Shown here: piece by piece, positions 1 through 64,000 of the stretch
Layout: each line of letters begins with the position of its first letter
How positions within the stretch are numbered: the first letter of the stretch is position 1
Source of the DNA: Aggregatimonas sangjinii
GTDB taxonomy: Bacteria; Bacteroidota; Bacteroidia; Flavobacteriales; Flavobacteriaceae
Length of the DNA stretch: 64,000 bases
Direction: 5' to 3'
Assembly (NCBI RefSeq): GCF_005943945.1
Contig: NZ_CP040710.1
Span: 4,013,501 to 4,077,500, forward strand
Position numbers and translations under genes: made by a program
Notes under the pieces: generated by a model
The model's database searches: none
The model's input: the letters and a program-made list of their open reading frames with translations, nothing else
Told to the model about the DNA's origin: nothing

Positions 1-2204
1 TCGACCAGATAATTTAAATCGGAGCGATGTCGCACATGCGCTACCCAAGGGGCATACCATTCATAAATGGTATCCCATGGCGCACCATGTACATTGTCTA
101 CATAAAGGAAATCACGCATAAAGCGCCAGCCTTCCTTGAATATTTGCCGATATTCCTGTGTTGGGTCTATCTCTACTTTAATGGCTATGGGCAAGTTGTC
201 TTTGCTGGCATCGGGCTTAGCATCGGTAGCTGAAAGTAGCCAAGCGCCTTTTTGGTTCAATAGGATGTTCTTTCTGTCGAAAGAAACGACCATTTCCGAA
301 ACTTCGGCAGCATACTCCTCGGCCTTCATTTTTTCGATGTCGTACTTGTGTACCTTGAATCCTTTTTCATTGGGAACAGACTCTGCAACGAAAATGGTGT
401 TTTTAGGTCCTTTGGCAAGTGACACGTAATTACGTTCGTCCAATTTCATGGCTACGGTACGGTTGAAAATGTTCTCGGCATCCAATTTTACCGTAACGGG
501 TTCTGATTCGGTATCTTCCGCTTTTTTATTCTTTTTGCCCTTCTTTTTATCCTTGTCCGACGATTCTTCTTTCTTCAATTCTTCCTCATCGGTTTTTGGT
601 AGGTTCGGAGCGCTATCTGTCTTGGACATTACAATTGCATATAGACTGCGCGTAAGATTGGTATCGTACGAACTCATATCTAACCAGCCCGACTGTAAGC
701 CATAATTAGTACTGGCCAAAAAATACAGGTATTTGCCGTTCTCATCCCAAACAGGGCTGATCGCATCGGCCATACCATCGGTTAGTTGAACGGTTTGATT
801 TGTTTTGATGTTGTATCCGAAAATAGCTTTAAAATGGCTTTTCAATTGTTTCGGGTAGGCAATCCATTTGCTATCCGGCGACCAAACGGGATTCATCGTA
901 CGATTCGGGTGTGCATAGTTATCCGTTGCTATTTTTTCCGTATTCCCGGACCGCAAATCGATAACCCAAATTGAATAATCGGTATCGGAATAAGCAATGT
1001 AATTGCCATCGGGGGACCAATCAGGTTGAAAATAAAATGTAGGATCGGGCAGGGTGTAATATTTATGATTGCCTCCATCCTGATCGGAGACAGCCAATTC
1101 GTATTCCCCATTTTTATCGGAAAACCAAGCGATTTTATCTCCTTTGGGGGACCAGACCGGGGCTCTATCGGCAACTCCGGAAGAATTCGTTAGATTTCGC
1201 CAGGTACCGTTCTCTTTGGGTACGGTAAAAATCTCTCCACGATGCTCGAAAATGGCGCGTTTCCCGGTCGGTGATATATTGGCATTGGATAATTGACCGG
1301 CATTGACGGCCTCCCATCGTGGGCGGGCAAAATTCATGTCACCGTTTACGGTAATGCTCAATTGTTTTGCTTCACCCGTTTGCGGATTCAATAGGTGCAG
1401 ATAGCCCCCTTGTTCATAAACCATATGATTCCCACCGGCATCCAAACTTTTCACATCGAACTTTTTGTGAAACGTAATCTGATCTTCCTTTCCGGTCTCG
1501 GTATCGAACGACCAAATGTTACTTGCAAAATCCCTTTCCGAGAGATAATAAACAACCTTATTGTTCAACCACACGGGGTCTAAATGACGTTCTTTGGTTG
1601 TTTGGGGTATGGTCGTCAATTCCTTCGTCTCCCTATTTAATATCCAAATCGGTACGGCCTGCCCTCCTCGATAATTGCGCCATTCTGCATCCCACGCTCG
1701 CAATGGCACATAGGCAATATGCTTCCCATCGGGTGAAATTTCACCGAATGCGGCGTTGGGCAAATCGATGGCCGTTGGCAAACCACCTTTCACAGGCACA
1801 CTGTAAAATCTATCGGTAAGTGTAGGTTTTGCTTCTCTTCCGGAACGGAATAAAACGTCACCTTCGGGCGTCCACCCTTGTACGAAATCGCCACTTGGGT
1901 GAAAGGTAAGTCTTTTAGGCTCACCACCTTCAGAAGGAATAACATAGACGTCTATATTACCATCGTATTCGGCGGTAAAGGCAATCTGCTTGCCATCCGG
2001 TGAGAAATGCGGAGAAGATTCGTACCCTTTATTGCTGGTCAATCTCATGGCCTGCCCACCGTTCAATGAAGTTTTCCAAAGGTCATTGGCATAAACGAAG
2101 ACAATCGCCTCGTCAGAAACAGTGGGTTCGCGTAGCAGTTGCGTGCCTTGGGCAAAAGTCGATAGCGTAATAAAAAGAGTGGCAAGTGTAGAAAAAATTC
2201 TCAT
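1..2204 (-). CDS. Tricorn-like S41 protease, N-terminal part (cut by window edge)
   Basis: The frame opens at an ATG (complement of 2202-2204) and stays open for 734 codons to the window edge, so the C-terminal part is missing. The start gives a signal peptide ending ..LSTFAQ. The visible part is made of TolB/PD40-type propeller repeats with recurring SPDGK.IAY or SPTGKRAIF motifs, as in the two beta-propellers of tricorn-protease homologues. A lysine-rich, low-complexity acidic/basic insert lies around residues 520-545. In the family the PDZ and S41 serine peptidase domains follow the propellers; they would lie outside this window, so peptidase activity is inferred. Probably a periplasmic protease acting on peptides. 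The gene is divergent from the SnoaL-like gene at 2339. Confidence 0.85.
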   Translation of the reverse strand, partial: MRIFSTLATLFITLSTFAQGTQLLREPTVSDEAIVFVYANDLWKTSLNGGQAMRLTSNKGYESSPHFSPDGKQIAFTAEYDGNIDVYVIPSEGGEPKRLTFHPSGDFVQGWTPEGDVLFRSGREAKPTLTDRFYSVPVKGGLPTAIDLPNAAFGEISPDGKHIAYVPLRAWDAEWRNYRGGQAVPIWILNRETKELTTIPQTTKERHLDPVWLNNKVVYYLSERDFASNIWSFDTETGKEDQITFHKKFDVKSLDAGGNHMVYEQGGYLHLLNPQTGEAKQLSITVNGDMNFARPRWEAVNAGQLSNANISPTGKRAIFEHRGEIFTVPKENGTWRNLTNSSGVADRAPVWSPKGDKIAWFSDKNGEYELAVSDQDGGNHKYYTLPDPTFYFQPDWSPDGNYIAYSDTDYSIWVIDLRSGNTEKIATDNYAHPNRTMNPVWSPDSKWIAYPKQLKSHFKAIFGYNIKTNQTVQLTDGMADAISPVWDENGKYLYFLASTNYGLQSGWLDMSSYDTNLTRSLYAIVMSKTDSAPNLPKTDEEELKKEESSDKDKKKGKKNKKAEDTESEPVTVKLDAENIFNRTVAMKLDERNYVSLAKGPKNTIFVAESVPNEKGFKVHKYDIEKMKAEEYAAEVSEMVVSFDRKNILLNQKGAWLLSATDAKPDASKDNLPIAIKVEIDPTQEYRQIFKEGWRFMRDFLYVDNVHGAPWDTIYEWYAPWVAHVRHRSDLNYLV

Positions 2205-2338
2205 GGCGTTCAGCTTTAAGCCCTGAAATTAGGTAAAATACGAGGGAAGAACAACCTCTTCAAAATTTTGACCTAACGTCTTGTCAAACATATCGATATA
2301 TCGTATTTTGATGGACTAATCAATTAAAAAATAAAATC

Positions 2339-2707
2339 ATGAACACACAGGAAATCGCAACTAAATTAGTGAACTGGTGCAAGGAAGGGGATTTTGAAAA
2401 ACCCTATCAGGAACTCTATAGTCCAAAAATAGTAAGTATCGAAAATGATGGGAAAGGCGAAAATGGTATCGCCGAAGGTTTCGAAGGAGTTCAGAAAAAA
2501 GGAGAATGGTGGAAAGAGAATTTTGAGGTACACAGCACCGAGGTTTCAGAGCCTATCGTAGCGGATAATTGGTTCTCGGTAAAATTCAACATGGATACCA
2601 CACATAGGCCATCAGGGCACCGTTCAAACATGTCCGAAATCGCAGTTTACGAAGTAAAGGAAGGGAAAATCGTGAAGGAGCAGTTTTTTTATGACGAAGA
2701 CAACTAA
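2339..2707 (+). CDS. SnoaL-like / NTF2-fold protein
   Basis: This 122-residue protein has no signal peptide and fits the small NTF2-like (SnoaL-like) fold: an N-terminal helix (EIATKLVNWCKEGDF), a YSPKIVSIE strand region, then a beta sheet ending in EGKIVKEQFFYD. This pattern is typical of stand-alone SnoaL-like cytosolic proteins of unknown substrate. The ATG lies behind an A-rich leader, normal for Bacteroidota. It stands alone between the divergent protease gene and the tetR-SDR pair; no operon partner is evident. The fold call is fairly safe, but no specific reaction can be named. Confidence 0.75.
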   Translation: MNTQEIATKLVNWCKEGDFEKPYQELYSPKIVSIENDGKGENGIAEGFEGVQKKGEWWKENFEVHSTEVSEPIVADNWFSVKFNMDTTHRPSGHRSNMSEIAVYEVKEGKIVKEQFFYDEDN

Positions 2708-2750
2708 TTCGCTATTTGTACTAAGTGGGTATCTAAAAAGTCCTTTCAGC

Positions 2751-2827
2751 CGTCTTTGCGAGGCACGAAGCAATCTGTAACTCGTTGGTATCAATAGACA
2801 GATTACTTCGCCTTGCTCGTAATGACG
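2751..2827. repeat. REP-like inverted repeat
   Basis: Two imperfect inverted arms, 2751-2778 and 2798-2827, can pair (left arm begins CGTCTTTGCGAG and ends GAAGCAATCTGT; the right arm is its near complement ending GTAATGACG). The sequence resembles the widespread dispersed CGTCATTGCGAGG...GAAGCAATCTG element of bacterial genomes. It sits in the spacer between the SnoaL-like gene and tetR. Confidence 0.7.
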
Positions 2828-2920
2828 TAAAGGTTATATCTTTTAGACATCCTCTTTTTTTAATTGTCCTCATCTAGACCGTTTATCCATAGAAAAAATT
2901 AAAATAAAGTTAAATCATTT

Positions 2921-2949
2921 TTTGAAACGATTGTTTCAATATATATTTG
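2921..2949 (+). promoter_or_regulatory. tetR promoter with TetR-type operator
   Basis: A TTTG at 2921-2924 and TATATTTG at 2942-2949 (17-base spacer) fit the Bacteroidota promoter form. A palindrome TTGAAAC-GATT-GTTTCAA at 2922-2939 fills the space between the two boxes, so a bound repressor would block RNA polymerase. The same 7-4-7 palindrome recurs before the SDR gene at 3567-3584. Confidence 0.7.
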
Positions 2950-2967
2950 TACTGAACGTAACTTGGA

Positions 2968-3549
2968 ATGGCTAGGATTGAAGAGTTTGACAGGGACACC
3001 GTATTGCTCAATGCAATGAACGTATTCTGGGAAAAGGGATACAACGGCACCTCTATGCAGGATTTGGTGGAGCGAACCGGCTTGAATCGTTCGAGTATCT
3101 ATAACTCCTTCGGCTCCAAACTTGAACTTTACCAGCATACCCTGAAGCACTATCAGAAAAGTAGTGGGGTGCATTTTCAGAGAGCACTGATGAAAGCAAA
3201 AAACCCTTTGGAGGCGATCCGTTTTATTTTCGAGGGCTTTTTGCCCGAAATTATAAGTGACCCGGGAAATAAAGGCTGTTTTTCAATGAACTGCATGGCA
3301 GAAATGGGAAATCAGGATCAGGATATCGAAAAATGGTTAATGGATACTCAGCGACATACCTTATCCCTCTTTAAGGATTTGATCGCCGATGGGCAGGCAC
3401 AAGGCACTATCAATTCAGACCAAGATAGTACAGCATATGCCTATCATATTTTCAATGCTTTTCAAGGTTTTCGAATGACCGGCATTTTGGTAAAGGATAG
3501 GAAGGTATTGCAACAAATCATAGATAACGCGATTAAGGTAATTACCTAG
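2968..3549 (+). CDS. TetR/AcrR-family transcriptional repressor
   Basis: The 193-residue protein starts with a classic TetR DNA-binding domain: DTVLLNAMNVFWEKGYNGTSMQDLVERTGLNRSSIYNSFGSK carries the helix-turn-helix at about residues 28-50. The remainder is an all-helical ligand/dimerisation domain, which contains a CFSMNCMAEM segment seen in the AcrR-like subgroup (TetR_C_16/YezE-like). It probably represses itself and the SDR gene 53 bases downstream, since both promoters carry the same palindrome. The inducer is unknown; this subgroup commonly senses reactive electrophiles or small aromatics, which is only a guess here. Confidence 0.9.
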   Translation: MARIEEFDRDTVLLNAMNVFWEKGYNGTSMQDLVERTGLNRSSIYNSFGSKLELYQHTLKHYQKSSGVHFQRALMKAKNPLEAIRFIFEGFLPEIISDPGNKGCFSMNCMAEMGNQDQDIEKWLMDTQRHTLSLFKDLIADGQAQGTINSDQDSTAYAYHIFNAFQGFRMTGILVKDRKVLQQIIDNAIKVIT

Positions 3550-3566
3550 AATTTTTTTAACTTATT

Positions 3567-3584
3567 TTGAAATGAACGTTTCAA
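3567..3584 (+). promoter_or_regulatory. Second TetR-type operator, before the SDR gene
   Basis: TTGAAAT-GAAC-GTTTCAA has the same arm length and spacer as the operator at 2922-2939, and the flanks extend the symmetry to TTTTGAAA/TTTCAAAA. It lies 18 bases before the SDR start codon. Matching operators before regulator and neighbour imply co-repression. Confidence 0.65.
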
Positions 3585-3602
3585 AATACAAACATTTATT
3601 AT

Positions 3603-4352
3603 ATGAATAGATTTAAAGACAAAGTAGTTGTGATTTCGGGTGGAAACTCCGGAATCGGATTGGAAACCGTGAAGGGTTTTTTACAGGAAGGTGCCAAAGT
3701 GGTATTCTCGGGGCGTAGGCAGGAAGCCTTGGACGAGGTGTCGGAAACCTTGTCAGGAGATTTCAAGACGGTGCTGGCAGATCAGGCCAAACCCGGCGAT
3801 AACAAAAAATTGATTGATGAAGCCGTAGGCGCCTACGGTAAAATAGACGTGCTTTTTGCAAATGCCGGTGTCGCTTTCTTTGCTCCGGCAGACCAAATTG
3901 ATGAAGACCATTTTGACATGCAGTTCAATATCAACATCAAAGGCCCCATGTTCTTGGTAAAACACGCGATTCCGAATCTGAAAGATGGGGGAACAATTAT
4001 TTTCAATACCTCCATAGTGCACCAAAAAGGCTTTGATGGTGGGTCTGTGTACAGTGCTACCAAAGGAGCGTTGCGCGCCTACAACAGGGTGCTGACCACT
4101 GAATTGGCCCCTCGTCAAATACGTGTAAATTCGATTGCACCGGGACCCATAGGTACTCCGATTTACGATAAAATGGATATGCCCAAAGAAGCGGTGGATG
4201 CCATGGGAGAAGCCTTTGCGGCCAACGTACCATTAAAACGTTTCGGAGAATCGAAGGAGATTGCCGATGCGGTCCTGTTTTTGGCTTCCAGTGAAGCAAG
4301 CTACATTAACGGAATAGAGTTATCCATTGATGGTGGTATGAGTCAGGTGTAA
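3603..4352 (+). CDS. SDR-family NAD(P)-dependent oxidoreductase
   Basis: A classical short-chain dehydrogenase of 249 residues. The cofactor motif GGNSGIG is at 13-19, NAG at 87-89, and the catalytic tetrad reads N111, S137, Y150 and K154 (YSATK). The C-terminus ends in the usual SIDGG segment. Arg38-Arg39 after the second strand suggests NADPH preference. The substrate is unknown. It follows the TetR gene in the same direction and shares its operator, so the pair looks like an inducible detoxification or carbonyl-reduction unit. Confidence 0.92.
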   Translation: MNRFKDKVVVISGGNSGIGLETVKGFLQEGAKVVFSGRRQEALDEVSETLSGDFKTVLADQAKPGDNKKLIDEAVGAYGKIDVLFANAGVAFFAPADQIDEDHFDMQFNINIKGPMFLVKHAIPNLKDGGTIIFNTSIVHQKGFDGGSVYSATKGALRAYNRVLTTELAPRQIRVNSIAPGPIGTPIYDKMDMPKEAVDAMGEAFAANVPLKRFGESKEIADAVLFLASSEASYINGIELSIDGGMSQV

Positions 4353-4417
4353 CCCGATAATACCTTATTGAACAATAGTGTCAGAATGGTTTTCACCGTT
4401 TTGCTTTCAACTATTTA

Positions 4418-4444
4418 AACCCATAGTGCCAAGCACTATGGGTT
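4418..4444. terminator. Hairpin terminator between convergent genes
   Basis: A perfect 12-base-pair stem, AACCCATAGTGC with GCACTATGGGTT, and a CAA loop lie between the SDR stop and the end of the fasciclin gene. It has only a weak T run but is placed to serve both converging transcripts. Confidence 0.75.
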
Positions 4445-4476
4445 CTGTTATTAGGATTAGTTTTCGCACTTGATTT

Positions 4477-6189
4477 CTAGAGGTCGTTCAAACGCTCTGT
4501 AAAGTCCCTTTTCAACAGCACAAGGTCGGTAATGTGTATTAAACTAGTCTGCCCACCTATATCGGTAACCCCTTCGGCGCAAGCGGGTATACCTTCGCCC
4601 ACTACTATATCGGCCTCCTTTATCCGCGCCTCTCGATTAAAATCGTCCCTGATGGTGATTACGAGTGCAGCTGCGTCTCCTATAGTACGGACTTCATTGC
4701 GAACATCCGGGAACTTGGGAACTTGCGGGTTGATCAAGCGCGCTGGATACACTTGGGACCTTCCCGATTCAACAAGCGTCTCGGAACAGAGATAGCTTGA
4801 GGAATGCTGATGTAAAATAATATCGGCTAGAATTTCCAGTTCTTCTGGAGTATTAAAATCATCTAACGAATTATATTCGGTCCCCAAGATTTCAAAAAGT
4901 GCTGTGAACGCTTCATTGTCAGGCGCAAAAAATGTACTTATGTTGACGTCCCCCACTTCAAGCTCCGCTGAATACTCAAAAGAAACCTCTGTTTTTTCGA
5001 TTGCTTGAACCAATACGGACAGTGATGGATAGTTGCGTAGTACACTAGGGATATTTCGAGTATCCCCTGCGGTCTCATCCGGAGCAAAGGCATCGTAAAA
5101 TGCTATAGGCCTTAGTACAATATTTATCGTGTGCACAATATTGCCACCTGCCGGTCTATCAGCATTCATAACAAATCCTGCCGATCTGGTATCCCTAACT
5201 TGTAAGCTGCTTGTTTGCGTGCCTATGGTAATGTTTTCGTCTAACAAGGTCATCAGTTCTTCTCCGTTTTGCGTAAAAGAATTCACAGGGCGCACGCCGG
5301 CCGGAGCCGTATGAAAACGCAACGCATTCCGGAACACCTCTTTTTCTTCCTCAGTATCAAAATCCTCGATACTATTGTATTCATCTCCTAATTCTGCAAA
5401 AAGCGAATTGAATGCCTCATTTGTCGGGGCAAATAGTGTTGCACCCTCTAATCTTGACGCTGCGAATCGGTTTTTGCGGCCAGTAGTGCCATTTCCAAAT
5501 AGTTCATCTTCCATTCCCAAGGCTATAATAGCTTCTAAAAGGGTGCTGAGAGCGTCATCCGACTCAAGTACTTCCCTTATTTCGTTTGCCTCCGGTCTGT
5601 TCTCTACAGCTTCAATAACAACATTAGGAGTCAGCACTTTATCCACATAATGTATGATACCGTTTTTTGCTAAAATATCCGTTCGCACGATCTTTCCAGG
5701 AACATCGGTTGCATCTTCAAGAACAACTTCACCCATACTACCGACGATTAATTTCTCACCCAATACCGTAGTCAGTTCATCACCCTCCTCTAAATCGGAA
5801 GATTTTAGAACACTACCGGCAACAAGATGGTATTTAAGTATTCCAGACCATAGCGCTAGCTCGTCTTCAGAAAATACAAGATTGCCCTGCGCGTCTATAT
5901 TTAGGGCCAAAGGAGTATCGGAATCATTGATCGGTGCAAAAAGTGTAAACTTACTTTCGCCATCTAGACTCTCGCCTAAAGAACTGCCTGTATTACTATC
6001 GACTGTTTCAATTATTTTTTTGATTACACTTAGCGATTCGCTCTCTGAAATCCTATCTAATATGGTTTGCGTTACCTCCTTGTCGGCTTCCGATACGGTA
6101 TTATCATCTTTGGTACAAGCCAAAAACAAGCAGGTTATTAGGAAAGTTGCAAGGAGTTTTTTCATCTGATTTTTAAAATTAGCATTCAT
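4477..6189 (-). CDS. Fasciclin (FAS1) lipoprotein with three repeats
   Basis: A 570-residue exported lipoprotein. The N-terminus ends in a lipobox (TCLFLAC), and an alternative ATG at 6165 gives the more usual MKKLLATF start. Three FAS1 domains follow, roughly residues 45-190, 205-360 and 380-560. Each has the recognisable TLFAPINDSD / TLFAPTNEAF / TFFAPDNEAF H1 motif and a later strand (LKYHLVAGSV, LRFHTAPAG, ILHQHSSSY) of the H2 type. FAS1 proteins act in adhesion at cell surfaces. It is monocistronic, transcribed toward the SDR gene. Confidence 0.9.
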   Translation of the reverse strand: MNANFKNQMKKLLATFLITCLFLACTKDDNTVSEADKEVTQTILDRISESESLSVIKKIIETVDSNTGSSLGESLDGESKFTLFAPINDSDTPLALNIDAQGNLVFSEDELALWSGILKYHLVAGSVLKSSDLEEGDELTTVLGEKLIVGSMGEVVLEDATDVPGKIVRTDILAKNGIIHYVDKVLTPNVVIEAVENRPEANEIREVLESDDALSTLLEAIIALGMEDELFGNGTTGRKNRFAASRLEGATLFAPTNEAFNSLFAELGDEYNSIEDFDTEEEKEVFRNALRFHTAPAGVRPVNSFTQNGEELMTLLDENITIGTQTSSLQVRDTRSAGFVMNADRPAGGNIVHTINIVLRPIAFYDAFAPDETAGDTRNIPSVLRNYPSLSVLVQAIEKTEVSFEYSAELEVGDVNISTFFAPDNEAFTALFEILGTEYNSLDDFNTPEELEILADIILHQHSSSYLCSETLVESGRSQVYPARLINPQVPKFPDVRNEVRTIGDAAALVITIRDDFNREARIKEADIVVGEGIPACAEGVTDIGGQTSLIHITDLVLLKRDFTERLNDL

Positions 6190-6513
6190 GTATAATATGT
6201 TTAATGTATTACGATTTGATTAGACCTCTTGGTAATAAAAATTGAAGAAATTGATGTTAGCGTATAACTCCTCATACGAGGTTTGAAATGTCTCTCGATT
6301 GGACACCCAAGGTTTGCTGTTTGAAAAGGAAGTATCGGCAACATGCACATTAATGCGCCTATTACTAAAAAGTAAACAAGAAGCTTTTAAAAAAAGTGCG
6401 AGAAACTAAAACCATTGCTGAAACCCGCATCCTATCTTTCAATAGAGGTAGTTTTGCATGTATCTAAAACACTGGATTTTCACCAATTGATGTTCAAAAT
6501 TACATGCGATGGG
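6190..6513. other. Intergenic stretch, divergent promoters only
   Basis: About 320 AT-rich bases separate the divergent fasciclin and DUF423 genes. No ORF, RNA or strong hairpin was seen; it presumably holds the leader and promoter of the fasciclin gene. Confidence 0.5.
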
Positions 6514-6521
6514 TATCTTTG
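6514..6521 (+). promoter_or_regulatory. -7 box TATCTTTG before the DUF423 gene
   Basis: TATCTTTG matches TAnnTTTG and ends 16 bases before ATG 6538. It leaves too little room for the TTG codon at 6529 to be a comfortable start, which supports starting at 6538. No clear -33 box was found. Confidence 0.5.
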
Positions 6522-6537
6522 AGGAAAATTGAAATTT

Positions 6538-6924
6538 ATGGTCTTGATATCTCAATGTTTAGGTGCACTTTATGGTTTGCTCGCAGTTATTTTTGGTGCT
6601 TTTGGAGCCCACGCCTTAAAGAAACGGTTTTCCGAAGCACAATTACAAAGTTTTGAAACTGGGGTAAAATACCAGATGTACCATGCCATCGTGCTACTTA
6701 TGCTAGGTTTTAACCTCAACTTAGAAACATCCCTTGAACGCTATATGGTCTATTGTTTTGCTCTGGGCACCTTTCTCTTTTGCTTTAGTATCTACGGGTT
6801 GACATTAAGTGCATCCAAAGGGAAAAAATTGGGCTTTCTGGGTCCCATTACTCCTCTAGGCGGACTATTGCTTGTAGCGGGCTGGGGAATGTTGTTGTAT
6901 TCTTTTATTCGGAATTTGGTTTGA
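6538..6924 (+). CDS. DUF423 small membrane protein
   Basis: A 128-residue, four-helix membrane protein of the DUF423 (YgdD/TMEM256-like) family. The hallmark GALYGLLAVIFGAFGAHALKK is followed by FETGVKYQMYHAIVLLML and PITPLGGLLLVAGW, all conserved family segments. An in-frame TTG at 6529 would add three residues, but the ATG at 6538 fits both the promoter and the usual family N-terminus. Molecular function is not established for the family. It appears monocistronic. Confidence 0.88.
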   Translation: MVLISQCLGALYGLLAVIFGAFGAHALKKRFSEAQLQSFETGVKYQMYHAIVLLMLGFNLNLETSLERYMVYCFALGTFLFCFSIYGLTLSASKGKKLGFLGPITPLGGLLLVAGWGMLLYSFIRNLV

Positions 6925-7016
6925 TCGAAGTGAAATGAAATACTAAACGCATCAACTTCTAACCCTATACTCTTTTTTGTTCCCACCATTCCAGATTACT
7001 CACCACTCATAACTTT

Positions 7017-9668
7017 TTACAATACGAACCGATAAGTCGCCTTGATCAAAAATATATTTTGTGGTTTTTGGTCGTTGAAGATATTATCACTTAAGTCATT
7101 GAATAATTCATTTTGGGGATTGCCCGATTGTGCCAAATCTTGCGACCATACCAGAAAGATTTCCGATCCCGGAATGTACTCCCAACGTACGACGAGATTT
7201 GACCGAAATTGTACGAAGGAAAAGTCCGGATCACCAAAACTGAAATCGGTGGTCGCATCCAAATTTCTATCTACCGAATAGGTACCCTCTTCAAAAGAAA
7301 TCTGATTAGGGGAATAGGTTAAAATACGATTTTCAAATGTTTTTGCTAACGGGTCGGTCACTTCCTTGAAATCGGAATACCTACCCCTTGAAATGAACGG
7401 CTGGCCCCAGTATTGAATTGTAAGATTCGGGTTTATGGTATAGTTCAAACGTAAAGACATGCTAAAGGTTCGCTGGTCTACCGTACCATTCAGGTAGGTC
7501 GTATTCCCATTGGCCTCAATGTTATCGATATATTGCAATTTATCCATATTAATGCTATATCCCGGGTTGGCCGAAATACTTAAGGCGTTGAACGGTTGGT
7601 AGGTTACCCCAAAATCGATATTGTAAAAGGAATAGGAATTGTCTACGCCCTTAGAACCGCTATGAAATACATTGAAACGCACTTTTTTACGGCGATCGGT
7701 GTTGTATCCGTTCCAAAAACCGATTTCAGGGGAAAGTCGTAATCTGGGACCGCCACGCAAGGCAAAATTCGAAAATTGCTTGGGTTCGTAATTGAATCCG
7801 ACATTCGTAAACCAGTTGTTGTCCCAATTCTGCCAACTATTGGTATTGAAACGCAGGCTATTATGATTGCCCCCAAAGTCCCAGACACTCCAGTGGTTGT
7901 AATTGATGCCTACCCTTCGAAATGTTTTGGTGGGTTTTAGCGTTTGATACCCGATCCATGTATAATGCCGAATGTCATCGGCTTGACGTTGGAAGCCAAT
8001 ATCGTTCAATTCCAGTTCGGGGGAGCGCCAAGTTCCGCCCGTTTCGAATTTCCAGTTGCCATTGCCGACCTTACCCAATTGTATATTTCCACCCGTGCCG
8101 GTCAAAGAGGTTCGATCCGTCTCTAAGGACACATGGTCCGCACCGACTCGTTGAAACAAGTGGGCGATGGATTGCTGTGTATTCGCAATCGCTTCGGTAC
8201 CACCGATCACGTGACTGAATAATATATTTCCACCAACGTACCAATCGCGCTCCTGCCATTGGTGTTTGATATCGAAACCGCCGGAATAAGCCGATTTATG
8301 TAAGAAATCGAGTTCCGGGGTCAATTGATCGCGGTTCGTGGCGGTGAAAATACCACCCACAAAAGTATTTCGATCGTTAAAATCCTTTTGTAAACGACCT
8401 ACAAAATAATTCGTCAAGGGTTCTACAACTTCACGCCGTCGCTCCCCATTATTGTCTATGGTCGCATATTTCTTGGCCGTTACACTTTCTAAAACCCCTA
8501 TGGACCATCCGTTTTTTGTTTTACCACTGAATTTGGCCGCTCCAAGGATGGCGGTATTCTCGGGCTGATCTACAAATTCCCCGTCGGCAGTGTTCGGAAA
8601 GCCTTGTGGACTCCTCCCGATACGTCGGGAATAGAACACATTATCGGACCCGAAAGTGTTGCCCGCCTCGGAGTTGCTTATCCGGTAATCAAAAATATTC
8701 TGGTTTTCTATAAAGAAGGGACGTTGTTCCCTAAAAAAAATCTGAAACCCATCTAAAGCTATAGCCGATGGATCTGCTTCAACCTGTCCGAAATCCGGAT
8801 TTACGGTCAAATCCAAAGTCAAGTCGTTCGTAATCCCGATTTTGGCATCCAGCCCTCCCGTAATTTGACTGTCGTTGCCATCCCGAAACGGGTTTCCCTC
8901 TTCCGCTTCGTAGGTCTCTAGCTTGGCTACGCCATAGGGCTGTATTTCCAATTGCTTTTGGGGCTCTAGATTCAATAGCCCGTCGAGCAGGCCAAATTCA
9001 CTCACAAAACCCGGCGTGTCTTGTTTAATACGCTGCCAGGCATAACGCTCCTCTCCCCTAAAGTATTGACGATCTACTTGAATGCCCCAAACTTGTTCCT
9101 TGGCTTTTCCGAATTTCAACTGGCTAAAGGGTATTTTCATCTCTGCCGTCCATCCCTCGCTATCGATATTTGTCTTGGTGTACCATATCGGATTCCAATT
9201 TTCATCTTCATTGTTGCCGTTCTCCGAGCTAAAAAAATCAGCCTTTACGCCTGCGGCTGTTGTGATAAAACCGAAGGCGCTACGCTTATCGTGATAGCTA
9301 TCTATAAATATGCCTACCCAATCACCTTGAAAGCCGTCACGTCTCGAGAGTCGCATTTCAATTTTATCCGGGTCGCTGTCATAGGCCCGTATTCCAACAT
9401 ATAAAAACTTCTCGTCGTAAATTATTTTGAATTTTGTCTTGTGATCGGGTTGGGTGTTTTCGTCGGGGCGTCGTTCGATAAAGTCGCCCTCCCATTCAAC
9501 GATTTCCCATCCCGGGTCGTCGATAAGGCCATCTATTGCAGGGGAGGCCGTCCCGTCTAGGAATTTCGTGGTATAGGTTCGCTTGACGACAACATCGGTG
9601 GAGTCTTGTGAAAAAAGTACCATTTGCGCAAATAGCATCGCGCAAATGGTAATTAAGGTGGTCTTCAT
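7017..9668 (-). CDS. DUF5916 outer-membrane protein with CBM9-like N-terminus
   Basis: An 883-residue exported protein with signal peptide ending ..MVLFSQ. Residues about 40-220 resemble a family 9 carbohydrate-binding-like domain (AIDGLIDDPGWEIVEWEG, FLYVGIRAYD, WVGIFIDSYHDKRSAF). The rest is the DUF5916 region: alternating aromatic beta strands ending in FLIKATYRFVL with a C-terminal aromatic residue, consistent with an outer-membrane beta-barrel. The length matches this Bacteroidota family. Its role is unknown; binding or passage of a glycan or peptide at the outer membrane is a guess. It is transcribed alone or with the amidohydrolase gene 108 bases upstream. Confidence 0.88.
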   Translation of the reverse strand: MKTTLITICAMLFAQMVLFSQDSTDVVVKRTYTTKFLDGTASPAIDGLIDDPGWEIVEWEGDFIERRPDENTQPDHKTKFKIIYDEKFLYVGIRAYDSDPDKIEMRLSRRDGFQGDWVGIFIDSYHDKRSAFGFITTAAGVKADFFSSENGNNEDENWNPIWYTKTNIDSEGWTAEMKIPFSQLKFGKAKEQVWGIQVDRQYFRGEERYAWQRIKQDTPGFVSEFGLLDGLLNLEPQKQLEIQPYGVAKLETYEAEEGNPFRDGNDSQITGGLDAKIGITNDLTLDLTVNPDFGQVEADPSAIALDGFQIFFREQRPFFIENQNIFDYRISNSEAGNTFGSDNVFYSRRIGRSPQGFPNTADGEFVDQPENTAILGAAKFSGKTKNGWSIGVLESVTAKKYATIDNNGERRREVVEPLTNYFVGRLQKDFNDRNTFVGGIFTATNRDQLTPELDFLHKSAYSGGFDIKHQWQERDWYVGGNILFSHVIGGTEAIANTQQSIAHLFQRVGADHVSLETDRTSLTGTGGNIQLGKVGNGNWKFETGGTWRSPELELNDIGFQRQADDIRHYTWIGYQTLKPTKTFRRVGINYNHWSVWDFGGNHNSLRFNTNSWQNWDNNWFTNVGFNYEPKQFSNFALRGGPRLRLSPEIGFWNGYNTDRRKKVRFNVFHSGSKGVDNSYSFYNIDFGVTYQPFNALSISANPGYSINMDKLQYIDNIEANGNTTYLNGTVDQRTFSMSLRLNYTINPNLTIQYWGQPFISRGRYSDFKEVTDPLAKTFENRILTYSPNQISFEEGTYSVDRNLDATTDFSFGDPDFSFVQFRSNLVVRWEYIPGSEIFLVWSQDLAQSGNPQNELFNDLSDNIFNDQKPQNIFLIKATYRFVL

Positions 9669-9776
9669 GTTTTCGATTTATGATTGATGTGACTTAAAGA
9701 CTCACAAAAAATCGAGTAGTTACAGTAAATCGTTAATTTTTTCGTTTTCTAAGGGATTAGGGTGGTACTTTTAAAC

Positions 9777-11861
9777 TTAACGCGCACCAAGCTTTTCTAA
9801 TTGATTCTTGCCGTGCTCGTTTTCCGGATTTAGCGTTATCGATTTTCTATAGTTGTCTATCGCCAAAGTTTTTTGACCGTCGATCATATAGGCTTCCCCT
9901 AAACTATCGTAAACGTTCCAAGAATCAGGGAAGGCCTCCACGTTAAGCCTGAAAATAGCAATGGCTTCTTTTGGTTTCTCGAGTTGCAATAAGAGATAAC
10001 CGACCCCGTTCATTTCATTTTCATTGAAAATGTACGCCGTATCGTCCTTGATAACATTATGGTATTTCTCCGCTTCGACAATACCTTCTTTTAGCATGGT
10101 AATAAGCACCGCCAAGGGTAGCGTTTTGTCTGCCTCGGGAAAGTTATTCCGTCCGAATTCATAGAGTGTTATCGCATCTCGATATTCCTTTTCCCGTAAG
10201 CGGGCGTAAGTACCGTTGGTTAGCAGGGTACCATCGATAGTCACCTTTCGCTCGGGAAAATTCGCAGTAAACAGCCCGAGAACGGCCTTTGCCTCGGCTA
10301 CCCTTCCATCACCAATAAACGTACTGATCACATTTTCCAATTCACCGGGATTTAAGGGCCCGAACGTTTTCGTATCCTTGTTCTTATTGAACCAGGTAAG
10401 TCCTTTGTCCACTCCCTCGTCGATTATTCTATCCTGGAGCACATAGGCCAATGATTTTTTTAAGGTGACTAATTTCCCCCCTTTGACAATGGTTTTTTCG
10501 GAAAGCAGGTTTCTAGGGTCGTCGAACGGGTTTTGGTCAAAAAGCAAAAAATCGGCCTTTTTACCTACTTCGATGGTGCCGTATTCTTGATCAAGCTTCA
10601 TCGACTCATAGCCGTTCAAGGTGGCGATTTGCAAAATATCCTCCATTGGAATGCCCGCATCGTGAAACAGCATAAGTTCGTGCAGCATGGCTCTTCCGCC
10701 ATAGCGACAATCGGTACCAATACGAAGTTTCACCCCTTGGTCATGAGCCTTCTTTATATAAAATAGCATGCCTTCAAAAGCGCTATCCAATTGTTTTTGC
10801 TGTGCATCAGAATAGGAGACCATAGGAGTTCTTCGAATAGGAAAGTACTCGAAAGAGGTAAAAAAATCGGTCTTGCCGGCAGGTGACGCCAACACATTTA
10901 GTGCGGTGCTCAAACTTGCGCCCTTGGCCGCCATTCGCCCGAACAAGGCCTCTAATTTTGCTTCGAATTCGGGGTTTTCCCTGATATAACTAAAGAAGAA
11001 AACCATATGGGCGGCAAACTCGTCTATACTGGAGTTCATTTGAATGCCATACTTCTCGTTCATTGCCTTCCAATGAATATCATAATTTAAGATACTTGGA
11101 GTGACCGTAAAGAAATGCTCGAAGTTCAGGATTCCCATTTCCATGGCTTCGTCTATAGTCACCACATTATTATCGGTATGGGTGTTGATGGTGATGTCGT
11201 ACTTTTTAGCCTCGTCTGCCATGGCCTCCATATCCGGTTTTCGTAATTTCCGGTACAGTTTCATGTGCTTTATCCCTTTTTCGGCATAGGCACGCACCTT
11301 TTTTCGCCCATCTTCCGGGCCCATCACCTCTATATGGTGTTGTGGTTGGCGGCGGTCTTCATCGGAAACGATAGACCCTCCGCAAATAAACAAATTCGGA
11401 AATTCAGGAGAAGGATTCTTTTGCCAGTTCAGGGTGACATCCATCCAAGCCTCGGGTTGTCCCATGTCGATGATCGTGGTGATACCATAGGCCAAATACA
11501 TGTGGGCCATTAGGCCTCGCGCCACCTCTCGCTGATCTCCTTCAATGGTTTCCGGCGCGAAATCGCTGCTGTTCGTATAATTCTGCATTAAATGGGTGTG
11601 GGTATCGATAAACCCCGAGGTCGCCAATCGCCCTTTTCCGTCAATTGTCTCGTTTGCCACAAATTTTTCGGATGCACCGATAATCCTTGCTATGGTATCT
11701 GCATTCATCAAGATGGTCCGGTTCGCCAGAACCGTTTTGTTCTTGCTGTCAAAAACGCTCACATTTTCTACGGCCAAATCGTAATCCGATGTTTGACTAC
11801 AGCTTGTAAGACAAAATAAAAGACATAAGGTCGTTGAAAGGAAAATTGCGGGTCGTTTCAT
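9777..11861 (-). CDS. Amidohydrolase lipoprotein with C-terminal TPRs
   Basis: A 694-residue protein with a lipobox (LTSC). Residues about 25-440 form a metal-dependent amidohydrolase of the imidazolonepropionase-like branch: the HxH motif is in FIDTHTHL (near residue 88), later ligands are in INTHTDN, NFEHFF and IGTDCRYGG, and the composite sandwich domain closes with VGKKADFLLFDQNPFDDPRNLL. Residues about 500-690 contain tetratricopeptide repeats (SWNVYDSLGEAYMIDGQKTLAIDNYRKS). The substrate is unknown; members cleave cyclic amides or dipeptides. The TPR tail suggests it docks to a partner in the periplasm. Confidence 0.88.
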   Translation of the reverse strand: MKRPAIFLSTTLCLLFCLTSCSQTSDYDLAVENVSVFDSKNKTVLANRTILMNADTIARIIGASEKFVANETIDGKGRLATSGFIDTHTHLMQNYTNSSDFAPETIEGDQREVARGLMAHMYLAYGITTIIDMGQPEAWMDVTLNWQKNPSPEFPNLFICGGSIVSDEDRRQPQHHIEVMGPEDGRKKVRAYAEKGIKHMKLYRKLRKPDMEAMADEAKKYDITINTHTDNNVVTIDEAMEMGILNFEHFFTVTPSILNYDIHWKAMNEKYGIQMNSSIDEFAAHMVFFFSYIRENPEFEAKLEALFGRMAAKGASLSTALNVLASPAGKTDFFTSFEYFPIRRTPMVSYSDAQQKQLDSAFEGMLFYIKKAHDQGVKLRIGTDCRYGGRAMLHELMLFHDAGIPMEDILQIATLNGYESMKLDQEYGTIEVGKKADFLLFDQNPFDDPRNLLSEKTIVKGGKLVTLKKSLAYVLQDRIIDEGVDKGLTWFNKNKDTKTFGPLNPGELENVISTFIGDGRVAEAKAVLGLFTANFPERKVTIDGTLLTNGTYARLREKEYRDAITLYEFGRNNFPEADKTLPLAVLITMLKEGIVEAEKYHNVIKDDTAYIFNENEMNGVGYLLLQLEKPKEAIAIFRLNVEAFPDSWNVYDSLGEAYMIDGQKTLAIDNYRKSITLNPENEHGKNQLEKLGAR

Positions 11862-12141
11862 AATTAGGTAATTGGGTCGATATCCTCGTTTTTCGAATCA
11901 AGTATTGTCGGTGATGCGTAGTTCCTACCTCGCTTTAGGGCGCCTGGCGCGCAACAAATGTGAAGAGAATCACCGATTTGCTATTGAAAACTATTTCCTA
12001 CGGAGTTATTCTATATTCTTGGTAACTACCACTATAGCACCTTGGCTTGAGAGAAACTCGATTTTATTTGCGCTCGGCGCTTTTCGGTGTCGGGAATACG
12101 AATAAAATTTTTACATTAATCTCCTTCGGTATTGCGCGCCC

Positions 12142-12855
12142 CTAAAGTCTGAGATACATGTTCCCGTTTATCGTATTGAGCCGTAGTCGGTTGGAACCCT
12201 TTCCGGAACTCCCCTCGATTTTTTGCCCAACATGACGATTTTCAGACTTGAATTTCAGTTGTTCGTCGGCATAGATATCGCCATGAATGGTCTCGGCAAC
12301 CAAATCGGCATTCAACATCTTAAGATCTATTGCGCCGTTTATCGTTCTTAAATCCAAGTCGCCGGCATAGGATTTGATCTCGATATCGCCATTGATCAGC
12401 TCTGCCTTGAAATCCCCTTCGATAATTTCCGATGTAAGGCTTCCGTTAATGCTGCTGAGTTCGAATTTTGCATTTTTAGGGATATAGACCACATAGTTGA
12501 ATTCATATAAATCACCGGAATTATAGTACCTCTTTTTTTTATCGGGGTTATTAGCGTTCCACTCCTCATGAAAAGCTTCGAATATAGGTTGCGCGTTTGA
12601 TGTAATCGCAATGGTGTTCGCACCTTCATCAATATCCAATTCATATAAGTCTAGATATTTTCCCTCCTTGGTCCGTAAATCGGCCTTAAAATATATTTCA
12701 TTCTTATCCCACGTTTGGATGTCCATATGGTACGCAAATCGTAAATCTAGGATTACCTGCTGATTCGAAAAATCGATATTTTTTTCGATTACTTTTTGGG
12801 CAGTTGTCGTTAGGCTGATAAGACCGATTAAAAGTACCGTCACTAAATTTTTCAT
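12142..12855 (-). CDS. DUF4097-type beta-repeat secreted protein (distal operon gene)
   Basis: A 237-residue protein with a signal peptide ending ..SLTTTAQ. From about residue 120 it forms a ladder of short strands with repeated NG(D/S)...I motifs (SSINGSLTSEII, LINGDIEIKSY, TINGAIDLKML, TIHGDIYAD, TINGNMYLRL), the pattern of DUF4097 'putative adhesin' beta-solenoids. It is the last gene of the operon that begins with the sigma factor at 15757. Such proteins are common targets or partners of ECF sigma operons in Bacteroidota; the function is unknown. Confidence 0.85.
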   Translation of the reverse strand: MKNLVTVLLIGLISLTTTAQKVIEKNIDFSNQQVILDLRFAYHMDIQTWDKNEIYFKADLRTKEGKYLDLYELDIDEGANTIAITSNAQPIFEAFHEEWNANNPDKKKRYYNSGDLYEFNYVVYIPKNAKFELSSINGSLTSEIIEGDFKAELINGDIEIKSYAGDLDLRTINGAIDLKMLNADLVAETIHGDIYADEQLKFKSENRHVGQKIEGSSGKGSNRLRLNTINGNMYLRL

Positions 12856-12897
12856 GATAGTTCGTTTTTGATGAATATTTTATTTCACTTGCTATAG

Positions 12898-13572
12898 CTA
12901 TTTTTTTTGATATTTTTCCAATAATGCAACCATATGCCCACGGCTTGACTCCAATGCATAAAACATGGGATACTCGTCTCCCGGCGATGCCAAATAAGGG
13001 TCCGCTCCGTTTTCCAACAGTATTTCTGAGATGTCATAATGATTATTCTTAATCGACTGTATTAGGGCTGTGCCATCACCGGGAACTACGGCATTCACTT
13101 CCGCACCTTCGCTGAGGAGGTAACTCACCGTTTTTAGATGTCCGTTTCTAGCCGCGACTAACAGTGCAGTACCATCTCCTAAGAGTTGTTTGTTTACTTT
13201 CGCACCATTAGAAATCAAATATTTCACAAAATCCAACCCGCCATTTTTTGATGCGGCCATTAGCGGTGTCTCATCACCCATAGCATGAAATTCTATATCC
13301 GCCTTTGCATCGACCAACAGTCTTCCAATTTCCAGATTACCTGTCCTAGCTGCTGAAACCAAAGGTGATCGCGGTTCGCCATCTTCTCTATACACACAGT
13401 TCGGGTCTATGGTTTTTAGCAATCGCTTAATTTCCTGTACGTTTCCATCCTTTACCGCCTTTAGGAGTTCCTGGCAATCGAATTTGTTTTTCTCATACTT
13501 TGTATCGTTTTGCTGCGCACTAAGTGAAAGACTAAAAAAACCGAGTAGAAGTACTATAATTACATTTTTCAT
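12898..13572 (-). CDS. Exported ankyrin-repeat protein
   Basis: The start is the ATG at 13572, because translation from there gives a normal signal peptide (MKNVIIVLLLGFFSLSLSAQ); the longer frame upstream adds 28 residues that run into the previous gene. After a linker there are about five ankyrin repeats (EPRSPLVSAARTGNLEIGRLL, DETPLMAASKNGGLDFVKYL, GTALLVAARNGHLKTVSYLL, GTALIQSIKNNHYDISEILL). It is 25 bases downstream of one DUF4097 gene and 42 upstream of the other. Ankyrin repeats bind proteins, so a periplasmic scaffold is likely. Its leader resembles that of the following gene. Confidence 0.88.
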   Translation of the reverse strand: MKNVIIVLLLGFFSLSLSAQQNDTKYEKNKFDCQELLKAVKDGNVQEIKRLLKTIDPNCVYREDGEPRSPLVSAARTGNLEIGRLLVDAKADIEFHAMGDETPLMAASKNGGLDFVKYLISNGAKVNKQLLGDGTALLVAARNGHLKTVSYLLSEGAEVNAVVPGDGTALIQSIKNNHYDISEILLENGADPYLASPGDEYPMFYALESSRGHMVALLEKYQKK

Positions 13573-13597
13573 GACTGTTCGCTTTTTTTGATAAAGA

Positions 13598-14350
13598 TTA
13601 TTTTTTTCTGAGATAGATATTGCCGTTGGTCGATTTGAGCTTGATAGTGACACCACCGTTGTTGATCGATCCCTTTACATCTTTCCCGGAAATCGATTTG
13701 AGTCCGTTTTTGTCCGGGCGTTTCAAATCGAAATTTGAATAGATATCCCCATTCCAAGAACTTAAATACAAATCGGCGGGGGTATTTTCCGGCAGGGTTA
13801 CATCGATTTCGCCATTAGTCGTACGAATGACAATGGGGGAATCTTGGTTGATTTCCTCAAACTCGACCTGAATGCCTTCATTCAACGCATAAGCGGTTAT
13901 GGGTCCTGATACGTTTTTAAGGCGAAGACCTCCGTTTAAATTGGCATTTGCTTCCACCTCTCCAGTAAATCCGTCGATTCGAATATCACCGTTCCAGGAG
14001 TTGGTCACCGACACATTTTGTGATTTTGGGAGGTAAATTTCCGCTCCTCCGGCCTTTCGTACACTTTGAACGATGAGATCACTACCCGTCTGCACGACAT
14101 TAAAGCCGACATTGGTATTGTCCTCACCTCCTACTCCAACCAGTTTGAGCCCTTTGGCCCTTTCCGGTTTCGGCTCTAGGTCAAGGGCCTTGATTAGAAT
14201 TTCATCCTTATCGTGGGTTTTTAAAATGATTTCGGAATTCGATTCTATTTTAACCCATTCGATTCCGTTTAGCGGTTTACTGTAATCCGATTGTGCCTGC
14301 AGGCTCGAGGCCAGTGCACAGATAACTAAAAATGATAGTATTTTTTTCAT
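13598..14350 (-). CDS. DUF4097-type beta-repeat secreted protein (proximal)
   Basis: A 250-residue protein with a signal peptide ending ..ASSLQAQ. The C-terminal two thirds are a DUF4097 beta-solenoid: NSWNGDIRIDGF, NLNGGLRLKNV, TTNGEIDVTLP, SSWNGDIYSNF, NNGGVTIKLKSTNGNIYLRKK. It is distantly similar to the product at 12142-12855 but clearly diverged, so the two are old paralogues flanking the ankyrin gene. It lies 85 bases downstream of the anti-sigma gene in the same operon. Confidence 0.87.
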   Translation of the reverse strand: MKKILSFLVICALASSLQAQSDYSKPLNGIEWVKIESNSEIILKTHDKDEILIKALDLEPKPERAKGLKLVGVGGEDNTNVGFNVVQTGSDLIVQSVRKAGGAEIYLPKSQNVSVTNSWNGDIRIDGFTGEVEANANLNGGLRLKNVSGPITAYALNEGIQVEFEEINQDSPIVIRTTNGEIDVTLPENTPADLYLSSWNGDIYSNFDLKRPDKNGLKSISGKDVKGSINNGGVTIKLKSTNGNIYLRKK

Positions 14351-14435
14351 GATTTTGGACTTTTATTTTGGATTGATTTTGGACTGTCGTACCAATCTCA
14401 TCTGCCGGCAGATTCGATTTATTCGGCACTTTTTA

Positions 14436-15236
14436 TTAAATGATATTTGGCAATACGGATGCTATTTGTTTTTTAACAAAGGGCTGTGTGTCTTCCTTTT
14501 CCATTAATTCCCGCATTGGCGCTACTGCTTTTTTCTCTTGAATTTTTCCTAAAAATTGAATGATCTCGATTTGTATTCCCGGATCGCTTTCGGTGCTCAG
14601 GGCTGCTATAAAGGCCTTTGTTACGATGGTGGAACTGGTAAAATTTATCAAAACCCCTACTGCGGCAGCGCGCACATTAACATTATCGTCATAATGCAAA
14701 CGGTCTGTCAATGCTCTGATAATAGCCTCGTCCGGCGTCTTGGACTCCGCTACATAGTTCACGCCTTGAATACGTCTACTAGCCGATTTATTTTCCATAA
14801 GGGACAACATGGCCGTCTGCTTAAATTCCGATTTTTCCTCGTTCAAAAGGGCGATTTCAGAATTGGCGGTTTGTTGTGTTTGCTGCCTCCCCAATAGGAA
14901 AGCACCGATCAAAAGCGCGATACCTGCTGCTATTTTCAAAAGACCATTCGGCCACAAATTCTTTGCGAATGTCTCTTCTGAGGATGACGAATCGATTTTG
15001 GACAGTGATTTCTTCTCCTCTTCCAATTGTTCGAGGAAATTGGTCCTTAATGCCGCTGAAGGAGTTTCTACCGTTTCGGATTCGATAGCCTGAAACAACT
15101 GCTTTATATCTTCCAGCTCTTTCGAGCAGGATTCGCAGTCGCTAAGATGCGCCGCTATCGCCCGCATTTCCCCAGGCTTTAGAACCCCGTCTAAATAATC
15201 GGGAAGCATTTCTGAAATATGATCGTTTTTTTGCAT
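14436..15236 (-). CDS. Anti-sigma factor: zinc finger, one TM helix, HEAT-repeat periplasmic part
   Basis: A 266-residue protein. The N-terminus carries an anti-sigma zinc finger, H-x3-C-x2-C (HLSDCESC, about residues 30-37). A single membrane helix (GLLKIAAGIALLIGAFLLG, about 98-116) follows. The C-terminal part has HEAT-like helix pairs (DEAIIRALTDRLHYDDNVNVRAAAVGVL, DPGIQIEIIQFLGKIQEKKAVAPMREL). The start codon is 2 bases behind the sigma-factor stop, so the two are translationally coupled. It should hold the ECF sigma factor at the membrane until a periplasmic signal, perhaps sensed by the HEAT part, releases it. Confidence 0.9.
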   Translation of the reverse strand: MQKNDHISEMLPDYLDGVLKPGEMRAIAAHLSDCESCSKELEDIKQLFQAIESETVETPSAALRTNFLEQLEEEKKSLSKIDSSSSEETFAKNLWPNGLLKIAAGIALLIGAFLLGRQQTQQTANSEIALLNEEKSEFKQTAMLSLMENKSASRRIQGVNYVAESKTPDEAIIRALTDRLHYDDNVNVRAAAVGVLINFTSSTIVTKAFIAALSTESDPGIQIEIIQFLGKIQEKKAVAPMRELMEKEDTQPFVKKQIASVLPNII

Positions 15237-15238
15237 AG

Positions 15239-15757
15239 CTATGTTTTCAAATAGATTTTTTTTAATTTTTGTAATGCCCTGCTCACTTTAGTTCTAACCG
15301 CACCGGGCGTACTCCCGACGATCTCGGCCAGTTCTGCATATCTGATTTCCTGAAATCGGTTTAAAATCAACAGCTCCCGGTCCGAAGGGTCCAATTGGCT
15401 CAAGGCCAAATGTAAATCCGAATAATCGCCGTTGTCCGCTTCCTTTTCAGCCTTTTTGTTTATGACCGCGTCGAGTTCTGCATGATTTTTCTTGTCTCTT
15501 CTATAATAGGTCTTTAATCCATTTCTGGCTATGGTAAAAAGCCAGGAAACGAATTTTCCGCTATGGTAGGAGGTTCTGTATTTCATCACCTTATAAAAGA
15601 CCTCCTGCGTCAAATCCTCGCTCAACATTCTATCCCCGCACATCTTGTACAGAAAATTGAACACGTGCCTATGGTGCCTTTCAAAAAGTATCTTGAGCAC
15701 ATCCAAGTTTCCCTTTGCGACTTTTGACATTAAATCCTCGTCGGTCAATTGTTCCAA
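15239..15757 (-). CDS. ECF-type RNA polymerase sigma factor
   Basis: A 172-residue sigma-70 family protein of the extracytoplasmic type. Region 2 (LFERHHRHVFNFLYKMCGDRMLSEDLTQEVFYKVMKY, then FVSWLFTIARN) and region 4 (LDPSDRELLILNRFQEIRYAELAEIVGSTPGAVRTKVSRALQKLKKIY) are both complete. It is the first gene of a five-gene operon running leftward to 12142. The spacer upstream holds a GTAACC motif compatible with an ECF promoter, so it may activate itself. Confidence 0.93.
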   Translation of the reverse strand: MEQLTDEDLMSKVAKGNLDVLKILFERHHRHVFNFLYKMCGDRMLSEDLTQEVFYKVMKYRTSYHSGKFVSWLFTIARNGLKTYYRRDKKNHAELDAVINKKAEKEADNGDYSDLHLALSQLDPSDRELLILNRFQEIRYAELAEIVGSTPGAVRTKVSRALQKLKKIYLKT

Positions 15758-15790
15758 ACAACTCGTTCTTTAGGTGGTCTTTATTACTAT

Positions 15791-15816
15791 ATAGTCCGGA
15801 AATTACAAAAGGTTAC
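15791..15816 (-). promoter_or_regulatory. Possible ECF-type autoregulatory promoter
   Basis: On the minus strand GTAACC (complement of 15811-15816) is followed 13 bases later by GGACTAT (complement of 15791-15797), about 35 bases before the sigma-factor start. GTAAC-type -35 elements are typical for ECF sigma factors. No TAnnTTTG box was seen here. Only motif shape supports this. Confidence 0.35.
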
Positions 15817-15827
15817 ATCAACCCATA

Positions 15828-15864
15828 AAAAAATCGCGTCAATTCAAAATTGACGCGATTTTTT
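15828..15864 (-). terminator. Rho-independent terminator
   Basis: ATCGCGTCAATT pairs with AATTGACGCGAT around a three-base loop, flanked by A and T runs on both sides. It follows the stop of the gene at 15885-17438 by about 20 bases on the minus strand, and could also work on the plus strand. Confidence 0.88.
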
Positions 15865-15884
15865 CTAAGATCATCCTATCTCCT

Positions 15885-17438
15885 TTACTCTTCTATTTCA
15901 ACCTGTGATTTGAATTCCTGAATCGCTTGGTTGGGTGCGATAATGTCATAGCCCTTCCAGAATTCAGGGTCATAATTGGGTAGATAGGTCGGGAGTACGT
16001 TGTTGTGTTCCTTAAAAGCCTCGAAAGCACCGGTATTGATCTGATCATAGTCGAAGACGACCATTTCATATCTGTTTCTGGAGCCAAAGGCCGCATCTAC
16101 TTTGAGCGATAATTCGTTCTGCCTACGGCGCCCTTTTACATTTTTGTTCTTTTCGATAATTTTGACCGGACGTTTGAACCCTACCCGATTTCCTTTGAGG
16201 ATATTGTAATAGCGTAAATGGTACAACCCATCCTTCCCTTTACTGAAAATAACCTCTCCTTTGGCCAAATACTCATTTAAGGAAACACCCAAGAGCTTGA
16301 ATTTTCTAAGGGGATCCACATTTTCAAAATCCATACGTAGCAGGGCGAAATCATCGGAATTGACATACAGCCTGCCTTTATATTCCTGCGAGCCTTTTGG
16401 GGAAAAAGAAATCACATAAACGGCATCGTTACCGATATAGGTGAAATTTTCCAAAGCGAGATGGTAACGGCCGGGCCTAAAAAGAACATTGTAATCGGAA
16501 TCTTCGAAGACGGGAATATTCTCGTACAGATTGCCCAGTGTCTTGCGTTGGTAGGAAGCGAAGAATTTTTTCCGCTCCTCTTTATTTTTCTTCTCTTTCT
16601 CCAAAGCCTTTTGTAGTGCTTCGGAATCTGTGGAATCTACCTCGGTTACGCTCAGCTCCAAAGAATCCAACTTCGTTCCGAACAGTCCCGACTTGATCTT
16701 AAAATAAGAGTCGGTTTTTATATTTTTTTTGACGATTTCGTTAAATCGCGCTTCCAACGCATCATAGTCAAGCTCTTTGCTCTTATCGTAAAGCTCGGAA
16801 GCCTTGATCAAATCGAGTTTTTGTTCATCACCATCACTGCCGCCGTAAAGATCACCCAATATTTCGGTATAGAAGGTGCTGCTTTTGGGCACGGTGCTGA
16901 TCACACTATCCAAAAACTGCTTGTTGAGTGCTGGAATGGTTGACTTTCTTAAGGTATAATCGGTCTGAATGATATTGTTCTGAAAGGTCTGGCGGAGGAA
17001 GACCCTCTTCTTCGACAGTCCTTGATGGTAGTTTTTTTCGATGTTCTCCTCTACCAGTTCCAAAATTTCTTTTGGGGAGTAGTTCTTGTTCGTAACGATG
17101 ACCGGGTTCAATTCAATGGCCTTCGATTTTAAATAGATGATATTTTCGGTGAATTCATTAATGGGTTTTCCTATGGATTCATAACCGATACAGGATATAA
17201 ACAGCGAATCGCTTTCGTTGACCTTTTCATTCAAACGAAAACTGAAACGGCCTTCCTCGTTCGTTATCATTCCTCTTTTGTTCAACTGTACGGTAACGTA
17301 GGGAATCGGTTCTTGTGTTGTTGAATCTAGGATTACCGAACTAAGGGTTTGTGAATGTCCCTTCCAACAGAGAAAAATAAATAAGGCTACAACGGCAAAT
17401 CGGGTCTTTGGAGGCATAAAAGCGGATTGGTAAAACAA
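15885..17438 (-). CDS. Carboxypeptidase-regulatory-like exported protein
   Basis: A 517-residue secreted protein with signal peptide ending ..CWKGHSQ; an alternative ATG at 17417 (MPPKTRF) would shorten the N-terminus by 7 residues. Residues about 30-110 are a CarboxypepD_reg-like domain (ILDSTTQEPIPYVTVQLNKRGMITNEEGRFSF, FISCIGYES), a fold common at the N-terminus of Bacteroidota outer-membrane proteins. The remainder is a Bacteroidota-specific beta-rich region without a barrel-like end (ends in VEIEE). A charged linker (KKNKEERKKF) lies near residue 285. Function unknown. It has its own terminator. Confidence 0.8.
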   Translation of the reverse strand: MFYQSAFMPPKTRFAVVALFIFLCWKGHSQTLSSVILDSTTQEPIPYVTVQLNKRGMITNEEGRFSFRLNEKVNESDSLFISCIGYESIGKPINEFTENIIYLKSKAIELNPVIVTNKNYSPKEILELVEENIEKNYHQGLSKKRVFLRQTFQNNIIQTDYTLRKSTIPALNKQFLDSVISTVPKSSTFYTEILGDLYGGSDGDEQKLDLIKASELYDKSKELDYDALEARFNEIVKKNIKTDSYFKIKSGLFGTKLDSLELSVTEVDSTDSEALQKALEKEKKNKEERKKFFASYQRKTLGNLYENIPVFEDSDYNVLFRPGRYHLALENFTYIGNDAVYVISFSPKGSQEYKGRLYVNSDDFALLRMDFENVDPLRKFKLLGVSLNEYLAKGEVIFSKGKDGLYHLRYYNILKGNRVGFKRPVKIIEKNKNVKGRRRQNELSLKVDAAFGSRNRYEMVVFDYDQINTGAFEAFKEHNNVLPTYLPNYDPEFWKGYDIIAPNQAIQEFKSQVEIEE

Positions 17439-17509
17439 AAAAAAGCATACCTTGGAAACCTAGGCTCCTATTTTTGTTTTTTTTAATACCTATTTATTGT
17501 TTTTTTAAC

Positions 17510-17526
17510 GCGCTAAGGGCTAGCGC
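17510..17526. terminator. Weak hairpin after the feo locus
   Basis: GCGCTA-AGGGC-TAGCGC forms a short stem 45 bases beyond the stop of the small Feo gene. It lacks a good T run on either strand, so termination is only possible. Confidence 0.3.
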
Positions 17527-17570
17527 TTCGAGTGGAAGACGAAATAGGTGCGTATTTGTTACTCCAAAAA

Positions 17571-17717
17571 TCAGTGACAGCCGCAATCATCATGACCACA
17601 GGCTTTGGCATTCTTTTTTGATACAAAAAGCCGCTTTGGCAAGAAGAATTTCTTTACGAGGTATCCGATAGCAAGTGCTAGAGTGAAGTAAACCAAAATA
17701 GATTGAAGAAGTGCCAT
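17571..17717 (-). CDS. FeoB-associated Cys-rich membrane protein
   Basis: A 48-residue ORF that is easily missed. It starts at ATG (complement of 17715-17717), has one membrane helix (ILVYFTLALAIGYLV), a short basic stretch (KKFFLPKRLFVSKKNAK) and ends in a metal-binding-like tail, CGHDDCGCH. This is the layout of the small FeoB-associated Cys-rich proteins found beside feoB in Bacteroidota. It lies 142 bases downstream of feoB in the same direction. It probably assists iron transfer at the inner membrane; the exact role is not established. Its leader shares TATTTAGATT with feoA at the same distance from the start. Confidence 0.85.
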   Translation of the reverse strand: MALLQSILVYFTLALAIGYLVKKFFLPKRLFVSKKNAKACGHDDCGCH

Positions 17718-17859
17718 TTATATTTAGATTAAAGAATCTAGAGCCAAGAGTCTAGATAAAAAACTTACGATTACAGGCTATGCTATGTGAAAATCCTCGG
17801 ATTTCCAATACTATTTTCGGTCTTGTCTCTTGATTCTAATGGCGCAGCGGTCTATATTA

Positions 17860-20097
17860 TCATTTCAAAACCTGATACGCTATTAAAGCAACAATATACG
17901 CAAAAAGGCTCATAAATACGAGTTGGGCCGCGGGCCATTTCCATGAATTCGTTTCTTTTTTAACAATGGCCAAGGTACTCATACACTGCATGGCAAAGGC
18001 GTAGAACAACAAAAGCGAAATCCCGGATGCCATGTTGAACAAAGGTTTGTTCGTTTTGTAGTTCATCTCTGCCGCCATTCTGTTTTTAATGGTATCCTCT
18101 TCGTCGCTTCCTACACTATATATCGTGGCGAGTGTTCCCACAAAAACCTCCCTGGCCGCGAAGGATGTTAAAACCGCTATACCAATTTTCCAGTCATAGC
18201 CCAAAGGCTTTACCACCGGTTCGATTGCCCTGCCCATATAACCCATATACGAATTCTCCAGTTTAAAACCTGCGATTTCCTGGTTCACGGCCAATTCGTT
18301 AAGAATGTTTTTGCGAGCCGTTACAGAATCCGTTACCGCTTTGTTCGTTATCCGATACGTACCTTTTTCTATACTATCGTTCAAAGCTGAACGATAGGTA
18401 GCGAGTTCGGTGGCTATATTTAATCGATTAAAATCGGTAAAACCTTCGGAAGCAATCCTCTTTTCTACGATGGATTCCGCATTTTTAAAATTATCGGAGA
18501 CTCCGTTCGAACCCAAAAACCATAGGATAATACTGATGGCCAAGATGATTTTACCGGCCCCGAAAACGAAACTTTTGGTTTTTTCCCAAACGGTATAAGC
18601 CACGTTCTTTAACAGCGGTAGTTTGTAATTGGGCATTTCAACAACAAAGAACGATCGGCTTTTGATCTTCATGATCTTGTTCAACACCATGGCGGCCAAA
18701 ATCGCGGCTCCAAAACCGATCAGGTAAAGTAGCATTAAGGTCAACGCTTGGTAACTTAAGCCAAAGACGCTTCCCTCGGGTATCACCAAAGCAATAATTA
18801 TTAGATAAATAGGAAGCCGCGCGGAACAGGTCGTAAAAGGGGTGACGAGAATCGTTATCAATCGTTCTTTCCAGCTTTCGATAGTACGGGTGGCCATAAT
18901 CGCCGGAATCGCGCACGCGGTACCAGAAATCAGGGGCACCACACTCTTACCGCTCAAACCGAACGGGCGCATGACCCTATCCATTAGAAAGACTACTCGG
19001 CTCATGTATCCGGTCTCCTCTAACAGCGAAATGAACAGAAATAGAAAAGCGATTTGCGGGATAAAAATGACGATACCTCCGATACCCGCTAGTATCCCTT
19101 CGGCCAATAAATTGGTAAACACCCCGGCAGGCAATGTCTTTTTGACCCACTCACTGGAAGCGGCGAAAAACTCGTCTATGTAATCCTGCGGTACGCTACT
19201 CCATTCATAAATGGCCTGAAAAATGGTCAACAATATGAGAAAGAATATCAGATAACCGAATACTTTATGCGTTAGCACCTTATCGAATGTTGCTCGTAAA
19301 CCCTTGGCCGCATTGACATCTACCGTATGGGTTTCCTTCAGAATACCGTTGATGAACTGATACCTAAGTATGGTTTCTTTTTGCTGTAACCTCTTTAATT
19401 CGGACTTTGACTTCGTGGAAAAAGAAGAAGTATCCTTAATCAACTTCTTTTCGATGGGCATAAAGTTGACATCCTGGGTGATGACCAACCATAATTTGTA
19501 AAGGTCTTGTTTGGGAAAGGTTTCTTTTAGACCATCGAGATATGTTGGGTCGATTACTGAAATATCGACATTCGGGCGATCAGATAAGTTTTTGAAATCA
19601 CCGATTAATTCCTTCAATCGTTCGATTCCCGTATTTTTTCGGGTACTGACCAAGGCGATTTTGGTGTTGAGTTTTTCCTCCAATAGGGGAATATCCAATG
19701 AGATTCCCGTGCGCGACATACGGTCGGCCATATTGATGACCAAAATCGTTGGAATCTTAAGGTCCTTGATTTGGGTAAACAACAACAAGTTTCGCTTAAG
19801 ATTCTCTACATCGCTGATAACGACGGCCACATCGGGGTGGTCTTTGTCATTCTTGTTAAGCAGCAATTCTACCGCTACGCTTTCATCCAGTGAGGTGGTA
19901 TTGAGACTATACGTTCCAGGAAGATCTAGAATGTGGGCCTTTACCCCACGGGCGAGTTTGCAAATACCTTCCTTTTTCTCGACCGTGATACCGGGGTAGT
20001 TACCGACTTTTTGTTTAAGACCCGTCAATTCGTTGAACACCGATGTCTTTCCGGTATTCGGGTTTCCGATAAGCGCGACCTTGATTTGCTTACTCAT
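17860..20097 (-). CDS. feoB: Ferrous iron transporter FeoB
   Basis: A 745-residue inner-membrane GTP-dependent Fe(II) transporter. The N-terminal G domain shows G1 GNPNTGKTS (residues 11-19), G2 YPGITVEKKEG, G3 DLPGTYSL and G4 NMAD. The helical region and two Gate motifs follow (GYMSRVVFLMDRVMRPFGLSGKSVVPLISGTACAIPAIM and SSFAAREVFVGTLATIYSVG, reading LTSFAAREVF in this protein). Length and domain order are normal for the family. The start overlaps the end of feoA by four bases (ATGA type), so they are co-translated. Confidence 0.97.
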   Translation of the reverse strand: MSKQIKVALIGNPNTGKTSVFNELTGLKQKVGNYPGITVEKKEGICKLARGVKAHILDLPGTYSLNTTSLDESVAVELLLNKNDKDHPDVAVVISDVENLKRNLLLFTQIKDLKIPTILVINMADRMSRTGISLDIPLLEEKLNTKIALVSTRKNTGIERLKELIGDFKNLSDRPNVDISVIDPTYLDGLKETFPKQDLYKLWLVITQDVNFMPIEKKLIKDTSSFSTKSKSELKRLQQKETILRYQFINGILKETHTVDVNAAKGLRATFDKVLTHKVFGYLIFFLILLTIFQAIYEWSSVPQDYIDEFFAASSEWVKKTLPAGVFTNLLAEGILAGIGGIVIFIPQIAFLFLFISLLEETGYMSRVVFLMDRVMRPFGLSGKSVVPLISGTACAIPAIMATRTIESWKERLITILVTPFTTCSARLPIYLIIIALVIPEGSVFGLSYQALTLMLLYLIGFGAAILAAMVLNKIMKIKSRSFFVVEMPNYKLPLLKNVAYTVWEKTKSFVFGAGKIILAISIILWFLGSNGVSDNFKNAESIVEKRIASEGFTDFNRLNIATELATYRSALNDSIEKGTYRITNKAVTDSVTARKNILNELAVNQEIAGFKLENSYMGYMGRAIEPVVKPLGYDWKIGIAVLTSFAAREVFVGTLATIYSVGSDEEDTIKNRMAAEMNYKTNKPLFNMASGISLLLFYAFAMQCMSTLAIVKKETNSWKWPAAQLVFMSLFAYIVALIAYQVLK

Positions 20098-20336
20098 TTG
20101 AACTCGTCTTCAATGATATCCAACTCGATCAAAAAGGCCATCGCGCGGCGAATCGCGATATGTGACCCATTAACATTGATATAGATAGGGTCTTTTAGGG
20201 GCGCTATTTGTATGAGCTCTATTTCGTTACCGGGTAGGCAACCAAGTTCCAATAACTTGATGGGTAGCATATCATCTTTAAATTCCTTGATGATGCCTTT
20301 CTGTCCACGTTTCAGATGCGCAACGGTAGTTCCCAA
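20094..20336 (-). CDS. feoA: FeoA SH3-like iron transport protein
   Basis: An 80-residue FeoA-domain protein: TTVAHLKRGQKGIIKEF, LLELGCLPGNEIELIQIAPLKDPIYINVNGSHIAIRRAMA. It begins with TTG (complement of 20334-20336), as no in-frame ATG precedes the conserved LKRGQ. It overlaps feoB by four bases. FeoA is thought to bind the cytosolic part of FeoB and to support iron uptake. No clear Fur box was recognised upstream. Confidence 0.93.
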   Translation of the reverse strand: MGTTVAHLKRGQKGIIKEFKDDMLPIKLLELGCLPGNEIELIQIAPLKDPIYINVNGSHIAIRRAMAFLIELDIIEDEFK

Positions 20337-20441
20337 TTTTTATTTAGATTGATTATAATTAAGGGCGAATTTAAGGGAAAATACTGAATTAATTGGCGTT
20401 TGTTCAAAAAAAGGAATCTTGCTAGTGCTGGAGAAAAAGTT

Positions 20442-20585
20442 GGCAATTGGTAGTAGCGGTTTGCAGTAAAAGTAGAGGTTCGAAATGAAAGGTAAATTAC
20501 CGTGGATTTTATCTTGCTCTTTAGCAAAACTTGATTTCGAATGAAAACCTACGCTTCCAACTTCCTACTGCAAACTGTTATTGCC
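20442..20585. repeat. Spaced inverted repeat between feoA and the SCO gene
   Basis: GTTTGCAGTA at 20459-20468 is matched by TACTGCAAAC at 20566-20575, and GGCAAT at 20442-20447 by ATTGCC at 20580-20585. The roughly 100-base interior has no ORF. The motif resembles intergenic TTTGCAGT(T/A)GGCAGT-like low-complexity repeats of Flavobacteria. Confidence 0.5.
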
Positions 20586-21259
20586 TACTCTTTATAGGAT
20601 GCCTTTAAAACCGCGAGATCCTCCATCAACTTGTCCATGTCCTCGGTTTTGGTGCCATCGTAATACCCTCGCACCTGCCTTTTTTTATCGACCAAGACAA
20701 AATTCTCTGTGTGGATCATATCGAACGGGCCACCATCACCATCGGTCTTGACGACCATATAGGACTTTCGCGCCAATTCATAAATCTGTTTTTTATCGCC
20801 GGTTACTAAGTTCCATTTGGTATCATTAACTCCTTTTTCCATAGCGTACTTCTTGAGCTGGGCTACCGAATCGATTTCGGGGGTAACCGAATGGGAGAGC
20901 AACAACACCTCATCGTCATTGACCAAACGTTCCTGAATGTCGGCCATGTTCTGGGTCATAATCGGGCAAATGGTTGGGCAAGTGGTGAAAAAAAAATCGG
21001 CGATGTAAATCTTATTTTCATAATCCTTTTCGGTGACCGTTTCGCCGTTCTGGTTGACAAGCGAAAAGTCTGCAACAGCATGATATTTCTTTTTAAACTG
21101 GACTGAACTGTCCACCAACTCCGGATTCACCATGCTAGGCTGGTAAACAGGCAGTTTTATAGGCGGTTGCAAGGCATTGTAGAAGAGGTAAACAATAATG
21201 GCCGAAAGCGCCAGAAGCGTCAAACCGAAGAATTTGTATTTGCCAAAAAAGGAAAGCAT
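20585..21259 (-). CDS. SCO1/SenC-family copper chaperone/thioredoxin-like protein
   Basis: The ATG at 21259 is chosen (224 residues), because the longer TTG start at 21274 lies inside the -7 box. One membrane anchor (FFGLTLLALSAIIVYLFY) is followed by a periplasmic thioredoxin fold. The copper/redox motif C-x3-C is in FFFTTCPTICPIMTQ, with the conserved distal His in MIHTENFVLVD. SCO proteins help deliver copper to the CuA site of cytochrome c oxidase. No oxidase genes are adjacent here, so its partner lies elsewhere. Confidence 0.92.
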   Translation of the reverse strand: MLSFFGKYKFFGLTLLALSAIIVYLFYNALQPPIKLPVYQPSMVNPELVDSSVQFKKKYHAVADFSLVNQNGETVTEKDYENKIYIADFFFTTCPTICPIMTQNMADIQERLVNDDEVLLLSHSVTPEIDSVAQLKKYAMEKGVNDTKWNLVTGDKKQIYELARKSYMVVKTDGDGGPFDMIHTENFVLVDKKRQVRGYYDGTKTEDMDKLMEDLAVLKASYKE

Positions 21260-21271
21260 ATTTTCTTTTTG

Positions 21272-21279
21272 CAAAGATA
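21272..21279 (-). promoter_or_regulatory. -7 box TATCTTTG for the SCO gene
   Basis: The complement reads TATCTTTG, matching TAnnTTTG, 12 bases before the chosen ATG. It makes the upstream TTG codon unusable and implies a very short leader. Confidence 0.5.
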
Positions 21280-21386
21280 CGCTACTGGCTTAGGCGTTTC
21301 AAGAAATTTTAGCACAATAGCTCCTAAATGTTTCATAAATCGGATGGCCAAGATTTACTATCTTTTTTTTAGCGAACCTAAAGATG

Positions 21387-21394
21387 TACTTTTG
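21387..21394 (+). promoter_or_regulatory. -7 box TACTTTTG for rseP
   Basis: TACTTTTG fits TAnnTTTG and is followed by an AGGAGA sequence at 21407-21412, eight bases before the rseP ATG. A T-rich stretch lies where the -33 box should be. Confidence 0.5.
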
Positions 21395-21420
21395 TGCGTT
21401 CATTTTAGGAGAAAATATAC

Positions 21421-22776
21421 ATGAGTCCCGTAGCAATACAGATTATCCAGTTTTTTATCAGCCTCTCTTTACTTATCGTTTTGCACGAATTGGGGCATTT
21501 TATTCCCGCCAAGATATTTAAGACAAGAGTGGAGAAATTCTATCTTTTCTTTGATGTGAAGTTTTCGCTTTTTAAAAAGAAAATCGGGGAAACGGTTTAC
21601 GGTATCGGGTGGTTGCCTTTGGGTGGTTATGTGAAAATCGCCGGCATGATCGATGAAAGTATGGATACAGAGGCCATGGCGGAAGAACCCAAACCATGGG
21701 AATTTCGCAGCAAACCGGCATGGCAACGCTTGATAATCATGCTAGGCGGCGTTACCGTAAATTTCGTCCTTGCGGTGCTCATCTACATCGCTTTGGCTTA
21801 TGCCTATGGAAAACAATTCATTCCAATGGATAGCTTAACGGATGGAGTAAACGTAGTCGAAAAGGAAATCGGGGACAAAGTCGGTATTCAAACAGGCGAT
21901 AAGATCCTTGCTGTCGATGGTAATAAAATCGAGGAGTTCAGAAGTGTTTTTATGGAACTTGTGAACGGCAATACAATGACTATTGAGCGTGACGGGCGTA
22001 CCATCGAACAGGAAATCCCTGTCGATTTCATCGCCACCTTATTGGAAGACGAAGAAAGAATGCGTTTTCTTAGTCCGCGAATACCCTTTGTCATCGGAGC
22101 TGTCTCGGACGATTCACCAAATAAAGACTCGGGATTACTACCCAAAGATCACATTGTTCAAATCGCAGGACAGAAAATAAAGTATTTTGACGAAGCCAAA
22201 CTGATTTTAGAGCGGTACAAAGGACAAAAAATCAAACTTACCGTAGCTCGGGATGAAGGTGTCATGACGCAGATACCGGTTTCCATTACCGATTCGGCTA
22301 CCGTCGGCGTGGCCTTGGGGGGTATGAGTTACGAAGACTTAGAGGCTAAAGGCATTCTAAAACTTGAAACAAAGAAGTATTCGTTCGTTGAATCCATTCC
22401 TGCGGGAATCGATGAAGGGGTAAATACTTTGGTCAATTATGTAAAGCAGCTTAAAAAAATATTCAATCCGGAGACCGGAGCTTATAAGGGCGTGGGAGGA
22501 TTTGCGGCCATCGGCCAACTCTTCCCGGAAACATGGGATTGGCCTACGTTTTGGAGCAGGACCGCTTTTATTTCCATCATCTTGGCCTTTATGAATATCT
22601 TGCCCATTCCGGCGTTGGATGGGGGTCATGTTACCTTTTTGTTGTACGAAATGATTACCGGCAGAAAGCCGAGCGATAAATTTTTGGAATATGCGCAGAT
22701 GACCGGATTTTTTATCCTGATCGCATTGCTGTTGTTCGCCAATGGGAACGACGTGTACAAATGGCTCTTTAAGTGA
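21421..22776 (+). CDS. rseP: RIP site-2 metalloprotease RseP
   Basis: A 451-residue multi-pass membrane zinc protease. The active-site HEXXH is in LHELGHFIPAKIF (about residues 22-26 of the protein) and the third ligand motif is LDGGH near residue 400 (ALDGGHVTFLL). Two PDZ-like segments lie between (about 115-190 and 205-300). The family cuts membrane-anchored anti-sigma factors and leader peptides. The anti-sigma factor encoded at 14436-15236 is a possible local substrate, which is inference. A Shine-Dalgarno-like AGGAGA precedes the start, rather strong for this phylum. Confidence 0.96.
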   Translation: MSPVAIQIIQFFISLSLLIVLHELGHFIPAKIFKTRVEKFYLFFDVKFSLFKKKIGETVYGIGWLPLGGYVKIAGMIDESMDTEAMAEEPKPWEFRSKPAWQRLIIMLGGVTVNFVLAVLIYIALAYAYGKQFIPMDSLTDGVNVVEKEIGDKVGIQTGDKILAVDGNKIEEFRSVFMELVNGNTMTIERDGRTIEQEIPVDFIATLLEDEERMRFLSPRIPFVIGAVSDDSPNKDSGLLPKDHIVQIAGQKIKYFDEAKLILERYKGQKIKLTVARDEGVMTQIPVSITDSATVGVALGGMSYEDLEAKGILKLETKKYSFVESIPAGIDEGVNTLVNYVKQLKKIFNPETGAYKGVGGFAAIGQLFPETWDWPTFWSRTAFISIILAFMNILPIPALDGGHVTFLLYEMITGRKPSDKFLEYAQMTGFFILIALLLFANGNDVYKWLFK

Positions 22777-22789
22777 GAGCCCTTTAAAC

Positions 22790-22805
22790 CATAGCTTAGG
22801 CTATG
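22790..22805. terminator. Short hairpin after rseP
   Basis: CATAGC-TTAG-GCTATG, 14 bases after the rseP stop, followed by an AT-rich run; a second small stem AGGTCA/TGACCT lies at 22825-22842. Either could end the rseP transcript, but both are weak. Confidence 0.35.
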
Positions 22806-22898
22806 CTTAAATATTTTGCCTAAAAGGTCAAAAAAATGACCTGTAATAATTCTAATCACAAAAACTTAAACAGGCTCTAAAAAACGACTTGCTTTTTG

Positions 22899-22929
22899 TT
22901 TGTCGGATTTTAAAAAACAATTATATTTG
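22899..22929 (+). promoter_or_regulatory. Promoter of the tRNA-Asn operon
   Basis: TTTG at 22899-22902, a 19-base spacer and TATATTTG at 22922-22929 make a textbook Bacteroidota promoter. Transcription would run through about 140 bases, including a GC-rich hairpin near 22955-22980, into the tRNA genes. Confidence 0.8.
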
Positions 22930-23075
22930 CACCCTCCTTTGCGACACTATGTGCCGCTTCGGCGGGCAGGCCCGCTGAAAAAGGTTTTAAATAACTACCA
23001 TCAGGGTTAGTTTGAACCTAATTGGGTACAAAAATAAAGGTTGGCAATCCTTATAAAATTGCAGGAAAAACATTT

Positions 23076-23163
23076 TCCTCCTTAGTTCAGTTGGTTAGAG
23101 CATCTGACTGTTAATCAGAGCCCCGATAGCTATCGGGGTTGGTTCGAGCCCAAGAGGGGAGCA
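23076..23163 (+). pseudogene. tRNA-Asn copy with palindrome in its variable loop
   Basis: The 5' half (acceptor strand, D arm, anticodon arm with GTT) matches the intact copy at 23210 except one D-stem change (GCTC to GTTC, still pairable). After the anticodon arm, the five-base variable region plus first T-stem base is replaced by CCCCGATAGCTATCGGGG, a perfect palindrome. One G is also missing in the 3' acceptor strand, so pairing at positions 1-2 is lost, and the T stem has a mismatch. A tRNA with an enlarged class II-like variable arm is possible, but a decayed copy is more likely. Confidence 0.75.
23121..23138. repeat. 18-base palindrome inserted in the tRNA copy
   Basis: CCCCGATAGCTATCGGGG is perfectly self-complementary. 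Partial copies are seen near 23624 (GCCCCGATA) and at 54068-54081 (TCGGGATAGCTATC), so it looks like a dispersed hairpin element. Confidence 0.75.
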
Positions 23164-23209
23164 AGATACGGAGGTTGGCAATCCTTTTAAAATTGCGAGG
23201 AAGACATTT

Positions 23210-23283
23210 TCCTCCTTAGCTCAGTTGGTTAGAGCATCTGACTGTTAATCAGAGGGTCCTTGGTTCGAGCCCAAGAGGGGGAG
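23210..23283 (+). tRNA. tRNA-Asn (anticodon GTT)
   Basis: Full 74-base cloverleaf: acceptor TCCTCCT/AGGGGGA, D stem GCTC/GAGC, anticodon stem TCTGA/TCAGA with loop CTGTTAA, T stem CTTGG/CCAAG with loop TTCGAGC, discriminator G followed by CA. The 37 bases before it repeat those before the upstream copy, so the pair arose by tandem duplication. Confidence 0.95.
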
Positions 23284-23286
23284 CAA

Positions 23287-23317
23287 AAAGACTACACTTA
23301 GGTGTGGTCTTTTCTGT
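23287..23317 (+). terminator. Terminator of the tRNA operon
   Basis: An 11-pair stem, AAAGACTACAC with GTGTGGTCTTT (one U-G pair), loop TTAG, then TTCTG and more T. It starts four bases after the tRNA. Confidence 0.85.
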
Positions 23318-23333
23318 TTTATCATATACTCCG

Positions 23334-23618
23334 ATGCACTACATCTACATCTTGTATTCAATAGAACTGAACCGCTTCTATACCGGTCAGACATCCAATG
23401 TCGAAATCAGGAAGGACTTTCACGACCAAGCACCACCAAATAAGTTCACCGCACAGGCCAAGGATTGGGAATTATTTCATGAAATAGCGTGTCAAACCAA
23501 AGAACAGGCATTGAAAATAGAGATGCATATCAAACGGATGAAGTCCAGTACCTATATCAAAAATTTGAAAAAATATCCCGAAATAACCGAAAAACTACTT
23601 GAAAGATATAAAAGGTAA
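23334..23618 (+). CDS. GIY-YIG nuclease family protein
   Basis: The ATG at 23334 gives a 94-residue protein beginning MHYIYILYS, which is where the family starts; a longer upstream frame would begin within the tRNA terminator region. The YIY...FYTGQT core corresponds to GIY-YIG, and later segments (RKDFHDQAPPNKFTAQAKDWELFHEIACQTKEQALKIEMHIKRMKS) follow the small stand-alone UPF0213-like pattern. The usual Arg of the active site may be R27 (VEIRKDFH). Such genes often lie beside tRNA genes in Bacteroidota. Whether it cuts DNA here is not known. Confidence 0.85.
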   Translation: MHYIYILYSIELNRFYTGQTSNVEIRKDFHDQAPPNKFTAQAKDWELFHEIACQTKEQALKIEMHIKRMKSSTYIKNLKKYPEITEKLLERYKR

Positions 23619-23653
23619 TCTGAGCCCCGATACAATAGGGAAAGAGTGGAGCA
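23617..23653 (+). pseudogene. Possible tRNA 3'-end relic with palindrome remnant
   Basis: AATCTGAGCCCCGATA followed by ...AGAGTGGAGCA resembles, in order, the anticodon-arm end, the inserted palindrome and the 3' end of the copy at 23076. It overlaps the stop codon of the GIY-YIG gene. Degenerate, and judged by eye. Confidence 0.35.
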
Positions 23654-23663
23654 TTAGAGAAAG

Positions 23664-23691
23664 ACCGTTCAAGAAATTGGACGGTTTTTTT
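23664..23691 (+). terminator. Rho-independent terminator
   Basis: ACCGTTCAA and TTGGACGGT form nine pairs around a GAAA loop, followed by seven T. Serves the GIY-YIG gene. Confidence 0.88.
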
Positions 23692-23716
23692 ATTAGAAAA
23701 TTGTCGTGGGCGAGAA

Positions 23717-23741
23717 GTTCATCCTGAGCGCAGTCGAAGGA
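23717..23741. repeat. Dispersed CATCCTGAGCGCAGTCGAAGG-type element
   Basis: CATCCTGAGCGCAGTCGAAG is a very common intergenic repeat core in Bacteroidota genomes. A degenerate copy, TCGTCCTGAGCGCGATTAAA, lies near 47998-48018. Confidence 0.6.
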
Positions 23742-23758
23742 AGCCCAAGAGGGGGGCG
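23741..23758 (+). pseudogene. tRNA-Asn 3'-end relic
   Basis: AGCCCAAGAGGGGGG copies the T-stem/acceptor 3' end of the intact tRNA-Asn (GAGCCCAAGAGGGGGA). It directly follows the dispersed repeat and is followed by another terminator, as in the intact tRNA locus. Confidence 0.45.
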
Positions 23759-23761
23759 TTC

Positions 23762-23787
23762 AAAGCCGGTCGGTAGATTGGCTTTTT
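23762..23787 (+). terminator. Hairpin terminator after the tRNA relic
   Basis: AAAGCCGGTC pairs with GATTGGCTTT (two G-U pairs) around GGTA, followed by TT. The AAGCCGGTCGG part recurs near 34489 in the decayed region. Confidence 0.6.
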
Positions 23788-24295
23788 CTGTAGGAAAAAA
23801 ATGAATCCGATAGTTTAGAGGCGGTTGCAGTGAATTAATATCACGATAGTTTAGTGAAACGATTCACCGAACAATAAATTCCTTTGAGCGAAGGTAAAAG
23901 AACCGATTCGTTGCCTAAAATTGTGGGAAAAGATACCGTTAAAAATCTTGGGGAATATGTTTCATTCCAACACCCCATCGTGAAGAATTTGAGTTCCGCG
24001 CTGCCATCCATTTAACCGAAATGCATATTTCGCATTGCAAGCTGCTTTAAAATTGATGATAGCGGAAAGCATATTAGTCAAAAGAACTTTTTTTGACTCT
24101 AGGACATTACTAATCAAGGCTGGCGTTAAGAAGACCATCGCACTACATTTACTTTATAAAAAGTAACCTGGTAGCAATTTTTTGCATCGCACAGGCAATT
24201 AATCGTGCTTGAAATCCAATAATTTTGGGGAATTCGATAGCTAAAAAACATTTTGGTTCTTAAGGTGTCGATTTTAGCTCAAATAATTCTGTGGC
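23788..24295. other. About 500 bases without a gene
   Basis: No ORF above 40 codons with coding character, no RNA fold and no clear TAnnTTTG promoter were recognised. The stretch has scattered stops in all frames and may be decayed coding DNA plus the leader of the AraC-type gene. Confidence 0.45.
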
Positions 24296-26344
24296 GTGAA
24301 ATTGTTCAAATATCATAAGAAGTTGATAGGCAATGGCATGAGGCTCAAAATAGTCCTGAGTACTCCTAAATTTATGTTGCATTTTAGTACATTTGAGCGT
24401 AATCAGGAATTAATTCCGTTTGATCAACCAAGGGTTATTTTGCAAAAAAACAATTCTAATAAAAGTGATAAAAATCCGCTGATTGCTAAGCTGGAAACCT
24501 TTGTAAATGCCAACCTGCACAACGAACAATTCGGTGTAGAGCAATTGGCGGAGATGATGGGTATGAGCCGTTCGCACCTGCACCGTAAGCTTCAAAAAAT
24601 CAAAGGGAAGTCTATCAGTAGGTTTATTCGGGAGTATCGTTTGAGAGTCGCGCGAGAAATGCTCATCGAAAAAGAGATGACCGCTGCCGAGGTTTCCCAT
24701 GCGGTGGGTTTCGGTAGTCCGTCGTATTTCAATAAATGCTTTACAGAGTATTTCGGGTACTCCCCCGGTAAGGCAAGATTAAAGGTTGGCCAAGAAATTT
24801 CTCGGAATACTAAATCAAAATCTTCTAAAAATAAAATATTCTTGTGGTTAAGCAGTGTAGCTGCCATAGCCCTAGTTGCATTCTTGATTTTCTATCAGAA
24901 TAAAAAAGAAGTCGTAGTTGCGGAAACTGCCCCCAAGGAAATATCGATTACCGTACTTCCTTTCAAAAATCTGAGTTCAGATGAGGAGAATCAATATTTA
25001 GCGGATGGTATGGTTGATGCGATAAGCAGGAACTTGTCTAACATCGAATCTTTGAATATCATTAATTCCTCTGCCATCGGTCCTTTAAAATCGGTAAAAG
25101 AAATTCGAGAGACTCTTAATATATCAACCGTCTTACAGGGTAGTATTCAAAGACAAGATAGTATTATTAGAGTTGAAGTAAAATTATTGGACACGTCGGA
25201 TGAATCGCAAATTTGGGCTGAGCACTATGATCGTAAACTGATTGACATTTTAAAAATCAATAGTGATATTGCCCAAAATGTGGCCAAGGCCTTGAATACT
25301 ACTATAACTTCAGAGGAAAAATCGATTATCGAAAATCGGAGCTTGTATAATCCAATTGCTTATGATTATTCAATGCAGGGCCTATACCATTTTGAGCAAC
25401 TGACACCTGAAGGTCAGGTTCAAGCATTGCGATTTTTCGAAAAGGCACTGGAAATTGATTCTACCTTGGCACCGGCATATCATGGTATTGCAGGTATCTA
25501 TCTATGGAAAGCTTCATCATTTGGTTCTGAAATGGAAGCGTATGAAGCAGTGGAAAAAGCAAGATTTTACATCAAAAAGACTCGGCAATATGACGCAAAT
25601 ATGTTGGAATCATTAGGACAGGAGGCTTACATAAGCCTGTATATTGATTGGGATTTTGAAAAAGCTGAAAGGTTGTTTTTGTCCTGTATTGACAAAAGTA
25701 TACCAATATACCATGCTATTTATATTAACTTACTAATGCATGAGAATAGACACAAAGAAGCGTATGAGCATAGCATCGAATTTACGGTAAAACACCCATT
25801 TTATCATAATTCCGCGGTATCTGTTATTTCTTTTTTCACTGGCGATTACGAAAGGGGTAAGGAGTTTATTGAAAGTAGGGCAAATACTAGCACTATTAGT
25901 TTGTTCAACTTGGGCACGTTTGGTTTTTTTTATTTAAACTATGGGGAATACGATAAAGCCATTTCCTGGTTCGAAAAGGAGGAGAAAATTTACGGTGTTC
26001 GATTGCCTCGAACGATTAGTTTGATGGGCGCGGCTTACGCCAGAAAGGGTAACACTCAAAAGGCGTTGGAACTACAAGGTGAATTAAAAGAACTAAAATC
26101 AAAAACCAATGGTGGAGCTCCTGCATTCGGAATTGCTATTATCTATTCCGCATTAGGCAAGAAGCAAGAAGCGCTAAAATGGTTAAAAATATCTGTAGAG
26201 AATAGGGAGTCAGAGGTGCTACGGCTCGTCAGCGATCCTCAATTATACTCTTTGCATGGCATGCCCGAATTCGATGCCCTCGTAAAACAGGTCGGGTTTC
26301 GGGAGCGTGCGTACCCTGTGGAGCTGCCTGCCCACTTTCAATAA
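24296..26344 (+). CDS. Membrane-bound AraC-type regulator with TolB-like and TPR parts
   Basis: A 682-residue fusion. Residues about 60-165 form an AraC/XylS double helix-turn-helix (VEQLAEMMGMSRSHLHRKLQKI, TAAEVSHAVGFGSPSYFNKCFTEYFGYSPGKARLK). One membrane helix follows (IFLWLSSVAAIALVAFLIFY). Next comes a TolB/FlgO-like domain (ISITVLPFKNLSSDEENQYLADGMVDAI, STVLQGSIQRQDSIIRVEVKLLD) and then TPRs to about residue 665. The layout implies a sensor with its DNA-binding part in the cytosol and its sensing part outside. The start is uncertain: GTG 24296 is given, but ATG 24338 or 24374 are equally possible. It probably controls the surface-protein cluster downstream. Confidence 0.88.
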   Translation: MKLFKYHKKLIGNGMRLKIVLSTPKFMLHFSTFERNQELIPFDQPRVILQKNNSNKSDKNPLIAKLETFVNANLHNEQFGVEQLAEMMGMSRSHLHRKLQKIKGKSISRFIREYRLRVAREMLIEKEMTAAEVSHAVGFGSPSYFNKCFTEYFGYSPGKARLKVGQEISRNTKSKSSKNKIFLWLSSVAAIALVAFLIFYQNKKEVVVAETAPKEISITVLPFKNLSSDEENQYLADGMVDAISRNLSNIESLNIINSSAIGPLKSVKEIRETLNISTVLQGSIQRQDSIIRVEVKLLDTSDESQIWAEHYDRKLIDILKINSDIAQNVAKALNTTITSEEKSIIENRSLYNPIAYDYSMQGLYHFEQLTPEGQVQALRFFEKALEIDSTLAPAYHGIAGIYLWKASSFGSEMEAYEAVEKARFYIKKTRQYDANMLESLGQEAYISLYIDWDFEKAERLFLSCIDKSIPIYHAIYINLLMHENRHKEAYEHSIEFTVKHPFYHNSAVSVISFFTGDYERGKEFIESRANTSTISLFNLGTFGFFYLNYGEYDKAISWFEKEEKIYGVRLPRTISLMGAAYARKGNTQKALELQGELKELKSKTNGGAPAFGIAIIYSALGKKQEALKWLKISVENRESEVLRLVSDPQLYSLHGMPEFDALVKQVGFRERAYPVELPAHFQ

Positions 26345-26493
26345 GCTCTATTTTCAAACTCAAATACACAGTTGCTTTATCCTTAAGCAAATCTGCTTAC
26401 TGCCACTGCCCACTGCTAAATATTCAAGGCATATATTTTCAATAAGCACTTCGATTTATAATAGTGTACAAGTATCCCTTTTCCCTTCTGCCG
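26345..26493. other. Spacer after the AraC-type gene
   Basis: A low-complexity stretch with CTGCCACTGCCCACTGC-like sequence, of the kind also seen between feoA and the SCO gene. No gene seen. Confidence 0.4.
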
Positions 26494-26567
26494 CAACATA
26501 ATTACCAGAATCTACAACATAAGTACAAGACTTGTAAAAAAGCTTACAGGCTTTCGCAACATAAGTG
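26494..26567 (+). promoter_or_regulatory. Three CAACATAA direct repeats in 21-base register
   Basis: CAACATAA occurs at 26494-26501, 26515-26522 and 26557-26564, spaced 21 and 42 bases, i.e. whole helical turns. The last two extend to CAACATAAGT. The final copy ends a few bases before the -33 box of the following promoter. AraC-family proteins typically bind 21-base-spaced direct repeats, and such a regulator is encoded immediately upstream. Confidence 0.5.
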
Positions 26568-26571
26568 TTTA

Positions 26572-26600
26572 TTGGTGTTAGTGCATTCTTGCCATCTTTG
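26572..26600 (+). promoter_or_regulatory. Promoter of the surface lipoprotein cluster
   Basis: TTG at 26572-26574, 18 bases, then CATCTTTG at 26593-26600 (one change from TAnnTTTG). The ATGs at 26629 and 26710 lie downstream; the weak -7 box suits an activator-dependent promoter. Confidence 0.45.
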
Positions 26601-26709
26601 AAAGTGTGCAATAGAAGGTAAATCCTATATGTCTTCTGGCCGTTTTTTGAAAGACGACCAAAGCACCAATCGCTCCCCCGATGAATACATCAACTTAAAA
26701 ACCACTTTT

Positions 26710-27939
26710 ATGAAGTCAAGGAAAAGACATTTTAAAAATGTATCGCCAAAAACCCTACTCTGCATTTTATTCGTCGGGTTACTTTTTACAAACTGTGAAA
26801 AAGATGAATTGGTCAATGAAGAGGCCGAGGAAGTAACAACTACCGCACTTAAATGGCGCAACAAGAATAAAATTAAAATCTGCCATACTGGTAGATATGG
26901 GCATTGCCGTATTATCAAAATTCCCAAATGGGCATGGCGATGGCACAAAAAACATGGTGATGTTCGCTTAGACGATCAAGATGGAGACGGCTTCGTGCCA
27001 GATAATGCCTGTGGCTATGGGCAAATGGGCGATTGTGATGATAAGGATCCGAATGTAAACCCGGATATACCCGGTTCTTGTGGCGATGCCGTCGATAGTG
27101 ATAGTGATGGTATTGCTGACAGTGAAGATGAATGTCCTGAAGTAGCAGGTCTCACCTCATTGAATGGTTGCCCTGATGCCGATGGTGACGGTATTGCGGA
27201 CAAGGATGATGAATGCCCTAATGAAGCGGGGCCACCTGATAATGATGGATGTCCGTACCCTGACTCAGATGGTGATGGAGTTCTAGATAAGGATGACGAG
27301 TGCCCTGATGAAGCTGGAACGGCTGATAATAATGGGTGCCCAATCATAGAATTGAGTGATTATGAAGTGTTACGACTCGTATATGAAATGAACCCTGGAA
27401 ACTCTCTTGGATGGGATTTGTCAAATACCAGTATGGATGACTGGGAAGGAGTTCTTTTAGATTCAAAAGGAGATGTAGTTGATGTTCGGTTCTTAAATGG
27501 TACGGGTATAAATATACTTCCACCCGAAATAGGAATGCTTAAGAACATTCAGGTTCTGATATGCGTCTGTGAAGACTTGAAAGTAATACCGTCCGAAATT
27601 GGACAGCTGGAAAAACTTCTCGCATTTAGTGTTACTGAATCAAAAATAGAAGGGTTACCAGCTTCATTAAATCTGCTAACTCAGCTCAACGTCCTTTCCA
27701 TTTTCAACAACAACCAATTTGTCAGATTGCCTGCGGGCATCGGGAATCTAACAAATCTTGAAGCACTTAACCTGTCCGGTAACAGTCTTACTGAAATTCC
27801 AGCAGAACTGGCCAACTTAACTCAACTGGAAATACTTTCCCTTGAAAATAACCCAGTGACTCATATTCCCCAAGCCGTCTGCGATTTGGCCGATGCCGAT
27901 ACCGAGGTAAGACTTGATGCGGATGATGTATGCCAATAA
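26710..27939 (+). CDS. Lipoprotein with thrombospondin-3 calcium repeats and LRRs
   Basis: The start at 26710 gives a proper lipoprotein signal (..FVGLLFTNC); an in-frame ATG at 26629 adds 27 hydrophilic residues and is less likely. The mature part (410 residues including signal) has a basic Cys/His/Trp-rich segment (ICHTGRYGHCRIIKIPKWAWRWHKKHGD), then four Asp-rich thrombospondin type 3 repeats (DSDSDGIADSEDECP, DADGDGIADKDDECP, DSDGDGVLDKDDECP) and about five leucine-rich repeats (LPAGIGNLTNLEALNLSGNSLTEIP). Probably a calcium-stabilised surface adhesin or recognition protein. It is the first gene of the cluster. Confidence 0.88.
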   Translation: MKSRKRHFKNVSPKTLLCILFVGLLFTNCEKDELVNEEAEEVTTTALKWRNKNKIKICHTGRYGHCRIIKIPKWAWRWHKKHGDVRLDDQDGDGFVPDNACGYGQMGDCDDKDPNVNPDIPGSCGDAVDSDSDGIADSEDECPEVAGLTSLNGCPDADGDGIADKDDECPNEAGPPDNDGCPYPDSDGDGVLDKDDECPDEAGTADNNGCPIIELSDYEVLRLVYEMNPGNSLGWDLSNTSMDDWEGVLLDSKGDVVDVRFLNGTGINILPPEIGMLKNIQVLICVCEDLKVIPSEIGQLEKLLAFSVTESKIEGLPASLNLLTQLNVLSIFNNNQFVRLPAGIGNLTNLEALNLSGNSLTEIPAELANLTQLEILSLENNPVTHIPQAVCDLADADTEVRLDADDVCQ

Positions 27940-27968
27940 AACTCATTTATTAATTCTAAAATAAAAAC

Positions 27969-28556
27969 ATGAAACATTCAATTTTAAAATTTAAGTATGT
28001 AATAGTTCTGTTCAGTCTATTGACAATTACGGGTTGCACGCAGCAAGGTGACGTTGGCCCGATTGGCCCACAAGGCGAACAAGGGGCGCAGGGAGAACCT
28101 GGGCAGGATGGGACCGATGGTCAAGATGGTGAAGATGGGAATGCAAATCTCATTGTCTCTGACTGGATTCCCAATGGTCACAGTTCGAGCCAGCAATCTA
28201 GTTTTAGTCAATTTGAAGTTGAAGAAGAAAGGTTGACAGCTGAAGTTCTGTCTTCAGCACTGGTAATGGCCTATGTCGATACAGGAGGATTTGGAATATA
28301 TCCCCTACCTGACGTTGCCTTCAATATCGTAAATACGTACAGCCTCTCAGAAGGCAAAATAACCTTTCAGGCCTATACCGTTGATAATTCCGATGCTAAT
28401 TTCTCTTTTTTAGGACCGTTCAGATATGTCGTCATCGCATCAAATACTACAACAGGAAAATATTTAAGAGAGGCGGTACTAAATGATTTAAAAGAGGAAG
28501 GTGTTGACATCAACAACTACCAACAAGTGGCCGACTATTTTAACTTGAAAGATTAA
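27969..28556 (+). CDS. Collagen-like lipoprotein, copy 1
   Basis: A 195-residue protein with lipobox (LTITGC) and a short collagen-like stalk of about ten Gly-X-Y triplets (GPIGPQGEQG.. to ..GQDGEDGN) right after the lipid site. The globular head (about residues 60-165) is of unknown fold. The C-terminal segment VDINNYQQVADYFNLKD is nearly the same as in copy 2. It lies 29 bases after the LRR lipoprotein gene. Likely surface-exposed on the outer membrane; ligand unknown. Confidence 0.85.
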   Translation: MKHSILKFKYVIVLFSLLTITGCTQQGDVGPIGPQGEQGAQGEPGQDGTDGQDGEDGNANLIVSDWIPNGHSSSQQSSFSQFEVEEERLTAEVLSSALVMAYVDTGGFGIYPLPDVAFNIVNTYSLSEGKITFQAYTVDNSDANFSFLGPFRYVVIASNTTTGKYLREAVLNDLKEEGVDINNYQQVADYFNLKD

Positions 28557-28585
28557 AATAAACAAAAATTTCAACAAAACAGATT

Positions 28586-29203
28586 ATGAAAAATTCAATT
28601 TTGAGAACAAAGTATTTCATTATGCTGCTAAGTGTTTTGGCGATTGGCGCCTGCACTCAAGACAGCGAAATAGGCCCGATTGGGCCACAAGGCCCACAAG
28701 GAGAACAAGGGTCTCAGGGAGAACCCGGGCAGGATGGGGCCGATGGTCAAGATGGTGAAGATGGGAATGCAAATGTGCAAACGTTTTTAGTTGACTTATC
28801 AACATTAGATCAGGTCTCATTTGTGTCCATTCCAATAGAAGGGCTCACACAAGAGGTACTGGATAGAGATATTGTTTTGGCTTATGTGAGTTATTTCCCT
28901 AATTCAACTAAGTTTTGGGCTGGATTGCCTGTATTAGGAAATGATACTTCTGTCGGTTTAAATTTTAATATAGCATTTTCTATAAGTACTCAGGCGGCAG
29001 AGTTGGATTTCATTGATTTACAAACTGGAGACCAATACGATATAACTCTAGGCGAATTACAAGAATTTAAATTGGCAGTTATTGAGGTCCTGTCCACTTC
29101 TGGAAAATCCTCAAAAGCATCCATTCTTCAAGAATTGAAAAATGCGGGAGTTGATGTCAACGATTACCAACAAGTAGCGAACTATTTTGGTTTGGAAGAT
29201 TAA
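28586..29203 (+). CDS. Collagen-like lipoprotein, copy 2
   Basis: A 205-residue paralogue of the preceding product, 29 bases downstream. Signal peptide ends in AIGAC; the stalk has one extra triplet (GPQ) compared with copy 1. Stalk DNA is almost identical between the copies, the head sequences differ strongly, and the tail (VDVNDYQQVANYFGLED) is again conserved. This is a tandem duplication with divergent heads. Function unknown. Confidence 0.85.
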   Translation: MKNSILRTKYFIMLLSVLAIGACTQDSEIGPIGPQGPQGEQGSQGEPGQDGADGQDGEDGNANVQTFLVDLSTLDQVSFVSIPIEGLTQEVLDRDIVLAYVSYFPNSTKFWAGLPVLGNDTSVGLNFNIAFSISTQAAELDFIDLQTGDQYDITLGELQEFKLAVIEVLSTSGKSSKASILQELKNAGVDVNDYQQVANYFGLED

Positions 29204-29287
29204 GCGCGCAGCTAATGAATCCTCTCCGTTCATATTCTCTATAAACAGCAAACCTATTTACTAAACAATACTTTTAAAAATTACGTC

Positions 29288-30349
29288 ATGAAGAATATTC
29301 TTTACATTCTACTTACAATATGCGCCACATTCACAAGTAAGGCGCAAACTTTAATAGACATGCCCAATTTAGGCCCATTTTGTCCCACGACTAAAGATGG
29401 TCATTTGATTGAAAGCGATCGCGAATTTGGCAGCGGTTCAGGGGTAAACAATTCTGTTTTGTTAGAATTTAATAAAACCGCCGATGATATAATTATGGTT
29501 ACAGTTTCGTTGGATATGAGGGAAGTTCGATATCAAGGAGATAAATCTAAGAGGACGAAGGTGTATGCAGAATGGACCCAACAGTTTTTTAAGGCTTCAC
29601 AAGGAGAGATCATTGAAGAAATTCAAACACCCAGTGGCACATATAAATTTGGGAGTCCATTGCAAATATCAGGTTGGTCAAAAAAAGCAGGGCCGGAATT
29701 CGGTTTCTGTAACGACGGTGATACTCACGAATTTTCTAGAAATGGTATTACAGTCAATCTTATAGCCGACACAGGCGGAATTGATATTAGCGATGATGAT
29801 GACTGTAATTGCGATAGTAGAATAAATTGGATATCCTTTGAAGATAGTTGGAAAATAAAAGTAGGCAAAAAAAGAGATGTAGAATACGCATGTAAACTTA
29901 CCAATCTGCGTTTCAATCAAGTTTTGGATGGTTCTGCCGGAACCCCTAATAGAGCCCAACTTTGGGAAAATTTGGGCAACAAAAATGATTATGTACGGGG
30001 CGCCGAAAATCAAAAATGGAACATAATAGATTATGGCGATGGGGTATTCAAAATTAAAAATCGGCATAGTGGTCTTGTCCTGGATGCTTCCGCTTCTCAA
30101 AAAGGTAAGGTTCAGTTGTGGGAGGACCTAGGAGACCGTAGCACTTATGTTGAAAATGCCAACAATCAAAAATGGAGGTTTTCGGAATACGGTGAAGGAG
30201 TGTTTCGAATAGAAAATATCCATTACGGCAATATGTACTTACATGCATCCGAGAACCGAAACGAAGGCTTGATATTAAGTACTTACAATGCTTCGGAAAC
30301 CAAAAACAACAAGTGGAGAAAAAGTTGCGAAAAAGTTGTGATACAATGA
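29288..30349 (+). CDS. Secreted ricin-type beta-trefoil protein
   Basis: A 353-residue secreted protein with signal peptide MKNILYILLTICATFTSKAQ. Residues about 20-195 are an uncharacterised beta-rich domain with an Asp/Cys-rich loop (DISDDDDCNCDSRINW). Residues about 200-345 form a ricin-B-like trefoil with the Q-x-W marks in AENQKWNIIDYGDGVFKIKN, NNQKWRFSEYGEGVFRIEN and the final NNKWRKS. The lectin-like part suggests carbohydrate binding; a catalytic activity for the first domain cannot be claimed. Confidence 0.82.
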   Translation: MKNILYILLTICATFTSKAQTLIDMPNLGPFCPTTKDGHLIESDREFGSGSGVNNSVLLEFNKTADDIIMVTVSLDMREVRYQGDKSKRTKVYAEWTQQFFKASQGEIIEEIQTPSGTYKFGSPLQISGWSKKAGPEFGFCNDGDTHEFSRNGITVNLIADTGGIDISDDDDCNCDSRINWISFEDSWKIKVGKKRDVEYACKLTNLRFNQVLDGSAGTPNRAQLWENLGNKNDYVRGAENQKWNIIDYGDGVFKIKNRHSGLVLDASASQKGKVQLWEDLGDRSTYVENANNQKWRFSEYGEGVFRIENIHYGNMYLHASENRNEGLILSTYNASETKNNKWRKSCEKVVIQ

Positions 30350-30499
30350 CATTTTGGAACTAAAACTTCCCAACTGTTAAGACTAAGAAGTTACGGCCGG
30401 GAAACGATAATAAACATGGTGGTCCATACCTGCCAACTTAGTTGAAACGCTCGCTATTAAAATAGTTACGAAACAAGACGCTAATCAAACATATATGTT

Positions 30500-31786
30500 A
30501 TGATATTTTCAAAACCGAATAAGAAAACCTACATCTCAGTTTTAACGCTACTCTTGGTCGTAATAACAAACTCCTGTAAAAACAATGACGATACTCCAAT
30601 AGTCACCGATATCCAGTTAAACGAAACAGAACTAACGATGAATGTTGGCGATGAAGTATCACTACAGGTTACTACCGACACCTATGATAATGCGATTATT
30701 TGGCGCAGTAGTAATGAAAATATTGCTACCGTAAATGACCAAGGCCTTGTAACCATAATGGCTGGAGGCACCGTTGCCATAACGGCCACGGTTGACCAAG
30801 CGCAGGCAATCTGCATCATTAATAGTAACCCGGATGTGTTTATTATTCAACGGGAAGTAGAAGATGAAATACCGGTATTTTGGAAAAATGGAGAGAAAAC
30901 GAGTATGGGCAATGAAATCGACAAAATATTGAATTCGATTTTTGTCTACAAAGAAGATGTTTATGTCACGGGCGAAGATTGGTTTTCCGATGGTAGCGGG
31001 TACTTATGGAAGAACGGGGAGGTGCAGAATCTGCCGCCCAGTAGTGGGAAAATCAATGAATTAAAATCCTTTTTTAAGGATGATGAGGGCAATGAATATA
31101 TGTGCGCTGAGATTATTACCGATAATAATGATAAAATTCCCGTCTATTGGGCGAATGGGGTAGAAAGCCTGATGGAAACAACGCCACCTTCATCAATTTT
31201 ATTTACAAATGGGAGCATAGATATTTATGGTATGTACGTAGGTAATGGGGATGTTTATATCATAGGAAATCAGCGCGTAGGCAGTGACGAAAATCTGGCT
31301 ACACTTTGGAAAAATGGTATTATACAGCCATTTACAGGTGATGTTGCCACTTTTGATTTTGGTTCTGTGCATGTTAAGGACGGTGATGTATTCGTGGCGG
31401 GATACGCACGGTTAAGCAATACGGAAACAGTTGCAAAATATTGGAAAAATGGAACACCTGTCGATTTATTCAGTGATACTAATCCGGCTTTTGCCGAAGC
31501 AATCAGTGTAGCCGATAACGGAGATGTCTATGTGGTAGGAGTGCAGTTTTTAGCTGGTCAAGCCCAGGCCGTCTATTGGAAAAATGAAGAACGAATACTA
31601 CTACATGACGGTCCAAGAGAATCATCTGCAAGCGATATTTTTATTTTCGGCGACGATATTTATATAACTGGTTATGGTCCTGAACGAAATGGGGATGCCT
31701 ATTTCGCTTATTGGAAAAACGGCACTCCCGTAACGATTCCCTCTAGGGAATTTAGAGGCGGGTCATGGTCTCTTTTTGTACGTTGA
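30500..31786 (+). CDS. Lipoprotein: BIG2 domain plus seven-repeat predicted beta-propeller
   Basis: A 428-residue lipoprotein (lipobox VITNSC). Residues about 38-112 are a bacterial Ig-like BIG2 domain (ELTMNVGDEVSLQVTT, IIWRSSNENIATVNDQGLVTIMAGGTVAITA). The rest contains seven (Y/F/L)WKNG-type repeats (FWKNGEKTSM, LWKNGEVQNL, YWANGVESLM, LWKNGIIQPF, YWKNGTPVDL, YWKNEERILL, YWKNGTPVTI), each with a DVY(V/I).G strand between them, which suggests a seven-bladed propeller. Surface-exposed role inferred. Confidence 0.82.
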   Translation: MIFSKPNKKTYISVLTLLLVVITNSCKNNDDTPIVTDIQLNETELTMNVGDEVSLQVTTDTYDNAIIWRSSNENIATVNDQGLVTIMAGGTVAITATVDQAQAICIINSNPDVFIIQREVEDEIPVFWKNGEKTSMGNEIDKILNSIFVYKEDVYVTGEDWFSDGSGYLWKNGEVQNLPPSSGKINELKSFFKDDEGNEYMCAEIITDNNDKIPVYWANGVESLMETTPPSSILFTNGSIDIYGMYVGNGDVYIIGNQRVGSDENLATLWKNGIIQPFTGDVATFDFGSVHVKDGDVFVAGYARLSNTETVAKYWKNGTPVDLFSDTNPAFAEAISVADNGDVYVVGVQFLAGQAQAVYWKNEERILLHDGPRESSASDIFIFGDDIYITGYGPERNGDAYFAYWKNGTPVTIPSREFRGGSWSLFVR

Positions 31787-31854
31787 TGTCGAAGACCCAT
31801 TGCCGATAAAAAGTAAAGCTACGATTATAGCTAAAAATCCAAAGAAGAACTATT

Positions 31855-33171
31855 ATGTTGAAAAACCCAAAAGTATGCTTAACGGCATGGTATCTTGTTT
31901 TAATAGCGGGTATCGGCTGCACAGAGAACGAATCTCCGATTATATCGGACGATGGAGAAGACATGACACCAACATCCAATACTGCTCCAGCGGCTTTCGA
32001 CCTTATCGAAGTGCCCAATGATGGGGTGGTTTTTAATATCAATGAGGTCACTTTTTCATGGGAAGCGGCCTCAGATCCAGATGGTGACTCGGTATCGTAC
32101 GATGTTTATATTGGCACGGAACCAACGGACGTATCGTTACTTTTCGGTAGGGTCACTTCCCCAGAGTATGAATTTTCAGGACGCTTTAAAATTAATAAAA
32201 CCTACTTCTGGAAAGTCATTGCCAAAGACGGTAAAGGGGGTGAAACAGAATCGACAAGCACCTTCAGTTTTATAACGAGAAATATCAATATACCTGATGA
32301 ACCCATAAGTGCCGAGGCTTCCTTTCCAATTCGATTTAAGCATACCACTACGGTTTATGATGACCGCATGTGGGTCGTTGGTGGTGCTACAAGAAATGGT
32401 GTTACCAATTCATTAATCCCATACAATGATGTTTGGTACAGTACAGACGGGATAGCATGGGAAGAAGCTACGGAAAACGCCGCTTTTTCAGCCAGAAGTG
32501 GTCATGTTGCATTGAACTATGAAGACAAACTCTGGGTAATTGGTGGTAATGATGGCGACTTAATAAATGATGTTTGGCAAAGTACCGACGGTTGGAACTG
32601 GACACAAGTTACCGCCAATGCTGATTTTCCCCCAATGGCAGGACATAAGGCGATTATATTTAACGACAAAATGTGGATTTTTTATGGAAGTGAAGTATGG
32701 ACCAGTACGGATGGTGCTACATGGACAAAAGTCAATTTAAAAGTCCCGTTTCCGGAAAGGACAAATTATAGCGTTTCCATTATGGATGAAAAGCTATGGA
32801 TCGTATGTGGTTATATAGATGTTGACTCATATAAAAGTGACGTTTGGTATTCAGAAGATGGAGAAGCCTGGATTGAGAATGGTCGAGAACCATGGTTGAG
32901 TCCAAGATTTGATACCGGAATCGTAGCTTTTGATGATACCCTGTATATTTTTGGAGGCCGTACGGGTCAGTTTCTTCAATTGTCCGACGAACTTTGGACG
33001 CTTACTAGTCGTTTTGATGATATATGGCATTCAAATCTCACTCATAATTCAACTTTTGGACCCCGAATTTGGCCCACGTACACGGTTTATAATGACAAAA
33101 TCTACATGATTGCCGGTGCCAAAAGCGATTTTGATGGCCTTGGAATGAACGATGTATGGGTATTCGATTAA
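31855..33171 (+). CDS. Kelch-like repeat lipoprotein with FN3-like domain
   Basis: A 438-residue lipoprotein (lipobox AGIGC). Residues about 45-140 are fibronectin-III/Ig-like (FSWEAASDPDGDSVSYDVYIGTEPTD). Six Kelch-type blades follow, each with a (D/N)DK(M/L)W(V/I).GG strand (DDRMWVVGG, EDKLWVIGG, NDKMWIFYG, DEKLWIVCG, DDTLYIFGG, NDKIYMIAG) and a DVW(Y/Q)STDG...W strand. A six-bladed propeller is predicted. It lies 68 bases downstream of the BIG2 gene and ends the surface cluster. Confidence 0.85.
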   Translation: MLKNPKVCLTAWYLVLIAGIGCTENESPIISDDGEDMTPTSNTAPAAFDLIEVPNDGVVFNINEVTFSWEAASDPDGDSVSYDVYIGTEPTDVSLLFGRVTSPEYEFSGRFKINKTYFWKVIAKDGKGGETESTSTFSFITRNINIPDEPISAEASFPIRFKHTTTVYDDRMWVVGGATRNGVTNSLIPYNDVWYSTDGIAWEEATENAAFSARSGHVALNYEDKLWVIGGNDGDLINDVWQSTDGWNWTQVTANADFPPMAGHKAIIFNDKMWIFYGSEVWTSTDGATWTKVNLKVPFPERTNYSVSIMDEKLWIVCGYIDVDSYKSDVWYSEDGEAWIENGREPWLSPRFDTGIVAFDDTLYIFGGRTGQFLQLSDELWTLTSRFDDIWHSNLTHNSTFGPRIWPTYTVYNDKIYMIAGAKSDFDGLGMNDVWVFD

Positions 33172-33181
33172 ATCTTGAGTT

Positions 33182-33982
33182 ATGCAAAAAACAATCCTAA
33201 TTACAGGCGCCTCATCAGGTTTCGGCCTTTTGACCGCAAACTTGTTGCGCCAACAAGGCCATCAGGTCTATGGTACAAGTAGAAACCCAAAGTGGCATCA
33301 AACCGATTTTGAATTGCTCGAAATGGATGTGCAAGATATTGTTTCGATTCAAAATGTGGTTTCTCGTATCATAGCAGAAAAGGGTCAAATCGATGTATTG
33401 ATCAATAACGCCGGTACGCTTTTATACGGGGCATTGGAAGAAGCATCGGAAGATGAAATACGGCATATTTATAACGTTAACGTCTTTGGTGCAATACGGG
33501 TCACCCATGAAGTGCTGCCCCACATGCGAAAAAAGAGGAAGGGAAAAATCATCAATGTGACCTCCTTGGCCGGTCTGGTCGAAACCCCGACTTTCGGACA
33601 TTATTGTGCCTCAAAACATGCGCTAGAGGGTTACACCAAAACCCTATCCCATGAAATTGCACCTTTTGACATTCAGGTCGCCTTGGTGAAACCAGGCGAA
33701 TATTACACCAATATTTTCGAGCATGCTGTTTTCTCTGAAAACAAAATTGCCGACTATGAGTTCTTACGAGAGATCTTAAACGAGCAGGTCGAAGCACGTA
33801 TTTCGGCAGAGGACAACAACTCGGTCGAGGTCGCCCAATTGATCGGCAAGCTTGTCGAAGCAAAACAGATGAAACTGCACAACCGTATCGGTAAGTTTTC
33901 AGGTTTGATTCCGATATTGAATCTTTTTCCCGGAATGCTCAAACAAGTGGTGCGTAAGACCTATAAACTGAACACGATATAA
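33182..33982 (+). CDS. SDR-family oxidoreductase
   Basis: A 266-residue classical SDR. TGASSGFG (residues 7-14) binds the cofactor, NNAG is near 79, the catalytic Ser is in NVTSLAG and Tyr-x3-Lys in HYCASKHAL. It lacks the usual final GG segment and has an extended C-terminus, as in the retinol-dehydrogenase-like branch. The start is 10 bases after the Kelch gene stop, so co-transcription is likely. Substrate unknown. Confidence 0.9.
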   Translation: MQKTILITGASSGFGLLTANLLRQQGHQVYGTSRNPKWHQTDFELLEMDVQDIVSIQNVVSRIIAEKGQIDVLINNAGTLLYGALEEASEDEIRHIYNVNVFGAIRVTHEVLPHMRKKRKGKIINVTSLAGLVETPTFGHYCASKHALEGYTKTLSHEIAPFDIQVALVKPGEYYTNIFEHAVFSENKIADYEFLREILNEQVEARISAEDNNSVEVAQLIGKLVEAKQMKLHNRIGKFSGLIPILNLFPGMLKQVVRKTYKLNTI

Positions 33983-34643
33983 AATGAAACCAGTGGCCCT
34001 AGTGCTGGTTTTTGTACTATCCTTTATTTTGATGGAATTTCATAACGCGGAAAATACCAAATTACAGCGATACGAATTCAGGTAAAATTATGCCCTTTAG
34101 ACCACTAACCTTGTTGGCTGATGTTCATCCGTCTAGATTGAAGCGTTTTGGTCGCATCAATTGACACCCACCTAAAAATGAGGTGGTAGATGTAAAATCT
34201 ATTACCATCCAAGGAGAGCTGGGTGATTATAGAGGTCTATATGTGCATGTTTTGATTTTTGATAACGAGGTTACGCGTTACTTTTACTTTCCTTATGAGC
34301 ATTCTGGCGAAGCAAATATTTCAGAGAAGTCCTTAAAAGTTTGGTGAAAAGAATAGATAATGTTGTTGGATAATCTTCCAAATTATACAAAACCTCTTTC
34401 ATCAGTTAAAAGGCATACTGATTATATTTTTGTTGAGCAGGTAATTAATGGTACTACAAAAATTTAAGGTATAGAATCCTAAATATCAAAAGCCGGTCGG
34501 AACTTATGCTTTTTTTGTTTTAAGACTTCTGCAATGAAACAACGTATCCACATTCTTCAGTCCGAAAAACCGAATCGTCTCAATACTGGGGGAAACTGGC
34601 GCCTTTTGAAGACCATAAGACTTTCGATTACATTGCGAAAGCC
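33983..34643. other. Decayed coding region
   Basis: About 660 bases with protein-like fragments in different frames but no intact gene. An ATG at 33984 opens a 33-codon frame with a hydrophobic start (KPVALVLVFVLSFILMEF) that stops at 34081-34083. A second fragment lies at 34165-34347, and near 34574-34645 a frame reads QYWGKLAPFEDHKTFDYIAKAL without a start. This looks like two or three genes broken by deletion and frameshift. Confidence 0.5.
34165..34347 (+). pseudogene. Gene fragment without start codon
   Basis: An open frame of 60 codons following a stop, with no start codon, reading EVVDVKSITIQGELGDYRGLY and then ...NEVTRYFYFPYEHSG, before TGA. Composition is protein-like but the family was not recognised. 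Part of the decayed stretch. Confidence 0.4.
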
Positions 34644-35015
34644 CTAAGTACGAGGTATGTTCGGATTAGGATAATTATCGGATTGGTCTTCGACCGTTTC
34701 ATCCATACATACAAAGTCCTTTTCGACCAATAAGCTAAGGGCCGTACCATTTGTTCTTTGGATAGTGTGACTAAATCCTATTTCATTGGATGCATGCCAG
34801 TTTGCACTCCTACCTTTCTCCAGAAACAGCGTAATGGTATCGGACTCCAATCGTGCATCCATTTTATCAATACCTTCTTTGGCCTGCAATACGTAGTGGA
34901 ATGTAGCATTCCCAAAATCGGTGCTTTCCTCAAACCGACCCGTACGGCAAAAAGCCGCTACTTCGGATTTCGTTAGCCGTAGCCGTATGGAATTTCCCTT
35001 TATCCTAATTTTCAT
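34644..35015 (-). CDS. DUF7009-like small protein of the nitrite operon
   Basis: The ATG at 35015 is used, giving 123 residues beginning MKIRIKGNSIRLRLTKSEVAAF; the longer frame upstream adds a basic tail that overlaps the previous gene further. The start overlaps the end of the preceding gene by 11 bases. The sequence resembles the short DUF7009-type proteins found with nitrite assimilation genes in Bacteroidota (name recalled from memory, not searched). It is beta-rich with no signal peptide, metal motif or membrane helix. Function unknown; its operon position suggests help in siroheme or nitrite reductase maturation. Confidence 0.65.
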   Translation of the reverse strand: MKIRIKGNSIRLRLTKSEVAAFCRTGRFEESTDFGNATFHYVLQAKEGIDKMDARLESDTITLFLEKGRSANWHASNEIGFSHTIQRTNGTALSLLVEKDFVCMDETVEDQSDNYPNPNIPRT

Positions 35016-35598
35016 TCTTCTCCTTTTTTTGAACCAAGCCCTTAGTGAACTCATTCAAGGTTTCCACTTTTTCCTCAAAATCACCTTTAATGGTCTTTCG
35101 ATATTCGTTTAGGTTTTTTACCAACTCATCAATATTCTCAGGAATGACATCCTCAAAAAACTGCCGCAGGCGCTTGGCCGTTGTAGGCGATTTGCCGTTA
35201 GTGGAAATGGCTACCTTTACATTACCTTTCGTAACGATGCCACCCATATAGAAATCACAGAAAGGCGGATTGTCGGCCACGTTCACCAATAGGTTCCGCG
35301 CCCTACAATCATGATAGACCTGTTCGTTTACGGGTATGTTGTCGGTAGTCGCGACGACCATGTGCTTTCCGTTCAAATAGCGCTTGTCATAAACGGCATG
35401 GTGCATCGGAATACCGAACTTCTCTGCTAAGGCCACCGTAGCTTCCCGAAACATTGGGGAAACCATTTCGACCCGCGCGTTCGGACTTGATTTCAGCAAA
35501 AATGTTAATTTTTCCTCTGCTACGTTACCACCGCCCACGATTAAAATGTTCAACTGGGAAACTTTGAGAAATACAGGATATAATTCGTTTCGCTCCAT
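35005..35598 (-). CDS. Precorrin-2 dehydrogenase / sirohydrochlorin ferrochelatase
   Basis: A 197-residue single-domain Met8p/CysG-N-type enzyme. The NAD motif is LNILIVGGGNVAEEKL (about residues 17-30); conserved NVADNPPFCDFYMGGIV and VAISTNGKSPTTAKRLRQFFE are present. It oxidises precorrin-2 to sirohydrochlorin and may insert iron, giving siroheme for NirB. The methyltransferase that supplies precorrin-2 is encoded across the nitrite promoter at 41264. It sits in the nir operon behind the kinase gene. Confidence 0.92.
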   Translation of the reverse strand: MERNELYPVFLKVSQLNILIVGGGNVAEEKLTFLLKSSPNARVEMVSPMFREATVALAEKFGIPMHHAVYDKRYLNGKHMVVATTDNIPVNEQVYHDCRARNLLVNVADNPPFCDFYMGGIVTKGNVKVAISTNGKSPTTAKRLRQFFEDVIPENIDELVKNLNEYRKTIKGDFEEKVETLNEFTKGLVQKKEKNEN

Positions 35599-35641
35599 TA
35601 GTTCCTTCTACTTTGGTTGTTAAGGGGTTTTATTTTGATAC

Positions 35642-37498
35642 CTAAAGAGCTTTCCCGACCGTCGTCAGACGCTCCTCAGTTGGCTTATCGGTCCTATAGT
35701 TTATCGTTACCCGGGTACCCTTTCCTGGTTCTGAATGGATAAACAGACGGCCATTGATGTAACTGATGCGCTCCCTCATAAAGAAAAGGCCCATACCCCC
35801 TTCACTATTGTTGTTAGGTACTTTACCAAGAATGGCCGTATCGAACCCTTTTCCGTCGTCATCGATTACGATACTAAGAATATCTTCTTTGAAATTGATG
35901 GTCACCAAAATATAGTTGGCTTTGGCATATTTGATCGCATTGTTGACCGCCTCTTGGGTTACCCTATACATATTCGTCTCTGCCAAGGAATCAAAACGGA
36001 TGTTTTCAACCGCTTTGTTTTCGAACAAAATCCTTTTTCCGGTAAGCTTCGAGAGTTCTACCGTCATTTTATGCAGGGCAGGAAAAATACCATGGTCGCT
36101 TAGTTCCGGTGGGGTTAAATTAAAGGTGGCGGTCCGTACCCCTTTGATCAGATCGGAGGTCAAGCCTTTCAAATAGGCTATTTTTTCCTTTGTTTTTTCG
36201 GTATCCTGCACATCGATCGATTCGATATTGAATTTCAACGCGGTCAACATCTGCCCGATACCATCATGAATGTCTTTGGCAATGCGTTTGCGTTCCTCTT
36301 CCTGCCCCTCTACGATCTGACTCGCCTGTTGTTTTTTCTGCAACATGCGCTCTTCAAAATTCTGCTGCGTCAAGTGTTCGACTTTAAGGAGGTTTTTCTT
36401 CCGTTCCGTAATGTCGGAACAAAGAATCAGAATACTTTGTTGCTTGCTTGCCTGATGCATGGGAATGATGGAAATATCCAACCAAAATTCTTGACCGGCA
36501 TTGGTCGTAATGGCTATCTCCTCGCTTCGGATCGTGTTTTTGCGGTTACTCTTGAGCAGTTCCTTCAAATACCGCTGTTGGCCTTCATCGGTTGTCAATA
36601 GTTCCGATAAGGGCTTGTTAAGCTCTTCCCTTGAAAGGCCCAGAAGGTGAAGAAACTTTTTGCTGATAAAAACGATACTCCCATCCTTTCTCGCGCTAGC
36701 AAAAAGGGCGGCGTTGTCGATTACGAAATTCAGTTCCTGCAGCTCTTGCAGCGATTTTTCTTTTTCCCTTAAGAGTGTCTTTATTTTTAGCGCGCTGTCG
36801 TCCGATTCCAATTGTGTTTTCATCAAATTGGAAATGGTTTTACGAATTTGAACGGATAGGGGCCTAAAAATGAACACCATTTCCAGCAGTAAGATCAGCA
36901 ACGAAAATGCCAATAAAAAATACTCCTTTTGTTTCAGGTTCTGCAGCTTCGCATTACTACGTTCATCGTATTTGTTCACGATATTGTCCATCAAGCGCAA
37001 AAAATCCCGTTCGTTTTCCAAAAGAATTCTCTTCTCCTTGTTAAAGTCGACGGTTGCCGGTTCCTTGGCTAAAATTGCTTCTGTAGCATTGACCATCGCC
37101 CTATGGTGCCGATCGATATTTTGAAAAAGGGAGAGAATTTCAGGATCTTCTTCCTTTGGAAGATTCATATCCGAATTTCCTTTTTGAAGCCCTTCGTGAG
37201 AAGTTTTCCAAATTGAAACCGTTCGTTCGATTTCGGACCTGATTTGCCGGTATTCTTCAGACTTAGTCGCTTCTTCAAGCAGCAAAACCTCTTTTACCAA
37301 CTTTTGACTGAAGGCGCGCTGGCGGCCCGCTACATTGATTACACGGGAATCGTTCAGCTGTGAGTTTAAGTGTGTTTGTATCAAAAGTTGAGCAACGATG
37401 ATCGTTAGCGCTATACCCGCTAGCGCCAACAGATACCACTTACGAATTCGCAGGAAAGTCGTAGTGTCCAATGGTTTCTCATGTTTGCTGTCCGGCAT
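35642..37498 (-). CDS. NarX-like sensor histidine kinase
   Basis: A 618-residue membrane kinase. A first helix (WYLLALAGIALTIIVAQLLI) and a second near residue 200 (YFLLAFSLLILLLEMVFIF) enclose a periplasmic helical PilJ/NarX-type domain; NVAGRQRAFSQK resembles the nitrate-binding P-box of NarX. A PAS domain (about 255-375), HisKA_3 phospho-acceptor (RIAKDIHDGIGQML, His near 415) and HATPase (EAVNNAIKYAKA, DDDGKGFD, GGMGLFFMRERI) follow. Its place inside the nir operon suggests it senses nitrate or nitrite. The likely partner is the NarL-type regulator at 48250. Confidence 0.9.
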   Translation of the reverse strand: MPDSKHEKPLDTTTFLRIRKWYLLALAGIALTIIVAQLLIQTHLNSQLNDSRVINVAGRQRAFSQKLVKEVLLLEEATKSEEYRQIRSEIERTVSIWKTSHEGLQKGNSDMNLPKEEDPEILSLFQNIDRHHRAMVNATEAILAKEPATVDFNKEKRILLENERDFLRLMDNIVNKYDERSNAKLQNLKQKEYFLLAFSLLILLLEMVFIFRPLSVQIRKTISNLMKTQLESDDSALKIKTLLREKEKSLQELQELNFVIDNAALFASARKDGSIVFISKKFLHLLGLSREELNKPLSELLTTDEGQQRYLKELLKSNRKNTIRSEEIAITTNAGQEFWLDISIIPMHQASKQQSILILCSDITERKKNLLKVEHLTQQNFEERMLQKKQQASQIVEGQEEERKRIAKDIHDGIGQMLTALKFNIESIDVQDTEKTKEKIAYLKGLTSDLIKGVRTATFNLTPPELSDHGIFPALHKMTVELSKLTGKRILFENKAVENIRFDSLAETNMYRVTQEAVNNAIKYAKANYILVTINFKEDILSIVIDDDGKGFDTAILGKVPNNNSEGGMGLFFMRERISYINGRLFIHSEPGKGTRVTINYRTDKPTEERLTTVGKAL

Positions 37499-37529
37499 TT
37501 GGGCTGTTTGCTTTTAATTAAGGTAATTG

Positions 37530-38120
37530 TCAAGTACCGATCGCTTTCGATACCAGATGAAGAGCACTTTCGGAAAGGGGTAGTTTCAAAGCGGCTTCAT
37601 GCCCCTTATCCGACATTTTGCGCCATGTTTTCTGAAGAATGTCAATGGTTTTCCCATCGGGATGTTTTGCCGCGAACGGCTCAAAATAATGCTCTAGAAA
37701 CACCAAACAGATGACATCTTCCAGCGTTTGGGTTTCCTCGTTTCTCTTTAACTGTTTCTTTTGCAATAGAAAGGTCACGGTATCGATAACTTCTGCCGAG
37801 TAGCCAACATCCTCCAAGAGCTCTTGCGCTTTTCGCGCATGAAATTTCTTCAATTCCTGTCGCCACCTCAAATAGCCTTCCCGATTCATCTCATAGGCGT
37901 CCCTGGCGATTTCCCAACGGCAAATATGTTGGCAACGTGCGGTCAATTGCAGGGCCTCCGAAGCATCGGGTGCAAAAACGTTCAACTTTTGGGTCATCCT
38001 TTGGGCGTATAACAGTTCCTTCGGATATGACTTTCCCTGAAAAATTTCCGTATTCGGATCTTCCCCATTGGCCGCATCAAACAGTTGAAATGCTTTTTGC
38101 AATTTGGTTAGAGTTGCCAT
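37530..38120 (-). CDS. DUF4202 protein
   Basis: A 196-residue helical cytosolic protein of the DUF4202 family: FQLFDAANGEDPNTEIFQGKSYPKELLYAQRMTQ, QLTARCQHICRWEIARDAYEMNREGYLRWRQELKKFHA and DVICLVFLEHYFEPFAAKH are its conserved blocks. Several His/Glu/Asp residues in CQHICRW, KKFHA and FLEHY could bind a metal as in HD-like hydrolases, which is a guess. It lies 21 bases after nirD. Members of the family are often found with nitrite reductase; no function is established. Confidence 0.85.
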   Translation of the reverse strand: MATLTKLQKAFQLFDAANGEDPNTEIFQGKSYPKELLYAQRMTQKLNVFAPDASEALQLTARCQHICRWEIARDAYEMNREGYLRWRQELKKFHARKAQELLEDVGYSAEVIDTVTFLLQKKQLKRNEETQTLEDVICLVFLEHYFEPFAAKHPDGKTIDILQKTWRKMSDKGHEAALKLPLSESALHLVSKAIGT

Positions 38121-38141
38121 TGGCTTGATGTTTGGTCAAAG

Positions 38142-38519
38142 CTATTCAGAAAACCCTACATACACAAAATCGCCTTCTACTTTTACGGGATAGGTGGCAA
38201 TCGCTTCCAAATCGCCGTTTAAATGTTTTCCCGTTCTTAGCGAAAAGTTACTTTTATGCAGGGGACAGGCCACTTTTGCTTCCATATTCTCATCGCCGAT
38301 CATCCCACGGGACAATACCATTTCCATTTTATGCGGACATAAGTTTTGACAGGCGTACCAGGAGCCTTCCCGCGTAAAGTTGAATACGGCGATCTGCTTG
38401 TCTTTGTACTTGATACATGCCCCTCCATTTTTGGGGAATTTGGAGACCGCGGCCGTCTTGAACCAAATTTTTACTTCCTCTGGTCGTACGGTTTCGTAGG
38501 TGTTTAGATTGGCTGTCAT
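38142..38519 (-). CDS. nirD: Nitrite reductase small subunit NirD
   Basis: A 125-residue Rieske-type [2Fe-2S] protein. The ligand motifs are C-x-H in CQNLCPHKMEM and C-x2-H in CPLHKSNFSLRTGKHL. The sequence KIWFKTAAVSKFPKNGGACIKYKDKQIAVF fits NirD. It partners with NirB, encoded 106 bases upstream, in NAD(P)H-dependent reduction of nitrite to ammonium. It is followed closely by the DUF4202 gene. Confidence 0.93.
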   Translation of the reverse strand: MTANLNTYETVRPEEVKIWFKTAAVSKFPKNGGACIKYKDKQIAVFNFTREGSWYACQNLCPHKMEMVLSRGMIGDENMEAKVACPLHKSNFSLRTGKHLNGDLEAIATYPVKVEGDFVYVGFSE

Positions 38520-38625
38520 TGTCTTTTAGTTTGAGGTCTCGACCACACCCACCATTCGGACGGGCATGCTCGATTTAACATGTATTAGCTATTTCGGACT
38601 TCGTAATTCATTTTTCTTATTTTTC

Positions 38626-41139
38626 TCACGCCCACTCCTTAGGCATTTTCTGCTCTCTCAACGAAACGAACTCGATGGTCTCGTCGGTCTCGTCCGAATT
38701 GACAAAATGAGTATAGCGTTCCCTTATTTCAGGGGTTTCTACGGCTTCTTTCCACTCACATTTGTACGAGTCGACCAATGCCTGCATCTCGGCGTCCAGT
38801 TCATCACAAATTCCTAAGGAATCATTGATGACCACGTTCTGCAGGTAGGTAATGCCTCCTTCCAGTTTCTCGAGCCATGGGGCGGTACGTTGCAGCGGTA
38901 AAGCCGTTTTGATATAGAACATGATAAAACGGTCTACGTATTTTATCGCAGTTGCCTTGTCTACTTTTTCGGCAAGTAATACGGCATGCTTCGGATTCGC
39001 CCCACCGTTACCGCCCACATACACGTTCCATCCGCCTTCTACAGCGATGAAGCCAAAGTCCTTGCCACGCGCCTCGGCACATTCCCGAATACAACCCGAG
39101 ACGCCTCCCTTGAATTTATGAGGGGAGCGAATACCCTTATAGCGGTGTTCTATCTCGACGGCAAAGCTCACGCTTTCATCCATACCGTACCTACACCAGG
39201 TCGAACCCACGCAGCTTTTCACGGTACGCAATGATTTGCCATAGGCCTGGCCGGTTTCAAAGCCTTCTTTGATCAATTCTTCCCAGATCAAGGGCAGCTC
39301 GTGCAGCTTCGCCCCGAACATATCGATACGTTGCCCGCCTGTTATTTTGGTGTAAAGGTCATATTTTTGAGCTATCCTTCCCATGGCCATAAGTTGCTTG
39401 GGAGTGATTTCGCCACCCGCAACTCGAGGCACGACCGAGTAGGTACCGTTGCGCTGAATGTTCGCCAAATAGCGATCGTTCGTATCCTGGATCGCATTCT
39501 GCTTGTTGGCGGTTTCGTTGTAAATACTGGCGAAAATAGCGGCCACCGCAGGTTTGCACACTTCACAGCCGTGTCCTTTCCCCACCGTGTCGATCAGTTC
39601 GTCGAAATCTGCAATCCCCCTTAATTTTACGATATCAAAAAGCTCTTGACGTGAAAAATCGAAGTGTTCGCAAATACGTTCCTTGACGGTTTTACCCAAG
39701 GTCTTTAAACTTTCCTTCACCAAATCGGAAACCATAGGTTTACAGCCTCCACAGCCAGTAGTCGCTTTGGTAGCTTTTGCAACCGCTTTTACGGTTTCGT
39801 TGCCCTCGTCCAAAACGGAACAGCATACCGCTCCTTTGGTCACGGCTTCGCAAGAGCAAATGACGGCGGTATCGGGCAGATCCATCGCGCTGCCGAAAGG
39901 AGAGCCTCCCTCACCGCGCGCGCCCACGATCAACTCTTCGGCATTGTCCGGCAAGGGCATATTGTTCAGGTACATTTGGTGAAGTATGCTGTAGTCCTCC
40001 GCATCACCGACCATAATACCTCCCAAAAGGGTCTTGCCATCATGGCTTACATTGATTCGTTTGTAGACCCCTTTTGTTTTGTTCTCGTAGATGATCGACA
40101 GCCCCTTCTCGGCGGGCATGTAGGGTATACCAAAACTCGCCACATCTACCCCGATCAGTTTTAATTTAGTCGACATATCGATATCGTGCTGCATGACCAC
40201 TTCTTTCTCAAGAATACGGTTCACGGCCACCTCGGCCATCTCGTATCCTGGAGCGACCAAACCATAGATCATTTGATTATACAGGGCTACCTCGCCGATG
40301 GCATAAATATCGGGGTCGGATGTCTGCATTTTATCATTTACCACGATGCCACCACGTATGCCAACCTCTAAATCGCATGTTTTTGCCAACTCGTCCCTTG
40401 GGCGAATTCCTGCGGAAATCACCAGCATGTCAACGTTCAGGGTATCATCCTCACCAAAATCCATTCCCGTAATGGCACCGTTACCCAGAATGCGGTTCGT
40501 GGCCTTCCCCAAATGAATGTTGATGCCCATGGCTTCCAAGGTCAGTTGCAGCACATTACTGCTTCTGGAATCTAGCTGTCGCGGCATTAATTTTGGGGCG
40601 TACTCTACAACATGGGGCTCTAGGCCCATATCCATGACCGCTTTACCGGCTTCCAACCCCAAAAGACCTCCTCCCAAAATAGCGGCTTTACCATTTGGTT
40701 TAACACTTTTTACTTTTTCCGCATAGGCTAGCATCGCCTCTAGGTCCTCAATGGTGCGGTACACGAAAACCCCTTCCTTTTCCACTCCATTGATAGGAGG
40801 GACAAAGGGAACCGACCCTGTCGCTAGGACAAGATAATCATAGCCGATTTCCTGATCCCTACTTGTCGTTATGGTTTTGGTCTTCCGATGAATATCGGTA
40901 ACACGTTCATTGACCAATAGCTCAATACCGTTTTCGGAATACCAGTTCAAGGGTGCTAGCTCCAATGCCTTGGCATCCTGACTTTCGAAGAATTCGCTAA
41001 GGTGTACCCGGTCATATGCCGGACGAGGCTCTTCGCCAAACACGATCAATCTAAATTGTTCGCTTTCTTCACGCGAAACAAATTTCTCACAGAACTTGTA
41101 CCCCACCATTCCATTGCCAACAACAATAATAGTTTTCAT
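38626..41139 (-). CDS. nirB: Nitrite reductase large subunit NirB
   Basis: The ATG at 41139 (837 residues, MKTIIVVGNGMVGYKF) is preferred to the longer frame. The N-terminal half is a FAD/NAD(P)H oxidoreductase (GNGMVG, LATGSVPF, GGGLLGLEAGKA). Two BFD-like [2Fe-2S] segments follow (CSCEAVTKGAVC..CGGCKP and CEVCKP). The C-terminal half is the nitrite/sulfite reductase core with siroheme/[4Fe-4S] ligands in CVGSTWC and CIREC. It reduces nitrite to ammonium in the cytosol. First gene of the leftward operon, with a TACGTA operator pair 31 bases upstream. Confidence 0.97.
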   Translation of the reverse strand: MKTIIVVGNGMVGYKFCEKFVSREESEQFRLIVFGEEPRPAYDRVHLSEFFESQDAKALELAPLNWYSENGIELLVNERVTDIHRKTKTITTSRDQEIGYDYLVLATGSVPFVPPINGVEKEGVFVYRTIEDLEAMLAYAEKVKSVKPNGKAAILGGGLLGLEAGKAVMDMGLEPHVVEYAPKLMPRQLDSRSSNVLQLTLEAMGINIHLGKATNRILGNGAITGMDFGEDDTLNVDMLVISAGIRPRDELAKTCDLEVGIRGGIVVNDKMQTSDPDIYAIGEVALYNQMIYGLVAPGYEMAEVAVNRILEKEVVMQHDIDMSTKLKLIGVDVASFGIPYMPAEKGLSIIYENKTKGVYKRINVSHDGKTLLGGIMVGDAEDYSILHQMYLNNMPLPDNAEELIVGARGEGGSPFGSAMDLPDTAVICSCEAVTKGAVCCSVLDEGNETVKAVAKATKATTGCGGCKPMVSDLVKESLKTLGKTVKERICEHFDFSRQELFDIVKLRGIADFDELIDTVGKGHGCEVCKPAVAAIFASIYNETANKQNAIQDTNDRYLANIQRNGTYSVVPRVAGGEITPKQLMAMGRIAQKYDLYTKITGGQRIDMFGAKLHELPLIWEELIKEGFETGQAYGKSLRTVKSCVGSTWCRYGMDESVSFAVEIEHRYKGIRSPHKFKGGVSGCIRECAEARGKDFGFIAVEGGWNVYVGGNGGANPKHAVLLAEKVDKATAIKYVDRFIMFYIKTALPLQRTAPWLEKLEGGITYLQNVVINDSLGICDELDAEMQALVDSYKCEWKEAVETPEIRERYTHFVNSDETDETIEFVSLREQKMPKEWA

Positions 41140-41169
41140 GTGCTTCAATTTATAAAGGAAATACAATAT

Positions 41170-41185
41170 TACGTATTTATACGTA
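41170..41185 (-). promoter_or_regulatory. TACGTA-pair operator before nirB
   Basis: TACGTAT-TT-ATACGTA: two TACGTA cores 10 bases apart. On the minus strand the last core runs into TAATATTG, one change from the -7 consensus. A further single core lies at 41212-41219 on the cobA side of this divergent region. Confidence 0.7.
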
Positions 41186-41263
41186 TTTTTATACTGTTTA
41201 TATGAAAATAAATACGTATTCTTGTTGTGGAATCAATAATATAGCCCTCAAAATTTTGATAGG

Positions 41264-42037
41264 ATGAATAGCAGTATCACGCCGAAAGTAAGTCTAGTGG
41301 GTGCCGGTCCAGGCAGTGAAGACCTTATTACCGTTAGGGGTTTGCGCTTGCTGCAGGCGGCAGACGTTATTCTTTACGATGCCTTGGTCAGTAAAGAACT
41401 CATGGCACAAATTGATACTGCCATTCCAAAAATATACGTAGGAAAGCGCTGCAGTCAGCATTCCTTCACACAGGATGATATCAATCTGTTGCTCGTAGAA
41501 AATGCTTTTGCACATGGTCATGTGGTACGCTTAAAAGGAGGCGATCCCTTTGTATTCGGTAGGGCCCATGAAGAAATCGAATTTGTGGAATCTTTTGGTA
41601 TTCCCGTTTCGGTAGTACCCGGAATCTCAAGCGCCCTCGCCGTTCCCTCTAGCCAGGGCATACCCATGACACGACGCAATGTAAGCAGTAGCTTTTGGGT
41701 AATGACGGCTACCAAAAGGGATGGCTCCTTTTCAGAGGATTTAAAATATGCCTCGCGGTCCTCGGCCACCATGGTCATCTTAATGGGAGTTCGAAAATTA
41801 ATTGAAATTGTCAATGAGGTCAATAAATACCGACATGACACCACCCCGATCGCCCTAATTCAAAACGGAACCTTGAAAAATGAGCGCTGTACTATTTCGA
41901 CGCTAAATGGTATGCATGGGTTGATTGAAACCTTGGATATTTCGCTACCGGGCATCATAGTGATAGGGGACGTGGTCGCGGAACACCCCTCCTTTTTCGA
42001 GGAAGAGGTACGGCGCGTGCTCCATTCCAACTTATAG
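41264..42037 (+). CDS. cobA: Uroporphyrinogen-III C-methyltransferase
   Basis: A 257-residue SUMT. The SAM-binding and substrate motifs are complete: VSLVGAGPGSEDLITVRGLRLLQAADVILYDAL, VRLKGGDPFVFGRAHEE, VVPGISSALAVPSSQGIPMTRR. It makes precorrin-2 from uroporphyrinogen III, the first step toward siroheme for NirB. It is divergent from nirB and shares the TACGTA-bearing promoter region. The NrtA gene follows after 256 bases under its own promoter. Confidence 0.94.
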   Translation: MNSSITPKVSLVGAGPGSEDLITVRGLRLLQAADVILYDALVSKELMAQIDTAIPKIYVGKRCSQHSFTQDDINLLLVENAFAHGHVVRLKGGDPFVFGRAHEEIEFVESFGIPVSVVPGISSALAVPSSQGIPMTRRNVSSSFWVMTATKRDGSFSEDLKYASRSSATMVILMGVRKLIEIVNEVNKYRHDTTPIALIQNGTLKNERCTISTLNGMHGLIETLDISLPGIIVIGDVVAEHPSFFEEEVRRVLHSNL

Positions 42038-42052
42038 ACGGTACAGTCTATA
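42033..42052 (+). terminator. Hairpin at the cobA stop
   Basis: TATAGAC and GTCTATA pair around GGTACA, overlapping the stop codon, followed by CCTTGTTTTAT. A modest terminator at best. Confidence 0.4.
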
Positions 42053-42189
42053 CCTTGTTTTATATCCTTCAGCCTATTTCGGAAGTAATGGATTTCATGT
42101 TCAAGAAAAATTAGAAATCCTCAATTTAAAACTCCTATTTTTTTCAATCCTCGATATTTCGACTCCTCTTTAGTGCATCCTCGTAAAAA

Positions 42190-42196
42190 TACGTAT
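42190..42196 (+). promoter_or_regulatory. Single upstream TACGTAT half-site
   Basis: A lone TACGTAT, 32 bases (about three helical turns) upstream of the triple array before nrtA. Could be an additional contact for the same regulator. Confidence 0.4.
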
Positions 42197-42221
42197 AAAA
42201 CTCATTTTTCAAATATCTTAA

Positions 42222-42247
42222 TACGTACTAATACGTATTAATACGTA
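42222..42247 (+). promoter_or_regulatory. Triple TACGTA operator before nrtA
   Basis: TACGTA cores start at 42222, 42232 and 42242, exactly one helical turn apart, giving two overlapping 7-2-7 sites (TACGTAC-TA-ATACGTA and TACGTAT-TA-ATACGTA). The array covers the -33 to -7 zone of the promoter. Confidence 0.72.
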
Positions 42248-42253
42248 TTTTTG
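42246..42253 (+). promoter_or_regulatory. -7 box TATTTTTG of the nrt operon
   Basis: TATTTTTG matches TAnnTTTG; its first two bases are the end of the last TACGTA core. It lies 40 bases before the nrtA start. Confidence 0.6.
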
Positions 42254-42293
42254 ACACATTAAGAACATGTATAACCACGTAAACCTATAGTAT

Positions 42294-43679
42294 ATGAAAT
42301 CAGTTTTGACAAAAGCATCCCTGTTTTTGACCGCGGTCGCACTCTTGGCGGCATGTGGTGGAAAAGATGCTAAAAAGGCAACAATTGAAGCCGCCGAAGA
42401 AGGAGTCGCTTCGAAAACAAAACAATTGGATATTGAAAAACCGCAACTCACTTTCGGATTCATCAAATTGACGGATATGGCACCTTTAGCCATTGCCAAG
42501 GAAAAAGGATTTTTCGAGGATGAAGGTCTTTTTGTTTCGGTAGAAGCACAATCGAACTGGAAAAATGTACTCGATCGGGTCATTGACGGACAATTGGATG
42601 GCTCGCATATGCTCGCAGGGCAACCTATCGCAGCCGGGGCCGGATTTGGTCGTCAAGCGCAGTTGGTGACGCCTTTTTCCATGGATTTAAATGGAAACGG
42701 CATTACCGTATCGAACGACGTCTGGTCAAAAATGAAGCCGAATGTGCTGATGGACGAGGAAGGAAAGCCTATCCATCCGATCAAGGCGGATGCCTTAAAA
42801 CCCGTAATTACGGATTATAAGAATAGTGGGAAGCCTTTTAAAATGGGAATGGTTTTTCCCGTATCTACCCACAATTACGAAATACGCTATTGGCTGGCCG
42901 CTGCCGGTATTCATCCTGGAATGTACACTGCCGATAACGTACAAGGACAAATCGATGCAGAGGTATTACTATCCGTCACGCCACCACCACAGATGCCCGC
43001 AACCTTGGAATCAGGAACTATCTATGGGTATTGTGTCGGTGAACCATGGAATCAACAGGCGGTGTTCAAGGGCATAGGAGTGCCGGTGGTGACCAACTAT
43101 GATATCTGGAAAAACAATCCGGAAAAAGTATTCGTGATGACAAAGAAGTTCGTTGATGACTATCCGAATACGGCCATCGCGGTAACGAAAGCATTGATTC
43201 GGGCCGGAAAATGGTTAGATGAGCCTTCGAACCGGGCCGAAGCCGTTAAAATCCTATCCATGTCGCAATACGTAGGTGCCCCGGAAGAGGTGTTGGCGAA
43301 TTCGATGACCGGGACCTTTGAATTTGAAAAGGGAGACAAACGCGATATGCCCGATTTTAACGTCTTCTACAAATACCACGCGACCTACCCCTTCTACTCC
43401 GATGGTATCTGGTTCTTGACACAGATGCGCAGATGGGGACAAATTCCCGAGACAAAAACAGCGGAATGGTATGGAGAAACCATTAAAGACATTTACCGTC
43501 CGGATATCTGGAAAAAGGCAGCCGATCTCTTGGTCGCCGAAGGCCAAATTCCTGCGACCGACATTCCGGAAACCGACGGTTACAAAACGGCGACCACCGA
43601 TTTTATCGATGGCACTTCCTATGATGCCAAAGACCCCATTGGCTATATCAATAGTTTCTCTATCGGAAACAAGGATTGA
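42294..43679 (+). CDS. nrtA: Nitrate ABC transporter, substrate-binding lipoprotein
   Basis: A 461-residue NrtA/CmpA-type binding protein anchored as a lipoprotein (LLAACGG). Family segments are clear: [78 protein letters not shown] and [24 protein letters not shown]. Binds nitrate and perhaps nitrite in the periplasm. First gene of the operon nrtA, nrtB, two ATPases and a porin, preceded by the TACGTA array. Confidence 0.93.
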
Positions 43680-43715
43680 ATTTAGCACCCTACATCGAAG
43701 CAAAAGCATACTATT

Positions 43716-44816
43716 ATGGAACAAGACATCACACTAAAAAAGGAAAAACAAGGCCTTGCCTTCTTAAGGAATTTTATAGCCAAGGCAGCTCCTCGATTTC
43801 AAAAAGGAGACCTGTTCTCCTCGTTCAAGAAAACGGGAATCACCATCCTATCGATCGCGCTGTTTTTAGGTTTATGGCACTTGGGCGCCAAGGCACTTTA
43901 TAATATAGAGGCAACCTACAAAATCGAGAAGGCCATGACCGAACAGGGGCCCGAAGCGGCGGCGGCGGAGCGGACTTGTATCGAATCCGGAAATAGTGGT
44001 TGCCAACCGAACACCTTGCCGTCACCTACCCAAGTATGGGCTTCGCTGCAGTCGTTGATCGCCGATCATAAATTGATCAATGTGAAGAAAGCGGCCTTTG
44101 CGGAAAAGATGGCCGCAACCAACGCAAAATTAATAGCAGAAGGCAAAGATGCCATCGTGTATACGGGCAGGGCTTCCTTTGTAGAAATTGTTTTGACCAG
44201 TATAAAAACGGTTTTTGCCGGCTTTTTATTGGCGCTTCTAATTGCGGTACCCATCGGTGTCATTATAGGTTTGAGCCCGTCATTGCGGAGTGCGTTCAAT
44301 TGGTTTATCCAAGTTTTTAAACCGGTTTCCCCCGTAGTGTGGTACCTGCTCGTTTTTATGATCGTCAAAACCCTATACATTGGCGACAGTACCGATAACG
44401 CCTTCGTGATTTCCTTTATTAGTGTCGGTTTGTGTGCCATGTGGGCGACGCTCGTCAATACGGCAATGGGGGTGTCTTCGGTGGATAAGGATTACATCAA
44501 TGTGGCGAAGGTTTTAAAACTGGGTACTTTTCAAAAGGTATTCAAGGTAATACTCCCGTCCTCCTTGCCCTTGATTTTTACCGGGTTGCGGATTACCCTT
44601 TCCGTGGCATGGATGGTCTTGATCGCCATTGAACTTTTGGCGCAAAGCCAAGGTCTCGGACTCTTCGTTTGGGAAGAATTTCAAAACGGGGCCAACGACT
44701 CCAATTCCAAGATTATCGTAGCGATGTTCGTTATCGGCATCATCGGCTTTCTTTTGGATCGCTTGATGTTAACGGTACAGAACATGGTGTCTTTCAATAA
44801 AAACGAAGGTGTGTAA
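43716..44816 (+). CDS. nrtB: Nitrate ABC transporter permease
   Basis: A 366-residue permease. After a first helix (GITILSIALFLGLWHLGAKAL) there is a long soluble insert (about residues 65-145) before the BPD_transp_1 core. The core shows LTSIKTVFAGFLLALLIAVPIGVIIGLS, the EAA-like loop VAKVLKLGTFQKVFKVILPSSLP and ITLSVAWMVLIAIELLAQSQGLG, as in NrtB/SsuC-type permeases. The insert is longer than in typical cyanobacterial NrtB. 36 bases after nrtA. Confidence 0.93.
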   Translation: MEQDITLKKEKQGLAFLRNFIAKAAPRFQKGDLFSSFKKTGITILSIALFLGLWHLGAKALYNIEATYKIEKAMTEQGPEAAAAERTCIESGNSGCQPNTLPSPTQVWASLQSLIADHKLINVKKAAFAEKMAATNAKLIAEGKDAIVYTGRASFVEIVLTSIKTVFAGFLLALLIAVPIGVIIGLSPSLRSAFNWFIQVFKPVSPVVWYLLVFMIVKTLYIGDSTDNAFVISFISVGLCAMWATLVNTAMGVSSVDKDYINVAKVLKLGTFQKVFKVILPSSLPLIFTGLRITLSVAWMVLIAIELLAQSQGLGLFVWEEFQNGANDSNSKIIVAMFVIGIIGFLLDRLMLTVQNMVSFNKNEGV

Positions 44817-44863
44817 AAAGAATGAACCTCTCATTTCGAGGGCGGAACCAATAACTTGAAAAT

Positions 44864-45703
44864 ATGGCCTATTTAGAACTGAACAATATCCAAAAATCCT
44901 ACGGAGAAGGAGCGAACAGAACACAGATACTATCCAATATCAACCTTTCCATCGAAGAAGGGGAATTTGTTGCCATAGTCGGGTTTACGGGAAGCGGAAA
45001 AACCACCTTGGTGAACTTGATCAACGGACTCCTACAACCCACAAGTGGTACGGTTCTATTTAAAGGGGAACCTGTAACCGGTACGAGCCATGAACGCGGT
45101 GTTATTTTTCAAAATTATTCCTTATTGCCTTGGCTAACCGTAGGTCAGAATGTTTATATGGCCGTCAAAGAGGCTTTTCCAAAAGAGAACAAAGCCTTTT
45201 TGAAAAAACGGGTGAACGACTATGTGGCCATGGTAAGTTTGTCCCCGGCCATCAATAAACGACCAAAAGAACTGTCCGGCGGTATGCGCCAGCGCGTTGC
45301 CGTGGCCAGGGCATTGGCCATGAACCCGGAGATGATCATTATGGATGAACCTCTAGGTGCCTTGGATGCTTTGACCCGCGGCAACCTGCAGGATGAGATA
45401 TTGAACATATGGAGCCAGGACAAGCGCACCGCACTGTTGATTACGAACGATGTGGATGAAGGAATCTATATGGCCGACAGGATCATCCCCTTAAAGCCAG
45501 GTCCCAATGCTACCTTGGGTCCGGAGTTTAAAATCGATATTGAGCGACCACGCGATAAAACGGCATTGAACGACAATCCGAGTTTCAAAAAGACACGGAA
45601 TGCCATTATCGAATATTTAATGGATATCGGTGAAGCACGCAAATCGGTTTCCGATGAAGAATACTTGCTTCCGGATATTGCCCCGAAAAGTTTTGTCGCC
45701 TAA
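44864..45703 (+). CDS. Nitrate ABC transporter ATPase, NrtC-like (switch His replaced)
   Basis: A 279-residue ABC ATPase. Walker A GFTGSGKTT, Q-loop (IFQNYSLLPWLTV), signature LSGGM and Walker B IIMDEPLGALD are present. The switch histidine is replaced: LLITNDVDEG instead of the usual THDVDE (codon AAC). The protein is an ATPase domain with a short tail and lacks the NrtA-like C-terminal domain of cyanobacterial NrtC. It presumably pairs with the ATPase encoded next. Confidence 0.9.
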   Translation: MAYLELNNIQKSYGEGANRTQILSNINLSIEEGEFVAIVGFTGSGKTTLVNLINGLLQPTSGTVLFKGEPVTGTSHERGVIFQNYSLLPWLTVGQNVYMAVKEAFPKENKAFLKKRVNDYVAMVSLSPAINKRPKELSGGMRQRVAVARALAMNPEMIIMDEPLGALDALTRGNLQDEILNIWSQDKRTALLITNDVDEGIYMADRIIPLKPGPNATLGPEFKIDIERPRDKTALNDNPSFKKTRNAIIEYLMDIGEARKSVSDEEYLLPDIAPKSFVA

Positions 45704-45716
45704 AAAATAGAAAACC

Positions 45717-46538
45717 ATGAGTACCACAACAGTACAAGGAACCATATCGGAGAACGGAATCGTATTTCCTTCCAAAGTAATGCTTGATCTGTCAAAATTG
45801 AAAAAAATCTATCCGACGCCCAAAGGCGATTATGTGGTCTTGGAGGATTTGGATTTGCAGATCATGAAAGAAGAATTCGTGACCATTATCGGGCATTCCG
45901 GATGCGGGAAGACCACCATGCTCTCGATGATCGCAGGTTTAAACCCTATTTCCGGAGGAAATATCGCAGTCTTGGGAAATCCCGTGAAAGGTCCGGGACC
46001 GGATAGAGGTGTCATTTTTCAATCCCCCAGTCTAATGCCATGGATGACCGCTTTGGAAAATGTGCTTTTAGGGGTCAACAAAGTTTTCCCACATGCGAGC
46101 AAGGTAGAACGAAAAGATATCGCAAAATACTATTTGCACAAGGTAGGTCTGGACGGGGCCTTTAGTAAAAGGGCGTTGGAATTATCCCAAGGGATGCAGC
46201 AACGTGTCGGTATCGCAAGGGCCTTTGCCATTAAACCCAAAGTGCTGCTATTGGACGAACCTTTTGGTATGCTCGATTCGTTGACCAGAGGAGAGCTACA
46301 GGACATCCTGATAGAAATCTGGAATAGGGAAAAAATTACAGCCGTTATGATCACCCACGACGTAGATGAAGCCATTTTCCTAGCCGATCGCGTGGTGATG
46401 ATGACCAGTGGACCAAGGGCTAAAATCGGAGATATCCTAGACATCGGATTCGAACGGCCAAGAACCCGAAAATCAGTATTGGAGCATGACGATTATTACA
46501 CCTACCGAAAACATTTGATCGACTTTTTAGAACACTAA
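45717..46538 (+). CDS. nrtD: Nitrate ABC transporter ATPase, NrtD-like
   Basis: A 273-residue ABC ATPase. Walker A GHSGCGKTT, Walker B LLLDEPFGMLD and the switch His (MITHDVDEAIFLADRV) are intact; the signature reads LSQGM rather than LSGGM. Starts 13 bases after the preceding ATPase gene. The two ATPases likely form an asymmetric heterodimer under the NrtB permease. Confidence 0.93.
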   Translation: MSTTTVQGTISENGIVFPSKVMLDLSKLKKIYPTPKGDYVVLEDLDLQIMKEEFVTIIGHSGCGKTTMLSMIAGLNPISGGNIAVLGNPVKGPGPDRGVIFQSPSLMPWMTALENVLLGVNKVFPHASKVERKDIAKYYLHKVGLDGAFSKRALELSQGMQQRVGIARAFAIKPKVLLLDEPFGMLDSLTRGELQDILIEIWNREKITAVMITHDVDEAIFLADRVVMMTSGPRAKIGDILDIGFERPRTRKSVLEHDDYYTYRKHLIDFLEH

Positions 46539-46578
46539 CCCGGTCATTTAACAGACGAACGCTTAAAAAATCCAAATT

Positions 46579-47871
46579 ATGAAAAAGCAATACACACTTA
46601 TTTTCCTAGTATTCCTATCGATTCAATTGGTAAATGCGCAATTCACGCTTGATGGGCAATTTAAACCAAGAACCGAATACCGAAATGGTTTCGGAAGCAT
46701 CATTCCCGATGCCGCCGATGCCGGCTATGCCATTTCTACCAGAATACGCTTGAACACAGGCTATACCTTTGACTCCTATCAATTTTATGTAAGTCTGCAG
46801 GACGTAATGGTTTGGGGTGAAAACAGACAGATTTTGCCCGATGACCAAAATGATTCTTTCGCCGTTTTCGAGGCATGGGCAAATATCAATCTAGGAAAAG
46901 GATGGTCTACAAAGTTGGGCCGTCAAATACTATCGTACGACGATCAACGTATTTTCGGCGGTTTAGACTGGGCACAACAAGCACGTAATCACGATGCAGG
47001 CCTATTAAAATACAAAAAGGAAAAGTTTATGATGGATATCGGGCTGGCGTTCAGTCAAGATTTCGATAACCCCACCGGATTTCAGTCTGTGGGAACGGCC
47101 TACAATACGAGCGGTTTTTTTAGCTATAAAACGATGCAGTACGCCTATCTGAAACAACAATGGAATAGTATTTCCGGAAGTCTGCTGCTTTTGAACAATG
47201 GTTTTCAAAACTTTACGGGCGATGCAGATGCCCAAGTTGCCGACGGTACGAGCAACCTACAGACCTTAGGAACCCACTTAAACTTCAGTAAAGGAAGTTT
47301 TGGCGCGGCCTTGAACGCCTTTGTGCAAACTGGGGAACGCCAAAATCAAGTCGATGTAAAAGGAGCCTACTTATTGGGTCTCGACCTCAACTATAAAGTA
47401 ACGGCAAAAATAGGTTTGGGTGTTGGGGTAGAAGTAATCAGTGGCAATGATGGTGAAGCGGGTGAAACTGGAGCTTTCTTTCCGTTATTTGGTACCAATC
47501 ATAAATTCAACGGGTTTATGGATTATTTCTATGTGGGCAACCATGCCAACTCCATTGGATTGTTCGATGTGCATGCCAGTGCCAAGTTTGCGTTGGGCGA
47601 AAAATCGAGCCTATTGGTAAAAGTACTCAATTTCAGTGGCGAACAAGAATTGCCTAGTGGTGAAAAGGCATTGGGCACCGAGGTCGACCTGGTCTTTGCA
47701 AAGAACTTTAAAGGATACAACGTAGCCATAGGCTACTCCCAAATGTTCGCTAGCGATGGCATGTACGAATTAAAAGGTGTGAGTGAAGCCGACGCAGCAG
47801 GCACCCAAAATTGGGCTTGGGTGCAACTGACCATGAAACCTAAATTCTTGAACACTGCAAAAGCAGAATAA
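46579..47871 (+). CDS. Outer-membrane porin of the alginate-export (AlgE-like) family
   Basis: A 430-residue protein with signal peptide ending ..IQLVNAQ. The body is an amphipathic beta-barrel: PRTEYRNGFGSIIPDAADAGYAISTRIRLNTGY, AWANINLGKGWSTKLGRQILSYDDQRIFGGLDWAQQARNHDAGLLKY. This pattern is shared with alginate-export-type porins of Bacteroidota. Encoded 40 bases after nrtD, it most likely lets nitrate or nitrite through the outer membrane rather than alginate; that is inference from context. Confidence 0.82.
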   Translation: MKKQYTLIFLVFLSIQLVNAQFTLDGQFKPRTEYRNGFGSIIPDAADAGYAISTRIRLNTGYTFDSYQFYVSLQDVMVWGENRQILPDDQNDSFAVFEAWANINLGKGWSTKLGRQILSYDDQRIFGGLDWAQQARNHDAGLLKYKKEKFMMDIGLAFSQDFDNPTGFQSVGTAYNTSGFFSYKTMQYAYLKQQWNSISGSLLLLNNGFQNFTGDADAQVADGTSNLQTLGTHLNFSKGSFGAALNAFVQTGERQNQVDVKGAYLLGLDLNYKVTAKIGLGVGVEVISGNDGEAGETGAFFPLFGTNHKFNGFMDYFYVGNHANSIGLFDVHASAKFALGEKSSLLVKVLNFSGEQELPSGEKALGTEVDLVFAKNFKGYNVAIGYSQMFASDGMYELKGVSEADAAGTQNWAWVQLTMKPKFLNTAKAE

Positions 47872-47883
47872 GAAATCACGACG

Positions 47884-47930
47884 CTTCGATTGGCTATCAT
47901 GACCCTTTTTGGTTGTGGTAGCTTTCGAAG
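47884..47930 (+). terminator. Long imperfect hairpin after the nrt operon
   Basis: CTTCGA pairs with TCGAAG, GCTA with TAGC and ACC with GGT around CTTTTT, 12 bases after the porin stop. The following TTTAAAT is only a weak T tail. Confidence 0.55.
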
Positions 47931-48198
47931 TTTAAATAGAAAATGCAACGACAAGTTCAAATCTAAAATTAAATCCACACTCAATTTTACAATCCTGTCG
48001 TCCTGAGCGCGATTAAAGGCTAAGGAACACCAATGGCCGTGTGCCTGTACTTTAGCCAGTTCACCCATGCTCAGAAGCGCAATCTTCGGTTTACCCCGCT
48101 TATTCAATGAGAATAGTGCACAGTTGTAAAGCATCCGCTATGGAAATAGAACTTTCGTACTTGCCACCTCGAACCTCGTTTACCCTCGTACTTCCCAC
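47931..48198. other. Spacer with degenerate repeats
   Basis: Holds a worn copy of the CATCCTGAGCGCAGTCGAAGG element near 47998-48025 and, at 48154-48214, a low-complexity run of TCGTACTT and TCGAACCT words of a type common between flavobacterial genes. No gene seen. Confidence 0.5.
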
Positions 48199-48229
48199 TT
48201 TGTATTTCGTACCTGGAAACCTATCTTTG
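48199..48229 (+). promoter_or_regulatory. Promoter of the NarL-type regulator gene
   Basis: TTTG at 48199-48202, a 19-base spacer and TATCTTTG at 48222-48229. No TACGTA core is present, so the regulator gene appears to be expressed independently of the island's operators. Confidence 0.72.
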
Positions 48230-48249
48230 CCCGTATAACTAGGTATATT

Positions 48250-48918
48250 TTGAACCAAATAACCATTGTTTTAGTAGACGACCATTCCCTAGTGCGCGAT
48301 GGTATTCGTGCCCTTTTGGAAAGTGAGCAAGATTTGAATGTCATTGGCGAAGGCTCCGATGGTAGGGAGGCGCTCACGCTCGTGGAAGAGAAAAATCCCG
48401 ACATTCTAATTATCGATATTCGTATGCCCCATATGACCGGTATCGAAGCGGTTGAAAAATTGAACGCCTCGCAGTCCGACGTCAAATGCATCATTCTCTC
48501 GATGCACGATTCGGAGGAGTATATATTGCAATCGGTTGCCGCAGGTGCCAAAGGCTATTTGCTCAAAGACACCGGTAAAACAGAATTCATAAAAGCGATT
48601 CATGCCGTTCAAAGTGGAGACAAATACTACAGTGGCGATATCTCGAACGTATTGGTAAACAGTTTGCTGAACCCAAGCACGAAGATTTCCAAAAACTCAA
48701 ATAGCGAAGGGCGAACGAGCAAGCCATTTGACCTGACCAATAAAGAAATCCAAGTCTTGGAGTTGGTTTTATCGGGGCTCACCAACAAACAAATTTCTGA
48801 AAAACTACAAAATAGCAAGCGTACCGTCGAAACCCACCGCTTTAATCTCATGCGCAAGATGGATGTCAAAAATTTGATGGATCTTTCCAAAAAGGCCCAG
48901 GAATTCGGGTTGGTATAG
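48250..48918 (+). CDS. NarL/FixJ-type response regulator
   Basis: A 222-residue regulator that starts at TTG 48250, 20 bases behind its -7 box; translation from there gives the normal MNQITIVLVDDHSLVRDG start. The receiver has the acidic pair D10-D11, phospho-Asp in DILIIDIRMP (near 56) and Lys in KGYLLKD. The C-terminus is a LuxR-type HTH (FDLTNKEIQVLELVLSGLTNKQISEKL..KRTVETHRFNLMRKM). It lies between the nitrate transporter and reductase genes. The kinase at 35642 is its probable partner. Confidence 0.92.
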   Translation: MNQITIVLVDDHSLVRDGIRALLESEQDLNVIGEGSDGREALTLVEEKNPDILIIDIRMPHMTGIEAVEKLNASQSDVKCIILSMHDSEEYILQSVAAGAKGYLLKDTGKTEFIKAIHAVQSGDKYYSGDISNVLVNSLLNPSTKISKNSNSEGRTSKPFDLTNKEIQVLELVLSGLTNKQISEKLQNSKRTVETHRFNLMRKMDVKNLMDLSKKAQEFGLV

Positions 48919-49013
48919 CATGAATTTCAAAACTAGATTTTGAGAATCATATTTTGGCCCTCTGGTTTTTAGTAATTCCCTAGAATAAAGGCCTACTATT
49001 GCCATATTATCAC

Positions 49014-49029
49014 TACGTATTAGTACGTA
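49014..49029 (+). promoter_or_regulatory. TACGTA-pair operator before the nitrate reductase gene
   Basis: TACGTAT-TA-GTACGTA, cores 10 bases apart, 53 bases before the start codon. The second core runs into TATTTTTC, one change from TAnnTTTG, the same arrangement as before nrtA and nirB. Confidence 0.7.
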
Positions 49030-49081
49030 TTTTTCTAATTTGCTTATTCATATTTGATGGTTTTCATCAAAAGAAGGAGCG

Positions 49082-52000
49082 ATGCAGAAAAAGAAAACGG
49101 AAAAGACAATTTGCAGCTACTGCGGTGTTGGTTGCGGTATTTTGGTCGATGTTGATGCCAAGGGTACCATTTCGGTAGCAGGCGACCCGGACTATCCTTC
49201 GAATAAGGGCATGCTATGCTCAAAGGGCCGTAATTTGAACTATGTCGCGCAAGATACCAGTGACCGTATTTTGTACCCTGAAATGCGGTGGAGTAGAAAC
49301 CACCCCTTGCAAAAAGTATCTTGGGATACCGCTTTTGAGCGTGCAGCAGCGGTTTTCAAGAGCATTATCGCCAAACACGGTGCCGATAGTATTGGCTTTT
49401 ACGTTTCCGGCCAATGCTTGACCGAAGAATATTACCTCGCCAACAAAATTACCAAAGGCTTTATCGGCACTAATAATATCGATACCAACTCTCGCCTTTG
49501 TATGAGTTCGGCGGTGGTCGGTTACAAAAAGACAGTAGGCGAGGATTCCGTTCCCATTTCCTATGAAGATATCGAACTTGCAGATACGTTTCTAATCGCA
49601 GGGGCCAATCCGGCTTGGTGCCATCCCATCTTATACCGACGGTTGGAACAGCGAAAAGCCGATAACCCTGAGGTAAAAGTGATTGTCGTAGACCCCAGAA
49701 AAACACAAACCGCAGCTGCGGCCGACCTACACCTGCAAATTTTACCCGGTACCGATGTAATCTTGTTCAACGCTATCGCACGGTGGTTGATCGAAAAACG
49801 AAAAACCGATAAAACGTTTATCAAAAAGTATACGGCAAATTACGAGGCGGTCAAACAATTGGCCTTTTCCCTTTCCATTCGGCAAGCAGCGGAAAAGTGC
49901 GGTATCCTTGCTTCCGAAATCCGCAAAGCGGCACAATACATCGGCGAGGCAAGCAAATTCCTGAGTATGTGGACGATGGGACTTAATCAAAGTGTGATCG
50001 GGGTATCCAAAAATGTATCGCTTTTAAATTTATCGCTGTTGACAGGGCAAATCGGAAAACCCGGTTGCGGTCCGTTTTCATTAACAGGGCAACCCAATGC
50101 GATGGGGGGCCGCGAAGTGGGCGGAATGGCCAACTTATTGGCTGCTCATAAAGACTTGGGCAATCCCATCCACAGAAAAGAAGTGTCCGACTTTTGGGGA
50201 GGTAAAGAAATCGATGGTGAACCCGGCTATACCGCCACCGAAATGTTCGATGCCTTGGAAAATGGCAAGCTAAAAGCCATCTGGATCATCTGCACCAACC
50301 CTGCCGTAAGCATGCCCAACGTACACAAAGTGGAGCGCGCTTTGAAAAATGCCGCCTTTGTAGTGGTTCAGGACATATCGCATAACTCCGAGACCACCAA
50401 ATTTGCCGACCTGCTTTTACCGGCTGCAGGTTGGTTGGAGAAGGAAGGAACAATGACGAATTCCGAACGGCGTATCAGTTACCTGCCCAAAGTAATCGAC
50501 CCACCCGGTGAAGCCTTGCCAGATGTTGAAATTCTTTGGCGTTTTGCCCAAGCTATGGGTTTTAAGGGCTTCGATTACACCACCGCAAGCGAGGTATATG
50601 ACGAGCATTGCTTGCTGACCAAGGGCACCAATATTGATATTTCGGGACTCAACTATGAACGCTTAAAAAAAGAAGGTAGTTTTCAGTGGCCCGTACCTCA
50701 TAAAACACATTCCGGTACGCCGCGATTATTTACCCATCACGAGTTTCATACGAACGATAAAAAAGCCCATTTTAACGTACCTCAAAGTCTGTATAATAGT
50801 TCGGAGCAAACGAATGGTGATTTCCCATTGATTTTGAACACCGGCCGTATTCGAGACCAATGGCATACCCGAACCAAAACGGGAAAAGTCAAACGTCTGT
50901 TGACACATATTCCAGAGCCCTATCTCGAAATGAATAAAATAGATGCCTTCCTTCGAAAACTAAAGGAGGGCGATATTGCCATCATCAAAAGTCGTAGAGG
51001 GCAGGTGCAGGTAAAGGTGAGGGTCAATCTCGATATTCGTGAGGGTGTTGTTTTTCTGCCCATGCATTGGGGCAAGGTGTTGCAGAACGATTTTGGCAGG
51101 GCCAATAACATCACTAATGATTTGGTCGATCCAGTATCAAAAGAACCTGATTTTAAATATTGCGCGGTACAGGTAGAAAAGTTCAAGAAGCCGGAACAAA
51201 AAATAGTGGTCATTGGTGCCGGTGCCGCGGCCTATAGGTTTATACAATCCTACCGAGAAAAGAACAGAAAAGACTCGTTGCATGTTTTTTCAATGGAGAA
51301 AGATCCATTCTATAACCGGGTACTACTGCCAGAATATGTCAACGATGAACTTTCTTGGGAGTCTTTGGAAAAGCTAAAGAAAGGCGAACTGGAAAAATTG
51401 AACGTTGTCCTTCATCCGGGAATCGGGATAACCCAAATAGATAAAACAGCGAAAAAAGTCATCGACACCAAAGGTACCGAGCACACATTTGACCTTCTCG
51501 TAATGGCTACGGGAAGCCGCGCCTTTGTACCCAGTGATGTAAAGATGGATGTTCCAGGGCGTTTCACCATGCGTGAAAGGGGCGATGCCGACAAATTGAA
51601 AAAGTATCTACGGAATACCGGTCTGAGTGCTGGAGAACAGCATGTGGTCATCGTTGGAGGCGGTCTGCTCGGACTGGAGCTTGCCGCGGCCCTTAAGAAA
51701 ATTCACATCAACATCAGCATCGTGCAGCGAGCTCCCCGTTTGATGGAACGCCAATTGGATAATATCGCAAGCAGATTATTGGCAGAGGATGTGATCGAAA
51801 GAGGTATCAACATTTATTTTGACAATGAAGTGAGTACCGTTTTTGAAGAAAAAGTAAGTCCCAGTTCTTTGCTTGTGAATCTTAAAACGGGGCGTACCAT
51901 ACAGTGCAATGCTATTGTATATGCCATAGGCACCCGCCCCAACATCGAACTGGCCAAGCGGGCAAATTTGGAAACCAGTCGGGGCGTATTGGTCAATGGG

Positions 52001-52612
52001 TACTTACAGACCAGTGTGCCATCTATTTTCGCTTTGGGCGAAATTGCGGAGTTCAACAATTCCCTTTTCGGCATTACTTCCGCTGCAGAACAGCAGGCAG
52101 ATATTGCCGCCAACTACATTTTGGGCGATTTTAGTAGTATTTACAACGGATCGGTTCTCATGAATATCCTAAAGTTCGAAAACCTTGATCTATGTAGTAT
52201 CGGTATGGTGAACGCCCCAAAGGATGACAGCAGTTACGAGGAGGTTATTTTGATGGATGTAAGTAAGCGTTTCTATAAGAAGTGTATTGTAAAGAACGAC
52301 ACCTTAAAGGGGGCGATTTTAATGGGCGACAAAAACGAATTTGCCGAATTCAAACGGCTGATAGAGGACGAAATAGAACTTTCGGAAAAGAGAGATGAAC
52401 TGTTAAGGGGTGCTTCGAATACCTTTCCCCTAAAGGGTAAACTAGTATGTTCCTGTAGCCAGGTGGGTGAGGGAAATGTGCTCGATGCCATCGCCAATGG
52501 TTGTTCCGATTTTAACAAGTTATGTTCGGAAACTGGTGCAGGCCTAGGCTGTGGTAGCTGCAAACCGGAAGTAAAAGCGTTATTGATCAAACAACCAGCA
52601 GTGGCCAGCTAA
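49082..52612 (+). CDS. nasA: Assimilatory nitrate reductase fused to NirB-like flavoprotein and BFD domain
   Basis: A 1176-residue fusion. Residues 1-690 are a molybdopterin (bis-MGD) nitrate reductase with a [4Fe-4S] site at C11, C14, C18 and C46, the LCMSSAVVGYKKTVGEDSVP segment and the molydopterin dinucleotide-binding end (LILNTGRIRDQWHTRTKTGKV). Residues about 705-1060 are an NAD(P)H/FAD oxidoreductase like the N-terminus of NirB (VVIGAGAAAYRF, MATGSRAF, VIVGGGLLGLELAAAL). A BFD-like [2Fe-2S] end (CSCSQVGEGN..CGSCKPEVK) closes it. The fusion would carry electrons from NAD(P)H to nitrate within one chain. Confidence 0.94.
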   Translation: MQKKKTEKTICSYCGVGCGILVDVDAKGTISVAGDPDYPSNKGMLCSKGRNLNYVAQDTSDRILYPEMRWSRNHPLQKVSWDTAFERAAAVFKSIIAKHGADSIGFYVSGQCLTEEYYLANKITKGFIGTNNIDTNSRLCMSSAVVGYKKTVGEDSVPISYEDIELADTFLIAGANPAWCHPILYRRLEQRKADNPEVKVIVVDPRKTQTAAAADLHLQILPGTDVILFNAIARWLIEKRKTDKTFIKKYTANYEAVKQLAFSLSIRQAAEKCGILASEIRKAAQYIGEASKFLSMWTMGLNQSVIGVSKNVSLLNLSLLTGQIGKPGCGPFSLTGQPNAMGGREVGGMANLLAAHKDLGNPIHRKEVSDFWGGKEIDGEPGYTATEMFDALENGKLKAIWIICTNPAVSMPNVHKVERALKNAAFVVVQDISHNSETTKFADLLLPAAGWLEKEGTMTNSERRISYLPKVIDPPGEALPDVEILWRFAQAMGFKGFDYTTASEVYDEHCLLTKGTNIDISGLNYERLKKEGSFQWPVPHKTHSGTPRLFTHHEFHTNDKKAHFNVPQSLYNSSEQTNGDFPLILNTGRIRDQWHTRTKTGKVKRLLTHIPEPYLEMNKIDAFLRKLKEGDIAIIKSRRGQVQVKVRVNLDIREGVVFLPMHWGKVLQNDFGRANNITNDLVDPVSKEPDFKYCAVQVEKFKKPEQKIVVIGAGAAAYRFIQSYREKNRKDSLHVFSMEKDPFYNRVLLPEYVNDELSWESLEKLKKGELEKLNVVLHPGIGITQIDKTAKKVIDTKGTEHTFDLLVMATGSRAFVPSDVKMDVPGRFTMRERGDADKLKKYLRNTGLSAGEQHVVIVGGGLLGLELAAALKKIHINISIVQRAPRLMERQLDNIASRLLAEDVIERGINIYFDNEVSTVFEEKVSPSSLLVNLKTGRTIQCNAIVYAIGTRPNIELAKRANLETSRGVLVNGYLQTSVPSIFALGEIAEFNNSLFGITSAAEQQADIAANYILGDFSSIYNGSVLMNILKFENLDLCSIGMVNAPKDDSSYEEVILMDVSKRFYKKCIVKNDTLKGAILMGDKNEFAEFKRLIEDEIELSEKRDELLRGASNTFPLKGKLVCSCSQVGEGNVLDAIANGCSDFNKLCSETGAGLGCGSCKPEVKALLIKQPAVAS

Positions 52613-52621
52613 AGAACGATT

Positions 52622-54067
52622 ATGAATGATGATTTACATCGCATATTGATTCCGGGTGGGGTTACGTCGCCAGGCGAATTGAAAGATATTATTCTAATGT
52701 TGGAAACCGCAGGCCTACGTGAGGTTTACTTTGGTTCTCGGCAAGATTTGTTGATTCCCTTGAGTAATGCCAATGAAGAATTCTTGGAAAACACGGCCAA
52801 ATTCAATGCCGAAATCATCGGAGAACGTAGTTACCAGAATATTGTTTGTTCCTATGTGTCGGCCGATATTTTTGATATGACCTATTGGTTGAAAGGCTCG
52901 ACGTACCTCTACATTTTAGAAGGTTTTGATTATGCGCCCAAACTAAAAATCAATATTACCGATCCCAAGCAAAGACTAGTTCCCATTTTTAGTGGCAATC
53001 TCAATTTCATTGCCTCAAACAGCGAGGATTACTGGTATTTGAATGTAAGATTACCCCATTGGAAAACATCGGCATATTATCCCGTTCTGATTTACAGTTG
53101 GGATATTAGTACCATCTCCAAAGCGATCGAAGACCTATATGAAGACATACAGGATGTAGAAGAACTCTTCTTCGTCCTGAGCAAACAATTGGACACCAAC
53201 AACAAAACCATTGAAAAGGAGCTTAAAATAGAGTACACCACTTTTCCGTACTACGAAGGCATGAACCGTATGGGACTGGACCAATACTGGCTCGGTCTAT
53301 ATTGGAGGAATAACCGATACAATCTCAAATTTTTGAAGGAGTTCTGCGGATTTTGTCTGGACAATAGCATCGGTAAAATATGTATCACGCCTTGGAAGTC
53401 CTTTATCGTAAAAGGAATTAAAAAAGATAGCAGGCTAGAACTAGAACGGTTTTTAGGCCAAACCGGAATCAATGTAAGACATTCCCAACTCGAAATGAAC
53501 TGGCATGTACCCGTAGATGATACCGATGCGCTGGAACTCAAAAAATTCTTGGTTCGAAGTTTTGATCAAAACGACATTAGCACGTATGGCCTTACCTTCG
53601 GGATCAGTAACGACGTCGGGAAACGCTCTCATTTTTCATCGGTGATCATTGAAAAAAACAGTCCGCCCACTATAGTTTTGGATTTTGACGTACGACCTTC
53701 CTATAACGTACTCCATTTTGAAAACTTCGATCCAAATACCCAGGAATATATCTCCTACGCCCAAGATATCGATAAAATCGAGCTTCCTGGTCTTTTGATG
53801 GAGCTAAGCAAGAAATATTTTGAACAATTGGGCATGCCTTCAAAAAAAGATGAAGTGAAACCTCAAAGTAGTCACGGGCACAGCAATAGGGTGGTCTATC
53901 AGTGCGAGGCATGTTTGACGGTTTATGACACGCTGTATGGAGATACTAAGGCGGGTATCGCCGAGGGCACAGTCTTCAAAGACCTACCGGGCGAGTATTC
54001 ATGTTCCGTTTGCGATGCTCCAAAAAAGAATTTTAAGAGGGTTGAATTACAGGTCGATAGTCTTTAA
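52622..54067 (+). CDS. Nitrite/sulfite-reductase-like protein with C-terminal rubredoxin
   Basis: A 481-residue cytosolic protein starting 9 bases after the nitrate reductase stop. The C-terminal 55 residues are a rubredoxin (CEACLTVYD near 426 and SCSVCDAPKKNF near 462, with two CxxC pairs). The N-terminal 420 residues contain two half-domains like the ferredoxin-like repeats of nitrite/sulfite reductases (IPGGVTSPGELKDIILMLETAGLREVYFGSRQDLLIPL; IGKICITPWKSFIVKGI). The siroheme/[4Fe-4S] cysteine set (C-x5-C and C-x3-C) was not found. An electron carrier or docking subunit for the reductases is likely; catalysis is doubtful. Confidence 0.82.
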   Translation: MNDDLHRILIPGGVTSPGELKDIILMLETAGLREVYFGSRQDLLIPLSNANEEFLENTAKFNAEIIGERSYQNIVCSYVSADIFDMTYWLKGSTYLYILEGFDYAPKLKINITDPKQRLVPIFSGNLNFIASNSEDYWYLNVRLPHWKTSAYYPVLIYSWDISTISKAIEDLYEDIQDVEELFFVLSKQLDTNNKTIEKELKIEYTTFPYYEGMNRMGLDQYWLGLYWRNNRYNLKFLKEFCGFCLDNSIGKICITPWKSFIVKGIKKDSRLELERFLGQTGINVRHSQLEMNWHVPVDDTDALELKKFLVRSFDQNDISTYGLTFGISNDVGKRSHFSSVIIEKNSPPTIVLDFDVRPSYNVLHFENFDPNTQEYISYAQDIDKIELPGLLMELSKKYFEQLGMPSKKDEVKPQSSHGHSNRVVYQCEACLTVYDTLYGDTKAGIAEGTVFKDLPGEYSCSVCDAPKKNFKRVELQVDSL

Positions 54068-54134
54068 TCGGGATAGCTATCACTTTCGCTACACCCTACC
54101 ATAAAAGTACTGTAGGTATTCTTGTCCTAGAAGT

Positions 54135-54827
54135 CTATCCTAACCTCCTCTCCTTTAACCGCTCTTCACGAATAAGCCCGTCTTGCACGGAAACATAATA
54201 CGAATGATTATCATCCTCCAAAGACAAAGCCTCTTCCACCGTACCATCCACAAAATGGATCGCTGCACGATCATCAACGGCATAGCCATCGGTCAAAGCT
54301 CCCTTTAGGATGTTTTCATGGTATAAAGGCCGTCTAGATTTTTCAGAATTGTAATGCGGACAATGGCTTTTATCGATAAGCCCCAGGCCGCCTACGATAC
54401 TCAACTCCTTTGGCCTGGAATCGGTCGTACCACCGTTGAACCAGCAGAGCGACCCGGCACTACCACCGCCCATTACCACGCCATTTTCGTAAGCCTTCTT
54501 AAGAAGGTCGGTTATGCCTTGGGCTTCCCAGATAGCGAGCATGTTCAAAGTATTTCCCCCACCCACTATTATGGCGTCCATCTTGCCAATGATTTCTTCG
54601 TAGGTCTGTTGTTGATCGTAGGAGTTTATCCAAACCCTGAGCACATGCGGCACCAAATCCAATTCGCTACAGACCGCCTCCCATTTGGCAATGTACTCGG
54701 GGTCATCCCCGCTGGCAGTCGGCACAAAACAGATATTCGGTTTTGGTTTTCCGGTAATTTCAGCCGTATAGTTTACAAAGGCGGGTACGAGTCTACCACT
54801 GCCATAAATAAAAAGTTGTTGCTTCAT
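54135..54827 (-). CDS. Peptidase E-like (S51) hydrolase
   Basis: The ATG at 54827 gives 230 residues beginning MKQQLFIYGSGRLVP; the longer frame adds a 15-residue hydrophobic start without support. Class-I-glutaminase-like fold: FVPTASGDDPEYIAKW, IIVGGGNTLNMLAIW, nucleophile Ser in VVMGGGSAGSLCWF, and the downstream KSHCPHYNSEKSRRPLY block of S51 peptidases. Members cut Asp-X dipeptides. It converges on the rubredoxin-fusion gene and has no link to nitrate metabolism. Confidence 0.9.
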   Translation of the reverse strand: MKQQLFIYGSGRLVPAFVNYTAEITGKPKPNICFVPTASGDDPEYIAKWEAVCSELDLVPHVLRVWINSYDQQQTYEEIIGKMDAIIVGGGNTLNMLAIWEAQGITDLLKKAYENGVVMGGGSAGSLCWFNGGTTDSRPKELSIVGGLGLIDKSHCPHYNSEKSRRPLYHENILKGALTDGYAVDDRAAIHFVDGTVEEALSLEDDNHSYYVSVQDGLIREERLKERRLG

Positions 54828-55087
54828 AAGTGTAAATTCACAAAATAGGAATGAAAATAGGGGATATAGCACGATTTTGAACCCAAATTGCCAATTTATG
54901 CCCTTATTTCCATTTTTGGGCAGTGGTCATTAAAAATTTTCTTATTCGATTCACCGATTATTTTCCTATCTTAGATATTCTCGCAGCGGAATTTACATCG
55001 CATCTTTCACTGCAAATCCCCCACATGATACAGCTATATTGATAAAGAAAGTGTCAAATTATACCGGTATACGATAAACGAAACGAA

Positions 55088-55444
55088 ATGGGCAAAACCA
55101 ACACCGTCGTGCAACTTAACGACAAGAAAGAAGAGGCTGCATCGAAAATCGAAATCATCAAAAATCTGATTTTTGGCGAGAATATCGAGGCGTATGACTC
55201 CGAGTTCGATTTACTCAAAAAAGACATCCTCAACAAGAAGAAGGTACTCGAAGACCTAATTGAAGAAGTGCGACAAGACCTCAAATCGGCCATTGACAAC
55301 GTTGCAACCGATGTGAATATTCGAATCACAGAGCTCGAAGACAAGATAGACGATAAATTGGAAGGCTTGGAAACGGATAAAGTAGATCGGAAAATGCTGG
55401 GAAAATTGTTAGTGGACTTGGGCGAAAAAGTGGGTCAGAAGTAA
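55088..55444 (+). CDS. Small coiled-coil protein, first gene of GTPase operon
   Basis: A 118-residue, highly charged protein with no signal peptide. From about residue 35 on it is predicted coiled coil (FDLLKKDILNKKKVLEDLIEEV, ITELEDKIDDKLEGLETDKVDRKM). The N-terminal SKIEIIKNLIFGENI resembles DKIQILKDILFEDDS at the start of the next product, so the two share a short N-terminal module. 21 bases separate the genes. Not a recognised family; the context suggests a scaffold or regulator of the GTPase. Confidence 0.72.
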   Translation: MGKTNTVVQLNDKKEEAASKIEIIKNLIFGENIEAYDSEFDLLKKDILNKKKVLEDLIEEVRQDLKSAIDNVATDVNIRITELEDKIDDKLEGLETDKVDRKMLGKLLVDLGEKVGQK

Positions 55445-55465
55445 CCTTTACAGATGTTCTAGGTT

Positions 55466-56269
55466 ATGAACGAAACCGACAAAATACAGATATTAAAAGA
55501 TATTCTTTTTGAAGACGATAGCGTATACATTCAAAAAATAACCTCCAGACTTGAAGCGCTTGAAGATTCTTTTAGCGATAAGGTGAAGTTTTCCTCTAAG
55601 GTAGAACCGATTATCTTGCACCAGCTTAACGAGTTTAAGACCAGTATACCTCAAACCTTGGGCCCTACTATTACCGAAGCCCTAAAAGTAGAAATCAAAA
55701 AAAACAAAGACGAAGTAGTAGATGCGCTCTATCCCGTTCTTGGTAAAATGATCAAGAAATACATTGCGCAGGAAATAAAAATGCTATCGGAAAAAATCAA
55801 CGAGCGTCTGGGTTTTAAGGGAAAAGTGCGGTATTGGTTCGGTATCTCCCGTGAGAAAGAGGAGATTATAGAAGAGCTTGCCGCCGCGCATATAGAGCAG
55901 GTACTGTTGATCGAGAAAGAATCGGGTCTTCTGAAAGCCAGCTACTCACAAACAGAGACCATCGACGAAGAAATGATTTCGGGAATGCTTACCGCCATCA
56001 AAAGTTTTGTTGAGGATGCCTTTAGTCAAAAGAATCAAAGTCTCGAACTCATAGATTATGAGCTCTATCAGATTCATTTGCAGAGCTTTCAGAAGTATTT
56101 TGTGGCGGTCATCATTTCGGGTAGTTACACGATACACACCAAAAATAAAACACAAGACCTCATTTTCGATTTCTACGAAGATTTTACAAAAAAAGATGAA
56201 TACAAATCGCTAAGCCCTGACAGCATCAATCAGGAGCTGGCCAAAAAATTTGCCAATGCAAGTCTCTAA
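55466..56269 (+). CDS. Roadblock/LC7-like region protein of GTPase operon
   Basis: A 267-residue protein without signal peptide. Residues 1-130 are helical, with a block (LGPTITEALKVEIKKNKDEVVDALYPVLGKMIKKYI) recalling the N-terminal region of some flavobacterial OmpA-family proteins. Residues about 138-225 have the strand-helix-strand order of roadblock/LC7 domains (EQVLLIEKESGLLKASYSQ, MISGMLTAIKSFVEDAF, LELIDYELYQIHLQ, KYFVAVIISGS). No OmpA peptidoglycan-binding end is present. The gene overlaps the GTPase gene by 20 bases. By analogy with MglB, it may regulate the GTPase; fold and role are inference. Confidence 0.7.
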   Translation: MNETDKIQILKDILFEDDSVYIQKITSRLEALEDSFSDKVKFSSKVEPIILHQLNEFKTSIPQTLGPTITEALKVEIKKNKDEVVDALYPVLGKMIKKYIAQEIKMLSEKINERLGFKGKVRYWFGISREKEEIIEELAAAHIEQVLLIEKESGLLKASYSQTETIDEEMISGMLTAIKSFVEDAFSQKNQSLELIDYELYQIHLQSFQKYFVAVIISGSYTIHTKNKTQDLIFDFYEDFTKKDEYKSLSPDSINQELAKKFANASL

Positions 56270-56762
56270 GAAAGTGGTGGTTCTGGGTCATTTTGGAGTA
56301 GGTAAAACTTCCTTGATTCGCCGTTTCGTGGAGAATAGTTTCTCGGAACATTACACCGTATCCATCGGGGTACATATCCTTAAAAAAATTGTTGACGTAG
56401 CACCGGATAAGAAAGTCTCTTTGATTTTATGGGATTTGGAGGGCACCGATGACCTTGAGCATGTTCGTGACTCCTATCTATTGGGCACGCACGGTATCAT
56501 CTACGTTTTTGATGTTTCTAGGCCGACTACATTTCAGAACATACATCTAGATCTCGCCATTCTAGAAAAGAAAGCAAGTGGTGTTCCGGTCAAGGTTGTG
56601 GGAAATAAGGTGGATTTGGTCGAGTTGTCGGAAGTAACCGAAATACTTGAAAACCACGACATTACTTTCGATTACCTTACCAGCGCCAAAACAGGTGGGA
56701 AAGTGAACGAATTGTTCGAACAATTAGCCAAAATGCTCGCACCGGATGCTAAAGAAATTTAA
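56250..56762 (+). CDS. Ras/Rab-like small GTPase
   Basis: A 170-residue stand-alone small GTPase. G1 is GHFGVGKTS (13-21), a G2-like YTVSIGVHI, G3 DLEGTD in the place of Rab DTAGQE, G4 NKVDL and G5 TSAK. The catalytic Gln of Ras/Rab is replaced by Thr, and there is no C-terminal prenylation cysteine. The start overlaps the preceding gene by 20 bases; ATG 56256 would reduce this to 14. It overlaps the kinase gene by 17. A molecular switch linking the roadblock-like protein and the kinase is inferred. Confidence 0.9.
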   Translation: MPMQVSKKVVVLGHFGVGKTSLIRRFVENSFSEHYTVSIGVHILKKIVDVAPDKKVSLILWDLEGTDDLEHVRDSYLLGTHGIIYVFDVSRPTTFQNIHLDLAILEKKASGVPVKVVGNKVDLVELSEVTEILENHDITFDYLTSAKTGGKVNELFEQLAKMLAPDAKEI

Positions 56763-58260
56763 GGAAGCATATGAAAAGGTCAACACTCATTTTATATTGA
56801 CCGATACCGAGGGGTTGGTGCTCGACTGTGACCAAACCCTCTTCGAGACCTCCAAGGGTATGCCCGTTGGAGATTTGCATCCTTTCTTTTTCAGTATTCC
56901 CGAGATAATGGAATCGATTGCTACCACTACATCGTTTCATTGTGTGCAATTGAGTTCCGACACCGACGACCTTACCGCCGACATAGAGGTGTTCAAAAAA
57001 GAGGGAATGATACTGATTGTCATTCACGACCTCACCAAACACTACCTTTCCTATCAGGCGATGGCCCAGTCGAGAAACGAGTCGATAATCGACTCGGAGC
57101 TTATTCTCCTCAAAAATCATGAACTACAGGAACGGGAACGTTTTAAAAACGAATTCATACAAAATTTCAGTCATGAACTGCGCAACCCGTTAACCAACAT
57201 TATCGCACTGACGAATATTCTAAGGCGTACCGAGCTGACCACGGAACAGATGCGTATATTGTCCATACTAAAGGATTCGACCTCGAACCTCAAATTGATG
57301 CTCGAGGATATTCTGAGTATCTCAATGATAGCCAAGGGCAAATTAATGCTCAACCCTAGCGTTTTCAATTTTCCGCAGTTGGTCGATTTTCTTAGGCTCA
57401 CCTACAATACTAGGGCCAAGGAAAAAGGGCTCGTTTTTAAAATCAACGCAGACGAGAAAATTCCCGAGTATCTCGAGGGAGACCGTTTGCGCCTATTGCA
57501 GGTATTGACCAATTTGTGCGACAATGCCGTAAAGTATACCGATGAGGGAACGATTGCCCTGCATATCGACCTGAATCAAAAAAGGGCCAATACGGTAAGC
57601 CTGCGTTTCGGTGTAAAGGATACCGGACAGGGCATTCCAAAGGAAAGTCTTGAGACCATTTTTGAAAGTTTTGAACAGCTTGGTCCTACAGAAGGCGTTG
57701 GTCTCGGATTGGCCATAGTCAAAGGGTTGCTAACGTTGATGGAGAGCGAAATTCGAATCGATTCGACAGCAGGTCTGGGCTCTCACTTTTACTTCGACGT
57801 AAAACTGAACTATCCATTGCACCAACCAGTGGTTCCCGTGTTGGATGAACAATCAAAAAAAATAAAACCGAAGGGCGGAAAGACCACCAAATTTAAAATA
57901 CTACTCGTCGAGGATGACGAACAAATACAGGCCGCGCTGTTCAAAATACTCGTCGATACCGGTGATTTTTTTATCGATGTGGTGAGCGATGGCGCCTTGG
58001 TCATGGAGGAAATCGTAAATAATTCGTACGATCTTATTTTAATGGATGTTAATCTGCCTAATATCTCGGGAGATCAACTGGTCAAAGTAATCCGTGGTTT
58101 TCCGTTCAAAAACATCAAAAAAATCCCGATTATCGGGGTAACGGCCAACTCGTATCAAGCCCACAAAGAATCTTATTTAAAAATGGGTATGAATGCGGTA
58201 CTGCCCAAACCTTTTGATGAGGACGAGTTGCTTACGACCATGTCCCGCCTTTTGAAATAA
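56746..58260 (+). CDS. Hybrid sensor histidine kinase/response regulator
   Basis: A 504-residue soluble kinase with no membrane helix. Residues 1-110 are PAS-like (THFILTDTEGLVLDCDQTLFE). HisKA has the phospho-His in NFSHELRNPLTNI (near 145); HATPase boxes are LCDNAVKYTDEG, DTGQGIPKESLE and GVGLGLAIVKGL. A receiver domain ends the protein (KILLVEDDEQIQ, phospho-Asp in YDLILMDVNLPN, Lys in NAVLPKPFDEDEL). It starts within the GTPase gene, so the outputs are co-translated. It lacks a DNA-binding output; signalling would go to another protein. Confidence 0.93.
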   Translation: MLKKFKEAYEKVNTHFILTDTEGLVLDCDQTLFETSKGMPVGDLHPFFFSIPEIMESIATTTSFHCVQLSSDTDDLTADIEVFKKEGMILIVIHDLTKHYLSYQAMAQSRNESIIDSELILLKNHELQERERFKNEFIQNFSHELRNPLTNIIALTNILRRTELTTEQMRILSILKDSTSNLKLMLEDILSISMIAKGKLMLNPSVFNFPQLVDFLRLTYNTRAKEKGLVFKINADEKIPEYLEGDRLRLLQVLTNLCDNAVKYTDEGTIALHIDLNQKRANTVSLRFGVKDTGQGIPKESLETIFESFEQLGPTEGVGLGLAIVKGLLTLMESEIRIDSTAGLGSHFYFDVKLNYPLHQPVVPVLDEQSKKIKPKGGKTTKFKILLVEDDEQIQAALFKILVDTGDFFIDVVSDGALVMEEIVNNSYDLILMDVNLPNISGDQLVKVIRGFPFKNIKKIPIIGVTANSYQAHKESYLKMGMNAVLPKPFDEDELLTTMSRLLK

Positions 58261-58378
58261 GTGCTACAAAATTCAAAAAAGAATTTTTTACAATTGTAAG
58301 AATATTCTTGCTAATTATGTATTTAATCGATAAATTAATACACTTTATCGATATTTAAAAGTCTCTTTATCAAATTTC

Positions 58379-58407
58379 TTGATTTTGAAATCGACGTTAT
58401 ATGTTTG
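58379..58407 (+). promoter_or_regulatory. Promoter of a candidate small RNA
   Basis: TTG at 58379-58381, 18 bases, then TATGTTTG at 58400-58407, matching TAnnTTTG. The only ATG of the short ORF nearby (58401) is inside this box, so the transcript would start after it. Confidence 0.55.
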
Positions 58408-58577
58408 TACTGCTTTTAATAACAGCAGTAGCGCTATACACCACTAACCATTGGAGTAAGCTTAAAAGGTACCTCAAGACCGAATCCCCCGATCGGCTTT
58501 GGGTCGGAATGAAATAGTAACAGTTCCCCCTTTTACTACAGTTGGTTTTTGAAAGCCCCATTTTTTTTGGGGCTTTT
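58408..58577 (+). ncRNA. Candidate small RNA, about 160 bases
   Basis: A predicted transcript from about 58413 to 58577 has a 5' hairpin (TACTGCT with AGCAGTA at 58409-58431), a GC-rich middle stem (CCGA...TCGG around 58480-58507) and a strong end hairpin, AAAGCCCCA with TGGGGCTTT around a T loop (58552-58577). There is no convincing coding frame. The class was not recognised. Confidence 0.45.
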
Positions 58578-58671
58578 AGAACCAAATCCGGAAAAACCGC
58601 CAAAAAGAACCAGAACATCACCAAACTAACTCATAGGGTTGCGAAAGTATACTAGTACTTGTGTTCCCTCT

Positions 58672-58709
58672 GGGACATTTCAGGAGTAATCCCGAATGTC
58701 CCTTTTTGT
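58672..58709 (+). terminator. Hairpin with T run upstream of hemF
   Basis: GGGACATT pairs with AATGTCCC across a 15-base loop, followed by TTTTTGTTTTT. It lies about 100 bases before the hemF start and could be a terminator or an attenuator in the hemF leader. Confidence 0.55.
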
Positions 58710-58810
58710 TTTTAAAGGGGTCGTTCGCTTACCAATGTATTACCGATCCCCTAGCCGACATATCTTTTAAGGATTCATTACTTTTATATCGTTCTATACA
58801 ATGTGTATTC

Positions 58811-59713
58811 ATGAAAGATATTTTCTTTGCCTATATCCAAAACCTACAAGATCGAATCACCTCAGCGCTGGAAGAAGTTGATGGAAAAGCGCTCTTTCGT
58901 GAAGACAATTGGGTTCGTCCCGAAGGTGGTGGCGGACGATCCCGCATAATAGAGAACGGGGCTGTTTTTGAAAAAGGTGGTGTGAATATTTCAGCGGTTC
59001 ACGGAGAGCTTCCTCAAAGCATGCAAACTTATTTCGGGGTGCAAGATGCCGACTTCTTCGCCTGTGGACTCAGCCTTGTGCTACATCCCACCAATCCAAT
59101 GGTACCCACGGTACATGCCAATTGGCGCTATTTTGAGATGTACGATAAAAAAGGTGGGATAGTGGATCAATGGTTCGGCGGTGGGCAAGACCTTACCCCG
59201 TATTATCTTTTTGATGAAGATGCAGTTCATTTTCATACGATATGCAAACAGGCCTGTGACACGCATAATTTATCTTTCTACCCTACGTATAAAAAAAAAT
59301 GTGACGCTTATTTTTGGAACACGCACCGGAACGAGGCTAGAGGTATCGGAGGTCTGTTTTTCGATTATTGCAAGGTCACCGACGAAATGAGTATGCAGGA
59401 TTGGTATGCTTTTGTATCAGCAGTAGGGGATAGTTTTTTAGACGCCTATATCCCGATAGTTCGAAAAAGGGCTCATCTGGCCTATTTACCGGAACAACGC
59501 GACTGGCAGGAGATTCGGAGGGGTCGCTATGTAGAATTCAATCTTGTTCACGACAAAGGCACCTTGTTCGGCCTCAAGACAAATGGCCGTATCGAGAGTA
59601 TTCTGATGAGTCTGCCGCCGCATGTGCAATGGGTATATGACCACAGTCCACCGGAAGGTAGTGAAGAGGAACGGTTATTACAGGTACTTAGAAGTCCGAA
59701 AGATTGGATCTAA
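58811..59713 (+). CDS. hemF: Aerobic coproporphyrinogen III oxidase HemF
   Basis: The ATG at 58811 gives the standard 300-residue HemF (MKDIFFAYIQNLQDRITSALEEVDGK); the longer frame upstream would run through the terminator hairpin. Conserved blocks include WVRPEGGGGRSRIIENGAVFEKGGVN, HPTNPMVPTVHANWRYFEM, WFGGGQDLTPYYLFDEDAVHFH, HRNEARGIGGLFFDY and GRYVEFNLVHDKGTLFGL. It oxidatively decarboxylates coproporphyrinogen III to protoporphyrinogen IX using oxygen, implying an aerobic organism. It stands alone. Confidence 0.97.
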   Translation: MKDIFFAYIQNLQDRITSALEEVDGKALFREDNWVRPEGGGGRSRIIENGAVFEKGGVNISAVHGELPQSMQTYFGVQDADFFACGLSLVLHPTNPMVPTVHANWRYFEMYDKKGGIVDQWFGGGQDLTPYYLFDEDAVHFHTICKQACDTHNLSFYPTYKKKCDAYFWNTHRNEARGIGGLFFDYCKVTDEMSMQDWYAFVSAVGDSFLDAYIPIVRKRAHLAYLPEQRDWQEIRRGRYVEFNLVHDKGTLFGLKTNGRIESILMSLPPHVQWVYDHSPPEGSEEERLLQVLRSPKDWI

Positions 59714-59830
59714 AATTATGGCCGTTAAATTATTTTCCGATATTTTATTGAACATTAGGATGTGATTCATTTACATTTTAACTAGACTATTTTACCTGTT
59801 TCCAGTGATGAGGCATCTTGAGGAAGACCC

Positions 59831-59838
59831 TACCTTTG
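59831..59838 (+). promoter_or_regulatory. -7 box TACCTTTG before the DUF3829 gene
   Basis: TACCTTTG matches TAnnTTTG, 73 bases before the start codon at 59912. No clear -33 box was seen. Confidence 0.4.
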
Positions 59839-59911
59839 AACATCCTTAGCATAACTTAAATTGAAAAGCCAACTTTTACGATTCAACCACTTTACAATAC
59901 TATTTTGAATT

Positions 59912-60955
59912 ATGGGATACAAAACAATCATACTGAGTGCCTTTCTAGTCATGACCTTCCTTAGCTGCAAGGATAGTGCTAAAAATAACGACCCTAATAG
60001 CGCCGAAGCCCTATCGGCAGTAACTACCACCTATGACAATATTTATGAGAATCCTGCCTATATTGAAGTCTATAACGAATATGTTACGTACCTGAACGAT
60101 ATTACGTCGAGTTATGATGCCTCACAAACCTATTATTTCAATGCGTTCCCGGACGATTATCCTGAAAATTTAAAAGGGAGCCCCAGTTTGGTGACCATTA
60201 GCGATTACCCCGATGACCATCTGGAAAGGGCCTTGAGGGCGGATTTGAAAATCGAGTCCCTTGAAAAACCTGCACAAACGGTAAACGAGTACATTTTGAC
60301 TTTGAGAAGACTCATGAACCATGCAGATGGTTACTATGAACGGCAAGAATATTTAGATGATGCTGCCAAGCGCGGAAAAAGTCTGCACGATAGTATTGTA
60401 CCGGCTTTTTTTAATTTAAATGAAGCGGTTGGCGAATTTCGAGATCAAATTACGGCTATCGAGCAAAAAATGACGGCTGTTGAGCTTGAGAATTATAAGA
60501 ATGAGGGGCTAAATCTTCGTTATTCACTTTTGAAGATAATTACCATAGCAAGAGAAACAAGAGCATTCACCCAAGTGGAGACTATGGATGAGTATGCCAA
60601 TTTGGAGCTAAAGAATGTTGTGGATGTTCGAAAGCGCTTATCGGAAAATATACAGGAACTTGAAAAATCAGCATCGGACAAGTCGCAATTTACGAGGGAA
60701 TTTGGCTCCAATTCTACCGCCGAAGGCTATTATAATTTTGGCTTTAAGAGGGCAAGCAATGATTTGGTAAAACATCTTCGAAGCTTAGAGCAGCGTTTAA
60801 AGACCGATGACTTTGAACCAGAAATTCCCAACAATACACCATCAGGTATACAAAGCATGATGATAAAGCAATTTTACAACGGCGACGGAATGCCTCAAAT
60901 GATTATGGAAACCGAAGGAAAACTTATCGAGGCTTACAACGATATAATTAATTGA
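59912..60955 (+). CDS. DUF3829 (YiiG-like) lipoprotein
   Basis: A 347-residue lipoprotein (lipobox MTFLSC). The mature part is almost wholly helical with the DUF3829 pattern: [14 protein letters not shown]-like N-terminal helix ([17 protein letters not shown]), [58 protein letters not shown] and a C-terminal [14 protein letters not shown]. Function of the family is unknown. The next gene begins 10 bases after its stop, so they form a pair. Confidence 0.87.
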
Positions 60956-60965
60956 GAACTGTAGT

Positions 60966-61592
60966 ATGTATAAAATGGTAAGATGTAAACTATTTTTTTT
61001 ATGCACAGTAGTTATATGTTGTTCTTGTAATACTCAAAAATCTAAAAGTGATATTGAAGTGATTTTCACACAGGATACGCTAGATGTCGGATACACCTAT
61101 TGGTGGCCCCAATCCGGACCTTTTATAGGAGGGTGTGGCGAAGAACTTTCCCTCGTTTTTAAAGGAACCATCACAGCCTTAGAAGAACCTACAAATGAAG
61201 CCGGACCTTTATATGTGGCACAGGAAGGTATTGTCGCAATTGACGAGGTCTATAAAATCAAGACACTGGAAAACAACACGTATGCTGGGCAACGGTTCGT
61301 TAGCTTAGACTGCTTTAATGAAAGCAATCTGCTGGAAGGCGATCAGGTGCTTGTGGTGTGTTATGACTATGAGGGCGCCTATACCATTCCCGGGAAAAAA
61401 TCCATCATCAAGATTAATGCTACCGATCTTTCACCGATTACATCGATTCGAACCTATATTGACTCCGATCAAAATCCGATTGCGATTCAGAAAGATCTCG
61501 ATTTATGGGATGCATACGGTTTAAGGGAAGACCTTCAACAGCTAATTGATTGTAGCGAAGAGTTGGGCATTGATCCAGTGGGTGTGGAGTAA
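60966..61592 (+). CDS. Small lipoprotein of unknown family
   Basis: A 208-residue exported protein. The signal peptide ends in a Cys-rich lipobox (TVVICCSC). The mature part is mainly beta ([64 protein letters not shown]), with conserved-looking Cys in GGCGEE and SLDCFNE that might form a disulfide. No family recognised. An alternative ATG three codons in (60975) is possible. Co-transcribed with the DUF3829 gene. Confidence 0.75.
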
Positions 61593-61610
61593 TTATCGCA
61601 GATGATAGCA

Positions 61611-64000
61611 CTACTTCCAAGTGATCGCCTTCTTGGACACCTCCTTGAATTGGTATACGATATGCGATAATCTGGCTTTTAAAAGTGCTCTTCTGCCTTT
61701 CAAAGAACGGGTGTACAAAAGTCTTGAAGAATCTACATGGTTTTTCCAGCAATGGTGAAAAAGTTGGGCGTCCTTCTTGCGTTTACCGAATTGCTCCGGC
61801 ACCACATAGTAATTTCGGAGTCCCCAATGTCTTTTGATCCAATGTGTATAGACCAATAGATATCTCGGATTTTCAACTGGTGCCAATATTTCGGCCAAAA
61901 GATGAACGAACATACTACTTTCAGCATTGGTAGCGCCTTTCAGATAACAAACGAAAGTTCCGTTCAATTGCTGCTCCGTTTCGACAGAAACAGCATCAAA
62001 AGGAGTATGTAATCGTTTCGTTCTATACAGTATTTCCAATAAAGCGGCCCCTATCTTTTTGGTTTTCCCATAGGTATTGCCAAAGAGGAAATACAATTTG
62101 ATCGCCTTATAGGTTTTCGGAGCCAGCGCGATAAAAATCCCCGCCAAGAAAAGATATGCAAATTGCAATACCCCCTTCGTAACCAGTGTTCCGATATGCT
62201 TTGCCAAAAATTCGGGGAAAAACAATCCCGCTCCTACAACTACTTCGACCAACAAATATTTTGAAGCACTTCCCCAGCGCAATCTTTTGGCTTCCTTGAA
62301 CGGTACTTTATCGAGGTAAGGGATTTTCACTTCCCGGACGAGCACGCTTCCTTTTGAAATCGCATCGAACCAACGCGTTTTCAATGCTTCCCTCTGCTTC
62401 GCTACATGAACCATCTGTGCATTTAATCCATCTAGGGATACATCGGCATCAAAATGAGTGGGAATCTGAAGGCGCTCCAAACCATTTTCAATATAGGGCG
62501 TGCCCGAAAGGGATACTCCGGAAAACGCTTCAAAACGTCGATTCAATTTTTCCCAATCCTTACCACCATCCGCCGCGGTGGGATCAAGACATGCCAAATG
62601 CCAAATATTTCCTGTCTTATCAGGGGCCTCGCCATCGATGCGAATGGCGCGCCCGCGCATTTGGTTAGATGAAACAAAAGAACCTACATAAGATGCCAAA
62701 ACCAAGGTATTGATCGCCGGAGCATCCCAACCTTCGCCGAGTAGCGCTTTTGTACCGATGAGCACCTTGATAATCCCTTTTTGAAATAGTCTGGTGATAC
62801 TATCTACAATGCTGTTCTTGACGTTCCCGAAAGAATTGATCAGAACAAATTCTTCATCGGATGGTAAGGGTACCGCATTAAAATTTGAACTGTTTGTCTG
62901 TAGTTCAAAATCATTCAGTGCACTCCTATGCAGGATAACAAGCGACCCCGTCAGTACGGCGATATCTTTTTTTGAATGCCCTTTTATTCTCAGATACTGA
63001 AAAATCGATGCCACCCCCAATCTCTTTAATTCGGCAGTATCCGTTCCCTTAAAATCCAAGTACTCTTTTCGTATAAAATCGGTGAGTATGACCGCTTTAA
63101 GCTTTTCCTCCAAACAATCCTTTTCGTGCTTTAGGATTTCCGATATACTCTTCAGCTTTGATGGGCTATTGGCAAGGGTTCGGTACAGCTGTTCGTCCCC
63201 AATAAAGTTGACCCTCTTTTTACTGAAAACCCCTATTCGAGCCAATTGCCTTTCGATATCGAAAAGCAGTTCTTCATGTTCCATTAAGGCTTCCCTTTGG
63301 TCAACGAGCAGTTGCTGTAATAATATCTCCATCCACTCATAGCTCAAATTCGGGAATTCGATCTTACCTCCCTCAAACCCTAAAAATTTCAATTTTCTTC
63401 TGTCGACTACATGCCCACTTGCCTTTAGAAAAATCAATACGGAAGAGAAAAATTCCGGATGCTCATACAGTAGTTCCAAATTTTCTTCCGATCGGGCATA
63501 AATGGGATGCTCCAGTAGCATACTTTTGAACCGTTCATTGGCAACTAGGGCATTGGTAAAGGCGATGATCTGTTCCCGATAGGAGACGATATATTTTATT
63601 TGCGCCTCATCGGGTTGTGAGAAATATACAAAGTCTTGGTGCGGACAAAGGTCTCCATTTGCGATGAGATCCGGTACCGCAATTTCATCATCCAATGGCC
63701 CGCAAAGCTCGAAATATTTGTTCAGTTCTTGTGCCGTACTATCATAAGGTGGGGTGGCGGTAAGCGAAATCACCGTCAAGTGCTCTAATTGCTTTAGCTT
63801 GAAAAGGCTGGTCCACCAGGTATTTTTTAGGTGATGGGCTTCATCTAGAACAAGGGTCCGAATCCCGTGCTTCTCTATATATTTCAGGAGTGATTCTTGA
63901 TTTTCGGTCATGGATTTATCCAAGGCATGCAAAGATTGATAGGTAGAAAAGGTGAGAAAAGACGGATTCTTTAGATCAAGGGTATATTCCTCCCAATCGC
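61611..64000 (-). CDS. SF2 DEAD/DEAH-type helicase with hydrophobic C-terminal segment (cut by window edge)
   Basis: The frame is open from the right window edge to 61611 (796 codons visible); a TTG at 63932 is not the real start, because the coding sequence continues upstream (..YTLDLKNPSFLTFSTYQSLHAL). Motif II is LVLDEAHHLKN, motif III SLTATPP, and the C-terminal helicase half shows VLIGTKALLGEGWDAPAINTLVLAS and QMRGRAIRIDG. After about residue 510 comes a region with two hydrophobic segments (LLVEVVVGAGLFF, GVLQFAYLFLAGIFIAL) and a basic tail. Motif I lies outside the window. A restriction- or defence-type role is possible but not shown. Confidence 0.85.
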   Translation of the reverse strand, partial: DWEEYTLDLKNPSFLTFSTYQSLHALDKSMTENQESLLKYIEKHGIRTLVLDEAHHLKNTWWTSLFKLKQLEHLTVISLTATPPYDSTAQELNKYFELCGPLDDEIAVPDLIANGDLCPHQDFVYFSQPDEAQIKYIVSYREQIIAFTNALVANERFKSMLLEHPIYARSEENLELLYEHPEFFSSVLIFLKASGHVVDRRKLKFLGFEGGKIEFPNLSYEWMEILLQQLLVDQREALMEHEELLFDIERQLARIGVFSKKRVNFIGDEQLYRTLANSPSKLKSISEILKHEKDCLEEKLKAVILTDFIRKEYLDFKGTDTAELKRLGVASIFQYLRIKGHSKKDIAVLTGSLVILHRSALNDFELQTNSSNFNAVPLPSDEEFVLINSFGNVKNSIVDSITRLFQKGIIKVLIGTKALLGEGWDAPAINTLVLASYVGSFVSSNQMRGRAIRIDGEAPDKTGNIWHLACLDPTAADGGKDWEKLNRRFEAFSGVSLSGTPYIENGLERLQIPTHFDADVSLDGLNAQMVHVAKQREALKTRWFDAISKGSVLVREVKIPYLDKVPFKEAKRLRWGSASKYLLVEVVVGAGLFFPEFLAKHIGTLVTKGVLQFAYLFLAGIFIALAPKTYKAIKLYFLFGNTYGKTKKIGAALLEILYRTKRLHTPFDAVSVETEQQLNGTFVCYLKGATNAESSMFVHLLAEILAPVENPRYLLVYTHWIKRHWGLRNYYVVPEQFGKRKKDAQLFHHCWKNHVDSSRLLYTRSLKGRRALLKARLSHIVYQFKEVSKKAITWK

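Follow-up and report, generated by a model that had tools for sequence, protein, structure and literature searches.

A conserved TACGTA inverted repeat at nitrate assimilation promoters of Flavobacteriaceae, a probable operator for an island-encoded NarL/FixJ-family regulator

In the nitrate assimilation island of Aggregatimonas sangjinii, pairs of the hexamer TACGTA lie upstream of nirB, nrtA, and nasA, which raises the question of whether they form a regulatory site and, if so, which protein reads it and to what effect. The window that we analysed is a stretch of 64,000 nucleotides (contig NZ_CP040710.1, positions 4,013,501 to 4,077,500), and its relevant features are collected in Table 1. 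All of the TACGTA cores listed in an earlier note on this DNA (41170/41180, 42222/42232/42242, and 49014/49024, with single cores at 42190 and 41213) were verified. The window holds 19 TACGTA hexamers, a number not attained in any of 100 shuffles (8.66 ± 2.79). Across the 4,723,614-base genome, TACGTA-N4-TACGTA occurs at four overlapping positions, all within the nirB, nrtA, and nasA promoters of the island, and a reversed control pattern had no match in the same genome. An RNA element was considered as an alternative and set aside; Rfam searches of four sources at gathering scores returned two tRNAs only in the window and a Flavo-1 match in one relative (L108, 283-361).

Table 1. Genes, dyads, half-sites, and -7 boxes of the island (window coordinates)
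Feature	Position	Strand	Remarks
Histidine kinase, narHK-like	35642..37498	-	PilJ, PAS, HisKA_3, HATPase domains
Presumed nirD	38142..38519	-	ORF list; homologues found; name assumed from position and general knowledge
nirB, nitrite reductase large subunit	38626..41139	-	ATG at 41139; domain and homologue searches
-7-like box of nirB, TAATATTG	41164..41171	-	TA common to box and dyad; one mismatch
nirB promoter dyad, TACGTA-N4-TACGTA	41170..41185	none	Motif search
Single half-site before cobA	41213..41218	none	Motif search; kept in set-A nirB/cobA spacer consensus
-7-like box of cobA, TATTCTTG	41217..41224	+	TA common to box and half-site; one mismatch
Presumed cobA-like uroporphyrinogen methyltransferase	41264..42037	+	ORF list; homologues found; name assumed from general knowledge
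Single TACGTA upstream of nrtA array	42190..42195	none	Right half of 2-mismatch dyad 42180-42195
nrtA promoter array	42222..42247	none	Three half-sites at 10-base spacing, equal to two overlapping dyads
-7 box of nrtA, TATTTTTG	42246..42253	+	Perfect TAnnTTTG; TA common to last half-site
nrtA, nitrate ABC transporter binding protein	42294..43679	+	NMT1_2 domain
Presumed nrtB, nrtC, nrtD	43716..46538	+	ORF list; homologues found; names assumed from general knowledge
Alginate_exp-type outer-membrane channel gene, end of nrt operon	46579..47871	+	Domain search
-7 box before regulator gene, TATCTTTG	48222..48229	+	Perfect box
Degenerate dyad of regulator gene promoter, CCCGTATAACTAGGTA	48230..48245	none	3 mismatches to TAMGTA-N4-TACKTA; directly follows -7 box
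Response regulator, receiver and LuxR-type HTH, narRR-like	48250..48918	+	TTG start as listed; Pfam Response_reg, GerE
nasA promoter dyad	49014..49029	none	Motif search
Probable -7 box of nasA, TAATTTGC	49036..49043	+	TAnnTTGY form
nasA, assimilatory nitrate reductase fused to NAD(P)H-dependent FAD domain	49082..52612	+	Domain search
Rubredoxin-domain protein, downstream of nasA	52622..54067	+	Domain search

The earlier note had called for a scan of related Flavobacteriaceae promoters. For this we used set A (L005-L084; 80 retained from 216 relatives) and set B (L100-L139, 40 hand-chosen stretches, of which L129-L132 carry type-A regulators at 63-82% identity). The dyad is kept in the orthologous nir, nrt, and nas promoters: a generalised form, TAMGTA-N4-TACKTA, lies upstream of 230 of 247 nirB, nrtA, and nasA starts, a count that is not blind, because M and K were picked after the sequences had been seen, and whose starts are not all independent, since the stretches L156 and L157 duplicate L104 and L103, and the same species may be represented by more than one genome. 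Three scrambled dyads matched none of these 247 starts, and wrong spacings matched 4-12. As checks on the non-blind count we used a de novo count of hexamer pairs and counts of the exact dyad. The commonest inverted hexamer pair found without a preset motif was TACGTA with a gap of 4 (123/258 starts, with L143, whose regulator is 41% identical and which has no dyad, included), and the exact dyad was present within 250 nt of 64/73 nasA, 39/57 nirB, and 11/48 nrtA starts. Most set-B nasA starts have no dyad nearby, and at 9 of 26 the 300 nt searched contain none. TACGTA halves belong mostly to set A and TAAGTA or TACTTA halves mostly to set B; the idea that this shift tracks a change in the recognition helix was dropped, as the helix is nearly identical in both sets.

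The regulator gene at 48250 has a degenerate dyad and a perfect -7 box of its own (48222-48245), which were absent from the earlier note. Among relatives, a dyad is found at 15 of 28 set-B regulator gene starts, and 24 of the 71 regulator promoters with a recognised box have a dyad with at most one mismatch 0-2 nt after it. Most shuffled regulator promoters (1,464/1,680) were without any -7 box, so that the useful comparison is with the remaining 216, none of which had a dyad with at most one mismatch.

Which protein, then, might read the dyad? The protein encoded at 48250 has the domains of the NarL/FixJ family with its LuxR-type HTH (Pfam Response_reg, 3.1e-29; GerE, 2.9e-18). The generalised dyad was found at 234 of 258 starts in the presence of a 48250-type regulator, against 0 of 14 starts in the eight nasA stretches that lack one. 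This comparison is confounded with ancestry because the regulator-less islands belong to a nasA clade that is more remote (57-59% identity); no genome that had lost the regulator alone was found among the genomes compared. Some excess of TACGTA would be expected from chance or AT-rich promoter composition, given that the hexamer is itself palindromic and has a TA in common with -7 boxes. However, a chance origin is refuted by the genome-wide count, the scrambled dyads and wrong spacings, operon-internal genes, and the promoters of regulator-less islands, which are without any dyad, and its probability is negligible.

The regulator is present in all 61 nrtA-bearing genomes of the 299 family genomes, and among the matches listed its gene adjoins that of the kinase in many set-B loci. 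Its recognition helix is conserved among 22 aligned regulators of dyad-bearing genomes and differs in 5 homologues from dyad-less loci. The sequence N[VIL]AGxQR occurs in 43 of 44 kinases examined; the kinase of the window gave no HAMP or GAF match in Pfam at E <= 0.001. L140 has the regulator and two dyads, which precede the regulator gene and an algE-like gene, with none directly at nrtA or nasA among the matches listed.

In A. sangjinii and most of the relatives examined, the dyad is confined, or nearly so, to the island. By hand tally of the 299 family genomes, at least one exact dyad occurs in 56 of the 77 regulator-bearing genomes and in 20 of 21, A. sangjinii included, whose regulator is at least 63% identical. 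Whether or not a genome contains the exact pattern was rejected as a clean test, because 92 of 222 regulator-less genomes are also positive. Among the places listed, the pattern stands at unrelated sites in several other Flavobacteriaceae, and other repeats, for example TACGTAGTTCTACGTA, are abundant in some genomes. Frequent occurrence at unrelated genes, which the earlier note would have counted against its regulon, was thus found in part, in these other genomes of the family; in A. sangjinii itself only the three promoters carry the pattern. The note's central proposal, a local regulon tied to the encoded two-component system, gains support from conservation, island confinement, and co-occurrence with the regulator.

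Another transcription factor, encoded elsewhere and co-inherited with the islands, might bind the dyad and leave the 48250 regulator with other targets, as association is not binding, the regulator is confounded with the island clade, and many regulator-less genomes contain the exact pattern. We consider this improbable: the island genes examined include no further regulator, the dyad recurs at the promoter of the 48250-type regulator itself, and a site of this length and symmetry with a TAMGTA core suits a FixJ-type HTH.

The dyad is an inverted repeat: pairs in which both halves are asymmetric comprised 32 inverted, 0 everted, and 1 direct. The earlier note had read it as 7-2-7 inverted heptamers of the NarL/NarP type. 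E. coli NarL/NarP sites are 7-2-7 arrangements of TACYYMT heptamers, according to passages of PMC4886647; the literal consensus, TACYYMT-N2-AKRRGTA, matched 0 of 258 starts and was rejected. NarL is the best PDB match of the full-length regulator (3.5e-34), and its system shares an inverted repeat of similar length and an association with nitrate genes. However, it needs C or T at half-site position 4, where the flavobacterial dyad has G, its recognition helix is TVKVHVK as against TVETHRF, and NarL/NarP sites lie upstream, whereas the flavobacterial dyads lie at the core promoter, about -35 to +19 from inferred starts. On both site and position, membership of an E. coli-like NarL/NarP regulon therefore appears not to hold.

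By solved-structure matches, the DNA-binding domain is closer to EsrB, SsrB, and FixJ than to NarL. The FixJ SELEX half-site, GTAMGTAG, contains TAMGTA, and the 16-bp fixK site, TAAGTAATTTCCCTTA, has the length and left half of the dyad (passages of PMC4999443). The FixJ helix, RTVEVHR, resembles that of the 48250 regulator, and an imperfect 16-bp palindrome with TAMGTA as its core points to FixJ-like DNA recognition. Rhizobial FixJ differs in that its signal is oxygen, not nitrate, and its fixK sites lie upstream (-69/-44 and -57/-31; passages of PMC4999443); full GTAMGTAG is found at only 6 of 258 starts, and the 48250 regulator stands amid nitrate assimilation genes with a PilJ kinase. A literature search on FixJ and TACGTAG gave no TACGTAG among the best matches listed. 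EsrB and SsrB, the best matches of the DNA-binding domain, have the helix TVETHRxNxMRK and serve other regulons.

Relative to the -7 box, dyads lie at about -35/-19, -26/-11, or -4 to +19 (inferred starts); for nrtA, nasA, and the regulator gene the class differs from lineage to lineage. The nirB position is constant, with the -7 box at the same place as in A. sangjinii at 57 of 57 set-A sites. At nrtA the dyad mostly follows the box, which lies 13-18 nt before the dyad start at 53 of 89 sites of both sets, and in set-A regulator genes the dyad begins right after it. At 34 of 70 set-A nasA sites, TAnnTTGY, a -7 form reported in Flavobacterium psychrophilum (passages of PMC9723704), stands 22 or 23 nt downstream of the first base of the dyad. 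No -7 box was recognised at 30/70 set-A nasA and 12/61 set-A nrtA sites, so that the position classes of these genes rest on the remaining sites. The claim that the last core of each promoter shares its final TA with a -7-like box stood for nrtA (perfect box) and nirB (one mismatch); at nasA a more conserved box lies further down.

Because dyad position varies from -35 to +19 and switches class, it favours steric repression and autoregulation over NarL-style activation, and the repressor option that the earlier note had left open would be the better one. Alternatively, the same regulator might bind the dyad and activate on nitrate, replacing a missing -33 contact from an unusual core-promoter position. 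NarL/FixJ-family proteins are usually activators, activator-dependent promoters often have no -33 element, and the nirB promoters combine a constant dyad position with no conserved -33 element upstream of it. However, it is hard to see how a single activator contact could work from -35, -26, and +4 alike, most nrtA dyads and those of set-A regulator genes lie downstream of the box, and such nrtA promoters have a separate fixed-distance site, an upstream TG-N8-CA repeat at one exact distance in 37 of 54. Activation is thus unlikely.

We propose that all of the TACGTA pairs represent a single 16-bp operator, the inverted repeat TAMGTA-N4-TACKTA, which would be bound by dimers of the 48250 regulator, with the PilJ-domain kinase at 35642 as its probable partner. 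The operator would control nirB, cobA, nrtA, nasA, and the regulator gene and, in relatives, an MFS transporter gene. At most copies, a dimer on the operator would lie over one of three promoter parts: the -33 region, the spacer with the -7 box, or the start point of transcription. Steric repression and autorepression are therefore the most likely role of the regulator, with nitrate or nitrite relieving repression via the kinase. Judged from sequence, this is the best explanation as a whole, at a probability of roughly 60%. In NarX/NarL, nitrate promotes DNA binding, and with such logic a repressor of nitrate assimilation would be odd. A more detailed version, which we offer tentatively, is a nitrate two-component system of inverted logic and FixJ-like, not NarL-like, DNA code, in which the nitrate-free regulator would repress the nitrate assimilation operons and its own gene from core-promoter dyads, with help from further half-sites that share a helix face at spacings of ~10, 21, 32, and 43 bp, until released by nitrate.

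How marine Flavobacteriia assimilate nitrate is relevant to nitrogen cycling in the ocean, and in the literature searched we found no description of a DNA site through which Bacteroidota control this pathway. The kinase/regulator pair is already known, as a review names narHK/narRR in Bacteroidetes (PMC8199190). Its narHK, a nitrate-sensor-like kinase that has neither HAMP nor GAF, has PAS in some cases, and is encoded near nitrate genes, matches by description the PilJ/NarX-type sensor of the island, which has a PAS domain, no HAMP match, a place beside nitrate genes, and a NarL-like regulator; the relevant passages of the review do not say which DNA site or targets the pair has or how it acts. 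The dyad links this named but uncharacterised pair to its likely targets, may serve as a 16-bp marker for finding the regulon across the class, and raises the question of whether this NarL/FixJ-family regulator acts as an operator-bound repressor.

The TACGTA cores described in the earlier note lie where it had placed them (see the table), and the window holds 19 TACGTA compared with 8.66 ± 2.79 in dinucleotide shuffles, an excess of about twofold. In the whole genome (4,723,614 bases), the exact pair, TACGTA-N4-TACGTA, occurs at four overlapping positions, all in the nitrate-use island: two at the nrtA promoter and one each at those of nirB and nasA. A reversed control pattern does not occur. 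This genome-wide count is the decisive figure for the dyad.

Features of the nitrate-use island, in window coordinates
Feature	Position	Strand	Remark
PilJ-domain histidine kinase gene	35642		
DUF4202 protein gene	37530-38120		between nirD and kinase gene, as also in many relatives
TACGTA cores, nirB	41170, 41180		
Single TACGTA core	41213		
Single TACGTA core	42190		
TACGTA cores, nrtA	42222, 42232, 42242		
Alginate_exp-type outer-membrane channel gene	46579-47871		after nrtD in many relatives
NarL/FixJ-type response regulator gene	48250-48918	+	start codon seems TTG; TTG at same place in several relatives
TACGTA cores, nasA	49014, 49024		

For comparison, we used set A, the 80 loci retained out of 216, each surrounding a relative of the 48250 regulator, and set B, 40 stretches picked from other genomes. 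Within 250 nt upstream in set A, the exact pair was found at 64/73 nasA, 39/57 nirB, and 11/48 nrtA starts, and among the remaining starts the best match had one mismatch at 8/9, 15/18, and 37/37, respectively. The general form, TAMGTA-N4-TACKTA, was derived from these variants. Across both sets, it is present at 230 of 247 nirB, nrtA, and nasA starts, counted from 300 nt before the start to 30 nt into the gene. In the same regions, three other dyads of equal degeneracy gave no match, and wrong gaps of 3, 5, 6, 8, and 14 gave 4, 6, 4, 6, and 12 matches. The dyad was absent from the starts of operon-internal genes (kinase, 36; nirD, 57; nrtB, 75; rubredoxin gene, 91) and present at 1 of 86 algE starts. 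With no preset motif, TACGTA with a gap of 4 was the commonest inverted hexamer pair (123/258 starts). In relatives, the dyad also stands at an MFS gene located between cobA and algE; the genes of L006, L010, and L165 are MFS_1 (Pfam), the L006 cluster has no nrtA-D matches, and L010 has both transporters. Several set B nasA leaders (L106, L108, L109, and others) share a long AT-rich block, GGTATTCAGAATAATAAAG..., with no dyad nearby and, in these three, no Rfam match.

Because TACGTA is its own complement, the orientation of the dyad is visible only in variants. In 387 upstream regions, pairs with both halves asymmetric were inverted in 32 cases (TAAGTA...TACTTA), everted in none, and direct in one; with one half asymmetric, 110 pairs fit the inverted arrangement and 3 do not. 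As a unit, the dyad is an inverted repeat of 16 bp, AT-rich in the center (TTAA 61, TTTA 60, and TAAA 32; n = 283). Half-site distances peak at 10, 21, 31–33, and 43; lesser peaks, at 13, 25, and 56, are out of step with that rhythm. Helical phasing is only suggested by these counts, which come from related, not independent, promoters.

Frequency at unrelated genes, which the earlier note had held to speak against a local regulon, is not seen in the A. sangjinii genome, but across the family the exact pattern is not always specific, being present in 148 of 299 genomes, with 41 copies in one of them. A strict form, TAMGTAWNNWTACKTA, counted in 14 chosen genomes, has 38 copies in 11 of them (reversed control, 10 matches in the 14). 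In eight of the 11, every copy falls within a single stretch no longer than about 22 kb; 4/6 copies in G083 and 3/4 in G169 share one stretch, and the four in G001 are spread over three contigs. No copy was found in three genomes of the same genus (G002, G005, and G006); by the thresholds applied, G005 and G006 have neither the regulator nor nrtA (G002 was outside that comparison). Recurrent copies of TACGTAGTTCTACGTA, several clustered, in G113, G135, G279, and G292, where the regulator is absent at 1e-60, are apparently an unrelated repeat.

We consider it probable that the protein recognizing the dyad is the 48250 regulator. With relatives called at E ≤ 1e-60 in 299 Flavobacteriaceae genomes, all 61 with nrtA have the regulator, 16 have the regulator without nrtA, and 222 have neither. 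Within the class, nasA (E ≤ 1e-250) is found in 14 of 247 genomes, ten of them outside the family. Two of these ten have a 50–52% identical regulator in the island together with dyads, which in L141 stand at several places, nirB included, and in L140 precede the regulator gene and an algE-like gene, with none directly at nrtA or nasA. The eight nasA stretches without the regulator (L142, L144–L150) have no dyad. Per start over 200 nt, this gives 234/258 versus 0/14, the co-occurrence for which the earlier note had proposed to look, although the contrast is confounded with ancestry because the regulator-less islands belong to a more distant nasA clade (57–59% identity). One of those eight genomes, G526, encodes a regulator of 41% identity next to nirB on a separate contig (L143); its recognition helix differs, and this locus lacks the dyad. 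The helix S[KVR]RTxExHR[FY][NS][LM]M is kept in 22 aligned regulators from dyad-bearing genomes; in five homologues from dyad-less loci, D or H replaces E and the residues after HR differ.

Among solved structures, NarL is closest to the full-length regulator (3.5e-34); for the DNA-binding domain alone, EsrB (2.4e-12), SsrB (3e-10), and FixJ (4.7e-9) are closest and NarL ranks 16th (3.2e-5). The aligned recognition helix reads TVETHRF, versus TVKVHVK in NarL, whose two K and V contact bases. The NarL half-site consensus, TACYYMT (PMC4886647), needs C or T where the dyad half-site has G. NarL/NarP-type 7-2-7 heptamers, the earlier note's reading, find no support in that form: the 7-2-7 TACYYMT form is at 0/258 starts, and single TACYYMT words at 105/258, partly because AT-rich promoters contain them by chance. 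For FixJ, PMC4999443 gives the SELEX class GTAMGTAG and the 16-bp fixK site TAAGTAATTTCCCTTA, which have the TAMGTA core and length in common with the dyad; the full GTAMGTAG is at only 6/258 starts. Among the titles listed in searches that covered little of the subscription literature, none pointed to a published account of the dyad.

The kinase matches PilJ, PAS, HisKA_3, and HATPase, with no HAMP match, the same architecture as Bacteroidetes nitrate/nitrite sensors, named narHK/narRR (PMC8199190). N[VIL]AGxQR is present in 43/44 kinases compared, and in many set B loci the kinase gene directly precedes the regulator gene. The DUF4202 protein is perhaps part of the nitrite pathway, and the Alginate_exp-type protein is a candidate nitrate channel.

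The regulator's own promoter also carries the dyad, often imperfectly. Among 84 promoters of regulators of at least 68% identity (or the window's own), a TAnnTTTG box occurs within 120 nt in 71; in 24 of those 71, a dyad with 0–1 mismatch starts 0–2 nt past the box, compared with 0/216 shuffles having a box. In set B, a dyad lies within 300 nt of 15/28 regulator starts.

Positions were assigned by letting the −7 box span −12 to −5, after F. psychrophilum (PMC9723704), with inferred transcription starts; spacing runs from the first base of the dyad to the TA of the box. At nirB, it is 14 nt in 57/57 set A and 14/16 set B sites (dyad about −26 to −11). At nasA, it is 22 or 23 nt in 34/70 set A sites (about −35 to −19), with 14 in 6 and no recognized box in 30, and 14 nt in 7/18 set B sites. 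The regulator gene has 22–25 nt in 11/15 set B and −8 nt in 6/8 set A sites (about −4 to +12). At nrtA, both sets together, it is −13 to −18 nt in 53/89 (about +4 to +19), 14 in 6, and 24–27 in 11; in the window, nrtA shows both the upstream and the spacer class, and the downstream class is that of many relatives. For nrtA, nasA, and the regulator gene alike, the class varies by lineage, which fits a repressor, because an activator with fixed contacts should not tolerate such shifts and a repressor should.

At 54 of 76 nrtA starts, the dyad stands past the −7 box at a variable gap (5–10 nt). In 37 of these 54, a TG-N8-CA repeat starts precisely 35 nt upstream of the box, and in 43 the word AAAAAGA stands 52 or 53 nt upstream of it; the other 22 starts have no AAAAAGA within their last 150 nt. 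The upstream block shared by the 54 starts, AAAAAGA plus the inverted repeat in its longer form ATG-N8-CAT, belongs to nrtA of relatives (e.g., L010, L106, L109), not to that of the window. From inferred starts, the center of the repeat falls near −41.5, where Crp/Fnr activators sit at class II promoters, and with this Crp/Fnr-like geometry it may possibly be an activator site. The repeat being fixed and the dyad gap variable, these 54 promoters therefore seem to combine a separate activator site with the dyad as a movable operator. Two points count against repression: above the nirB dyad no −33 element is conserved, and nitrate stimulates binding in the NarX/NarL system. Weighing both sides, we favor, at a probability of roughly 0.6, the reading that the 48250 regulator binds the dyad, most likely as a steric repressor and autorepressor that would be relieved through the kinase by nitrate or nitrite.
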